A DNA stretch of 64,000 nucleotides. Origin: Undaria pinnatifida. Lineage: Eukaryota > Sar > Phaeophyceae > Laminariales > Alariaceae. Below the pieces are notes generated by a model. That model did not search any database, was not told the DNA's origin, and worked only from the letters and a program-made list of their open reading frames with translations. Below are positions 1-64,000 of this stretch, piece by piece (the stretch's first letter is position 1; every line of letters begins with the position of its first letter). The translations under genes and the position numbers were made by a program. The stretch covers positions 1,433,501-1,497,500 of the forward strand of contig JABAKD010000028.1 of the NCBI GenBank assembly GCA_012845835.1, read 5' to 3'.

Positions 1-327
1 GTAGTGGACGTTCCCGATTTTGCGGACAAGATTCTACTATCTCACTATCCTCTGTGTCGAACTGCCCGCGTTTTTCATACGTATCAAGGAACAAGATCTT
101 CTTCCAAGTCTCGAAATGGAAAATCCAAATGACAAGCAGCAAATGAAAAAGTCGATGAACTTGCTAAAGGAAATTGTAGGGAACTATCCAACGAAACATT
201 TGGCCAAAAACTTGCTATTTTGACAATCCAAATTTCTAGAACGCCGCGAAACCCAATCTCAATAGAACCACCGGAGGTGGCACTGGCGCGCCCATCGTTT
301 CTTTCGTTGGTGTACATTATTTCTAAC
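1..327. other. left-edge stretch, unassigned
   Basis: Short open frames on both strands, none with recognisable family similarity. A + frame opens at base 1 and could be the tail of an exon cut by the window edge, but nothing supports it. The missing 5' exons of the methyltransferase-like gene could lie here or further left; I could not identify one with the required splice phase. Confidence 0.3.
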
Positions 328-398
328 GTCAGCTGTGAGTGCGACAAATTTTAGGGTCGATATTCGTCTATGCAAGCTGCGTGCTACACCGGCCGCCC
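328..398 (+). repeat. dispersed repeat A, left arm only
   Basis: Contains the arm signature GTCAGCTGTGAGT followed about 40 bases later by GCAAGCTGCGTG. The same signature occurs near 15325-15395, 33008-33030, 34325-34385, 38565-38585, 40490-40550 and, as a complete inverted pair, at 41311-41492. This copy is one arm only. Confidence 0.6.
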
Positions 399-600
399 GA
401 TTTATTACTCTTGGGCTGTTATTTTTTACGAGCGAAGAATGAAAATTTCTCAAAAAAATCACGAAGCGTGCTACGATTGGCATACCACTTTTCGGCAAAA
501 GGCCAAGACTGCGGTAGGGAGATCATTTTTTTTTTTTTTTTTTGCAGTGGCTTGGGGTCACTCGCATGACTGACCCCCCTCTTCCTTGCGTACTGTTTTG

Positions 601-975
601 GCTTTTCTATTTGAACCCGAAATGGAATGGAAAGCTACGCTGCGCCAAAAACATCCTCTAGTATTTTTTTATCCGTAAGCCTGGTGTGCTGTTATAATTT
701 TGCTACATGAGCTCGAATTGGAATGGAAAGCTACGCTGCGCCGAAAACATCCTCTTTTTTTTTCTTCTTGTTGTCCCTTAAGCTGGTGTGCGGTTTCAAT
801 TTTGATACTCGAACTGGAATGGAAAGCTATGCTGCGCCAAAAATATCCTCTACATGTTTGTTGTGCGTGAGGCTGGTGTGCTGTTTTGATTTTGCTACAA
901 GCGCATGAACCCGAAATGGAATGGAAAGCTACGCTGCGCCAGAAACATCGCCTAGAGTCTTGTTGTCCGTGAGAT
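601..975. repeat. tandem repeat, four units of about 97 bp
   Basis: The core GGAATGGAAAGCTACGCTGC recurs at 624, 720, 816 and 918, so the period is 96, 96 and 102 bases. Each unit continues with a CATCCTCTA-like block, a T-rich tract and TGGTGTGC. Units differ by substitutions and by T-tract length. No coding frame is conserved through the array. Confidence 0.85.
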
Positions 976-1435
976 ACAGAGTCACTCGTGCGGCAATTAA
1001 TAGCTCAAATCTGGCAGTGTACATGGGGGTATATCGTAACACAATAATACCGTGCCCTTGGTGTGTTTTTTTTCGTCTCTGAATGACGGAGCTCCTTGAC
1101 CCAATTTCGTCGACGGAATGTCAGCCTTGTTTCGCAAAAAAAATGTACATCTGGGCCATGAGAGTTTCATCGGGTTTCATTTTTTCGTTTTTCTCGAAGT
1201 CGGTGTTGGGGTATAGGGTATAGAGCTCTTCAAGTAACGAGTACCCTCCGGAACAAATAGGTGCATCTCTACCGTGGCTTGTACCTCACACGGCGTCACA
1301 CAAATAGGAAGCCCTTTCGAGATGACCCAAAGTCTTTTTTTTTCTTGGAGTAAAAAAATGGTTGATTTCGACCCCGTGGAGCAATATAATACCCCTGCCA
1401 ACACACACAAGTTAGTGACAGTTACAAGGTTCCCG
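976..1435. other. gene-free stretch
   Basis: No supported gene. The minus-strand frame that is open across 1177-1548 has no recognisable similarity and overlaps repeat B, so I treat it as chance. Confidence 0.4.
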
Positions 1436-1575
1436 TTTGGGGTGTAGTTGGCTTGAAAATCCCGGACGGTGCCGCAAGTAGAAAAGGGGGGCGGGAAGCA
1501 GTTGAAAATCGAAGAAAAAATAGCCGCACCCGGCAAGTAACCGGACAAGTTAACACCGATCAGCGCAAACGAGCC
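1436..1575. repeat. dispersed repeat B, copy 1
   Basis: Shares with 1597-1722 and, inverted, with 22735-22800 and 45825-45985 the order GGCTTGAAA, CCGCAAGTA, an A-rich segment, and AACCGG-(A/G)-C-AAGT. It ends in TTAACACCGATCAGCGCAAAC, which matches the sequence right of the Copia element at 5201. Confidence 0.65.
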
Positions 1576-1596
1576 TTCAGCTTATAGGGGACAAGC

Positions 1597-1722
1597 TTCC
1601 CCCTTCGAGATGTGGTTGGCTTGAAATCCAGGGGGTGGGTGTCGCAAGTAAAAAGGGAACGAAACTCTTGTAAAAACTGAAAACAAAATAATTAGCCACC
1701 GCGCAAATAACCGGGCGAGTAA
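1597..1722. repeat. dispersed repeat B, copy 2 (left part, interrupted by Copia)
   Basis: Parallel to copy 1 up to the target duplication AGTAA at 1718-1722. The right part of the same unit resumes at 5201 (AGTAACACCGACC...), so the Copia element landed inside this repeat and is younger than it. Confidence 0.7.
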
Positions 1723-1939
1723 TGTCGGTAAACTTGGCAGCGCTGCAGCAGTAGATCATGCAATAGCTAGCGCCGAGCAGAGGTTGGGGTAAAGCAAAAA
1801 CAGAGTGAATTATTCTTTCACAGCGCAGGCATCGAAGCTGCCTGTACTGACGGTTTCGTATCCTGGCAAACCGCCTTTTCATATAGTACAAAACCCAAAC
1901 GTCCTATTGAGTCGTTTTTGCACTACAATTATCCTGACA
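1723..1939 (-). repeat. Copia LTR (3' copy)
   Basis: 217 bp, begins TGTCGG and ends CTGACA on the + strand, flanked on the left by the duplicated AGTAA. Confidence 0.9.
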
Positions 1940-4900
1940 TGTCCTCTCAAGAACTACTCCATACCAATTTAGTCACGTCTGCAATAATCCGTTTCGATCT
2001 TGAAACACAAAATCACATCAGGAATATTAATTGCATGAAATGTCGTACATGAGCAATGTAACCCCCCCCGTTGATCTCTATACGAGCTCCATTATCCCCT
2101 TTGGGCTTAATGCCTGATTTCGAAAAGGGGGGAGGCGTTCGTTCACCGAGCAGCACGAGCCGGGTTGATATAAACTTTTGCGCGCCCAAGCTTTTCGTGA
2201 GAATGTCGGCCTTTGAATGCTTGTTTTAACGTACTACACATCCACTACGCGGCTCGCAAAGAAGGACCTAACATGGTGAAATTCTACGTCCATGTGCCTT
2301 GCGCCTGGCGTTATCTTATTAGTTCGACTGATGGCTGCATCACCCATGGTGTCATATGAACCAACGTCGCCCTTGTTTCCTCGCTACTTATCGTTTCGAT
2401 TAAATGACAAAGGTTAGTTAGCATTGGAGGTGTGGCATCAACAGACACGCCTCCAACAACGGTAGTGATCCATGACACACCAGTTCTACTGCAGATGCAT
2501 TCACAACCATATATCATGTTCAACAACTTATTTCAATCTACGGGGGGTGCTCCTGCTGCTACCAGGTACGGAACGACCCGTGTCGCAGAGCAGCCCATTC
2601 CATCTTCTGCAAAGTCGCTGTTAATTAGCCCCATCGCCGCGTACCTGTTGAGATAAGAAAGAGATTCTGTCGCAGACCTGAATATCGTAGTGTCCTCTGT
2701 TGACAAACTGGGTTCTTCTGCAGTACCCTCTGTTGACAAAATCACTTCTTCTGTAGTGTCCTCTGTTGACAAAATTGGGTCATCCATTATCCGCACGGTT
2801 TTCCCTTCAGTACGCGAATCCGTCGGGCATGTACATGCAATTCCATATTATTCTGATGTCGTCCTGGTAGTCATTTCCTGTGTCAAAATAAATGTACCTG
2901 CGAGAACGTTTTGATCTATTCCCTTGCGTGTAACGAGTTCCGCGCTTCCGTGGGTTACGTTTTGAATTATTCCGTTGCCTGTAGCGAGCTTCGCGCTTCC
3001 GTGGTCTACCGTCTCGTCCGTTCGCAGCTTAGCTAGCGTATATCCGATTACAGTCGGCTTTCCGGCTCCTGAGCTGCCAATATCATCATTCGCACCTGTT
3101 TTAAGCTCCTCCGCTAGCCGTTTGATAGCGCGAGGGCGACAAGGATCCATCCTTCGGTGGCACGAGTCAGTGTCCATCGCTGTGTGGGATAATATTTTAT
3201 CAGGCGATTTATCTTGCCCATTCAGTCGTATACGTAGGACAAACGTCCGTGGATATTCTGTCGACGTAGGACAAACTTCCGTGGATATTCTGTCGTCACG
3301 GGAAACGAGCTGTTACCGTAGCGCAAAACAGGAGGGTTAGCCATTAGATCGAGCTGTACTCCCTTATCGTTGAGCGCTCCGACCGAAAACACCCTCGCTC
3401 CAAAATTGGGAACAATTAACACTTCCAGGAGGACCGGTACCAACTCGCCTCGGTCATTCCGTACACGAAATGCTAGAGTACCTTTTGTCCTGGCTGTAGT
3501 TACGCCGCGAGATCCTCTGACACGCGTACAGCAGTCGATCCTGTTGACCACATGTTGGCATAGCTGGGATTCGGCGGGTACCGTATGATTTGACGCTGCT
3601 GTATTAATGAAGACTGCTGTATCAACGGGGGTCGTGTCGGTTCCATTTTCCATCATTGCCGGGGAATGCGACATCTTCCTGCACCTTCGTATTCATTACG
3701 TGTTCATGTATTTCATCATTAATCCGGGGACGTTCGGCACCGTCACCAATAACAACCTCCAAATTCGACGTTCTCGGTGATCGTGCTCCATGCGTGAGAA
3801 ATACATTCCCGTTGGGAACTGACCTGTGCAGCATTAACATGGTGCGTGTCGTCACTTTCCTGGTGCGAATGGCGAATGGGGCAGTCATTCCAGCCGTGCT
3901 CAGTAGAGTTCCGGCAGTAATTGCATCTGCCGTGGCGGTTCTTTCCGTCATTGTGATGCCGCCGTCGTCCTCCTCGGCCTGCACGGTCGCCGTGCCTACG
4001 TTCGCGTGCACTTTCCGGTCTACTTGAATTGGTATCCTCAGACAAGTTGCCGTTCGTGTTCCTCGACGTGTAAACACCGTTATTATTACCTCTCGCGGGG
4101 CTATTGGTATTACTCGTGCCTTTTCCGCGATATTTTCTTCCATCTCGACCGTTGTTTTACGGGAGGGGTTGCGAGATATCTCGTACGCTGCCGTATTCAG
4201 CGCACGCTTGCGACTGCCTGCATCATGTTCGTCTCGTCCCGCACTTTCTTCTTTAGCGGTGACTTTGTCGCGAATTTGCATAGCATGGTAAGACGTTGCA
4301 CGAGCTGCCATGTCTTCAAAACTTGAGGCGGTGCCATCACGCTGCCTATCACAAATCAGTACTTCTTCAACGATTCATATTGGCTATCAGGTAGTGCCCT
4401 GAAAAGTGCGTGAGTTTTTCGTGCTGGAACTACTGTGTCACCGAGAGCTCCCAGCTCGACGCAAATGCGGCGCAACTCTTGCATTACTCGGGCAGGGTCA
4501 TTGCTCGGCCTCGGCGACCTGCGAGTTTGCCAGCTGATCGTGCAGTTCTTGCATTCGGGATTCACCATCTAGTCGGAATTTGGCCTCGAGTGCCATAATA
4601 GCACCGCAACGTCGCCGAATTCAGCTGTCCCTACCGGGGCGTACGCTTGTACGACTTGTGCGGCAACACTAGCATACCCTTCACGGCAATCAGCCGTAGC
4701 TAGAAACATTGTCGTAAAAAACTTGCCGTTCTTTTCGTCATAGCGGCGACTCTCCTTCGCATATTGCGCCTTCTGCACCTGAGTGGCATCCTCCTCTGGT
4801 GCTGCTGGGGCGGTCTCTACGCCTGACATAACTTTGCCAAGGCCGTCCCCGTACATCAACGATCGTTGTAAGGTCATCCAACCATGGTATTGGTTGGGAT

Positions 4901-4983
4901 CCCCGTTAAACGGAGAATACCCTTTCCGGAAGGGAGAGGACATGTTTGACTCTGAATCCACACTACCACGTTGGCTCATGACC

Positions 4984-5200
4984 TGTCGGGAAACTTGGCA
5001 GCGCTGCAGCAGTAGATCATGCAATGGCTAGCGCTGAGCAGAGGTTGGGGTAGAGCAAAAACATAGTTAATTAATCTCTCACAGCACAGGCGTCGCCGCT
5101 GCCTGTACTGACGGTTTCGTATCCTGGTAAACCGCCTTTCCATATAGTACAAAACCCAAACGTCCTATTGAGTCGTTCTTGCGCTACAATTATCTTGACA
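4984..5200 (-). repeat. Copia LTR (5' copy)
   Basis: 217 bp, begins TGTCGG and ends TTGACA on the + strand, flanked on the right by AGTAA. The gag frame starts just inside it. Confidence 0.9.
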
Positions 5201-5328
5201 AGTAACACCGACCGGCCCAAACGATTGTTTAACTGTAGTTTACGAGTATCCTGCTGCGCGAATTCCTGGCGACAGCTACTGTATACTTCTGTATTTTTCT
5301 TGGTGTGTCCGACGCGTTTTGTTGCCAG

Positions 5329-8300
5329 GTTCGCGTGGGCGATCCCTGACGAGCGAGCGTTGAGGATCATGGAGCACTTCGGACCCATCGTCGAGGTGAG
5401 TTAGGCCAAGTGCCCCCGAGTAACTGCGCACTCGATCGCCCCACAACAGGGCCCAAAGGGTTCAAGTTGCGTCTTCTATATTCGAGCTGAATGAAGCTGA
5501 ATACCCCTACTTTTTCCCCCACGAACTCCGCTTGCGAGCGTGAATCCCAAGCTGGGTTTCACACCTCACTCTTAAGCGATACTGTTAAGACACGAAATAG
5601 TCAATGCAGTCCTATTTATTGCACCACTTCCGAGGGACGCTTGAGATCTGTCGCAAACACCCTATCCCTTGTTTCTGTCAACCCTGTTGGGACCCAGACA
5701 AGAAGCATTCAAAACTAACGGGATACTTGCGGCGTCATCAACTGCCTACCAACAATAGTGTGCAGCAGCAGCAATACAAGCGCAACCATGCTGCGAGAAT
5801 GTTGTACAGCTGCTTCCATTCGCACGTCAGGCACATTCCCTACGCCAGCAGCTCCATCTGCTTTGTGTTGCCGATGCTGCGATCGTCATACCAGGTATTT
5901 AGTATGCGTCCCTCCGCTGAACTCTCAAAGGGGTTTGGAGAACCCTGCTGCATTCCATGCTGCCGCGATGCTTTCTGGAGCGGGCTCACGGCGACCTCTG
6001 TTCCTCCTGTTATTATGAGAAAGTATGAACCATCAGCCGTCGACGCAAAGTCAACTGCAGTAACTGAGGATTTATTTGCGGATCGCCCGCAATAGAAACA
6101 CGATCGCATTACATAACAGTATATAATAGTGGCTAGGGTTACACCCAAGTCGTGGTGAGGATACCGCTGGTGTCCACGCAACGCACGCCGACACGCTAAT
6201 TTTTTCTGTTCTTTTTTTGATCTTCTGGCGGATGAGTAAAATTGAATATTGCCTGTTGAACGACTGCAAAGATTATCCTATACTAATTCCTGGTAATTCC
6301 CCCCCAAAAAAATGCCGGTGCAGTTCTAAAGGGATTTAGCTAACCTCACTTCCACTTATGCGTTGTGTGTCGCGGTCTCTCGCGCTGCTTGCTCCCTCCG
6401 AACGGCCACCGTCGGTCTCCCGCAGATCGGTAGCGGGCTAGGGTACTGGGCGATGCTGTTACGCGCTCGGGGTGTCGACTTCAACGCGTACGATAAGGCG
6501 GCGGGATCGCCTGACACGGGCGCGCCCTCTGCCCAACAGAGGTTACCCAAGAAGCGCCCAAAGTCTGAGGTGCTCGGGTCCGCTGGGGAGGGCGAGACGA
6601 ATAAACTTGTCGCGTCCGGGGAGGACGAGGAGCTGGAGCCGTCGTTCTGGTCGAAGGTGATTGGTTGAAGGTTTAAAATTGGTTGGTTGGTTGGTTGGTT
6701 AGTTGGTTGGTTGATTTATTGATTGGGTGATTGGTTGGTTGCTTGGTTAGTTGATTAGTGGTTGGCTAGTTGATTAGTTGGTTGTTCGGTCCGTTGATTG
6801 ATTGTAGTTAATTGAGTGGTCGGTTGCTTGGAGCGCTGGTTCATTATTCGTTGGTTGATTGGTGTTTTTGTTCGTTGATTAGTGGATTGAACGACGTCGT
6901 GAGGGCACAGGAATGGCACGGTACTGGATGAGGTACTTGTGCAGTTAAAGTAGATGGGCCGTACGGAAAGAGTGGGGGAGGAGGGGGGCGTCGCGAGGAG
7001 GTACCTGCGCAGGAGACGGGTCTCTGCCGGGGACACAGTCGTCGCAGACTGCTCGGCAAATCTCAACACGTTCTGCGCTTGCTCGGCTGGCACAGAGGCA
7101 CCGGCTAACAGCGGGTGCGCTTTTGAGACAAAAGCACAGGGACAGCGGAGTGCACCATTACCCCCGACTAAAAACATTCTGGAACGGATTTTTTCGGCGC
7201 CTTTCCTCCCGCTTTTTTGTTGAGGAGCGAAGTACTGTAGCGCAGGCAACTGCCGTCCGTCCGTCCACCCGCCCGACAACGCGTATTTTTGCGGTCAGTA
7301 CGTCACACCCGTCGGTAAAAAGGGTTAACGCATTCGTTCCTCTCGGCGTGCTTGGTTTATCTGCCCCATACGCTGTTTTCTGCCGGCGACCGACGGCAGG
7401 TGGAGGAGGGAGGCCCCGATGTCCTCGAAGAAGAGTGTAACGAGAAGCGATCACTGTTCTTATGCTATCCCGACGATTTCGAGGGGGAAACCGAGAGCCT
7501 GGGCCTTCGATGCCTGCACGCCTTCGAAGGAGACGTGGTGGGTTGTCTTGTGTGCGGGAGGAGGGGAGGGGGTGTGTGTTGAAGATAGATCCACCTGTGC
7601 AGTATTAGTAGTAGCCTATTATGTCGGTGGCCTACAGCAGAGCGCATGCCGTGTAGCAGCAGACCAAGAGGGATAGGGAGGTGCGGCGACATTCGCTCCC
7701 ATTACAGCGGCCGCTTCAGAAAGGTTTCGATAGCGTTCCGTCGAGCATCACGACAGTAAACTGCGTTCGCGTGTAGCCGTCGAAGGGTATCCGTTTAAGG
7801 GCAGGGGTTGTATTTGTAGAAGATCGTGGCTAGCGATGCCTACAGTAAAACTGGAGATGTGTTCTGTGATTTGATAGCACATTTTTTAAAGCGACTTGTG
7901 TGCGCCAAAACAGGAGGAGGCGGCTAGCGAAACCTGAAGACGCGGAGAGTAAAGTAGCTTTTTCCGGCAAGTTTATGGGGAGACCATGGCACGTCATTCG
8001 ATGAGGCTTGTGAAGCGGAATGTGAGCGAAAGAACAGAATATGAATCCAACATGCGTCGAGTTACAGGTGTTCGCCACTCACATAATCCACGTACATGTG
8101 CGTTGTCTCTACATGAAATCGGTTCTTTCCACCCAACGCCATCACAAGAACACCCAGTGTACATCCTGATTCTTCATCCTAGAGATGATCATATTATGTG
8201 GTCGCAGACTGTGAAACAGAGAAACCGAAAACAACTATTAATAATCGCAAATTACAGAGGAAAGCAAATGAAATGTCAGCGTACCGGGTACAAATAACGC

Positions 8301-10386
8301 AGGAATATATACATGTGCGACGCCAAGTCTACAGTAATGATCTAACGTGAGCCAAGTTACGAATTTCCGGCGCTGAAATATTCAACGTACGATTTGTATG
8401 CCACCAAATTTTGGATTGATGCTCCAGCGTCGAAGTACAAATTTGCACCGCTGACATAATTTGCGTACTTTGTATGCGCCGTTAATTACGGAACAATCCT
8501 CCAACGTACGTGGAGTTACGGATCTTCACTGCTGAGATGTTCCACGAATGTTTATACGCCGCGCGCCTTTTTTTCGTAGGTCATCCATGTTGGCGAGCTG
8601 TTCGGAGACTCCGTGAGCATGACGCCGGGTCAAACGCCCTGGGGTCGCACAACGTCGAGCGACTGTCAAGAGGAACTGGCGTCGAAGTTTCACTGCATCC
8701 TCAAGGTTAGTTCAGAAGAGCGCACGAGCATGTGTACTGGAAACTACGAATACCTCCCATGAGTCGTTCTGAACACCGATCGCGGGTAGACGCGTATTAT
8801 GATACGAATGCGCCTAAAATTTGATGAGGCCCCTCGTTCGAGGGGCTCTCTATACGTTACCCAGGAAATGAAGTTGAGAAATCCCATGGCCTAGGTACGT
8901 AACGATAAAAGCGTTGGTCTAAGAATGAAACCGATACCATATAATTTCTTATTTCTGACCTGTATCCTTTATGAGGACGTACACACGCCGTAACTCGCGC
9001 GATCGGAGCATCATTGCAAAATACGAGTTTCGACCAAATCCTCGATCTCGCAGCAGCGTTTTTTTTTTTTTAATTAAAAATAGTACTCCAACGATATTGG
9101 ACATAGTATGTTATTAGACTAATAGTTGAGGAACCCCGCCAGTCAAAGAAAACGGCCAAAAAGAGGTACTGTACCCCCATCCAAACACATATCGGTAGTC
9201 ACACTGGATTGAAGTGAGGGGGGGTCCGCTCCTTATTAGGGCTCGCGTTCGAGATGTAGAGGAAGGTCGGAACCTTGCATGTAGGTCTGCGATGCGAGGA
9301 AACCTGCGAAGGGCGCTTCACACGAGCGCAGACGATTGTTTTTTTGTCCGCCCATCCAGCTGAACTCGTTCGCTTTAATTTGACGAGGAGGGCGCGTTGC
9401 AGACGGCGGGGCGTAGGAGGGTTTTCCCACCTACACAGCGTACGCCGCTCTTGTTGCAGAATTCTGGATATTCAAGCAGCCGTCGAGATTCAGGTCATCC
9501 AGTCTCAAAAGTTTGTTCTACGTTTTGGTTTTCCTTTGCCTGCTCGCCTCGAAGCCGGAGAAGGTTCATGCGTTGGGCTTATTTGCAGGGGCACCTAGTT
9601 TACCCCGCCCGCAATATTGAGCGAGCAAGGACCCCCCCCGTCCTTCATCTGCGCAAATACGTGGCGGCGGTAGAACCGCTGAACCCAAGCGCCACTGCAA
9701 AAATGATCCTACTCTTATCCCAAGTAGTTTGTCCCAAAAAAACGTGGATGCAGGTCGAAGGGACTAAGGTTGCTGAATCTTGGCGCTCCGACAGTGCTCG
9801 TATAAGGTCGAAAGGTGGGTTGTCGAAAATCTTACATAATCCGCGCTACCCCGCTCTGTCTTCTCTGTGTGTCCCACCCCACCTGTAGGTGCCGCTTCCG
9901 CGTTGGCCCCACTCTCGAGACACCTTGACCGTGTGGAAGCGACACACGTTTTGCGCAATTCATTACGACGACGATAGCGATGACGGGGAGGACGAGGATA
10001 GCCAAGACGGGGAAGGCGACGAGGGAAAAGGGGCCGACGCCAAAAAAAGGGGCAGGGGTAAGGGTCAAGCCCACGACGCAGAACAGGAGGATAGCGAGAG
10101 CGATTCATCCGCAAACGGTGAAGCTTCCGCAGCAGAGAATGACACCAAGGTGGACAAGCGCAACGGCGCGAAAGGTTCTCGGGTTGGGGGGCAAAGGGGG
10201 GCGGACGGGGGGAGTGGATCGGACGATGAGGCATCGGACGATGGTGCATCCGACGATTTAGGGTCTGAGGAGGGGTTTCCGATAGGGATGCCTGACCTCG
10301 ATATGTACGCGTTTTTGCCGACGGATGAGCAGATGTCGTGCGCTCAGGCGGCTCCTTGCGTGCGGTTTCTGCTCGATAAGCAATGA
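5329..10386 (+). CDS. SAM-dependent methyltransferase-like protein (5' partial)
   Basis: Five exons, about 352 residues: 5329-5395, 6426-6656, 7400-7537, 8580-8705, 9889-10386; stop TGA. The four visible introns are phase 0 and GT-AG. Signatures in order: AWAIPDERAL and GPIVE (exon 1); IGSGLGYWA, the Gly-rich SAM-binding motif I, split from its leading Glu by the intron, then GVDFNAYD (exon 2); GGPDVL, RSLFLCYPDD and FEGD (exon 3); VIHVGELFGD and PWGRTTS (exon 4); LPRWPHSRDTLTVWKR (exon 5). These match a class I Rossmann family of bacteria and protists, known mostly as uncharacterised methyltransferase-like proteins; substrate unknown. After the domain comes an acidic Asp/Glu/Ser/Gly/Lys-rich tail (about 140 residues), probably disordered. 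The first exon starts in mid-codon, so at least one upstream exon is missing. Confidence 0.85.
6676..6900 (+). repeat. degenerate GGTT/GATT simple repeat in intron
   Basis: A run of GGTT and GATT words starting about 20 bases after the donor of exon 2 of the methyltransferase-like gene. It produces open frames full of Asn/Gln/Thr on the other strand that should not be read as genes. Confidence 0.85.
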
Positions 10387-11046
10387 TATCTTCCTGTTAG
10401 CAAGTTGAATGGTTTGAAGCTATGGCGGATTGCATTGTTGTGGGACGGATGGTTACCGTATCCGACGTAAGGTCCCACCCCGTGTGATAAATATTTCGCG
10501 TTCTGCCTTTTTTTATCACCCGGCGTGGGTTCCTGTGGTCGAGCGGTATCTAATGAACCCCAATGACAACCTGACCTCATTGCTTTTGCTTTTTTTATGA
10601 CCAGGGTGGTTACTGTGATGGGGTGGTATCTAAGGGAAGGTTGGCATCTCACATCGAATTCGATAACGTTGGTAGAAGTGCCACGTAAAGAGAGCAAAGA
10701 GAGATGTCGTTGGGCTGCTTCGCATAGCAGTATTAACGTGTACTCTTACACGGATCTTCCACAAACGGATCTATGGGTTCGGAGTGTGCAAGCATGTAAC
10801 GGGCAAAACACTAGCTCTGACTTGGTTCGAGACGAGAAGGATTTAAGGTGTTCTCATGTGGCTACAGCGTCTACCTCAGCTAAAGTGAAAAAATATATAT
10901 CAAGTGCCGACAATGGATGCCGCAAGGCTGAACCGCTTGTTCGGGGTATGCACTGCGGTTTTAAAACCCAGACAACCGTTCCCGCGAGCCTAATCTATCT
11001 CCCGTTGATTATTCGATTGCTTTTTGCCCTCCTGCAATGTAGCTTA
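10387..11046. other. gene-free stretch downstream of methyltransferase-like gene
   Basis: About 10500-10635 holds two diverged copies of a roughly 90-bp unit (TTTTTTTAT, then a G-rich block, then GGTATCTAA). The + frame open at 10597-11127 has no recognisable similarity and runs into the MITE, so it is not called. Confidence 0.4.
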
Positions 11047-11293
11047 TTACGGAGATCCATTGTTAACAGTGGTAAATGCCTTTTCACCATATATTGTTGC
11101 AAAAAATTCACCGGAATTTTCTCATAATTTTCGCACTATCTCGGCCAGAACATCATATATATATATTTTGCGCCGTGACCGTAATGCCTATGCGAACAAT
11201 CCAAGCTATCGTTTACCGTTATCGACCAAGAATTGACAAGAGTTATGACGCCATAGGCATTAAATGACCCCTGTTAACAATGGATCTCCGTAA
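11047..11293. mobile_element. MITE with TA target duplication
   Basis: 247 bp with near-perfect inverted ends: left TTACGGAGATCCATTGTTAA, right its reverse complement, TTAACAATGGATCTCCGTAA. TA flanks both sides (11045-11046 and 11294-11295), as for Tc1/mariner-related MITEs. A second inner inverted pair (AATGCCTATG / CATAGGCATT) is present. AT-rich inside, no coding capacity. Confidence 0.85.
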
Positions 11294-12305
11294 TAGATGC
11301 CGTACCGATAGAGATCGAAGATCCTTCCGCAAAGCAATAGCATCTCTTCCATGACTCTCCGCCAACCGTTTCCCCATTTTCCCTCCTCACACAGTTTCAT
11401 TTATAGCTGTTCCTCAGTTTTCTGGGTTTGTCCCCAATACCGTCGAGCTCTCCGACCGTCTGTCTGACCGTCCGGAAAGACTGTCTGGTCGTGCGGAAAG
11501 CCAAATAAATGTCATCAAACGGTTTCTACGCCAGTTCAAGGTAGAAAAAACACGGCTTACACCGCAAAATAAAACTCGTTGTACGTCACACCGACGGGCA
11601 GAGTCTGCGTGCTAAGTGGGACTGTCGCAATACTCGTGTCTAAGGTATGCACCATCAATTATGTAGACGCACATGTCGGCGGTGCCCCTTTTCTTGGCCA
11701 CATTTCCTACACATGATGTCTTTATGTAAATATGCCCTTCCTGTGACGGCTTGTTTAGTAAGTATCTGGTCGATTTCCAGCAAACCCAACAGTTCAGATG
11801 TCGAGCACACGCTGACATGACGAGCACATACAGCAGCAGCACAGCAAACAGATTTTTCGTACCTCCTGATCCGCCCAGCCGGCCGAATCATGGCCTGCGA
11901 AAAGCCCTGAACGGTATTGGGTAATGCCTTTGTTGCGGCGTCGCGCCAGTCGAAAACAGTTGACCCTAATGGTACCCCCTTACGATGCTGTAGCATAGCT
12001 CTGACGCGAAAAAAGTTCACATCATGCGGCTGACGTGAATACGTGTGCAACCTGAAGCTACGTTAACCTTAACTACAGACCAAGCCCTACTATTAATGTA
12101 TAAATCCGAGTAGAGATATCTCCAAAACGTTGTTGCAGTACCCCTGGAACGAGGAGGAGCAGTGAGGGCAGGAAGACGGACGGAACAAAATGCTGTTTAG
12201 TTATTTATGTGCTCGTGCGGGGCGGTCTCCACATGTAACCTCTTTTGAGACGTGAAAACGTGTATGGAAGACGTCTCGTCACCACCAAAATGGATGCGTT
12301 ATACG
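11294..12305. other. gene-free stretch
   Basis: No gene supported. Minus-strand frames at 11612-12050 contain two Cys-x2-Cys pairs reminiscent of a transposase zinc ribbon, but they are scattered over frames and too weak to name. Confidence 0.35.
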
Positions 12306-12870
12306 ACGGGGGACACGTCTCATCAGCTATACGCTAGAGCTAGAGCTGAAAATAGAGTCGTTGCATCGTGTGGGGGAGTATGACGGTGTGCGGGCTGTGT
12401 GGGTGCAGACGCGGGGAAATGTCCAAGGGTATTCTGCTTGAATTTGTCGTCATCGTCCAACATCACTACCAGGCATTTACGAAGGATACACTACTTGAAA
12501 TAGAGCTGGAGCTGAAGGTAGGAGCGATGCGATGCCACCATCATGGATGTGACGTTATCGTGTGCGGGTGTACAACGGTGTGTGGTGGAGAGTACGCCAG
12601 CGTGCGGGCTGTGTGGGTGCCGGCGAAGGAGAATGACGAAGATATGCTGTGCAAGCGTTGCCATCGTCGTCCAACGCAACTATTTACGAAGGATACGGTC
12701 GTACGTCCTTGAATTTTGTCGGCGTCGTCGAACATAACTACAGCGCGGGAATCGTCTCATCAGCTCTATGATAGAGCTGGAGCTGAGAGTAGAGCCGATG
12801 CGATGCTATCGTGGATGCGATGCTAGTGTGAGGGAGTGTACGACGGTGCACGAAGTGTGCTTACGTCTCG
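12306..12870. repeat. degenerate long-period tandem repeat
   Basis: About three diverged units, each with AGAGCTGGAGCTGA, a GATGCGATGC-like block, GTACGACGGTG and GTGCGGGCTGTGTGGGTGC; the first two add TTTACGAAGGATAC near their ends. Spacing is irregular (about 170-270 bp). No conserved frame. Confidence 0.6.
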
Positions 12871-14350
12871 TCATTAACGTTTTTAACGTCTCCTCAGCTC
12901 TCATCTACCATCAAAACATGAACAAAAATACTCCCAGGTTCTCATAGAACTGCCTGGGGTAGCCCCAGCCTCGATCTAAATCCCCACCTTGTTTTTCCCC
13001 AGGGCAGTGGTGGCTGGGACGCGCGCGTTATTGATCGTAACGCTTTGCTTGCACCATTCAGCGTGGTTGCAAAACGATTTGCGCCAATGGGGACATCATA
13101 GAGGCCGACGTGCCATGGCATAACCTATTACAACACATTAACAGTTACTTGGTTGAAACAACGAAACAAGTGGAAGGAAAATAACCCAAGCGGAATAAGT
13201 ATACACATATATGATGCCATTAAATTGCGAAGCCTACACCAACATAACGGACTCTGCACTCTGGCGAGCTTCTACTGTTATGTGTTGCGCCCGGAGCACT
13301 CAGGGTTTGCTCGCGGGGTCCTACGGCTGCGTTTTTGGAGAGCACACGGTCATGTCCTTATGTCTTACCGAGGTCCCTCCCCACCGTAACACAATACCTT
13401 CCTCCTGTTTCGAGTCGATAACAACATCTCGCGAGTACAAGATATGTGCTGTCTGGCGAAAGCGAATATATTATTATCGAATATTTCGGCGCTTCCGTGA
13501 TGTAATATTTGATTTATCATCAAGTAGAATCTATCAGTAGTAGATGTTGGTCAACCACGACTAATTGCATAGTCTAATCGCGTAATAACGCAACCATTGC
13601 CTCGGTGAATGAAGTACGTTTACGAACAATAATCGCATAATAATGTAATAATCTTAATTGCTGATTATTTGTGTCGATTGCCTTCACTGCTGTACATCTT
13701 GAATATTTTCGACTTGAAACTAAAGACTTGGTCGAGGGTTCAGTACAACACTGGGCTCAAGCAGTACATCTTTGACTTGATATTAGACAATCGCGATTGC
13801 CTTGAATACAGGGACCTAAGGCTTTGAGCGAGTCACGTCAACTTTTTGGACTTTTTCCGGGATTGCTGGCCGATGTTAGCGAGCAGGATAGCTGAGACTT
13901 CCCAGATGGCGGCGGGTGACATGTATGTGCGGAGGCACCGCAGCGATCGCGTGGACGTCGGGGTCCTGAGGCAGGAGTTATCAGCCGTGGTAACAAAAAG
14001 TGCGCGAAAAACATTGCGGTCAATCCACTGGGGACAAGAAAAGATAGCCGTCTGAGCAATAGTCTAGTCAACACAGGAAGTAAACCCTAAAGGGGTTGAT
14101 AATAAAAGCTACAGTAGACTAAAGTTGGTTCGAATCCTCCCGAAAGTGCTCGTAGAGACTTTTTCTTGCATAAAAAGATTGACTGCAGTAGCGGAAAGCG
14201 CGAAAGCGTGAGTTAGCAAAATTCGATATAAAATGACGAGCATAAAAACCCAAAAAATGGAAATGCTGAACCCTATGCGCGATAAAATGAAGGCACGTAC
14301 CGGGGGGAAGGGAAGACACCTGTGACCACGGCTTGTCCAGAACGTCGCTG
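12871..14350. other. gene-free stretch
   Basis: I see no supported gene or structured repeat. Short frames at 13211-13540 and 13846-14055 lack family similarity and splice context. A tRNA B-box look-alike at 14127-14137 has no pairing partner. Confidence 0.35.
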
Positions 14351-14356
14351 AGGGTA

Positions 14357-16240
14357 AAACCTCTTACGAGTTAAGCTGGAAAGAAAGAAGTGATTTTCTT
14401 TTAAAAGTGGCCAAAAAGTGGCCTACAAAGAGCAGACGAAACAAAGTGAGCTCAGAAGCGGCTCAAGGATTTTCAATAAAGAAAACGGACCATCTCTTCA
14501 AACGTCTACAGCCGGTTTGTTTTACCCAAGAGGGAGAGCCAAAGAGTAAACTCTTAGGAGTTACCCGTGATGCCTTAGGACTAATGCTCTCCCGTCGCTG
14601 CTGCTATACATTTTTTGCTTTCATCCTTCAGTTACTGTTCTTGTTGGCTTTCAAGTGACCACGTGCATCATACCTGCTCATGGACACATATGTCTGTCTC
14701 CCTTCAGCCTGAAACACGAACACCTGGAGGGAAAAGCAGGCTAGTGCCCTTAAATGGCACTGCACTGCAGAAAACATATCGAGAGAGATACCTATCTATC
14801 TAGAGAAAATATCAGCCGACAAACCAGGTGTTGTTTTACCTGCCAAAACACATCAGTCAACAAACCAGGTTCTATTTTATCTCATGAAAACAGTAGTAGC
14901 CGACAAAGCGATGTGCTACTTTAATACTTCGAGTATAATAGGCAATCCTTTTCGTCCCTGCGTGTTCCGAGTCCCAATCCCATTGGTCGGGGGAACCCCC
15001 CCGCCCGCCCTCGGCCAATGGGGGGACGCCGGGCGTGCGGCGGGAGTTGCCCCTCAGGGCAACACCTCCAGTCCCGTCGCACCCGGGGAGGACATGGACC
15101 CATCGCCCATTCAGGCACCTTCCATATCTCTACAACTCCAACAACCCGGGGACGACCACCGAGTTCTCCCGGGTTGACACCGCCCCGAACGATGTGGAAA
15201 CCCCAATCCCATTGGCTGAGCGCTGATTGGCTGAAGCGGGTAGAGCCAGTGTCTTTCATGAAGGATAGGGCCCCATCCCCGGTTTAGAAATCCTAAACAC
15301 CATATCATAAATGAAACAGATCTAATGTACCACGCAGCTTGCAAAGTTGAATTTCAACCATTCAATCGTTCGTACTCACAGCTGACGTTTTTCAAATATT
15401 TATAAAGTTCTCCCCTATATCTACAACTACAGCACCCCGGGGACAATAACGAAGATCCCCTGGATCAACACCGCCCCGCACGGTGTGGAAGCTCCAACCT
15501 CATTGGATGATCGCTGATTGGCTGGGGCTCATACATAGAGCCAGCGCCACTCGGTGAGGATAGAGTCCCATTCCCCGGATCAGAAACCCTTCCACACATT
15601 TACAACTTCGACAACCCAGAAACGAAAACGACAACCCGGAGACGTAGAAGGCGTTCCCCTGGGTCGATACCGGCCCGCACGGCGTGGAAATCCCACCGCC
15701 ACTGGCTGGTCGCTGATTGACTGGAGCTCGTACATAAAGCAAGCGCCACCGGGGGAGGATAAGGTCCCATCCCTGGTACATCATCTTTCCAACCAAGCGC
15801 TACAGTTAATCTACCTGGTACAGAATACATCAGTCGACAAAATAGGTGTTGCTATCTTCTCGAATGCATCAGTCGGCAAACCAGGTGTTATTGAATCTAC
15901 AGAACACCGAACTACATAATCAGTCGACGAACGACGAACAACGTATCACACAACCTAGCGAATACACCAGTCGATAAAATAGGTGGTACTCCTTTTTACT
16001 ACAGACTACTCCAGCTGGCAAACCAGGTGCTATTAAATTTTTACAGAACACCTTAGTCGACCAAGTGGTGTGATATGTTATCCCTACATAATACATCAAC
16101 CGAACAACCAGAAGTTATCATCAGTAATTAGTCCACAGAATACGTCTACTGGCGAACCGGTCGCCACACTATATGCAGAATACTCTAGCCGACGCTGAGT
16201 GTAAAAACTCCTTGCGAGTTAAGCTGGAGAGTACTAGCGA
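14357..16240. repeat. composite satellite block
   Basis: The block is bounded by matching segments containing CGAGTTAAGCTGGA (14357-14395 and 16201-16240). Inside, a short tandem unit of about 45-50 bp (CATCAGTCGACAAACCAGGTG) occurs about twice near 14810-14885 and about seven times at 15825-16195. These flank a separate array of larger units at 14955-15790. No coding function seen. Confidence 0.65.
14955..15790. repeat. satellite of about 185-bp units with CCAAT-like motifs
   Basis: Three clear units plus one diverged partial. Each runs CTACAACT-CAACAACCCGGGGAC, a GGGT(T/C)GA block, CACCGCCCCGCACG-TGTGGAA, then CGCTGATTGGCTG and a GGATA-GGTCCCATCCCC block. Dispersed repeat A (right arm, about 15295-15400) separates units 1 and 2, so it inserted into an existing array. 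The repeated (C/G)ATTGGCTG words are CCAAT-box-like, but no gene follows them. Confidence 0.7.
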
Positions 16241-16329
16241 ATAAAAACAAGACAAAACGAAAGATACTTTGCTCGACAGTGTCAAAAAAAGCAATAACGC
16301 GTTGCTCTACGGGGCCACTTTGCCGCAGC

Positions 16330-16648
16330 AACTGCGCACTGCAGTACCCGCGTGTATCATATCGTCCACGGCCACCTCTGCTCGCTCAGCTTCAATGTAT
16401 ATATGGCAGTGGTCCCTCTATCGCGCCGATATGTACCAGTCGGAACTACCGGCACTATAGCAGCAAACGACACTACTCTGCTTACTGCCACTACTGGTTT
16501 TCCTGTCTGCGCCAAGCGATTTCACAAGCACTTTAGCGGGTAATCGGCACTACTCAACCGGCGCTATAGAGGGACCACTACTATCCTGCAGTACTCGATT
16601 AACTATCACGCCGTCCACGGGTCACTTCTGCTGCCTCAGCTTCAATTG
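16330..16648. repeat. duplicated 3' end of the Myb/SANT-like gene flanking a MITE
   Basis: The stretch 16583-16648 (last codons and stop of the minus-strand gene plus its flank) is echoed at about 16335-16396: both contain GCAGTAC, CGTCCACGG, TCTGCT and CTCAGCTTCAAT in the same order. The MITE at 16408-16579 lies exactly between the two copies. Confidence 0.6.
16408..16579. mobile_element. MITE, AGTGGTCCCTCTATAG family, copy 1
   Basis: 172 bp with inverted ends AGTGGTCCCTCTAT and ATAGAGGGACCACT. A second copy at 54484-54646 shares the interior GCCAAGCGATTTCACA and the subterminal GTCGGCACTATAGAGGGACC. No coding capacity. Confidence 0.75.
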
Positions 16649-18906
16649 CAGCCTCAGGATGGTGATTTCGTCCGCTCGACGGGCGGCTTCCACAGCCGCT
16701 GCGTCGCGGGCAGCCCTCCGTTCACGCTTAAAGCGGCGTTTTTCTTCCCTTATGGCTCTGCCTTCGGCTCGCTCTTCTGCTCGGATGCGCTTCGCCTCGG
16801 CTCTATGCTCGCGCGCTTCCTCAGCTCGGATACGCTTTGCCTCGAGCCTATCCTCACGTGCTTCCTCCGCTTGTTTTTGTGCCTCGAGTTGCAGTATCCT
16901 GTAGCATATTGTCGTACACAACAGCAAATAAGAAACGGGTTGATAAGAGAGGTAGGCTGCTATTTACAGGGATATACGAAACCCGGGGCGCGTTATTCTG
17001 AAGTTAGTGTAGAACGCACACCCTCTCGCAAATACGAAACCCAGCCAGGTTCGGCCTTTTATGTTTCACATTCGGTGTCCTGTGCTGTACACGACAAACA
17101 CGGCTGTCGAGTGGACGAACGCGATACGCACAAGTGTAGCGTGAGCGTAAAGACGAAGGGTACTCCTCGTTCGAGATTTAAGTCACACAGCCCCCAAAAA
17201 GGAGCCCCTTCAAAATCGCAACGGGTGCTCGTAGCTATCAAGCGCCGTGTAAAAAAGTCTGTGGCTACCAGTTGTGTGAGCGTCACGAGAAAAACAGCAG
17301 GGGCGGTGTTTCTCTGCGGCACTCAAGAGAATCGATTATGTACTCGGGGACGCGGATAAATACCATGATACTGGCGACTGAAATACCTCCATCTCGACTC
17401 ACCTGAAGGAGTTGTGGTCATCTTTCTTGCAACGTTTTCGTCCGGTCGCCCAAGAAGACTTGCTTGTCCTCTTGCCGAGAGTTTCCATGTCCGTCCCCTC
17501 CCCCTCCCCCCGCCCCCACGCGCTCTCCTCGTCCACCTCCTCCTCCCTTTCCTCCTCCTTCTCCTCCTCCTCCTCATACGTATCTGCTGTTTCCCACCAC
17601 GCCTCCCTCATCTCTCCTCCCTCCTCCTTCGCCTCCTCTTCGTCCTTTTCCTCCTTTTCCCACGCCTCCTCCGTCACCCTCTCCTTTCCTACTTTCTCGT
17701 TCTCCTCCTCCTCCCCCTCCTCCTCCTTTCTCCCCCCCTCCTCCTCAACCCGCTCCTCCCCCTGCCCTCGGTCCTGCTCCTCCTGCTCATCCTCCGACCC
17801 GTCCTCCTCTTCGCCCTCCCCCTCCTGCTTTACGTTGTCGATGTGCATCGCGTCAAAAGGAACGTAGCCCTTTCTCGCAAAGCACATCTCGACCTCGTCC
17901 TTCTCTTTTTCCCACGCCTCCAATTCCTTCTCCTTTCTACCCACCTTCTCCTCTCCCTCCCCCTGCCCACCCTCCCCCGACACCCCCCCCTTCTCCCCCC
18001 CCTCTTGCTTCACGTTAACAACAGGCACTACCTCGTAAGGGGCGTATTCCTTTCCCGCCAAACACATCTCAGCGAGGCGACGATGCGCACGATCAACCAC
18101 CCGCCACGGAAGCTCATCGCCCGTCCAACCGCGAGTGTACAACGAGAAATCATGAGGACCCATAGCATCTCGAAAGTCCTTCGAGTTTGCGCCGTAATTC
18201 CTGGTCAGGCAATCCAACGCATAGGTCGACAGCCCAGAGAATCTGGTACCCTCCCAACCAAGCGGCGACTTGCCTACAGAAACGCCCCCGTTAGGACCGC
18301 CTGGGCTTGTCCCCGTCGCGACGAACAGCACCGACATCAATATGGATACGGCTTTGTCCCATGCCAGGGAACAGCCCTCCCACCCCTGCTGAAAGACCCG
18401 CAGGTCCTTGGCGGTCACGCCCGCCCACGCCTGCAACGACCCTTCGGCGTACGAACCACTACCGCACAATTCCTCAAGAAATTTGGAACTACATCCAGGC
18501 ACTTTTCGCATCTTCACGCCCTCCGGTATCCGGGTTGACCTCCCCTTCGCGTACACATCGACGGTAGCACCGATAACATGTCCGACCAGAGGTTCAGACA
18601 AGGTCCCGGCCCCGGCCCCGGTCCTACCCTCGCCCCCGTCCCCGCTCCCGCTCCCGCCTCCCTCCTCGCCCCCAGCCCTGCCCTCGATCCCGACCCCGTC
18701 CCCGCCCCCCTCCCCACCCCCGCCCCGGTCTTCGCCTCCGCCCCCGCCGCTGCACCCCCCCCCGGCCCCGCCCACTACCCCGCCCACTACCCCGACTCCG
18801 ATCCCGACTTCAACTCCGCCTCCGCCTCCGCCCTCGCCCCCGCCCCCGATTTCGACCCCGACCCCGACCCCGACCTCGATCCCGACATCGCCCCCAACAC
18901 CGACAT

Positions 18907-18938
<32 letters not shown>

Positions 18939-21900
18939 CCCCCGACCCCGCCCCCGGCCCCGCCCCCACCTCCGACCCCGACCCCAATATATTCTTCCAC
19001 CGACGAGGGCGGGTCGGAAGGGTGGTAAGGCGAGCCAGGTTCTGGCTTGCGGCGGTCTAGCGCATGCACCCGAGTGAGCAACGCACGATACATTTTTTTG
19101 GCAGTCTTGCCGGCAGCGACCTTCGCGGCAGCCTTAGCGGCGGCCTCGACGTCAGCCACCTTCTTTCTTGCCGCGCTGCGTTCTTGTTCTTTGGCAATTT
19201 CATCCACACATTCGCCAATTATGTTATCCTACGTGTCAAAAGTTGGGGGTTGGGGTTGGGGGGGGGTACTCATTTCACGCATAGCCGTAGTCTTGAGACC
19301 ATAGACCCTCGCATCCCTATATTCCTACACTGCCGAGACGGAGCGGTTTCACCGACCAGGCAGACAGGTTGGGAGGGGGGGGGGGGTGCAATCAGGGGGT
19401 TGGTGTGTGTGGATGTGAAATCAATACATGCACGGCCGTAGTCCTGAGAACCATAGACTCCCGCCGAGGAGGGGGGTGGGTAATTGTTGTCATGCATGGC
19501 CGTAGCTTGTCAGACCATACACCCTCGCACCCCGTCACTGCCGGGACGGAGAACGTCGGGTTTTTACAGAAAAGGCAGACGTTGCTATCACAAGCGCGAA
19601 GCGCCATGAGGTGTTCGGCGATACGCATGAAGGGTGAGTTGCATCCTACTAAGAACCGCTTGGGAGGGGATAGGGAGGGTGTACTCGCTTCAGATTGGGG
19701 GGGGGGGGGGGGGCGGGGGCAATCGCGCGGTACGAACGGGAATTGGGAATGAGCGCACGGACCGGGGTGTGCCGGAGGGAGGAACACTACAAGAGGAGCG
19801 GAGGGGCGGGTTTGATATTTTCCAGTACGGTTAATGAAGGTTGAATTAGTCATTGGTGAGAGGAGGTTGAGGCAACTGTACCCGTATTCCGCTACAGAGG
19901 TAGCGGGTTTTTACAGACGCAGATGGCTGTAGTGCCGTCACATCTACCGAAAAAAGTCGAAATAATAAGCTCTCACATAGAGGATCTCGTCGCCGGTAAG
20001 CAGCGGCTGTCTCACTACGCCTGGTGTCTTCAAGGCGTCCGCTCTATGTTTCCGCTTGGTTCTCAGCATGGAAGCGAACTGCGACACCACCCGGCTGTCT
20101 GACATTCCAGCGAAATTTTCCGTGAACGGGTGCCCGTTGCGTAAGTCGGCAAACAGCAGTTTCCACCTGTCTCCCACCTTTTCCTTGGTCCCGTGGCAGG
20201 GCCACACCTTGTATTGCCTTGCTGCCCCCAAAATCCACACCCCAACAAATTCGACATGCGACAGCAGTAGCAGCAGTTAGGAGGCAGTCGTACGTACTCG
20301 TAGCCTTTGTTTTTCTCCCAGGACGCACGTTTACCTCGGTGCTTGGTTGATTCAGTGTGGAATTGTAGCCTAATACTTCGTACGCCAGGTTTGTTCTTTT
20401 TCAGGTAATGTCACTTCACAGGTACCAGATCATAAGTATAGTTCACGCTATCAATCATTGTTAAAAGTAGATCCCGACGACTGACGCCGGTTGGCCGAGC
20501 TTGTTGCTGGCGTATACTTATAATACCAGTATGTGTCTGGTATCATAGCAGAGACTACAGCCGCTGCCGCACTGCTACTACGACAAGCGCTGCTTGCTGT
20601 TGCTGCTGCTTCCTGTTGCACGTATATACGTATATGCCAGGTATCATATGCCTAGTAATACAAAACATACGTACTGCTGCTCAAGTACCTGTATGTGAAC
20701 GACGGTTAGTCACGCATACTGCGTGCTGTTGTTATTGTCAATATATACTGCTGCTATAAGTCTACTGCTGCCCGGCGTACTATTAACGCCTTTACAACTG
20801 GAAACCCGCTTTTGGGGGGAAATTACTTAGAATTAGTATGGGAAGGGGTTGGGGGGCTCTAAAGGGGTTAACACGACGAGCGCAGGTACGGCTCCTCTAG
20901 GCAGTAGTGCGTCGCTTTTATCATACGGCCTCGGCTTATAATACCTTGCCTATATATCTCGACCATTACAGGCATACGTATGGCTGGCGGCGGGGATCAG
21001 TACATCAGAACTACGCCATTCCGCTTGTACATACGAGAACGCACGAATTAATGCAGCACTACAACAGCCTCCAGGTCGTTTCGCTCCATGCCCGTGGAGT
21101 CAGAACATCAGAATTACGTCAGCGCGCTCGTATATATTACTAGGTACCAAATTGACTTTTTTTTTCAACATTGGCGCGCTTTTCTCCGGCGCCCGTCGGT
21201 CCTTTCTCGCTCTTCCGGCTGCGGGGCACTCAGGAGGCTCGTCAAATTTACGACGCACGTTTGGACGCCGGCCGAGCTCCGTGGCATGTGTTGTGCGCGT
21301 TTAATAGTCACGGAGCTGGCCCATTTTCACGGGAATGCGTTCCGCCGCGCCGAGCCGCGCAGAAACTATAAAAACCCACAAAAACAAAAAAATGCCGGTA
21401 TACTGTCTACTACTGTACATGTATCACGCCGCCCTTGAAGACAAAGCAGAACATCAAGGCTTTCGCTTTGTAAAAGCCACGAACGGTGCTTGTGCGTGCG
21501 CGTGTGTGTTCACGTGTGTGTCATCATATTTGAAACCCATATTGTTCACCAGGTACCAGGCACCAGGTGCGTTTTGCCTCTGATTCAAAGCATCCACGCA
21601 GCAAAATGTAGCAGCAGTACGAACACTCCAACAAGAGCGGTACAACAGCAACAGTGCAGTACTACAGCAGGCATCACACTTCAAGCTGCCGTTGACTTTG
21701 TAAGAGTTTTTGTGTCGCATATGTGCCGTGCTCAGCAGGATCCAAACACAACCACCTTTTCGCGTCCAAAGCAAAATCGAACACAAATCGTCCGTCCTGG
21801 CATAGTGGGTAGGGTCATATGGTGGTGTACATATATGTACATAAAAATTATGTACCTCGTACTTCTTTGTTTGCATGCTATTCTCCGGTGGCCGATAATT

Positions 21901-23640
21901 TTTGTCGCGCTTTCGGCTGCGGGGCAAGCAAAGGGCGCGTCGTTACATCACGACGCATGCCTGGAATCCAGCCGAGCTCCGTGGCGCGTGCTCTGAGCAT
22001 TCAAAGTCGCTGAGCTGGCTCTTATATCAAGGGGTTGCGTTCCGGCTCGCTGAGCCGAGTAGGTGCAATAGAACACCCCACATTGTTTTGATATTTAAAA
22101 ATAGCCCGCTCAACTCTCACATATTGTTTTCTTTAAATCGCCGCTCCGCTCTACCACCCGCAATACAGCATCGTCAATCTATTTTTGTTTCCCCTCTCTG
22201 CTGCCTGCTATGACACAGCAGCAACAGCAGCAGCAACAGCCCTCCTTTGAGACAGCCACGGATGGTGGTTCTGAATGTCTATGCGCGCCTCTGTATTGTG
22301 AGTGGTGTGTGCCGGCATAGGCACACAAAACGACCAAGGAGGGCAGTGGTTTCTATTTTCAAAAACAGCCGCTCAGCCTCAGCGACAAAATCAGTATACA
22401 GCAGTTCAGCAGTGGTACAGCATCAGCGGTACAACGGTAGCCGTGTTCCAAGATCTCGCATTTGTGCCAGTAGTCACGGTGTATGTGTGTGTGGTTGGTG
22501 CACAGCAGCAGGAAATCGCACCACGACAACTTTCCGTCGAATGCAACAATCAAAAACACGCATCGTTGGACCTCGTATGATACCAGGTATAAGAAGCATA
22601 CAGCAGCAGTAAAAGCTGTAGCTAATACCTGGTACACATCATTGAAACGACGGTATTCCTCCTTTTCGATTTGCGACGGGATATCAAGTCAAACCCATCC
22701 CAAAGGTGAGCCATGTATGCTGCAGCCTATCTAGCGTCTGTGTTCCCTCTTTTACACTCGCGACACCCCCGGAAATTCAAGCCAATCACATCCTAAAGGG
22801 GATTCTTCTACGAAAGTACGAAGTACGAATTTCACATACATGCAGCAGCAGAACGGTCTCCCGGTCGTTTAGTATCCGTGGCTTTGGAACCTCGCAGCAA
22901 AACGGCTCGAGCGTCAGTGCGAGTTCACCATATCGACAAAAAAATCTCTTAGGAAACAAGCAATATGAGGTCGCTGTCTTTGGTTGTTTTTTTTTTTCAT
23001 CCTCCGGCGGATGGGGAAAAATAAAGCTCACCACACTTCCACGTATTTTCACACGCGTCGTGTGTCGATTTAACTCAGTTGCTTTCGCAACCCAACGCTA
23101 GCTGGCACGTCCTTCGGATCCCACCATAGCGATAGCGTGAGCTGTCCCTATCAACGTTCCTCGTTATATCCCTCTGCGCACGGTCTATTGTAGTGCCTGG
23201 TATGCAGTATTCCCCCTCTAACAAGAAACCGATATATATATATATTTATTGGCTAGATTTCTTGTTTAATAAGGGTGCGTCCTACTCTAACTTCAGCATG
23301 ACATAGCTGTCGAATTTCCTATTTCCCCGTATATGCGTAGTGTTCAGGCTAAGTTTCTTGTGGGGCTCACTATCTTATGAGACGGGGGCGGTACTGTACA
23401 TGTCTCGATATTTCCGTGGGGGACCTCACCAAGGCTCACGAGCTCCAGCTTTTCGCGCGGCGACCAACCGTGTCTATGACTGGGTAGCCGATCGCTCGTG
23501 CTGTCCACCCCCTCCAGCGCCACTGTCTGCAACACTGTGCCCACCGTGCCCCTCTGGCCCTCCTCGGGGGGGTTGGTTGCACCCACGGGCTCGTGGGTTG
23601 CTCTATCCGCCACGATGGCAGCAGACGGTTGTTGTTCCAT
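16622..23640 (-). CDS. Myb/SANT-like protein with Gly-Val repeat and coiled-coil tail
   Basis: Four exons read downwards: 23640-23430, 20221-19977, 19228-17403, 16898-16622; phases 1, 0, 2 agree throughout and give 852 residues from ATG to TGA. Exons 1-2 join into a tryptophan-bearing helical domain (about residues 58-125: HGWSPREKLELVSL, then KEKVGDRWKLLFADL, then SDSRVVSQFASML and basic RTKRKHR), which resembles Myb/SANT or trihelix DNA-binding domains. Exon 3 carries an Ala-rich helix, about 150 residues of Gly/Val/Glu repeat encoded by CCCCGA-like tandem DNA, a unique middle region with three Trp-Gly/Trp-Ala segments, a Glu-rich block and a basic KRTSKSS...GRKRCKK stretch that could be a nuclear signal. 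Exon 4 is a charged coiled coil (EAKRIRAEEAREHRAEAKR). Probably nuclear; a link to transcription is inference only. Intron 1 is 3.2 kb of repeats. Confidence 0.78.
19270..19600. repeat. dispersed repeat C, two full and one partial copy
   Basis: Inside intron 2 of the Myb/SANT-like gene. Copies near 19276-19372, 19430-19470 and 19495-19590 share GGCCGTAGTC, ACCATA-ACCCTCGCA, CTGCCG(G/A)GACGGAG and AGGCAGAC, separated by long G runs. A fourth copy lies at 49196-49290 in a channel intron. Confidence 0.7.
20400..21140. other. gene-free part of a 3.2-kb intron
   Basis: Rich in CTG/CAG words (20555-20770). A block near 20810-20850 (TTAGAATTAGTATGGG next to a G run) recurs near 50095-50130 and, inverted, near 6283-6325. 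No exon signal. Confidence 0.45.
21175..22090. repeat. pair of about 210-bp direct repeats, about 700 bp apart
   Basis: Segments 21183-21385 and 21880-22085 share, in order, TCTCCGG, CGGCTGCGGGGCA, ACGACGCA, GCCGAGCTCCGTGGC, GGAGCTGGC/TGAGCTGGC, TGCGTTCCG and CGAGCCG, ending near a CCCACA word. The spacing is compatible with a tiny terminal-repeat (TRIM-like) fossil or with a simple segmental duplication; no internal coding region is seen. Confidence 0.6.
22655..22830. repeat. dispersed repeat B, inverted, two partial copies
   Basis: TTGCGACGGGATATCAAGTCAA and CTCGCGACACCCCCGGAAATTC-AAGCCAATCACATCCTAAAGG both match the reverse complement of the repeat B core at 1597-1660. Confidence 0.6.
22838..22945 (-). 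repeat. dispersed repeat D, copy 1
   Basis: Reverse complement matches 28035-28150. The shared frame reads (K/E)LA-TLEP, EVP(R/K)P and NDRET in both, with several conservative replacements. Confidence 0.6.
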
Positions 23641-23719
23641 TCCTGACGAGCTCGGTTTCCAAGACACCGATGACTCAATGAACGCTTCCCTCTGCCGCGG
23701 CTGCTACTAAGCGTCGAGG

Positions 23720-25300
23720 GAAGGGAGGGGGGGGGGGGCAGGGAATGGGTGGGAGGCATAGGCAAAGTGTGGAGGTGGGGGATACAGGCTGAATGCAGTC
23801 TCGGTTTCAGTAATAAGTAGCCGGTCGTCCTAGTGGTCCGTCCGTCCGGCTCCTGCTGCTACTGCTACTGCTGCTGACTCTGTGGTCTTGAGAGTTTGAG
23901 GCACCCTCTGCGAAACACTAGCCGGGGCGTAGTCGAGACCGAGGCGGCCCAGGGTGTGCACAGTGTGTATGTACCCGAAGTTTGTCGGTTCACGAGTTGA
24001 TGTAGAGGGACCGCATGTGGAGCAAGGCTACATAAGTAGCATTTTGGAAGGCACTTTTTACCACGTATTCGACACTATCGTTGAGAGTCACTATCATGTG
24101 GCTATGATACGAACAGGCCTTGACGTACATACCATAACCAGGGATTCGTGTTTCCCGGCAACGGTAATCACCAGGAATTTATAAAGCTCGAGGAAACATT
24201 TTTCAGAACATAATTCGAGGCATTTTTTTAGTAGGGGTGCACGGGGCCAAGAAAAAGAAAGGAAAAAGAAAATTCGGGGGTCTACTTGCGAGTCTGCCAC
24301 CAGAACAAAATTTCACGTGGTTTTTCGACGGTCTACAGTACTACGAACGACTTCCGATACACCCACCGAAGCAGGGACAACCGGCCAATTGCGCGATCGA
24401 CAGCTGTAGCCGTGGTTGTCACGTGTCTCTGTGTTGGGGGCCCCTGTGCCCTGCACTCTTGTTCGCTTTTGTTTATGTAAAACTTGCAGTTGTGCTCGAT
24501 GGTCTAGCAGCACACCAGAACGTCCGCTCGTACGAAGTATCATTCTTACAGGAAATGCAATACTTTTTTCTGCATTCATATGAACATAAACGGCCGTTAT
24601 ATATTGGACAAAGTGATGCGAGTACGACTAAACTTGCCAACGGCACTCGTGCTGCACTATGTGATATCTGCTGTGGTTCTTGTTGCTACTGGTTGCTGCA
24701 GGATATACAGGAAGTTTCGCCCTACAGCTACTGCTGCTACACCTACTGTTGTGTGTTTGCCAATGTCATCGGTTGGCGTTCATGCTCGTCGTACATACTG
24801 CTGTTCTCACCCCGTACGTACGGGTTTCCTCGTACCTCAAACGTACGACGACGAGAAAAAAAAGATGACATGATGAAATGACACGGACTATGGCCACAGA
24901 GAAGCGAGCACAGCGGAATAGTTCGCTGCGGATCAACCGCACTCGTCCATGCCTGCAGCAGAGGCTGCCTGAGTGTCAGCGGCCGTGCTACAGCCAGCGC
25001 CAAAGGCCGAAGAGACGGCTCTACTGCTTGGTTTTGTCTCGAGATCCTATTACGTGAAAATATCATGATTTGGGCGTATATTTGTCACAAAGTTGTTGGA
25101 TGTCGGTAATTTGCGTCACGTTTAGGGTGCACCCACACTAAAAAATCACCTTTCCCACATGTCCTCCACCCCTCCCCCTCTTCAAAATGTTCGCAAGTAG
25201 CCATGGAAACCCCTGGGGTTACTATTATATTATTGAAACGCTGTAAAGCTCTGTGTATAAAGTGTTTGCCGTGTTTTCGAACTCCCAAATATGCCAGATA
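23720..25300. other. gene-free stretch upstream of the Myb/SANT-like gene
   Basis: The first 200 bases hold G runs and CTG words and would contain the promoter of the minus-strand gene, but no clear element is recognisable. The long + frame at 24237-24881 is Cys-rich only because of TGC/TGT repeats and is not called. Confidence 0.4.
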
Positions 25301-25317
25301 AAGCGGTGCCCTTCTCG

Positions 25318-25908
25318 GTGATCTCAACCGACAAATCATGCCAGATATAGTACCAAGTATATTTCGGTTTCTGAGATGGTTCGCACATTATTCTCAGACT
25401 TTCCTGAACGCGCGGCGAAGCCGCGCTCGGGTCGGAGCCTTAGCCTGGGCTAGGGTTGGGGTTAGGGTTAGGGTCGGGTTGGGTCGACGCCCTCTCGTGA
25501 CTTGTAAACGAAAAACATGTGGACACCAGGCCCTATCCCCTAGATCGTATCTAACGCCTCGTTATAACAATAATCTCTTGCAAGACACGCACGTTTGCAT
25601 GCCTGCACGTCTGAAAAAGGGGGAGATGATGTGGATACCAGGCCCTATCTCCTAGATCGTACCGCCTCGTAATCACTATAATCCTTCAAGGCCATCCTGG
25701 CTCCTCGAGGGCACTCTGAGGTGTTCCCTCATTGCTGACCCTCGAGCGTGCGGTTACGCATACCAGGTACTGCCCACCTCGGTGTGTCTCCACACCTCCA
25801 TTCTTAGGAAGAGGTTGACCTGCTGCGGGAATGCCGTAAAAACTAGAAATCTCAACAAGGCGAAATATATTTGGTACTATATTTGGTATGATTTGTGGGT
25901 TGAGACCG
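25318..25908. repeat. inverted-repeat element enclosing telomere-like repeats
   Basis: Left arm about 25320-25378 and right arm about 25843-25906 are reverse complements over some 55 bases (CTCAACC-ACAAATCAT-CCA, ATATAGTACCAA, TATATTTCG). Inside are TTAGGG-type repeats (25450-25490) and two direct copies of GGCCCTATC(C/T)CCTAGATCGTA at 25530-25555 and 25640-25665. Confidence 0.65.
25448..25492 (+). repeat. interstitial telomere-like repeat
   Basis: Degenerate GGGTTAGGG words (about six, with GGGTTGGGG and GGGTCGGG variants). Short CCCTAAC-like tracts also occur near 26160 and 28655-28690. Confidence 0.7.
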
Positions 25909-26459
25909 GTAGACAAAGGCCTATATTGCACTATTTAACAATAGTATTAGTTGAGGGGATCCGCTTGTTCGTAGACTCATGCTTCACGCATTACATGGGC
26001 CACCCGGGGATCATTATTGTTTTTGCCCGCCTCAAAAGGATGCCTCCTTGTTCGTGGACGAGGGGAAATCGGGGAAAATTATTGAAAAGGCTGAACAAGG
26101 CTGTTTCCCGGAAATGTGTTGGCTCGGGCCGCGGAAACACGTACGCCTGACACCAGATAAAAACCCTAACCCCAACCAAATCCCCTGATCCCAACCCATT
26201 CCAGTCAACCAATGTTTAGAGCAAGGACTCGTCTCGTATCATACACGGCAGGTGCGCGTCGACCATAGTGTATAGAGTAGTGTCGAACAAGTGGCAATGT
26301 CTACCATCTACCAGGTACAGCAGTATCTACAGCAGTGTTAAAGCATTTTCATTTGCGGTTTATGAAAACAGCAATTTCCTCTTCGGATACTCCTCGTACT
26401 CCTACAGAGTACCTGGTACGAAGCATTCTCCTACATAGGGGCCGCGTCTTGATCGCACA

Positions 26460-26880
26460 TGTGCATGACTGAAGGCATGGGCGACTGGACACCGAACACG
26501 ACCGCACTAACAACCGCGCCGCATTGACAAGCCGCACGACCAGTACCAACCAGCCAGTGCTGCAAAGGATCAGCGCAGTTGGCAAGAAAAGCGTTCGGGA
26601 AGGGACATAGAAGTAGTCGTAGTATTAATACCAAGATAGTGACAGGGAGGGGATTCAACCGCGACCGGCTGTACGTACTGGGGTGGTATTGGCCGAAGGC
26701 CGGAGGCTGGAGAAGGGATTGCTCGTATGATATGACCGTCGGAGAACGACTGGACACCAAACACCCCTGCGCTATCAACGCCGCTGCACTCACATTAGTC
26801 GTAGTAGGAACCAGCTGGTAGCCAAATGCTGCAAGGCTCGGTTCAGCCGTGCAGCAGCGCGCGCTGGTTGGTTGGGTGGC
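26460..26880. repeat. direct repeat pair of about 130 bp, period about 270
   Basis: CGACTGGACACC(G/A)AACAC, CGC-CTAACAACCGC/CGCTATCAACGC, AGTA-GAACCAGC-GCCA and TGCTGCAA recur in order at about 26480-26570 and 26748-26840. The 246-codon minus frame that crosses both copies is therefore treated as repeat-borne. Confidence 0.55.
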
Positions 26881-27477
26881 AAGAAGCGCAAAGCGCAAGA
26901 AGCGCAGAGCGCAATTGAGCCGGATGCGGTGGGATTTTGCGAAAACGCGGCGAGACTTCGGCCAATCACCGAGAGTGAAAATTATGAAACCGTCATATTT
27001 GTGCTTTGGGGTGTGGTTTTCGACCAGCCCGACTACTCGAACATAGGAGATCGCGATCGGAAACCTGATTCGCCGCCCTGCCGCCGTACGAGTCTGCTCG
27101 TCTCGGCCTTCCAAAGAGGAGCACGAATTTGAACCCGCTGCCATGAGCAACAAACTAACCCTCGAGCTCATTCGAGGTTTATGTCAGCCGCACGAGGACG
27201 AGGGCGGGGAGGAGAGAAGGAATAGCTCTAAATGTTGCTGTAGTCGTTACAGGACACACAGAAAGATCTTCGTCGTTAAGGTATTTTCGTGAAAGATCTT
27301 TGTATCCTCGCCGGAGATCTGACGGTGCTTCGATTGCGGGCGATCGGTGGCTAGAACCTCCAGTTAATTCGGCGGCTGTCGTTATGCGTCTGTTATAAAG
27401 ATCAGAAAGGAAAGATGTACGCCTGACCTTCAACCCGTGAGCAATTGCTTGCCGAGTGTGATCCCGATCAAATCACC

Positions 27478-30400
27478 ATGATGAAGGGGGTTATCGAAAG
27501 GCCTGGTGCTGAACCTACAGCGAGCACCGCCTCCGGGGGTGGCGATCCCGAGATGGAGCGTCGGGCCATGAGCCTGGCCGAACGGGAGCAATGCGGATTG
27601 GATAACTTCTGGGGGTTGGTTGCGAACCAGGCAGAGCAGGCAGAAGCAACGGCTGCCATGGAGATGGAGGACGTCAGGAGCGAGGCTGTGAGGGCAGGGA
27701 TTAAGAAAGAGGAAAAGTTTGCACTGTGGGAGCAGGAGGATCTTAGGATGAGGGAGACAAAGGGCGTCGTGAAGGGAAACCTGGAGGAGGCCGCCCGCAT
27801 TGAGTACCTCAAGGTGTTTATGATATAGTTGAATCTTTGTGCTTTTTGCTTATGACTGCACTGTTTTTCTCGTCGTAAACAGACAGACAGCACTGCTACT
27901 GCTGTGTCAACAAAGTAATCATATTTCAGCAAGATCCTCAGGCAAAGTTGATGTCTCTGCCTGTTGTGTCCACAATAGATAAGCAGTATAGACTATGAGC
28001 GGAGGGATAGAGACCACGCACTGTTTCGTAGGTGTTGTTTTCTTGTCGACATGGAAAGCTCGCACCGACACTTGAACCGATCAGGGGCGAGGTTCCAAGG
28101 CCGCAGATACCGAACGACCGGGAGACTTCTGCACTGTACTGCTGCATAAGTTTGTCGTACGTATTGTACGTGTGTGTACGAGCACACTCGTGTGCTGTAT
28201 CTCTGGTGTTCTAATGTAAGTCGTACGTATGGTGCGTGCATGTACGAACACACCGCCCTAGGTAGCTCTGGCGTTCTGATTGGCAGAAATTTCCGTGTAT
28301 TTCACGAACTGCTACCAATAACTGCTGTACTACTGGAAATACAGATAGCATGGTCACAGTGCAGTGCACCTTCACTGTAGCACCAGAGACAGCCGTTTTC
28401 TCCTGAATGTGTAAAATACACACTAGGCATATCATACCAGGCGCCACAGCTGTAGTGCAGAGAATTATCGCTAAGCCCCATGTGGAGCTAAACCTGTCTG
28501 AAAAAACTCACAGCTTGGCATGGGGATTTATACCCCGTCCTGCGTACGTAAGGTACAGCAGTTGCTCAAACGGTCGCACAACAAGTGTTTCCTGGTACGA
28601 ATATAGCTATTATTAATATTAATAGTTTAGCTACGAGTATGAAGCCTCATCCTCAAGCCCTAACCTACCCTACCCTAACCTACCCTACCCTTGTAAGCAA
28701 AAAATAAACAAATTAATATCAACATCGTAGAAGAGAGGAGGAGATGAGAGGTTCAGGTACTTGGTTGCACAGATCGTGGGACCAATCTCAGTTCCGTTAC
28801 GACCCAACCCGCACCATTCGTTCGGCAGATCTTCTATAGCGAGTCATCGGCAGATTTCTCCATCAACTACAGATGGCCAACGTGTGCATCCCTACAGCAT
28901 ACACTAGAACAGCGACAGCCAGACGCAGAGGTGGACGACAGCACCACTCTAACAGTCACGTTTAGCCGCGACGGCTCCTCGTACGTGAGCGCACACAAGA
29001 GCGGCGGCTATTCTCGGACAGAACAACCGATCTCAACAACACACAGCCTTGCCGCCGTCAGCAGCAACAGCACTACCACCGGGGGGAGCTCGTCGACCCG
29101 CCCCTTCCACAGCTTTCGGGGGAAAAAAGCTCACCAAATTATACCCATCAGGGATTGCTTTGTGGCCCCGAGACACATACCGGAGACGACCACCAGACAC
29201 GGGAATATCTCAATGGATGTAGCGAGCCCGTGTGTATCCAGTCACGGTGATGTAAGACCATCCACAACACCCGCTACCGCTGGGCTTACCCGAGCGGTAC
29301 ACCTACCCCCAATGGCGGAAACGATTCGAGAAGATCGAAGAATGCCTTTTGAAGATCCGAATACTATCACCGGGGGTGGTAAGTGCCGGTGTGTAAAAAA
29401 TAAGCAACTGCTTACACCCAAGCCGGGTGCTCCGGGAGAGTCGCTCATGCCATCTTTTCAGCGCAAGTTTGACGTGAAGCACGAGGTGTGGACGCGAGAG
29501 GCCGAAGAACACGCCGAAGAACGCATCTTTGAGGAGCAAATTCGCGCCGAGGAAATTATTCGAGAAATAAACGGGCTCTATGGCGGCGGCGGCACCGGCG
29601 GTGGCGGTGACTGTGGCTGTGGCGGTAGTGGGGGTGGTGGCGGCGGTGCACGAGATGCGTACAGACCTAAGGGAAATGGTATGTTTGATTCTGCGATCGT
29701 AGAAGGCGGGCGTCGAGAGCTTGGGGGCGAGCGGCGCCCACGTCGAACGAGGCGCCGCGGTTGGCGCGACGATGACTATTGTGACCAAGAAACAGTGGCC
29801 GAGTTGATACCGGAAAGGGAACAAGAGCTTCTCACACAGATGTTCCACATGTTGGATGCTCGCGATCGGGGAGAAGTTCAGCTGGACGAGGTGTTGTTTC
29901 ATATGACAGAGAACGCACAGGTATATACGCTCAGGATAATTGAAAACATTGTGTGCGTAGGGGATTCGAAGGTGTGGAGGTTCGTCCAGCACGTACTAGC
30001 GAGTTTGGTTTGATAGGGCTCATCGATCATACAAAATCGCCAGCAAATGGCGTGCATTCATATGTGCGCGGATTCTGCATTGTCTTGCCATTTTGAAACA
30101 CGTACAGAAGATTCCCCAACCCGCCTGTAAGGCACGAAGGTACCCTTCCCCAAAAACTTGAGACACAAAAAAAAAAAACTGCTACGATAGAGATAGCACT
30201 TTAAAATCAAGTTCTTTATGGCTGATGGGGCTTCTTAAATCGAGGAAGTATCCAACACAATGGCAATGCCATTCGCATTTTGGCAACAGCAGTACTTGCA
30301 TACCCAGGGCATGGGACTGCTGTGCAGGGGCATTCACTTTCGTTTTTGTTTCAAAAAGAGTTCTTCGAGTGAAGAGCCTCGGGCAGTTTAGGTGCCACTT

Positions 30401-33400
30401 TTACCGTAGCACGTGAAAAAATTAATCCTTTCCACGTATCTTAACCCTAACACTACCCTCCAACCCCCCCTGCCAACCCCCCTTCGCTCCAAATGTGCTC
30501 CTTCACCTCATCACAAGGTGAAGACCGTGCTGAAGCAGGTAAGTCTCTGGATCATGACCAAGACCCGCCGGTGGGAATGGGCCGAGGAACTGATCGACGC
30601 CCAGCCGGGGCGTACGCTAACGCTACCTTCCCTCTTAGAGTTCTGCCGGGGGTTTCACCAACAAAACGGAATGCGCCGCGATCACTTACGCTTGGCGCGA
30701 GCGCGGAGGGAGTCGGACGCGGCGCGGCGAGATTTTCGATCCAGACGACTTCTCCCGGCTGATTTAAAGGAAGGGCAGGAAGTGGAAGCGCTTTTCCTGA
30801 AGGTGAGACCGATTGACCGAAGAGCTTTGTAGTTTTGCGGTGCAGCACGATTGCATGACGGGCCAGGGTAAAGTTGGCTGACTGCAAGGCGCCGAGTATT
30901 TATTGTTGGTTAGGTGTTACAAGTTCGTTGCGTGCGGTAAGTTGCCGACTTCTGCCGTCTTCGCACCATCTGACGCGTTTGTGGCTCGACGTGAGGTGCT
31001 TAGAGATACAGACTACCTGGTTAGTTACTTGATAGGATTGCACTCCGCCGCCCGCTTTGGTTGGCCTTTACTCCGCCACGTAACTACGACTACTAACTAG
31101 CCGTGACCAGGGGTACGGTACGGTGTTATTGTGCTATGATATACCCCCCGTTTTCACTACCGGATTTGAGCCAATCGCACGAGTGACTCATTACCTCACG
31201 GTCAACAAGACTCTGGGCGATGTTTTTGGCGCAGCGTAGTTTACCGCTCCGTTGCGGGTTCATGTCGCGAATTTTAGCCGCACAAAAGCCTGAGACAGCA
31301 AAAGGAGCAGGGGGCCAATCGCGCGAGTGACACCGAGCCACCGCCAGAACAAGCCCCCCAAAATGACCCCCCTAGCATAGCCTGGACCCGCCCGCGTTAA
31401 GTAAATAAAATTCCACAACGCCAGTAGTTTCAGCAGAGCTCGAAGTTTTGAGGTGCCGCAGGATTGAATGAAGGCCGTTGGGGCGATAACTGTTGTCATG
31501 TGTCCAATCAATTACCTCGTGCGAAACTCTCTCCACAACCCCCTGTAATATACAACGTATGCTCGTACGGGCTTACACTTTTGGTTCTCCCTCTCGGGAA
31601 TGTAAGTTTCTCCCTCTCTGAAGTCCCAAGATGGACTCGGATAAAAAGAAAACATAGAAGCGGTTGAAAAATGAGTCCAGATTGCTACACGATAAGCGGA
31701 GCACTCAGGCCCCGACTGTTGTGCTCCAGCCGGACTTAAGACTGTCTTGAGCGTTTTTTACGGCGCGCGCGTCTGACACAATTTGTTCTAAACCCGGACT
31801 GGCGACGTATGTTGTGGTACTTCTACGTCGCCCCCTTGTGTGGTCGATGGTTTTTCCCGTGATGTTCTTCATCCGTTCTCAGGCTCTTCGCACGAAGAAC
31901 GGCGCTGAAAGATAGTACGCCTATCGCTAGGAGCCCGCGCAGTAGGACACTTACAACTGCCGTCACCTTGTATGCGTGGCAGCGAAAGAGTCCCCTATTT
32001 CTTTGCGCTGTCAGAATCGAAAACCGCGTTCGCTCATAATAAAATGTTCTCACGTCAAGCTAGACTCTCGCGTTATTTAACAAAACGCGTATGCCTCTAA
32101 ACACCACCAGGGGTTCGAATGGTACCGAGCATGGATCGTGAAATGCCACGAGAATGACACCTTCGATGTGCGCTTCACGCGCCCTCTAACCCCGTCGGAG
32201 GACGAATCCGAGTCCCCTCGGGGAGGGGAGGTGGAGAAGGTGGAAGAATGGCGGCCGAACGTGGAGACTCCTTTGCGGGATTCCGGATCAGAAGAATATT
32301 GGGGGAGTGACGGAGAGGTGGGATGATGGAGCTATGGAGCTCTATGTGCAGTCGGGTGTTTGACGAAAGGTGTAATCAAGAACGTTCCACATCGATCAGC
32401 ATAGATTGCCATGGTGTTCATCTTACGCGCGACCTGTGTGGCTTGGATCGTTCCTCGCAGTTCATCCCTTGCTCAAAATCCAACTGAAACATATCTTGTT
32501 GGCGTAGCGGGGGCACAGAATTCCACGCTCAACGCAACGAGCACATCGTTCTCACGTACGACCTGCGTGTTTGTATCGTACTTCGTCATGGCTGCTCTGT
32601 TTTGTGGTGTTAAATGTCAGCTTTTTCTTTTGTGATGCCAAATATACGCCATCGTGATCGAAATGCTAGATGCGGCATCGGAGTTGCATCCACTCTTCGC
32701 TTACAACAAGCGAGCTGCGATCATCTCCCAGAAGCATCAACCGAAAAAAATTGCATCTGGCGCTAGAATCAAACGAACGCTAAATTCCGTTCCGCCCATT
32801 TTTTTTCGCTTGGTGTTTGTCACCTGGTGGCAAAACGAACAAACGATAAATTTCGCCCCTTTTGTTTTGTTTTCGATCTTGACGTGATCGTTTCGCCAGT
32901 GCGCGTGGTACTCCCGGCGGCTACCCGTTTCGAAATAGATCGGGCGAGATTTCCGCGTTCTCCGGGTTGGCGTTCAATGTATGGACCATTCAATTCACAG
33001 AACTCACAGCTGATGTATTTGAAATAATTGAATTATAAACGAAACGTCTTCTCCCTGACCGAGCAGAGCTGCACTACTGCGGTGGCGGAGGAACAGTGGA
33101 GAGCTACCTGTGATCGTGTCGCTCAGTTTATCGGTGAGGAAAATATCACACACGACCAGGGTACGGGGGGGGAAACACCAATCCCAGCACCCTTCTCGCA
33201 CAAACATGCTTTCGGGGGCGTTAACCTTTCTAGAAATGCATCCACGGTTTGGGGGGCAAGCTCTAAGAAGTAGCGTGGGATATTTTATCTGGTACCGGGT
33301 ATTTCGGAGGAACATGACAATCACAACCAAACACGGTTACTAAAAATAGGGAAATGTATCATGTTTTTTCATGAGGTTGTCGTGGGTTATTTTCGACACG

Positions 33401-35359
33401 CAAGGTTACCACCCCTTTTCGTTCCACATCGGTTCCTTCATTGCCATTCGCGCGACAAGAGCTTGTTTTTGTCCGTGGACGGGTGTGTCGCCCTTCCGCG
33501 CATTTAGCGCAGGGCATCGATTCGTGCGTTCATACTCTAGTTTTCGTTTCTAGCAAATGTACTTTTAACCACACGGCTCGACGTTGAGACCGGAAAGACG
33601 TGTGCCCTCAAGACAAACTCACGTACGAGCAGACGTCGAGAGAGAGCAACCCGTGCCCGTCTGATGACATTACACAACGGAGAAATCCATGCTACACACC
33701 TAGTAGTCGTGTTGCTCCTTCCATGACTCGCTGGTACGGCTGTACTGTAGTCTCATTCAGGGCCTTTTTATCGGGGACTCAGGGCCACTCGCGCATGTGG
33801 CTTCCGCTTGTTCGTAGTTTTCGGGTTTCACGATATATGCACCTCCATGTTTTCTTTTGCTTTGCTTATCCCCTCTATTAGCTTCGCACTTTTTCGTTAT
33901 CCTTCTACCTCCGCACTTATAACTCGGACCGTGGAACTGCGCGTGTGTTTCGATGCGCCAACCAAACATATTCAACTCTGGTTTTGATTGGCCTCAAACG
34001 AAAACCGGGACGCCCTACCGTGGCGTTGGTCCCGCGTGCATCACGTCTCACACCGGGAAAACCAGCAAGTGCACGGTCACCACACGGTCACCTTTTTCTA
34101 CCCTTCCTACGCTCGCTGTGCGGTGGGCAATGTCGGCGATTTCGTGCCGTTTTCCGTCACGTAAGCATGTTTTACCCGTTGGCCCAGCCTCGACACCATG
34201 GTCGATATGTCTGCATTGACTCTCAGGACTGATCACATGTCCATGCCGATAAGTTTCCCAGGTGGTCGGGGTTTGGGCTAGGGTTTAAATTCAACTTACT
34301 TTTCAGTAAAAATATAATTATACACTACAGCTGTGAGATAGAGGATTTCCTCGAAACTTGTTTTTGCAAGCTGCGTGTGATACTCCAATCGTGCGTGTTA
34401 CGGGGTATGTTTGTCCTCATGAAGGATATTGGTCGGTGACTCCCCTTATAGTGCTAGATAGCATATTATGTAAACCGCATTGTCGAAGTTGGACCAAGGC
34501 ATACTATACAGCCCTTTACTACGATGTTCCCTGCCCGCGTGAAGGCAACTCCACTGGAAAACCGGTAAAAAGATCGAAAAATTTCCTAACCAAACTAAGG
34601 TTTACAACATTTTCCCACCCAGGTATACCCCCCGACCTCGGAGAGACGGAACCTGAGCTGCTGGAAAAGGCCTTCGACACGGTTTACCGGCTGGCAAAAA
34701 CGAAAACCGGAACACCGCTGGGCAGCGGCAACAAGGAGTTCCAATTATTCGAAGAGGCTTGTAGTAGTGGGGGCGGTAACGGCACCGTTATTGGGGACGG
34801 CAACAGGGGTACAACAAAACAGCCGGGTGGCGCGATTAGGCAGCAGGAGTTCTGGAGTATCACACCCGCTGGTGGTGGGGGTTGTGGTGGCGGTGATGAT
34901 GGTTGTGGCGGTGGTAGTGGTGGTGTTGGTGGGGGTGGCCGGGTGAGTGTGGGCGTCGGTGGTGATCGTGGTGGTGGTAACATCGATGCTCCTCGCGTCC
35001 TCGCATCCGAGATAACTCGTCTCCTGCTCGCGGGAGATTTAGACGAGTACCGGCAAGCCAGTCCAGCTCTCAGCGCAGCGTGCGTTTACCAAGACTTTGC
35101 CCGAGGGTTGGAAGACGTAGCCAAAGAGAGGCACGGGCGTAGTAGCACATCTAACGCGGACTGCCGCAACGGGGATTATAGCGGAGTAGGCAAGGCCCGA
35201 GGTGACGGTGACGATGTCTGTGCCGGTGAACGGGGGTGGGTGTCGAAGGAGGAATTTTGCGATTACTTTGAAGCGGTGACGGATTTAGTAGAGTTGAACG
35301 GTCTGAGTCTCACCCAGCCAGCCTGCCGCCAGTCTTCAACGACAGCCTTAAAGGCTTGA
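27478..35359 (+). CDS. EF-hand and Tudor-like domain protein
   Basis: Proposed exons 27478-27813, 28829-29920, 30518-30802, 32111-32306, 34623-35359 (about 880 residues). Exon 1, from ATGATG, encodes a charged helical segment; its link to exon 2 is by phase and order only. Exon 2 ends in a 12-residue EF-hand loop, DARDRGEVQLDE, between MFHML and VLFHM; upstream are a Glu-rich helix (EEHAEERIFEEQIRAEE), a poly-Gly tract and an Arg cluster. Exon 3 ends EGQEVEALFLK and joins exon 4's GFEWYRAWIVKCHENDTFDV, reading as a Tudor/Agenet-type strand pattern across the splice site. Exon 5 has a second Gly tract and GWVSKEEFCDYFEAV, like half an EF-hand. The exon 4 donor is uncertain: GTGACG at 32307 keeps the frame with exon 5, GTGGGA at 32318 does not. 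Function unknown; calcium and methyl-lysine or arginine binding are inference. Confidence 0.7.
28035..28150 (+). repeat. dispersed repeat D, copy 2
   Basis: In the proposed first intron of the EF-hand/Tudor gene. Same order of blocks as the inverted copy at 22838-22945: GACATGGAAAGCTCGCAC, GAGGTTCCAA-GCC and GAACGACCGGGAGAC. Confidence 0.6.
31125..31400. repeat. dispersed repeat F, copy 1
   Basis: Shares with 59655-59943 the blocks TTTTCACTAC, TTTGAGCCA, CGAGTGACTC, GCAGCGTAG, TTCAT-TCGC and CGCGAGTGAC-CCGAGCCACCG. Ends are weakly inverted (GCTATGATA... / ...CCCCCCTAGCATAGC), suggesting a MITE. Confidence 0.65.
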
Positions 35360-35460
35360 ACTCGATCACAGGATTCAGAAGGTCTGAACGGCCTGTGTCT
35401 CACCCAGCCAACCCGCTTCCAGGCTTCAACCGCAGCCTGCGAGAATTGGTCACAATATGT
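35281..35460 (+). repeat. 90-bp tandem duplication of the coding end of the EF-hand/Tudor gene
   Basis: Unit 1 (35281-35370) carries the last codons and the stop TGA at 35357-35359; unit 2 (35371-35460) repeats GGATT-AG, GAACGG-CTG-GTCTCACCCAGCCA and CTTCAAC-(G/A)CAGCCT downstream of the stop. A shorter related repeat with GGTCACAATA-GTATAG continues to about 35520. Confidence 0.75.
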
Positions 35461-36767
35461 ATAGGGTTTGTGAGCTGTGAGGCTTGAGCGTTGGTCACAA
35501 TAGGTATAGCGTTACGATGAGGCTCGAACGTAGGTACCCCCAGGTGTAGGGTTCGTGTCGCTGGATGGCTATGCGTATGGTTTGACGCTCGAGACGACGG
35601 GCCATACCATGAGCACGAGGTTTCGTGGTTTACGCGAGTTGTATGTAATCAGCAGCCATAGAAGGCCGGGCCTATACACGGCCATGACGATCATAACATC
35701 CTCCCCAGCTGGTTCGCTATGGAAAGCCAGCCACGTGAGGTCCGACTGTGGTACTCCGTTTATTCAATTTTAAATGCAGCGCGGAGTACAGTAGTCCTTC
35801 GTAACACGCGTCGCTATATTAACTCTATATTAACCACGACCTTACGTTGGTCAAAATGGCTGACATCATCAAGACTTGACAGGAGTAGCAGCGCAAGGTC
35901 CAAGACGTGCATGTAGTTAAACTTTTTGTTAAGCGTTCCTCAGTCAAAACACCACATACGTCTCGGAAGCGCACGGCAACACATCCCCGCTGATATTGCC
36001 GGATCGTGTTAGACGCTCCACAATAGCCCCCGAAAAACGCCGGGGTGCGGTAATATCGCCGGCAGGAAGTCATTGCTGAGACGCCAAGCCAAAGCAAACG
36101 GAAACAATCCGCACTACCACATAACGTAAGCAAAACAAAATCTGGGAACACACGACCAAAATGCGCACCAACACGAGAAAAGCTAAGGCGCCTCCGCAGA
36201 GCTCCCGAAGAAATGGTAAGGCAGCGAGGGTACGACGGTTTACGAAAATCAATCCCTCGGCGATTTTGCAGCCTTCGACCTGGGCGAATAACTTTCAAGC
36301 CCGCACAGCTCAGGGGGCAAAATAAACATGACTTGCACCGGACGCCCTTCAGCAAAACATGGGCAGGCCATTCCACCAATTACCCTTAATGCTGGCACGA
36401 CATTGAAAACGCTAACGCCATGTGCACGCGTTGCGTAACCCCTGCCAGCTCACCCTCCGGCGAAACCATTATTTCGCCACCTTTCCAACAACGGCCAGAA
36501 CCAAAGAACAAGAGTGTGTCTTCCGGAAAAATCCTTCTAGGTAACCAAGCAACTCCGCACCCAAATAGCATGAGCGCGTTGTCGCGGGAAAGTTTTCCCA
36601 GCAACTACAAGATTCCGCAGCATGGGACCACCCCAAACCAAACCAAAAACAATTATGGCAAGACCAAACCCGAACCTAACATGGTACCAGATTAAACCCA
36701 AACCAAACACGGGATCAGATGAAACCAAACCGAAATAAACCAGACTATTAATAGACGAAATACAAAA
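35461..36767. other. convergent intergenic region
   Basis: Lies between the 3' ends of the EF-hand/Tudor gene and AIP1. Near 36640-36750 there is an ACCAAACC-type simple repeat. The minus frame 35825-36379 shows no recognisable similarity. Nothing else supported. Confidence 0.4.
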
Positions 36768-39700
36768 TCACGTGTCGAACACCGCGACGTCTCCCGTAAT
36801 GTCCCACGTCGTCACGCAATGGTCCCCACCCGCGGACGCCACCACCCCATCCGACAGCCAAGCCAACCCCTCCACACCGTCCTTGTTTGCAAACTTGTAA
36901 TGCACGCGGCGCCTCGGCTTCGAAGGCTTCCACACAAATAAGTTCTCGTCCAGACCGCCCGACGCCAGATACTCCCCCCCGGGAGACCACGCGAGGCACG
37001 TCACCCGTGCCGTGTGGAATTGCCACAGCCCTTGCACCTCCGCTTCCCACCGCCCCCCCCCCGTCTTCCACACCATCACCTCCCGAGCTGTGTCCCCCGC
37101 GGCCAAAAACTTGCCGTCAGGCGAGTATGCGACGCTCGTAACCTCCCCGCGGTGCCCCTCAACAACCATGGTCTCCTTGAGTTCATCGCCCGCGGTTTCA
37201 TAGATGTAGATCTTGCCTTCCTTGGAACCAACCGCGATCTCTCCCGCCCCCGGCGCCATCGCGATCGAGGTAGGCGTGTACCCTGCGGCCAGTCCAACCA
37301 CCGAAGAAATGCCGCGCAATAGCATAACCCCCTGATTGGTTGCCACCGCCACAAGGTCAGACTCGACAGTCGCTGCCACACCGCACGGCTGGCCGGTGGT
37401 AGCAACAGACTCCGTAAACACGGCGATACCACCATCACCGTCCTGACCCGCCGGTGCGAGCCGGAGCGTGTCATCCCACCCCACTGACACCAACCCCGCA
37501 GAACACGCCGCAATACCGGAAACCCTGTTCCCGTGGCACGCCGCGGTCACAGCAGCCGCCTTCCCGCCGGTGCACCGCCTAGCGACACCAGTAGCGGGGT
37601 CCCACGCACACACCACCCCAGTAAACGACCCCGTCAGAATCTTCCGCGCACCGGACCCTCCCGGCATGGCGACAGGGTACGCTGTCATCGCCGTTACAGC
37701 CACCTGGTGCGCCTGGTACACAGCCCGAGGGCGCTCAGAGCCATTCTCTAGGACATTAATGTTGCCGTTGAGAGACACAGAGACGGCCTGCTCTCCGCAG
37801 AAAACAACAGCCACCTGCATGTCTCCTACTCCAGGGGTGGCGCTGACCTTCCACGTGTTGGTGCAGGCGCCGGAGTCGGCGTTGTAGAGTTTGACTGTTT
37901 TGTCGGCCGAGGCTGTGGCGATGGAGGAGGAGTCTGGGCTCCAGGCGAGCGAGTAGATGGAGCCCGAGTGGGCGTCCGATGCCTCGCCAAGGGTCGATAG
38001 CGGCGCTCCGGTCGTTCCGTCGTACAGCCAAATCTGCGATATGGTAGGACAATCATGATGAGTTTCGTGACGCGATGATGAGTGATATGCTGTGGTGTGG
38101 TATGGCATGGTGTGATGTTGAGCAATGCAACATGATGCGGTGCGATGCTATGCAAAAGTGATTCTATGAGGTGCAATGCGATGCCATGCTGTGAAGAGCG
38201 ATCCGATGCTACAGTAGTTGATGCAACGCGATAGTATGCGATAGAATGCGTCATTAGGCGATGCTAGGCGATGCTGGGCGGTGCTGCTTGAAGCAGGACG
38301 TGTGCTATACGATAAAATGCGAGGCGGAGACCAAGGCGCGGAGGGGAACACTTACGCCACGGCTGTGCGTCCATGGCTAACAGGTTAACATCCTGTGCTC
38401 GTATTCGTCCTTTCCATATCCTGCTAGCGAGAGAACAATAAAATGTTTCATTCAAAACACCCCGCGGTTCAAAAATACCGCCGCGTGTCCAAATAACAAA
38501 TAACAAGCGACTCGGTTTTTCAACACCCCGCCGTATCAAAGTTAAGTATAGACAACTCAACCAAGTAGGACTCACAGCTGACGCATGAGGAATAAATTCA
38601 TAAGCACCCCGCACCTTTTTGTCAGACGAGCACGTGGCGATCTTGCTGCCGTCCGGGCTGAACCGCACGCAGTTCACAAAGTTCGTGTGCTGATCGTTAT
38701 TAGTGTGGTCCATTTTAAAAGGCGGGCCCTGGTAGAAAATCGTCCTCGAGTCCTCGCTCGCGGTGATGACTCGGTAGGGCCGCTTCTGCCGGTAATCGCA
38801 GCTGATCACTCGCTTCGTGTGCCCGACCACCTTGCATAGCGTACGAGGTGTACGAGACAGAAGAGTGTCACGATCTGGGAGTACGTAGAGACAACAGACA
38901 TATCTTCTCCCTGGGACATTTCACATGTCACACTCAGGCAGGACGTACCACTTCACTCCCTTCTACATATTATTCTCCATGCAAATACAAGCTTCGACGA
39001 AAATCTCGATCTCACAGCAGTTGAAGTGCCCGTCTCATTTAAAAACAAAAATAGCCCAACATTTCCCATGTCCTACACCTATCCTTCGTGTTCTTCCACT
39101 ATGAGTGCTTTCACATGCACCCGTCCAGGCCTGCCAGCCTACAACGTACTCTGCACCCCACACACCTCTCCGAGGTTGCTGCCCGTGTCCCACATGAAAG
39201 CGCGGGCGTTAACGCCGGACCCTGCTCCGCAGCAGACGATCCGCTTGCTCTCCGGTCCCCAGGCGAGGTCCTTGATGGCTCCACCGAGCCCGAACACCTC
39301 GATCTTCATTTGGTGTTCCGGGTTGTCCCACGCCCAGATGCGGATCTATTTTGTGGACGGTGGAGAAAACAGAAAACAGAAACGACAGTAGTACGGTATA
39401 CCAGTAGCGAGGTACAACAGCAGAGTTCAACATTATATTACACAAGTAGTAGTGAGATGCAACAGCAGATTACAATAGCAGGATAGTACCTGAGAGTAGC
39501 AAGGTACTCGTACAGCAGTGCTGTCAGCAGAGTGCAGCAGTACCAGTACAGCAGTACCAGTACAGTAGAACAAGACACTAGATACCTGGTACCATTTAGT
39601 ACTTAATGTACCAGTTACCCGACACCAGGTGGTATCAGGTATACGCCGTGTTGACGTCTTGACTTTGCTGCTGCAGACGGTGATATCAGCTCACGTCTTA

Positions 39701-41154
39701 GAGCTATACTATCAGTATGATCGTGTAAGATGCTTCGAGCTGTCAGTTTAAGGGTGGTTGTGCGCGGGACTGTTGCAGTGAGCTGCCGCTCGCGACCATA
39801 CGACGGGGGGAGAGGGGGTTAATTCTTGGGGTATGCACAGAGTGACTCGTCAAAAAAGCGTGATACAGCAGGGTTTCCGTCTCTCCGTGCACACAAGCGT
39901 CACACGGGTTGCTTCGTACACTTTTGAGCGTGTAGAATCGAAACATAAACGACAAGCTTAGTAGGTGAGAAATACGAGAGCGTGCAGGCTACAAGCCTTG
40001 GGGGTGCTTGGCGTTTGACGCAGGGAGCAACCGACGCGCCAATAGCCCTACAGGCGGTAGCAGGTGCTTAAAACTATACACTAACATCCCGTCACATTAA
40101 TGTATGCCACCTTCACCGCCGCCTTCTCTCGTCCGCGTACGCTCTGTAAGATCCCATCACCCGCAACCGCAAAAACGTCAACAGCAACCTCAACGACTGT
40201 GAATCCGTTTCGGAACGCAACGCCGCCGCCCATAGTATTACCAAAGTTGAAGCTCAAACCTTTCTGAAAGAGAAAAAATCGACGGTTTTGGCACTGTTAA
40301 TGTTGCTGCTGTTTATCTCCCATCAGCTCACAGAACAAACGTGCCATCATCATCTCAATCTTCGTAGCCCGTGGTCAAGGAAGGCGTGTAACTACCCCCC
40401 GCTCTCCCTCCCTCCCTCCCTCCCACCCTGCCCAAAACAACTTACTATTGATAATTAAAAACGAAAACGAGCGGCCGGTGTATCAAGCAGCTTGCAACGA
40501 TGAGTCTCGACCTTAAAATTTGTCGAATTCACAGCTGACGTTGTTAGAATAGTATCATAACATTTCATGCACAAGGCCAGTTTGGAGGGCTCAGATCCGG
40601 GTGGCAGCAGGTCCGAGTGGGAGCGAGAGCTGGGCTTAAACCTGCAGAGTGATATTTACTGACCCGACCTGCATTTAGGTGTCAACAGTTCCCTCCCACG
40701 AGAGCACCATATACCTTCCCGGTCATGTCCCCGGAGACCGCCCAAAACCCGGTGGGCAAGAACTTAGCAACTGCTGTAGCCGTAGTCATGACAAATAAAA
40801 CACGATCCCGCCATACACTTGCAACTCCTTTCCCCTTCCCGTTCCCCCCCGCCGCCCTATATCCCTCTCCCGAGGAAACCACCGTACCTTCCCAGTAATA
40901 TCCCCCGAGGCGACCCAAAACCCGTTGGGCGAGAACTTGGCCACAGTAGTTTTTGAGTTGTGCCCGCGGTAGACGAACACATTAGTCGGGTCCTCCACAT
41001 CCCGGACTACGATGAACTTGCCGCTGGGGTAGATTATCTTGGGTTCCTTGGGGTGCGCTCCCAGGTGGAAGTTGTCCCCCCTCTCGGTAGAAGGGTTGGG
41101 CGCCCAGTGGCACTGGAAGGAGGGGTGGCTCACGCAGGGCTTGGTTTGCGCCAT
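36768..41154 (-). CDS. AIP1: actin-interacting protein 1 (WD-repeat protein)
   Basis: Four exons read downwards: 41154-40888, 39345-39166, 38830-38615, 38033-36768; all introns phase 0 and GT-AG; 642 residues, close to the roughly 600-620 usual for AIP1/WDR1. The start sits in a strong context (ACCATGG). The protein is a chain of WD40 repeats, as in the 14-repeat double propeller of the family. Diagnostic stretches: FVYRGHNSKTTVAKFSPNG, ASGDITGK; GGAIKDLAWGPESKRIV; FMWDTGSNLGE; GHTKRVISCDYRQKRPYRV, TASEDSRTIFYQGPPFK, HTNFVNCVRFSPDGSKIAT; SIYSLAWSPDSSSIATASAD. AIP1 works with ADF/cofilin in the cytoplasm to disassemble actin filaments. It is divergent from the channel gene, with about 1.2 kb between starts. 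Confidence 0.97.
39400..39640. repeat. CAG/ACCAG-rich simple repeat in AIP1 intron 1
   Basis: Short words AGTACCAGTACAGCAG and AACAGCAG repeated irregularly. Includes one TACCTGGTA word. Confidence 0.6.
40490..40550. repeat. dispersed repeat A, diverged right arm
   Basis: GCAGCTTGCAA followed by TCACAGCTGACGTT, in the orientation of the right arm of the complete copy at 41311-41492. Lies in AIP1 intron 1. Confidence 0.5.
40715..40785 (-). pseudogene. duplicate of the 3' end of AIP1 exon 1, inside intron 1
   Basis: About 70 bases match the last 68 bases of exon 1 (40955-40888), 173 bp away. The original encodes VAKFSPNGFWVASGDITGK and the copy VAKFLPTGFWAVSGDMTGK, with the frame open and a donor GTATAT retained at the same place. 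It is either a dead copy or a cassette exon repeating part of a WD blade. Confidence 0.8.
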
Positions 41155-41310
41155 GGTCGTCGTACGTGCACGTTGAGTATGGCGTGCCGTGAATCAGGCT
41201 TTACCTGCAATATTTAGGGTAGGGGGTTAGGAAATAGGCGGGGAGGGAGGGGGGTCAGGATTTGCCTCCTGTTTTTAGTGGGAGAGGATATTTTACCCAG
41301 ATACGTACAA

Positions 41311-41492
41311 AAATTGAAAAACGTCAGCTGTGAGTACGATCGATTGAATGGTTGCAACTCAACTTTGCAAGCTGCGTGATAGACCTATAAACTACTACTT
41401 TATATTAGTGAAACATAGATGTACCACGCCGCTTGCAGAGTTGAATTTCAAGCATTCAATCGGTTGTACTCACAGCTGACGTTTTTCAATTT
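41311..41492. mobile_element. MITE A, complete copy
   Basis: 182 bp with long inverted arms of about 70 bases: AAATTGAAAAACGTCAGCTG at the left and its reverse complement at the right, each followed inward by GAGTAC, a GATTGAATG word and GCAAGC-GCGT. The arms flank about 35 unpaired AT-rich bases, so the element could fold into a long hairpin. It lies in the divergent promoter region of AIP1 and the channel gene. Confidence 0.85.
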
Positions 41493-42328
41493 ATTCCTGG
41501 TACAAAAATAATTTAAGGTAGCGGTGGCGGGTGCACCGCAGTGGAATAGGGGTTGTGCGGCAACAGACAACATAATCGCACGCAGGGAAAACGTCGGAAG
41601 CTAATACTGCCGTCTATATACGCGATCGAGAGCACGCGCGCGCTCGTGTTGTGAGTAGCGGGCTTGTACGGAATGGGGTGAGTGGGGTGTGGCGCCTTTT
41701 GCCTTGCGTGATGGACGCGGAGCAATTCCGAGAATGGGTTGAAAGACAACACAGGCGAGGGAACACAAACCAAAACAGCAGTCGTCCTGTCAATCAACTC
41801 CGCTAAGGGCTGCGGATACTCAATGCGGAGCACAAGAGTAGGTGGGGCAGAGGTAGGGGCTCGAGGGACCATCCCGCGCCACAGGGCGTCGAGGTTCCCA
41901 AGTGCAACCAACGCATAGGAAAATATGGCTTGAGAACACAGAACAACATGCATTCGATGCCGTTGACAAAAGTTGACACCGTGCTTGGCAGCGAGCCTCA
42001 AACATCTCACAACTAAAACCTTCAAGCCAACGTCGTACAATCCTCTCACCAAAAACTTTAGCGCACGTGCGGTTTGGCGATGGTCGCAGTCAGCGCACAA
42101 GGGCTCGCTTCAGCTTGCTCGATAGTTGTGCTGGTGCGTGGGCGAGACTGCCTTCATGCCCGCCGGGTGAATTTTCGAGTTTTCCCCAAAAGGGGTTTCC
42201 AGGAGATATTACAGCGTGATTCGGTTACGTTTTTTTGCGGGAAACGTGATTTTTTTCGACCCTTGCTTCACTACGACAACGCACGCTGCCTTCTACCGCG
42301 TGGGTTCCCCATCCCCCACCTACGGGAT

Positions 42329-45300
42329 GTGATGCTGTTGTTCACCAGAATCCGGAACGCTCGTTGGCGGGGTCATGCAACCGATCGCGTCGACGACCCC
42401 AGGCCGCCGAACGCGCCGCCGGCGGGAGCTCTCGACAGCACAGGCGGCAGCGTCCGCGCCGGCGTCGTCGTCGGCAACAACAACAACGATGCGTCTTCGC
42501 GGGGGAGACGTCGCACCATGCTGCTTAACCGAATCTCGCATCCGTCTCAATGGCGACGGGGATATCGCGAACAAAGACCACCCCCTACTCGGAAGAGGAG
42601 GGAGTCTGTCGATGTCAACGACCCCATGGAGCCCTTCTCTTCCGTCGCCGGCAACACTCAAGACGGAGCGATGCCACACGACGATGTCGCCGAACTTCTA
42701 TCCCGCAAGATTTATAAACACCACCTGCTATGGCACCGCCTCGCGTACGGCAAGCCCCGGCGACCTAGCGGGTACGCCCTGCAGCCGATGGGACCCGGTG
42801 GGACGCCGCTCCCCTGCGGCGAGCAACCCCCCAGCACGGGCCTGGCCCGTATCGCCTCGTGGGGAAGTCTGCCGAAAATTTGGGGGGGCGAGTGCGGGTC
42901 GCCGGTGGGGAACAGCGGGCACAGGCAGATAACTTCCATCGACTACGGGAACGCCGATGAAGTGGTGTTGAGCAGCACGCAAGAGATCGACGTAGATGTT
43001 CTGCTACCTGAAAACACGCTGCCAGAGGGGGCTCCGAGGTTTCTGTTGCACCCTTACGCCAAGCGCAAGGTAATACTATACCACCGGCAGTTAGTGGAAT
43101 GCATCCACCTACCACCCACCACGTGGTTTTCGTAGACTACCGTGACAATGGTTTATGTTTAGGGAACGTTGGGGTAATGGTTGTACAACTTTCTCTGTGT
43201 TTTCGATTGGTACACAGCAACATCGACAATCCTCCGTTATGTCTTCCACCCGCGTGGGAAAACTTCCCGATCATACGTCACTATCGCCCGCTGCTCCTCC
43301 TACGAGGCATTCTCTGCGTTCCCGTTCACTCGGCCATCCATGGCGATCCCTTCAGGGAGCTGGCTTGACGATGATACAAAATGATCACCGTATAGTTTGC
43401 GTTGCCTTTAACTTCCTTCCCGCTCAAAAACACGTGCCAGAGCATACATAGCCGCTGTTGAACAAAAAACACGCCGGTTGACGGCACTCTTGTCCCTTGG
43501 CGGACAGCCGCCAAGGAACCCCCGCACTACAACCAGTGCATTAAGTCTTGGAAGGTCTTGGGACAAGTAAAATATAGAGAGACCTTGACGCGCCGACACT
43601 AAACCGTCAGCTTAATATGTTTCCTTCGATATACGCCTCGTATATTTTGGCTTGTCTCACACAGGTGGCGTGGGATCTGTTCGTGGCAGCGATGATCGTG
43701 TACGGGTGTGTGAGCATCCCGCTCCGGATAGGTTTCGACCTGGGGACAGGCCCTGTCCAAATTATCGCTGACTCCGTGGTCGACGTCGCCTTCGTTGCGG
43801 ACATGGTCATGAGCTTCCGAACCGCTTTCCTCGCCCCTGACGGAGAGGTAGTGACAAACACAAGAGACATCGCGGTTCGCTACCTCAAGGGGTCATTTTT
43901 TATCGACTTGTGTTCGACGGTTCCCGTAGATTTGATCATGCTCTCGGCTGGAAACTCACGGAGCATCCTGCGTTCGACCAAGTTACTGCGGACGCTGAGG
44001 CTGCTGCGGCTGGCCCGGATTATGAAGTTGTCGAGCACCATCGGAGGGAAGGAGAATGAGCTGACGACCGTCATTCACCCCAGCTTGTGGGCGCTGATCA
44101 AGATGTTCGCCATGCTTCTGTTCATTGCCCATATCATGGGCTGCATGTGGCACTGGGTGGCTGTTCTCAGGTTCGAGCGTTGTTCAGCCCTGCTGGCTAT
44201 ATTTTTGCCCGATGAACGTTTGGGCGTTCAAGTGTTGACGTACGTGTGGTAGCCGCTTTCCTTTTGCAATCCGCGTTGCTTTGCCTTGTGCAGCTGAGCG
44301 GGTAACTTTTGGATGCCGCTGGGTTGGTAACTCACGTGGCACTACTGTTCTCGTTGGAATGGATTACCAGGTATCATCCTGCCGGGCTGCTTCAGTCGAT
44401 TTTTTACTAAACAAGCATGTAATTTCAACAAGCGCCGACGTTGAAGTTAGTTTTTGATCAAACAATACTGCGATTGACTCAGAGGTATTCAGGGTTGCTG
44501 ATACTTGTAGTGCACAGCTAGGGGATCGCGACGAAAATGTGCTGATGATGATGGGTGCTACGAGCCCCTAGGGTCATCTGTTGTTGTTCACTAGAATGCA
44601 CCCTATGTTGGGCTATTTCGTCCACGTGACCGTGGTGCCGACACGTTAACACCGGGATTATTACACGCCAATATGTGTGCCCAGCCAAGCTGCAATGACA
44701 GTCCTATTATCCAACGCACGCAGCACACGTGCATGGGTGCGATCGGAAAAAAGAAGTTACTTTCGGCCAATTGAATAGTGCGCAAGCTTTCCACGACACC
44801 CTTAAATTGTTCGTCCAATTGAACAGTAAAGGGAGGCTTTCCCACCCTATAACACCCTTTAAACATTTGATCAATTGAAGGCTGCACAAGTTTTTTCCGC
44901 CCACTAGCCCCCTTGAAATTGCTGTCTCTCTGTCCTCTCTCGTGTGCTTGAAGCCCCAACCAGATGACGTGGGTGGCCGCTTACGGGGTGGATGATACAC
45001 ATTGGGAGCACCAGTACCTGGTCTCGATATACTGGGCGTTCACAACGATGTGAGGCAACTGGTGGATGTTAGTGTCGGCCCTGCTATGTCGCGCCTTTTT
45101 CTACCGCACAAACAATCCCATAGTAATTCCAACTAGGGTGTTCCCAAAACGTGGGTGGAGTACTGAGGGGGTCACGATGCCTCTAGGTACACTGGGAGAA
45201 GGGAGGGGTGCGCCACGGCTTCATCGTTTCGTCCCTTCAAAGCCGACCCCACCTTAATTGACGAATGCTACTGATAGTAAGCAACTGAGTTAAATCGACA

Positions 45301-48300
45301 CACGACGCGTATGAAAATACGCGGAAGTGTGGTGAGCTAAAGCTTTATTTTTCCCCATCCGCCGGAGGATAAAAAAAAAAAAAAAAGCTACTGATAGTAC
45401 CAAAACTATACTGATAGCGCGGTAGGGGTGCGCCCGATATTTCTGAGGCTCCTTGGTCCCTTGAGGAGCTTTGCTGTACCGTACCCCCACTCAAACACAA
45501 CCAAAATTCGAAAAATTGAAAAGGTGCAACCCGATGAAGCAACCGCATGCCCTGCCTACCTACCTACCTACCTACCTACCTATACACGCAAGAAATATTG
45601 CAGAACAAAGATGGGCATTCCGACGATGATGGGCTTACCAAGGAGCCCCCGTCACCGAAAAAATGCGTTAGCCAGGAAATGCTGTGCAGATCGTGACAGC
45701 CGTCGATTGTCGTCCCCGAACCGTTGGGCCAAGTTGTTGAAAGGTTAACACGTTCGGGATAAACTTTAGTCTAAACAGTAAACTCTTTTGAGCTATGAGT
45801 AGTTGGTGGTACTTGTCCGGTTACTTGCGCGGTGGCTAACGGTGGCTAACTGTCTTTTGTTTGGTTTTCAAGAACTAGCTTGCGTTATTCTGGTCCCTGG
45901 TTATAGCTTGCAGGAACGTGTGTTTCTCCCTACTCAACTTGCGACACCCCCCGTGTTTCAAGCCAAACCACATCCCGCAGGGCAAATCCCGCTTCGTGCG
46001 ATCATGCAGCAGTACGAGTAGTACGTTGTTGCGGTCTGCGGTCGTTGCTGTAGCTGTCACTGCTTGCTTTCGTCACATTTTTGCCCCATATGATAGTCAA
46101 GTAAAGGGTTGACGCCGGAACAAAGTCGCCATCACAGCAAGGTTTAATTTGTTTCCGACACTGTTTTGCCCAAAGCTGTGGTTGCTGTCGCGTGTCGTCC
46201 AACGGAAAGAAGCGGGGCCACTGCTGTTTGCGTTTCTTGTTAAGCCACACTCAGAAACCAGGAGTAGACATTTGCCATCGAACGTGGTAGCTGGTCCTTT
46301 GTTGTCGGATGCTTTTGTTCGTGCACCTTAGCCCCTCTGCTAGCAGCCATTATTAGTTTGATTGCCATACGACACTGTGGAGCGTGAGTCCCAAAAAGGA
46401 CCAGGAAGGAACAACATCGCTTTTCGTGTTGTTTGTCGCGGCAGACGCAGAAGTCGGAAGCAGAATCTTTCAAATCCCAGGGATGGTCGCCGTGTTGAGC
46501 CCGCACTCAACGCCGTGGATTAATCCTTGGCGAGGCTCCCCTGCTTCGGGGCAGGGAGCCTCATCACAATCCAATACCTGTATTGAATAATTGGCGGCAG
46601 CGATAAACAATACCACAGTCATAGAACGTGGCGTATACGCCCCTGTTCATACGTAGGTACCAGGCAGGTGTTATCCTGTGCTGCGGGATAGCAAGGGTGC
46701 ATGGCGTGGCCACACGGGGAATGTCTGAGCTAAAACAAAAACGCTCCCCCCACGATTTCGTTTGGGCTCGTAATCGAACGAGGTATATAAGGCATTGTAA
46801 ATATGGGTACCAGGCATATGCTGTCCAGCGCTGCAGAATGGTGAGGGTGCGCCAAGGGTCACGAGGGGCAAAATGTTATTCAAACCCAAACACCACACCC
46901 ACAACTTGAGCTCACATTGTTTCCCTCCTCAGGACAACCGTGGGGTACGGGGATATCACTAGCGCCAACGATCTCGAGCGGGGATTTGCGATCGTGGGCA
47001 TGATCGTTGGGGCGACCGTGTTTGGTTACATCATCGGTAACGTGGCTGTTATCATGGAGAACTTCGACGTCGTGAACGCGATCGAGACCACCAAAATGAA
47101 CCAGATCAAGGACTGGCTGTACGACAGGAAGGTGCGCGTGGAAACCTACTTTCCCCAGGCAAAAACTCGGCTGACAACCGGGGGGGGGGGGGGATCTCTA
47201 ATACGCACGTAGGACACAGAGGCATGCTGGGGTAGAAGGAGCGCCTATTGTTCTGAGGGTCCTCACACGAGGAGCTTCACAGAGAATGTGTCCTACCAGG
47301 CACGATAAAAAATGAAGATGCAACGCGAATAGCAATCCCATTACCTACATCTGTGAAGAAGGACGGTGTAAAGCACAAGTGATGTTCCAACGATACTGAG
47401 TATAATGGTGTAGCCATCTGTTGAGGATCTCCGCCAGTCATCAAATATTTTTGCCAGAACGAGGTACAGTACCCCGACCGTAGTGCTCTTCTGCAAAACA
47501 CAGTTGGTGCACGTTTCAGAAATAATGTAATGCAGCCAATGACCAATACCTGGTATGTTTTGCTTTCTATCACTGTTGTGTGAGTGAGGACGCCGGGTTC
47601 GCACGGAAGGGCACCGTTGAAGGAACGCAAGAGATCACCAACATCTATAGCCCAGCCGATCCTAGCTGTGTTGTCAGGCCATTTGCGAAGCGTCTTCAAA
47701 TCAACCCAGTTTGTAACCCAACAAACTGCAGCCCGTGCGTCTTTTCGGCTCGCTATTAATTCCATGCCCTGTGCCCGGGAGTCTTTTTGTCGTGAATTTC
47801 TGTGAAACGCGGGGAGTCTTCAGGTCGAGAATTGCCATATTGACGCTAACCAGTTTTTTCAGGGTTGGAAGATGGCTGCTCCGGTAGCACTAGACCTGGG
47901 CCAACCGGTCACGGCATTTGGAGCACACACCTTTATGTCCAGTTTTTGTTTGTTGCTGCGGGAGACCGACTGCCCCATGGCACTTGAACCAACGCAACGA
48001 GGTTTCTTTGAGGCGGGGGGAAGTGTATTTGGCCCGCGGCGATTCAAGCAGGGCTGATGCGACCAGATCATCCTTCCACCCTTCCACCGTTCCTTGTTTC
48101 CGTCATTGGGTTAACGATACGCTAAGATGCTGGGCACAACAAATGCGCCTGCATCTAGTTGCACCGCCCACCACACTGCATGCAGGCCATTCTTACTCAC
48201 GAAGGCGGTGGACAATGTCGCAAATGTCACCTCTTTGGTCGGCGTCTCCGCGCCTCATAAGGGTTAACCAGCCAGGCCAGGCCAGGCCAGGTCAGGCTAC

Positions 48301-51300
48301 GCTATGTCAAGACAATAACAAACATGGCTTTTCACGGAACGGGTCACTTTTCGCGGTCGCGGGTTGGGTCGGACCGGGTCATCCTGACTACAACCCTTGA
48401 CCTTGACCCTGTCCACTTAATGCTGGCCCACGGAGCACCCTCGTCGTGCGCTAACGCAGTGATTATCGTCCTGTCGGTTCTGGGTTAAGGCGTGCGCCTC
48501 GGTAGGGGCGGACTTGAAAAAAAACAAAAGCTAAGGTTCTGCGCTTGATAATCTCTATACGATCCCCACAAGATGAATATTGAGGCTTAAATTAACCTGG
48601 TCGACAATCCCACGACCTGGAACTCTAACGATATTGGGAACCCCTTCATTCAGAAAATGTATCGGCCGAAAAGTGGTGCCCCTATCTTAGCAAGCGTCTA
48701 AAGTAACATCCTCCCTGCTCATCTTTTTACCGCTCTTAACCGCCGGCAACACACGGTGGTGCGCTCGCTGCCCGCAAATTTTTTTGCAGTTTCCCCCGGC
48801 GTTAGCGGATAAAATACGCCGCCAGTACAGTTACGTGTTCAAGGAGATGAGCGTGTTCGACAACTCGGAGATCGTGGACGTCATGCCCAGTGTCATGGCG
48901 ACTTCGCTCATCTACGCCCAGCACCGCGCGGTCGCGAAGGGGGTGGGCTTTCTGGCGAAGCGTCCCCCGGTTTTGGTCTGTCTACTGCTGCGGAAGATGG
49001 TGCCGTGCTTTGCAAGCGTGAGAGAGGGGAGCGGGGGATGTCATTGAGAGGGGGGGGTTGTATTCATTGGGCGGGGCGGGGGGGGGGCGAGGGGTGGTAG
49101 TCGTTGGCGGGTGCAATCACTGGGGGGGGAGGGTTGGGGCGGTGCCGTTCTTTGCAAACGTGAGAGAGGAGGCGGGGGGGGCTTACTCCTTATCGTTCAC
49201 GGCCGTTGTCTTAAGGCGATATCCCCTCGCAACCCTAGATTGCCGGGACGGAGCACGTCGGGTTTTCATGAACCAGGCAGACAGTGAGGGGGGAGGGGGG
49301 GGAGTGTAACTGTGAGAAGGGGAGGGGGCAAGGGTTTAGTTTTAAAAGTCTGCGAGAAATGGAAGCGTTTATTGAATGGCGTACGGTACAGTTGGTGATG
49401 TCTCTCTTAGACCCTGGTGGGTCGATTAACGGCCGAGACGGGACGAATGCTCTCCCGAATGATACCCACCCTGAAGGCATGCTTCGCCCTGTTGGCGTGT
49501 ACTGAGCAATTTTGTGAACGATGATAGCCCGATATCGCCGAAGCTGGGCTTTAGTGTTGCAGTGGGTACGGCAGAGGTTTCGAATTGTCAAAGCCGTGCT
49601 ACGTTTCTACGATGTCAGGATTGTGGTAATGGCAGCAAGACTGCGGGGGCAAACGGTTGTACCGTCCGTGGTCTAGTTTGAGGGTGAAACGGCTCTGTAC
49701 CAATCCATTCACGAATCAGAGCTACCACCAGTCAAGCGCGGCCTTCCGGTTTTGAATGTGATGGCGTACTCGCACCTAAGAAACAGTGTTTTCGTTAAGG
49801 AATTGAGGCTCGGTTCTCCACAAACATGGAAATCCGTTGTAACAAATGCAACTCAAACTAGCCAACAGACTTGGCTGTCTCAAGTCAGCTAGTCGGCTTC
49901 GTCGCCCACCGATTAGATGTTCAATGTGAAATCCTGCCAATTCGCAGCCGTACATACCATCCTTGCGGCAGATAACGCCGACATGACGAGGGTGACCTCG
50001 ACCGCGACGCTATCCCTCGCGCATTCCAGAGTCTGATGGTTGTATTTCGCCTGCTCTTCCCTCAGCTGTAACCCAATCAGCACTGCACGCACGTTCTTGG
50101 GGAATAACTACTTATATTTAGTATGGGGTCATGCTTGCAGTCGTAAAAGGGCAAATCCCCTTAAAACTGCTCGCAAGGGTTTGTTTACTTCAAAACAGCG
50201 TGGGGTCGTTTTTTGCTTTTTTAATGGGGTTCAGCAAAGGCTATCCCCAGGCTATCCCGGCGACAAACCATCTGACTGCGCCAAAACCGCACGCACTTTT
50301 TTATTGTTATTGTTGTATTTTGTTAGTCGTCCGATAAGTCCAGGCAGCGTGAGCTTCAACGTGGATCACTCTTATATGTGCAAGAATCTAAGGGAGAACT
50401 ACGAAAAAGGAAATCTACAATGCACAAAGTCAACCTACAAAAAGGAAACCTGCTCGTATGGACGAACTCTGCTTCGCTTCTGTGCCGATAGCATCGATCT
50501 ATCACACCTGATGTCCTTGCTCCACCCTGGTCATTATCGACCCCGATCGATGAAACGACGCGTAAATTCAGATCGGCGACGTCTTGTTCCTCGAGCACGA
50601 GGTGGGAGGGCATTGGTACATTCTGCGAAGCGGAAGAGTATCCTTCTACGTGTCCGTCTCCGCGCTGGAAAAGCAATCCGATTTGAAGTTCATGCGAAAT
50701 TTGTCGGATGATGGACACTTCGGGCTCACACCGGTCTTGCTCAACGTCCTCAACAGGTATGTGGGGGGGGAGCACGCTGTGAAAAGTAAGTTTAGAAATT
50801 TGGAAATTTGAAAATATGGAAATTTGAAAGTTGGAAAATTGCAAAAAAATGCAAAATTGGAAACTCGGAAATTTGGAAAATTGGAAGATTGGAAAGTTGA
50901 AATCTTGGAAAACTTGGAAAATTTGGAAGCTTGAAAAGTTTGGCAAATTGGCAAATTGGAAAGTTTTGGAATTTGTAAAATTGAAAATTTGTAAAATTTG
51001 TAAAATTTTGGAAATTTTGAAATGTGAAAAATTGGAGAAAGAAGCATTCCGACGGGATCTTGATGCGAAGCTCGTCGGACGACGTCTGACATTTTCGTTC
51101 CTCACGCCGGTCTTGCTCAACGTCCTCAACCTAGAACCTACTTTTTCTGAGACTTCTCACAGGCAAACCCCTGTACCACACTCAAACACTCTGATTGATG
51201 TAAAGCGAAACCGCAACCCGACAAACAGTTTAGTTCCATGGGCCTAGCTAGGTGCGGCATCCCACGGAACGGCTCGCACATTGTGGGTCCCAAGGTATCC

Positions 51301-54300
51301 GACCGGTTGAGCTCCTCCGGTGTGGAACTATGGGTTGGTACGATAATATTACGAGTATACTTGTTTCTTCTTCTACGGTTCCCTGCGACCCACATTCCTG
51401 GAACAGACATGCTTCATTATCTCTATCACGCACAGCAACCTTTGCTTTGTCTGTTATTTTGTTTTCTCGCGTTTTGCAGAGAGAGCTGCTGTACCCTTTT
51501 AGGAGTAGCGCGAATAAATATTGGTCGGGTTGCGCGAACGAATGTCTCCGAAGTCGTGTTTCAAGTGAGATGTTGAGCTCCTCGTGTCAGGAGCTAAGAA
51601 ACTTCTGAGAATCCGCTGCACCCCCAGCGTGGATTGACTCAGGTGTGACACGAAACACATCGTACAAACACGAGCGATGTTATTGCAACGACTTTGGGTA
51701 GTCCGACAGTTGAGCAGCCCCCATCAGTCAAAGGTGTTTTTGGCCTAAAGATTCTACTGCTATCGTATAACCCGGCTTTTCGTTCGAGCTGGGGTTAAAC
51801 TTGGGGAGACTTTCGCGTTCCTTAACGTAACGCCAGAAAGGGCTCATACAGGAGATGGGCGGTTCTCGCACCCTTCAAACAGTTATTGACACTATTACTG
51901 TCGTCGAATGGGCGTCTAGCGGCTACAGTATGGTCATCGATTGTTCCTCGAACCCGCTAAGGCGCCGTTTTTCTCCATCAAAACAAGCATATTTGTGCGA
52001 GATAAACGGACAACATAACAACGGCACCAGGCATCGCTCGCCGACAGCATGCCGTTGAAAGTGTTATGCGGCGCCACATGACGCCATCGAAAGTGCTTCT
52101 GTAACGCGATTGAAAGCGAGAGGTAGGTTCGACCGCGGTCTTTGTTTGTATTTTTGTTCCTGCCAAACGGCCACCGCTACCGATCGAAAAAGGATACAAT
52201 ACCAGCATCATTCTGAACGTGCAACAGGCATCATTTGCCAATATGGTGCCGTTAACCTGACGCCCTCAGTTTTTTGGCGTCGAAATTGTTTTTGCAGAGC
52301 GATTGAACGAGAGGGGTTCGGCTATGTGTTTTTCTTTCCCCCGTCGAAACGGCTACCGTTGTCCATAGAAGTAGGCGTATTCGTGGAAGATAACGCCAAA
52401 GAAACAACACGAGGCATCATTTTGAACGTGAAATGAACGGCAATAGGCATCATTTTCCAACTTGATGCCGTCAACAGGACACCGTCAGCATGACGCCGTC
52501 GAAATTGTTTTGCAGCGCGATTGAAGGAGAGGGGTTCGACCACCTGTTTCTCTTTCCCCCGGCGAAACGGGCACCGCTACCCATAGAAGTGGGAGTATTC
52601 GCGGGAGATGACGGCAAAGAAATAATACGAGGCATCATTCTGAACGTGAAGCAAAAGGTACCATAAGAATATGTTGCCAACATGATGCCGTCAACATGAC
52701 GCCGTCAGCATGATGCCGTCGAAATTGTTTTGTAGCGCGATTGAGCGAGAGGGTTCGGCCGTGTGTGTGTGTTTTTTTTCCCAGCGAAACGGCCACCGCT
52801 ACCCATTGAAATAGTTGTATTCGCGCGAAACAGCGTAAAGAAATGGGAACCAGGGATCGTTCTCAGCGTACAAAAAAATGGTGCCATGTGTCTTTCGTCA
52901 AGGTAATGCCGTCAACACGCTGCCGTCGGAAGTTCTGTTATCTGTGAAGCGAAAAAACGAGGTGTTCAGCCGCGTTTTTTTTTTTTTTTTTTTTTCCAGC
53001 GAAACGGCCACGGCCACCTCTCCCACCGATCTGCTGGTGGTAAAGAAAGACGACCTTGTGGATATCTTGCACCAGTGGCCGGAAGTCATGGCGGAGCTTT
53101 TGGATGAAGCCGAACGCCACTTTCTGGAGGTCAAGGTGAGAGAGTAGCATCATGGGGCAATCGATCACATACCCCACCCCTACCCGTACGGACTTTATCC
53201 CGGAAAAAAACACGCTTGTTTTTCTTTTTTACCTGGGCTATTTTTCGATTGACCATACTAAATTTATACGCGTATTTGTCATATACCTGGTGTGCAATAT
53301 TGCCCGAAGACTGATTCTACGATAGCCTCCCCAAAAACCAGCGATTTTCTTCAACGAACGTTTCATGGCTGCTCGACACAAGGAAGGATGCAATTGAAAA
53401 CAAAGTATCCATACATCTTCTTATGTGCAAACGCCTATCGATCGATGACGTCGGAGTGCCGAGGGACAGCGTTCTTCAGGGAATGCGACCGGGGGAGCTG
53501 GTTTTGAAACCGGCGATCTCGTGAAAGAGAAGTTGGGGGGGCTACCGTAGAACGACCGTGAACTCCATAATTTACCTGTTTGACGTGTGAGGGAGATTAT
53601 ATAGATGCAAAGATATTATGCATTCTTGCCATTGCTTGTAGGGTGGGAGGGAAGGTCTGTATTTTTCCCACGTCTATTATCCTGTTCTCACTGGGTTGCT
53701 CTTCTCGAAAGGGAATGATCACTACCGTCGCACAGCATCGTGCAGTAATCGCGACCAAACGCTCCAACCATCCATTCATCCACCCCTCGAAGTCGGGAGT
53801 GTTCCGATTGATTCCCCCTTTTGCCCTCAGCAACTTTCTGGACAAACCGTGGTCGCAGGTGTCTTCCCTTCTCCCCCCTCAGTAGGCGGTCGAGAACCAA
53901 GTGGTAGAGTGTACGTATACAGCGAATTCCTGCCTCTTTGAGTTCTCCGCGTTTCACAAGAACCCTAGGACAATCTTGAACGCTCGACGCCTTGCTCATT
54001 AGTTGTAGCAGCTCGGAGAGTTATCCATTATCTCCTTCTTATTTTTTCGTCCGTCTCATCTAGTGTCTTTGCTCTACTTCTCCAGCTCCCCCCCTGTCGT
54101 GACTGAACTTCGGGTCACATAGCGGGCACTCCCCCCCTCCGCACCTAGGTAGCCCTTTAGTACCCGCGTATTGCAACCAAGACAGTGAAGAGTGCAAAAC
54201 AGTGGCTACTCCGATTAAGGAGCACCCCGTGACAGGCCGTTTCAAGCACTCCTAAATCTCTAGTGGGGAACATTTAGCTTTTAGTATGAGCGAGATATGC

Positions 54301-57300
54301 CGATCTTGACTGCTCTTAAGCCCCGCAAGGTCTTATCTTGGGCGCTCTTCAATCGGGGTACCCACTGTATTGTCGAGCATCTAGGAAGACCGTGAAAAAA
54401 ATACTAGTAGTATCGTCATCCTGCACGCGCTTCGTACAGCCCCTTGCAATGCGGTTCATGCACAATCCCTACCGCGGGACAGTAGTGGTCTCCCTCTGTA
54501 ATTCCGGTATGTGCACTATAGAGGGAAACACCTGCATTATAGCGTCAACCAGCACTACTCCGCATACTGACACTACTGGTTGTTTCCATCTGTGCCAAGC
54601 GATTTCACATACACTATAGTGGGCAGTCGGCACTATAGAGGGACCTCTATTGCACATAGTTTGGGTTTCTTCGTGTGGCCGATGATGTAGTCGTCGTTTT
54701 GTTTCGACATTTTCGTTTCTGAAGCCCCCAACAGGTAACTATTGACGACCTCTCTCCCGGATTTAACAACACTTGGCTATGGCTATAACTCGAGCTGCTT
54801 CGTCCACCGACGCTGTAAATCGCCTTTCTTTTCCATCACCCCCCCCGCCCCCGCCTTTTAAAGTTCAAAAAGGTCAAAATAACCCTCTATAACCACCCCA
54901 AAAAACGCTCTACACGAATCCTAACCAAGCACATTATCCCCAACAACGTAGGCGCGATATGACGAGTTCTACGACCAGGGTAGAACTTTTGGGTCAAGAA
55001 GGTTCTGATTGACGGGGCTCCCCGATTGAGGAACTACGCGAAAAAAATCGTTGGAACACCGTATTGTCGTGGCTTAAGTTAACGTTTTGTTGGAGCACCG
55101 TTTTTTTGTGGCTTAGATTAACGTTTACATTTCGGCGAGTCACCAGGGTATATATGGAAATTATTCGGTGGCGTTGAGTTAAGCTTTTCGCTTTTCTCAA
55201 ACCTCGTTTTCGATTGAGGTATAATGGATACCCCGATTTAAGAGGTGTCCAGGCTAAGAGCATTCGGGACTTAAGAGCGGTCAAATCGGCATGTCACGCC
55301 TATACTAAAAGCTATATTTCCCGCTGCAGGTTAGAGTAATATGTAGTTAGGAGCGCTTGTTTGGGCTTATCACGGGGCGCTCTTAAATCGGGATACCCAC
55401 TGTATAGAGCCCACTCAATCGAGGAGCCTCACAAAATTACAAGTGCGTCCCTGCCGTAGCATTCGTCTAGTTCTGACGGGGTTTCACGACCTACTTTCCT
55501 GCTGTTGCCAAACACCTGGCAGAGGTTCCGAGAGTCGCTGAAGCCAGCGGCCCCAACACGACCCCCCGCTCGACGGGGCCGCTACAAGCTAAAACCGAAA
55601 CCGGGCGCTGCTGCAGCGGTGGCAACACCATCGTCAGGTCTCACTAACTTGTCATCCGTTCCTCAGAACGTAGTCTCCGGCAACATCGCTCTTGAAGGGA
55701 CGCTGTTGAACGCTGGTGACCCAATCAGCGGAAAAGGTGGTGACAGCGGTGGTGGTGGTAGTGGTGGTTGTGGTGGTGGTGGTGGTGGTGGTGGTGGTGC
55801 TATTGCTAATGGCGGCGGTGGCGGTGGAGGCGGTGGTGGTAGCGGCTGTGGCGACGGTGATGGTGATGGTGGTGGTGCTAGTGGTGCGAGTGATGATGGT
55901 GGCGGCGTTGGTGGTGGCGTTGGTGGCGGCGGTGATGGTGGCGGTGGCGGTACTAGAGGTGGCAGCACAAATGGTGGGGGTGGTAGTGGCGGTGGTGATA
56001 CTACCTCTGTGCGGGTCGTCGAAATTTTCGAAAGCGTACACGCAGATAGCCGACGGAGTGGCACCGGCGCCACCACTAGAACCGGTGTAGGAGAAACTCT
56101 GCTAGTGGTGGACGCGGCGGAAGAGTCACCCTCAACAGCAACAGCAAGCCAGCCTTATACACCCGGAATGACGGAAGAAAGCGGGCATTTAGAGAAGAAC
56201 TTTGGTTCACCCGGGATAACCGAAGGAATCGGCTATTCAGAGGAGAAACGAGAACTAGAAAATGATGATGACGGCGCTCTGAGCGGGGGAGAAGCGTCAA
56301 AATCACCCGGGACAGCTACGGGGTCGGCTGTGACAGCCATTAGATCACCCGTGACAGCTGCGAGATCACCTGCGACAGCTTCATCGAGAGCCGCGGAAAG
56401 TAGTGTCGACCACGCGGGGGAAGCAAGGGGTGGGGATGAGGAAGCGCGTGCGGCAAGGCTGACCGCAGTAGTTAGGGCAGTTTCAGTGGGGGGGGCGTTC
56501 GAGGAATCATCGAGCGCGGAACAGACGACGAGTGAAACAGCGGACACACCAACAGGGGCAGCCGCAGCAGCAGCGACAGCCGCACTAGGCACGGCAGCAG
56601 CAGCAGCACCTAATTCTCCTGAATTTCGACGAGATTCTGATCCTTTCCGCCCGCCACCAATCGTCACCGGCAATGTTGCGGGGATGGTTGGGCGTGACAT
56701 CAAGCGAGCCACGGCCAGCGACGTTTTCACCGATAGGGGCAGGGGCTTCGATTCTGCAGACGACCCAGAAAGAATGCGGGGATGCTTTGTCGCCAAAACT
56801 TTCTCTCCGAGTGACCTCGGCATGGGGGAGCTCAGGCGCGGCAGCAATACCGCTGCTGTCGGCGGAAATTCTCCACTGATGTACGGAAAGCTGCAGAAAG
56901 GGTCTTCTATCAAGGGTCCCGGCGTTTTCGTGGTGGGTGACGGTGGGCGAAAGGGCAGCGTGGAGGAGGGGTACGGGTTCGAAGAAACTCAAATGGCGCT
57001 TGGGGGCGTCATCCCCGACCGGTTGTTCGCAATGTCGGGCATGCTTCACCCAGAGGCTACCCTGAAGGTGAGTGAGTGGTGTGCTCTTGCCACATAAATT
57101 GAGTGACACTTTGTTGTCTCTCTTGCTATGTCAAGCAACACTTTTTATGCTCGCCCTCGAACGTCAAACATAATTAGTGCCGTGACGTATTATTAGTATA
57201 AGTGAACTACATTACGCCCTCTCCATGTATATCGTCTGCTTTGACGTCAAAACATAATAAATTCATTCAATTAGTATAAGTACACATTTTTTTGGGGCGT

Positions 57301-60300
57301 TGCATCGCCTCCCTTGAACATAGAAATCAATCTCAAATTAGTATGGGCTTACTAAATTTTGCCACCCCCGCCCAATACATCGCACGTTGGACAATCACTG
57401 TTATTGTTGTTTGCTCGTGCTATGTCCGGCAACGCTTTATTGTCTCTTGCTATGTCAAGTGACACGTTAATTCTCTCTTACTATGTCAAGTGCCACCTTA
57501 TTCCCTCCCTTACTAAGCGGCGCATTCTTTAGTGCACTATTCAACTGACAAGCGTCCCCGGGCGACATTCGATTGGACCGAAAATATAAGGCTAGGTTGG
57601 GACGGAGCCCCCCAGGCGCACCTCGGGTCGAGAGCTTTAGCTCTAAAATACGCGCGGACTAGGATCGCGTGTTACAACAGCCCGTAAGAGTACTCGAAGA
57701 GGGCTTCTAAAGGAATCGGTTTGTCGTCTGGAAATACGATGCGCATTACACGTCTGCTAGGAATTTGACAGCGCGGAGTATATAGTCACGCCATTCCGGT
57801 ACCTTCGCACGCGTCCCTCCAACATAGCATGCCACAAGGGCTAGTTTGAACAGGGTTGTCGGCAATCTTTTCCCATGAAAAAACGTATAGCGACACCATC
57901 CCCGTACCTTGCCATCATGCTTGTTACGCACAGCTGGCGTCCTTTCCGTGGCTGCGAACTTACATATCTTGCACGCATCGGACACCAACCAGGCTCCTCA
58001 CTTCAAGAGCTCTATTGGAGAAAAATAAACTGCTCCCATTTCCAACTCCTAAATGATCATATTTTAACTCCAAGAGCTTTGTCCCCATGTCGGGAGTGCG
58101 GTGCTAAAAGGGGTAACAACTCCACGGCCTGGGTACACAACCAAACGAAAATTCAAAGCAATAACTGAAATTTTGCGTCCGTCCGGACATACGTAGCGCG
58201 CCTCAAAGGGCTGCTCTGAGCAGGGTAGACGGCAGAGTTTTCCCCTTGAAGCGCGGCGGGACCGCCTCTAAGGCACATGTGGACCATTCGGCGCTCTAAA
58301 CAGCATACCACGTGACACGTGCTGATAGAAGAAAGAGTAGCACTTGTTTTTCCGGCCAAAACGTTTCAGGCTGAAGGAGCTCCTTCACTCGCGAACTACG
58401 CAGCAATGAACATGGGTAGGATTAATTCCTTTTCGCGTCGCCCTCAATGCAAGCAACTACGAAGGAAAGCCCTACACAGCATTAGAACACTGTTCGTTCG
58501 TGATGTACGACACCGTTTGTTGAATACCGACAAACAGGCCGTCCGATTGTTCACCGAGTTGCGCATTCGTTATTTTTTGCTCAAAGTCAGGTCTTGGGTG
58601 AGAGGTGCAGAGCTCTTCACGTGTAGAGCCTCAGAGCATATACCCGCACCCTTGTAGTAGCAGGCATCTCGTGCAAGCATGGTCACAGGACCGCGGTCTC
58701 AAAGACAACCTTGCCACCAAAATCCGTCTTTGAGGGGTGCCGACATGAGCAATCTCACCCCCCCCCCCCCCCCTCCATGTCACAAGGCTTAGTTTGGGTA
58801 GGTGATTTTGTTAACCTTCACCAAAAAGGTGGGTACCCCGGTTTAAGAGCACCCTGTGACAAGCCGAAACAAGTGCTCTTAACTGCACGTTGCTCGTATC
58901 TGTAGTGGGAAATATGTAGGTTTTAGTTAAGCCGTACGTGCCGATTGTGACCGCTCTTGAGTCCAAAGCGCTCTTATCTTGCGCGCTCTTGAATCGAGAC
59001 ACCCACTGCTGTAGTAAAAAAGACCAATACGCTCTAATACCTTACCTAACAATTGGCGTCGCCGGCACCATTAGTCTTTTTTTAATCGTGAGTTCAAACC
59101 TCACCGTTCACCACATACGGCATTTAAGGATCTCCCCATGTCGAACCTGGAAAGTACTGGTCCTGGGTATCCAGAAATTTGAACCGCTTGCATTTGGCAC
59201 ACGTCCGCTCGTATATCCGACGCACGTTCATCATGCCGTTCCAGGAAAGGAGAGTGTTACAATACTCAGATTGTGTGGGTGATTCGTTGACCTTTTTTTC
59301 AGAGTCAAAATGGACTACCAGGGGTAATAGAATACCAGGTAACCTCTATGTACTATCTTGTTTTATTCACACCAAATCGCTGACAGGACTTTTACGATGA
59401 TACAGTGCTGAGAAGCAAAGTTCCGGCAAAATTCACGTGATATATATGCTGGCAGACTACAGTGGCGTAGAGTAGCGCATCGGTATGTTCCGCATACCGG
59501 AAGAAGCTCGCGGCGGCGAGGAGTCAGTGCACGGGCATTCATCGTGCATGTCCCGAAATTTCCAGTATGCCGTTGCTTGACATCTCCCATTTCCCATACA
59601 CGTAGAATTTCCTAACTTATACTTGTATCACGTCCGCGCCTTGCTACAAGCGACTGAGGCTACCGTAGGGGGGACCACCTACATTTTCACTACGAGTTAC
59701 GGCGTTTGAGCCACTCGGACGAGTGACTCTGTACGTCACTGCGAAAATACTATACTTGTACAGTAGACGATTTTTGTTTTGGTGCAGCGTAGCTTACGGT
59801 ACCATCGCGGATTCATATCGCAAAATTTTAAGCAGCACGAAGGCTTATTACTGCAAAGGAACAGGGGGATCGTTCGCGCGAGTGACCCCGAGCCACCGAA
59901 AAAATTGCCTCCCAAAGTGAAGGAAGCCCACCTATCGTAGCTTTGCTACAAGCATCAACAAGCACCCCTTGACAGCCATTAGCTGCACACCCCGTCGGCT
60001 CGTTCCAGGTCTTGTGGGACCTCTGGGTGTCCTTGGTTATCGTTTGGTCGGTCGTGGAAGTTACGTTTCGGATCGGTTTCGACCGGCCGGCGGAGGCCGG
60101 CTGGCTGATTTTTTCGTACTGCGTGGACGGGCTTTTCTTGGTGGACATGCTGGTCAGTCTGCGCACGGCCCTCGTGACGAGGGACGGGATTGTGGTGGCG
60201 AGCCAGAAGCAGGTTGCTGTGGCGTATTTGAAGGCGAGTGGACTCTTCTTATTTGCTATCATGCTTATTGTATTGTTACGACTGATTCTACGATAGCCCC

Positions 60301-63154
60301 CCCCGAAACAAGAGCGAGTTTCTTTCAACATACGTTTCATGGCTGCTCGACACGAGGAAAGATTATATTAAAAATGGGTCTTTAACTATTTTCTTGTTTT
60401 CCTAGGACATCGGGGTGGCAAGGGGCCCCGTATTTAAGGAGATACGGCCGGGAGCTGGTTCCAAAACCAGCGATTTCGTTAAAGAAGAGTTGAGGGGCTA
60501 CCGTAGAACGACAGATTATTACTACAATTATATTATTAATATTTTCTCCCCAGGGCTTTTCACGGGTCACGAGCCGGCTTCCAGAAACTCAATGGGTCGA
60601 GCCGGGTCGGGTCAGGAGTTCTTCAATTTTCGCGGGTAGGGTCGGGCCACCGTGACCCGGTCCGACCCATTAGAAATGATCCGATCCGTGATAAACCCTG
60701 TTTTTTTCCTATCCGACCCATGAGGAATTATCCGCTCCGTGAAAAGCCGCGTTCCCCCCCCCCCCCATCCAACAAGTGTGCATGCAGCAGCATGAGAGAT
60801 TTCAAGGACGATCATTTTCATGACAAAAATTTTTCCCAGAAAAAAGTAGACAGCCCCAAGATAAACCAAAAAAAATGCGGAAGGCGTGTTATGCAAGCGA
60901 TAAAGGCAGTAGCATTTTCTTGGGGCCAAAACGAACATTTGTTTTTTAAAACGAACATTTGTTTTTTGGTAAACGACGGGAGGACTCATTACTAGCTCAA
61001 AATCGTCGGAATGCAATTTCTTGTTCTGCAAAACGATTCATTTTGCGGACCTAGAACCACGGTTTTGTTGTTTTTCCATCGGATTGCACGTTCAGTTTTG
61101 CTCGTTAAAATGATAATTTTGGCTCGAAAATGTTCATTTTGGCTGCTCCTTAAATTGTAGATCCTCAGAAAACAAAAACGCTCTATTCGTTATGTCGTCC
61201 CGAAAAAAAGATGCAGACGAAGGAAAAGGGTGGAAAGGCTGAGTGAGCATGTGGGTACAAGCCCTTCTGCCCTCGTCTTGACTCCCCTCTAACTCGCGTG
61301 GGCGTGCCACCGCCACGCAAAAATCGCTCTTTTGTCGCAGGGTTGGTTTTTTGTGGACATTGTATCGACCGTCCCGTGGGACCTGATCGTGCTCAAGATC
61401 GCGGTGGGGAACCGGACGGCCGCGTCGTGAGTTGCATTTTTTTGTATGAAGGCCTAGTGTGACCGTGCTCCGAGTGGGGGATGCGTGGTTTTGGTCGGTG
61501 TTGGGAAGCGTGCCCCTCATGGGTTCCGGTGTCTTTGGTTGGTATCTCCTCATGGCTAGCTGAATAGACTCAAAGCTTATGCATTATCTCCCTATATAGA
61601 ATACTAAAAGACAGACATAACAGAGCTGCAGGGTAGCGCAGGGTAGCGTAGGGCAGTGCAAGGTAGTGCAGGGTAGAGAGATGAGGGCCGTCCTGCTTGT
61701 CCCATCATCTTCACCTACATTATCGCCCATCTATGATGGCCTTGACGTGAATGTGACATCTAATGTCACGTGGTTTCACCTCAACCATGACTTGGTTTCA
61801 CGTCGAATCTATAAACTATCCTTCTACGACGGGCACTCCATTACATTAGAGTGACGTAAATTGCAAGTACATATATACCGGTAGGTAATTGTGCGTGGAG
61901 AAAATAATGAGCTGAGGCGTGCTAATTCATAACTTTTAATTAACTTTCACCTTCGAGAGAGGCAACGGAAATTAATTCATGTATTGCACTGCATTCTTTA
62001 GAGCGGAAATTGTTTAATTCCGCAACCCCCTCAGTTGCGGGTGGCGAAATTTAATGAATTCATACTTTGTCACGACATGGATTTTTCTTTATGCCAGAGG
62101 GACCATGCTTCACAGTGATACTTGTAGTGGAGGGGGGCGGGGGAGGAGCGTACCCATTTGTAGCTTGCCTTAGCCATTTGACCATTGACCACGCATCCCC
62201 TTCGAGAAAGAAGGTGTCTCTATTATTAGTAGGAGCAGTGCCTGACTCGAAAGGCATACGCGGTAATTAATGGCGAAACGACTAAAGCACGCAAAAAAAA
62301 AAAAATGACTGCCCCCTCCTCTCCCCCCCCCTCCTCGCTCCCCCTCCCCGCGCCCCCTGCCGATGCCGACGTTGTCGCCGTTGACACCGCTGTCGCTGCC
62401 GCTGCCACGACGGCTGCGAACAATTTCGTCCAACGTGATGCTCGATATATAAACAAGGTCGACGAAGCTGCTTCGCTCGCTGCGCCTTGTTCGTCTGCTG
62501 AGGCTGATCCGTTTGCTTAAGCTGCCGGACTTCTTGGAAGAGTGGGAGAATAGTTCTCCGATGGGTCCGTCGAGCGCGAGGCTTGGCCGGCTGCTGGTGA
62601 TCATGGCTTTCTCCGCGCACATCAACGCTTGTGTCTGGTGAGAGCTGCCATGCCCTGTCGCAGGTTAACCATGAACCCTAAGTAAGTGCTCCTCTCTCCT
62701 CTCACATCACATCAGTGCATCATCACATCATCACATCATCACATCACATCATCACATCACATCATCACATCATCACATCACATCATTACATCATCACATC
62801 ATTACATCATCACATCACATCATCACATCACATCATTACATCATCACATCATTACATCATCACATCACATCATCACATCACATCATTACGTCATCACATC
62901 ATCACATCACATCATTACATCATCACATCATCACATCACATCATCACATCACATCATTACATCATCACATCACATCATTTCATCATCAAACCACATCATC
63001 ACATCACATCTTCACATCACATCATCACATCACGTCATCACATCATCACAGCATCACCATCATCACAGCATCACCGTCATCACAGCATCACCATCAACGC
63101 GTGTGTCTGGTGGGAAGTGGTCCTGTTGCACACTTTAGAGACATCGCACCCGTG
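42329..63154 (+). CDS. multi-module voltage-gated K+ channel with CNBD-like domain (3' partial)
   Basis: Twelve exons seen: about 42329-43069, 43665-44170, 44954-45049, 46933-47131, 48790-49017, 50572-50756, 53000-53135, 55523-57067, 60009-60233, 61341-61426, 62458-62637, 63086-63154. Phases agree at every junction; about 1,400 residues are visible and the gene leaves the window. Order: cytosolic N-terminus; module I (S1-S6, C-linker, CNBD-like); 515-residue Gly-rich linker; module II S1-S5. Both modules start after a matching splice site (LHPYAKRK|VAWDLF and LHPEATLK|VLWDLW), which ties them into one gene. Family: KCNH/CNG-type six-TM channels of the plasma membrane; TVGYGD indicates K+ selectivity. 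The start codon is uncertain: Met at 42329 or 42521 are both possible, and a second frame is also open over 42375-42932. Confidence 0.88.
43665..47131 (+). CDS. channel module I: S1-S6 and pore (exons 2-4)
   Basis: Exon 2: S1 WDLFVAAMIVYGC, S2/S3 acids in DSVVDVAFVADM, S3 FFIDLCSTVPVDLI, S4 RSTKLLRTLRLLRLARIMK with a basic residue every third position, S5 ending HIMGCMWHW. Exon 3: pore turret and helix, DDTHWEHQYLVSIYWAFTT. Exon 4: filter TTVGYGD, S6 GATVFGYIIGNVAVIM and the start of the C-linker (TTKMNQIKDWLYDRK). The S4 pattern implies voltage sensing. The filter is cut by a phase-2 intron after its first Met codon bases (AT|G). Confidence 0.93.
45555..45586 (+). repeat. CTAC microsatellite
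   Basis: About seven CTAC/CTAT units in channel intron 3. Confidence 0.85.
45820..45990. repeat. dispersed repeat B, inverted copy
   Basis: CTTGTCCGGTTACTTGCGCG, TTTTCAAGAA, CAACTTGCGACACCCCCCG and TTTCAAGCCAAACCACATCC follow the order of the reverse complement of 1597-1720. A 12-base segment GGTGGCTAACGG is locally doubled. Confidence 0.65.
47200..48700. other. gene-free part of channel intron 4
   Basis: Minus frames at 47277-47765 and 47890-48087 are open but unrecognised; the latter has CxxC-like pairs. A short GGCCA tandem run lies at 48272-48290. No supported feature. Confidence 0.35.
48790..53135 (+). CDS. channel module I: C-linker and CNBD-like domain (exons 5-7)
   Basis: Exon 5 encodes the helical C-linker (FPPALADKIRRQYSYVFKE). 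Exon 6 has beta-roll strands (GDVLFLEHEVGGHWYILRSG). Exon 7 ends with the C-helix (DDLVDILHQWPEVMAELLDE). Where CNG/HCN domains have FGE...LL...R(T/S)A, this reads FGLTPVLL and ETATA, so the Glu and the phosphate-binding Arg are absent. Binding of cAMP/cGMP is therefore doubtful, as in KCNH channels. Confidence 0.85.
49196..49290. repeat. dispersed repeat C, copy 4
   Basis: GGCCGTTGTCTTAAG, CCCCTCGCAACCCT, TTGCCGGGACGGAGCACGTC and AACCAGGCAGAC match the copies at 19276-19590. G-rich runs flank it in both places. Confidence 0.7.
50785..51035 (+). repeat. degenerate GGAAATTT-type minisatellite in channel intron 6
   Basis: About 250 bases of 8-12-base words such as GGAAATTT, GGAAAATT and GGAAAGTT starting about 30 bases after the exon 6 donor. 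It gives a spurious Phe/Ser/Lys-rich frame on the minus strand. Confidence 0.85.
51062..51130 (+). pseudogene. duplicate of the 3' end of channel exon 6, inside intron 6
   Basis: Matches the last 65 bases of exon 6 (50692-50756): GATGCGAA, GTCGGA-GA, then CTCAC-CCGGTCTTGCTCAACGTCCTCAAC with one mismatch in the last 29 bases. The donor is replaced by CTAGAACC, so it cannot splice as the original does. Confidence 0.8.
51965..52999 (+). repeat. tandem array carrying copies of the exon 7 acceptor region
   Basis: About five units of roughly 180-220 bp leading straight into exon 7. The marker AAACGG-CACCGCTACC lies at 52165, 52347, 52565 and 52785, and the exon's own AAACGGCCACGGCCACC at 53002; intervals are 182, 218, 220 and 217. 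Each unit holds a pyrimidine tract ahead of the marker, and in the last intronic unit this even ends in CCCAG|CGAAACGG, like the true site CCAG|CGAAACGG. GCCGTCGAAATTGTTTTGCA and GAGAGGGGTTCG are further shared words. Confidence 0.88.
53315..53552. mobile_element. MITE G, copy 1
   Basis: 238 bp, inverted ends TTCTACGATAGCCTCCCC and GGGGGGGCTACCGTAGAA. Shares CAACG/AACATACGTTTCATGGCTGC, TCGACAC-AGGAA and GAGCTGGTT-(T/C)-AAACC-GCGAT with 60286-60508. Confidence 0.8.
54200..54367. mobile_element. MITE H, copy 1
   Basis: 168 bp. Left end CAGTGGCTACTCCGATTAAG, right end CAATCGGGGTACCCACTG; interior GGAGCACCCCGTGACA and CTGCTCTTAAGCCC shared with copies at 55222-55402 and 58829-59008. Confidence 0.75.
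54484..54646. mobile_element. MITE, AGTGGTCCCTCTATAG family, copy 2
   Basis: Ends AGTGGTCTCCCTCTGTA and GGCACTATAGAGGGACC; interior TGACACTACTGGTTG-TTTCC and GTGCCAAGCGATTTCACA match 16408-16579. Confidence 0.7.
55222..55402. mobile_element. MITE H, copy 2
   Basis: Left end ATGGATACCCCGATTTAAGA, right end TTAAATCGGGATACCCACTG. Ends about 120 bases before exon 8 of the channel. Confidence 0.75.
55523..57067 (+). CDS. channel inter-module linker (exon 8)
   Basis: A single 515-codon exon: basic start (RFRESLKP, RRGRYKLKPKP), about 85 residues of Gly with Ser/Asp/Cys encoded by GGT repeats (55735-55996), an acidic/Ser/Thr region with SPVTAARSPATA repeats, an Ala run, and a more conserved-looking end leading to HPEATLK just before S1 of module II. 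Antisense frames here are repeat artefacts. Confidence 0.82.
57085..57530. repeat. degenerate tandem repeat in channel intron 8
   Basis: Units of about 35-40 bp with CTATGTCAAGTGACAC and TTATTGTCTCTTG recur at both ends of the block (57110-57145 and 57418-57510). Between them AATTAGTATAAGT words repeat three times. Confidence 0.6.
58829..59008. mobile_element. MITE H, copy 3
   Basis: 180 bp; left end GTGGGTACCCCGGTTTAAGA, right end TTGAATCGAGACACCCAC. Best-paired copy of the family after copy 2. Confidence 0.75.
59655..59943. repeat. dispersed repeat F, copy 2 (MITE-like)
   Basis: Begins GCTACCGTAGGGGGGACC and ends CCACCTATCGTAGC, an imperfect inverted pair. TTGCTACAAGC occurs on each side (59644 and 59943) and may be a target duplication. 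Aligns with 31125-31400. Confidence 0.65.
60009..63154 (+). CDS. channel module II: S1-S5 (exons 9-12, partial)
   Basis: S1 LWDLWVSLVIVWSVVEV, S2 YCVDGLFLVDMLVSLRTAL, S3 GWFFVDIVSTVPWDLIVLK, S4 STKLLRSLRLVRLLRLIRLLK, S5 RLLVIMAFSAHINACV. Residue-by-residue similar to module I, e.g. DIVSTVPWDLIVL against DLCSTVPVDLIML. Exon 9 ends in a GC donor (AAG|GCGAGT at 60234). The pore and filter of module II lie beyond 64000. Confidence 0.88.
60286..60508. mobile_element. MITE G, copy 2
   Basis: 223 bp, inverted ends TTCTACGATAGCCCCCCC and GGGGCTACCGTAGAA, 52 bases after the exon 9 donor. Confidence 0.8.
62697..63085 (+). repeat. CACATCAT microsatellite filling channel intron 11
   Basis: About 390 bases of ATCACATCATCACATC variants between the exon 11 donor and the exon 12 acceptor; the acceptor CACAG itself is one of the last repeat words. 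The + frames rich in His/Ile/Thr/Ser over it are artefacts. Confidence 0.92.
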
Positions 63155-64000
63155 GTAAGTAAGGTTGCACTTTCTTTTTTGGGGGGGAGGGGGCAAAGAC
63201 GCGTGCTACGATAGAGAGGTGCACACCACTTTTCTTCTGAGGTTCCTCAATTCGGGAGCTCAAGGCACCTCTCCCGAAAGCTCCGATTTGGAGGGAAGAA
63301 AAAATCTGCTGACTACCGGATGAACAATCCCATGGCCTCAGGTACACAACGAGAATCAATCATGCGAAAATAAAAGGGGGGCGTGTTTTCCGACGATTTT
63401 GGGTTAAGGAGCCCCGGCAGTCAGAAATCATTTCAGACGAAAACTGCCTCTACCTCTATCGTTTCTGATAATGTTACGGTTGATGTCCTCGAGTGCGGAC
63501 GTATCGGGTGGTATGATATTTTTGCTGCAGTGTAGCACGGTTAAGGGAGTACATCAGTCACTCTGCCCCCCCCGAAAAGAGAAAAAATATCTATGAGCGG
63601 ATCGAACTACTGTTATGGCATTGTCCCCGGGATCCTAAAAGAAAAGGCGTTACGATCTAGGATACGGGAACGGTATAAAGGGTTTCACGTGCCTTTGAAG
63701 GCATGTGTGTATAGGAAAAAGGGGATGATGCATGTGCTCCGCAGATTCGCCCGCATTTGGCTTTCAGTTCTATCCGCGGCCCTGTGTGGGACCAATACAA
63801 GAGTTTGTCAAATACAAGTGAGTGACCAACAACGTGGAACCTGCACGGTAGAGATACCAGCAAAGGGTGGCCTGTGTCTGTAACAGCCCCCGGCCTTATA
63901 AATATACCCCCTTAATCTGGTGTTCGATCCCACGACCTAGGGTAAGCGTCGAATACTATTTGCAGAAACATGAATGGTTAGTCCAGCGATGGTGGGTAGC
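63155..64000. other. right-edge intron of the channel gene
   Basis: Follows the donor GTAAGT at 63155. No further exon matching the pore of module II is visible before the window ends. A block at 63325-63345 (CCCATGGCCT-AGGTAC) recurs near 8883. Confidence 0.5.

Follow-up and report, generated by a model that had tools for sequence, protein, structure and literature searches.

A locus of the brown alga Undaria pinnatifida (contig JABAKD010000028.1) probably holds a single gene for a tandem CNBD-channel, made up of a complete first module (module I), a linker and, at minimum, the beginning of a second one (module II). We put the probability of this reading, which rests on the DNA sequence, at about 55%. 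The window, that is the whole stretch of DNA analysed, is 64,000 nucleotides long. In our splice model, exons E1 to E11 join into a single uninterrupted frame of 1366 codons. Nine of the ten introns are of the GT-AG type; the exception follows E9 and has a GC donor, AAG/gcgagt, in good context (slashes mark splice boundaries). The earlier note had proposed one gene: the uninterrupted frame from E1 to E11 agrees with it, but splice and coding signals are mixed and fusion is only the likelier of two readings. Splice sites were scored with generic eukaryotic base frequencies, not trained on the host organism, and donor percentiles are relative to the 4062 GTs of the window (12 donors scored, that of E5 left out). 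The exons are the following:

E1, 42332..43069, plus strand: N-terminal exon, 246 aa if the putative start codon is at 42332; open, phase 0; ends HPYAKRK/; donor AAG/gtaata.
E2, 43665..44156, plus strand: S1-S5 of module I; weak donor TGG/gtggct (77.7th percentile).
E3, 44964..45049, plus strand: turret and pore helix of module I; weak acceptor (74.0th percentile).
E4, 46933..47131, plus strand: TTVGYGD filter, S6 and C-linker start.
E5, 48790..49017, plus strand: C-linker and first part of the CNBD; donor GCAAGC/gtgaga.
E6, 50572..50756, plus strand: CNBD beta roll and first half of the phosphate cassette (FGL...); weak acceptor (39.1st percentile).
E7, 53000..53135, plus strand: second half of the cassette (SETATA) and CNBD end; donor AAG/gtgaga.
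E8, 55523..57067, plus strand: low-complexity exon encoding a 515-residue linker, or else the opening exon of another gene; a further in-frame acceptor lies at 55667; ends HPEATLK/.
E9, 60009..60233, plus strand: module II from S1 to the start of S3; GC donor AAG/gcgagt.
E10, 61341..61426, plus strand: S3 of module II.
E11, 62458..62637, plus strand: S4-S5 of module II; weak acceptor (53.6th percentile).
Possible E12, 63092..63154, plus strand: S5 end and turret (INACVWWEVVLLHTLETSHPW); 5' boundary uncertain; donor GTG/gtaagt (99.7th percentile).

Module I (E2-E7, 43665-53135) is a complete CNBD-channel unit whose matches are far beyond chance. Joined in phase, its exons encode 442 residues comprising S1-S6, the TTVGYGD filter, a C-linker and a CNBD, the anatomy described in the earlier note. 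Pfam searches returned Ion_trans (6.9e-28, with a query lacking the end of E5), Ion_trans_2 for the E3 and E4 region (6.5e-13) and cNMP_binding for E6 and E7 together (6.3e-10). Among solved structures the best match is LliK, which aligns to residues 1-434 of the 442 (E 1.3e-36), followed in order by HCN4, HCN1, SthK, CNGA3, CNGA2, and KCNH1. Six transmembrane segments, a basic S4, a K+-type pore loop, a C-linker, and a CNBD, all features of the CNBD-channel superfamily, are thus found together, in one chain according to the splice model. Within the module, the least certain join is E2/E3, where donor (77.7th percentile) and acceptor (74.0th percentile) are both weak. The phase of E3 fits E4, and E3 is colinear with LliK. 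E2 matches the profile described below at 1.6e-47, a value to be read knowing that this profile includes module I itself, and E5 matches it at 1.4e-13; the LliK alignment is colinear across the E5/E6 join. It had been considered that an exon was absent between C-linker and CNBD, and that the frame shifted before E6; extending E5 to 49017 ruled both out.

The label given to the module varies with the extent used, since KCNH1 comes first (6.7e-29) when S1 to C-linker is searched alone and LliK when the full module is used. An N-terminal PAS domain defines the KCNH channels (EAG, ERG). No PAS was found in the 246-residue N-terminus encoded by E1, where none of the Pfam families matched at E values up to 1, although an upstream exon might precede it. 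The full module, being closest to LliK and then to HCN and SthK, points away from KCNH, and the KCNH name first attached to this locus was not retained.

The phosphate cassette of module I reads HFGLTPVLLNVLNSETATAT, where that of LliK reads FFGELALVMDAPRSATVRAT; this comparison depends on the E6/E7 splice and amounts to two replacements, E to L and R to N. Module I lacks both the FGE Glu and the RTA/RSA Arg characteristic of CNG and HCN cassettes. The cassette Glu contacts the cyclic nucleotide phosphate. The highly conserved Arg is described as crucial for cyclic nucleotide binding (PMC4749565, partial text). Because the phosphate-holding Glu and Arg are replaced by Leu and Asn, canonical binding of cAMP or cGMP is not expected of this first CNBD. 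It would fold but, having lost its cyclic-nucleotide contacts, act as a structural coupling domain and not as a cAMP/cGMP sensor, a role comparable to that of the CNBD in KCNH channels or of the silent CNGK repeats.

A second S1-S5 set is encoded by E9-E11 (60009-62637), perhaps continued by the turret, as the earlier note had described. It matches Ion_trans (Pfam, 1e-14) and HCN1 (5.3e-18), and is identical to module I at 72 of 166 positions (43%). In an alignment referred to here as A1, identity to module I is 45% for module II, 34% for the HCN1 piece and 28% for the KCNH1 pieces. The two modules also share a phase-0 intron at the same place, HPYAKRK/VAWDL in module I and HPEATLK/VLWDL in module II, in the common context HP....K/V-WDL already pointed out in the earlier note. 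Counted by eye, each S4 has seven basic residues. Module II has in addition a GC-AG intron after AYLK (60233), at a place where module I has none. Of the at least two complete-type modules claimed in the earlier note, one is borne out, module I; module II reaches S5, with the turret as a possible addition. When all six frames of the window were searched with a profile, there were seven matches above the inclusion threshold, all on exons of the list above, and no second pore was found. The profile, built from ten loci and module I itself, matches module I partly by construction. It might miss a second CNBD, because the two exons of the first, E6 and E7, also fell below threshold (E values of 1.5 and 3.5). 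Two repeat starts are seen in the window.

In a tree of 14 rows, the two modules are sisters (support 94/90), on branches of about 1.0-1.1 changes per column each, which places them about 2.1 apart. The rows comprise the two modules with animal and bacterial channels, including eight of ten confirmed loci (L003 and L010 were below the length cut). As plant, CNGK and other protist rows are absent, all that the tree establishes is that neither module is as close to any of its animal and bacterial channels as to the other module. The ten loci were confirmed among 82 matches to A1 in genome_contigs; all are titled as bacterial metagenome-assembled genomes and none as a eukaryote. No match was confirmed among the 24 to A1 in viral_contigs, the 45 pattern matches to module I in genome_contigs, or the six to module II and seven to module I in viral_contigs.

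Whether the two modules are joined in one mRNA turns on the signals between E7 and E9. E7 contains no stop before its donor, which stands at the 99.9th percentile of the 4062 GTs and is the strongest of 52990-56200; an unspliced E7 is for this reason an unlikely last exon. E8, the 515-residue linker exon of the earlier note, is an open exon of 515 codons (55523-57067) with two acceptors in the right phase, at 55523 and at 55667, the second scoring at least as high as the first. The acceptor at 55523 is ordinary (score -0.75, 86.3rd percentile), being equalled or outscored by 26 other AGs in 53140-56200; those of E3 (74.0th percentile), E6 (39.1st) and E11 (53.6th), all exons supported by homology, are weaker still. 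At 2.4 kb, the gap between E7 and E8 is of a size with the introns elsewhere in the model (0.6-2.9 kb). E8 has no in-frame ATG before 56168, 215 codons from its start. In 4000 shuffles, the chance of an open frame ahead of this ATG was 0.08 for 55460-55747, 0.18 when counted from 55523, 0.43 from 55667, 0.046 for the glycine run and 0.13 for 56012-56167; beyond it, the chance was 0.012 for 56168-56614 and 0.032 for 56615-57067. The open frame of the glycine run, a (GGT)n stretch at 55748-56011 encoding 88 residues, mostly glycine, counts little, since it is a simple repeat, and 55667-55747 is likely open by chance. The uninterrupted frame, the E7 donor, the paired acceptors of E8, its open sequence before the ATG and the size of the gap all argue for one gene, as does the precedent of oomycetes and dinoflagellates (PMC7576140, partial text). 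The lasting adjacency of two modules that are old relatives would also be easier to grasp within one gene.

Two neighbouring genes on the same strand, descended from an old tandem duplication, constitute the alternative that survives best, and we regard it as a serious if less probable contender. Gene 1 would consist of E1-E7 and finish either in a small additional exon or in a retained end, giving an ordinary one-module CNBD-channel of about 690 residues, and gene 2 would begin in or just before E8 and give another. An acceptor at 53883 scores 7.6, far above the -0.75 of E8, and splicing there leads to an immediate stop; further acceptors in 53140-56200 would terminate gene 1 after 3-99 codons, and reading E7 through without splicing adds VRE before a stop. 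A first gene ending in an unspliced E7 has to contend with the E7 donor, the strongest of 52990-56200. Codon use gives this alternative further support. GC3 is 0.71-0.83 in the nine conserved exons and 0.72 in E1; along E8 it runs 0.56, 0.25, 0.49, 0.45, and 0.63, remaining at 0.25-0.56 up to 56614. The synonymous codon score of E8 is likewise intron-like over some 70% of its length, as far as 56614, and departs from this only in the last 151 codons. The codon table was trained on 1026 codons, taken from the WD40 gene described below and from the conserved exons of the channel; the scores of E2, E4, E7, and E9, which belong to the training set, are consequently not independent, whereas E1, E8 and the non-coding stretches were scored independently. 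Starts at 56168, 56684, and 56774 would give gene 2 N-termini of 300, 128, and 98 residues, of the order of the 246 of E1. Furthermore, E1 and E8 are both long, disordered-looking and end at the same intron, as first exons of separate genes would. Against this, E8 is open ahead of its first ATG for longer than most shuffles permit, and no homology was found between the last 120 aa of E1 and the last 150 aa of E8, their alignment score being reached by 277 of 500 shuffles, so that E8 is not visibly copied from E1. A single fused gene has, for its part, two further points against it: the E2/E3 join is weak on both sides, and neither the pore nor the CNBD of module II was seen in the window. It is improbable that module II, instead of being a working module, is a partial copy in decay or a product of misassembly, as the GC donor of E9, the weak E11 acceptor (53.6th percentile) and the (CATCA)n array and duplicated S5 coding piece that interrupt the end of S5 might suggest, because E9-E11 have no stop or frameshift, GC3 values like those of module I (0.75-0.82) and a conserved set of S4 charges.

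The (CATCA)n-type array spans about 390 bases (62705-63096) and is flanked on each side by a copy of the stretch that encodes INACVW, the end of S5 in module II. Local copies are found elsewhere in the locus: four of 22 exon boundaries (the 3' ends of E5, E6, and E11 and the 5' end of E7) are recopied within 1.5 kb, mostly in the adjoining intron, in the following regions:

Recopied exon-boundary regions: 48999-49169; 50725-51130; 52151-53029; 62620-63115.

The intron before E7 contains a 218-base tandem repeat (52214-52825, 2.8 copies), and copies of the start of E7 recur through this array. Among sampled, overlapping 50-mers, a second copy was found for 1 of 179 exon-interior ones without E8 (27 of 326 with the E8 repeats), 46 of 617 intronic ones and 125 of 1672 from positions 1-42000 of the window. 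The boundary copies may have been left behind when introns arose or grew through local duplication, their excess over intronic DNA being weak. Upstream, and apparently head to head with the channel gene, a WD40 gene occupies 36771-41193 on the minus strand (Pfam matches of 8.3e-36 at 36771-38147 and 3e-11 at 38267-38920, and a sub-threshold one of 3.8e-4 at 40789-41193); it presumably resembles the actin-interacting protein AIP1/WDR1. Three of ten other open frames of the window searched against Pfam gave WD40 (two above the cut-off and one below), and the remaining seven matched no Pfam family above it. Rfam and tRNA scans found nothing.

Compared with known channels, module I resembles the bacterial CNBD K+ channels LliK (PDB 5v4s, which we take to be this protein) and SthK (PDB 6vxz) over residues 1-434 and 2-436 of its 442, respectively. 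These have a single module, and LliK keeps FGE and RSA in its cassette. HCN channels (PDB 6gyn, 9bc6) match over residues 3-424/425, from S1-S6 to the CNBD. An HP before S1 is an HCN feature that is present here; unlike HCN, the locus has a TVGYGD filter and no FGE/RTA cassette. The KCNH structures (PDB 8eow, 9chp) are the top match for S1 to C-linker only, and differ in a PAS domain, which was not found in the N-terminus here, and in a full-module match weaker than those of LliK, HCN, and SthK. The CNBD of KCNH channels does not work as a cNMP switch (PMC7576140, partial text).

The earlier note, which compared the locus with one-module channels and the four-repeat CNGK, overlooked a precedent. 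Two-repeat tandem CNBD-channels were published in 2020 from dinoflagellates and from oomycetes, themselves stramenopiles, with repeats at most 30% identical, and the available portion of that text reports none for phaeophytes or diatoms (PMC7576140). There, and by expectation at the Undaria locus, two 6TM-CNBD repeats with an R/K-rich S4 lie in one polypeptide, and the oomycete channels have a full C-linker and CNBD, as does module I (PMC7576140, partial text). The modules differ from these repeats in being 43% identical over S1-S5, against at most 30%, a comparison that is not like for like, as the region compared is unstated in the available text (PMC7576140). Moreover, at the Undaria locus the fusion is predicted, and the second repeat is traced to S5 within the window. 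CNGK of sperm has four repeats and occurs in animals and one choanoflagellate; in the sea urchin channel, gating depends on just one cGMP site, located in repeat three (PMC4749565, partial text). It shares with the Undaria locus CNBD modules in series with a K+-type filter, and zebrafish CNGK repeat 2 has also lost the conserved binding Arg; the window shows one module and the start of another in place of four repeats (PMC4749565, partial text). Among the matches listed from the open-access literature, judged by titles and the starts of abstracts, no tandem CNBD-channel of a brown alga was found. A Ca2+ channel survey with brown algae among its subjects uses neither "cyclic nucleotide" nor "domain repeats" in the available text, and names CNGC twice, in other contexts (PMC11085791); the available text of a Phytophthora zoospore paper names CNBD once and no tandem CNBD-channel (PMC12223298).

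Under the preferred reading of one fused gene, a single polypeptide would carry a voltage-gated 6TM-CNBD module of K+ type, connected through a long, low-complexity linker in the cytosol to at least the beginning of another such module. Each module would contribute one voltage sensor and one quarter of the pore, so that the four-part channel would take two polypeptides, or a single one with four modules. The conservation of basic residues in S4 of both modules suggests gating by voltage, and the channel would presumably be selective for K+. Unless its transcripts prove different, the fusion, which we favor, would make the locus a further tandem CNBD-channel of an already published sort. Only tentatively, and with doubt, do we propose the stronger view that a photosynthetic stramenopile has a multi-repeat CNBD K+ channel whose fusion took place separately from that of the oomycete ones (43% against at most 30% identity), with a non-binding first CNBD, a linker of about 500 residues and possibly additional modules beyond the right end of the window. 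If there are two genes, the locus is an ordinary pair of duplicated channel genes. If there is one, it would represent one more separate fusion of channel modules, bearing on whether such fusions had a single origin or several in stramenopiles and alveolates, and it would provide a natural channel with a forced order of modules and a silent CNBD.
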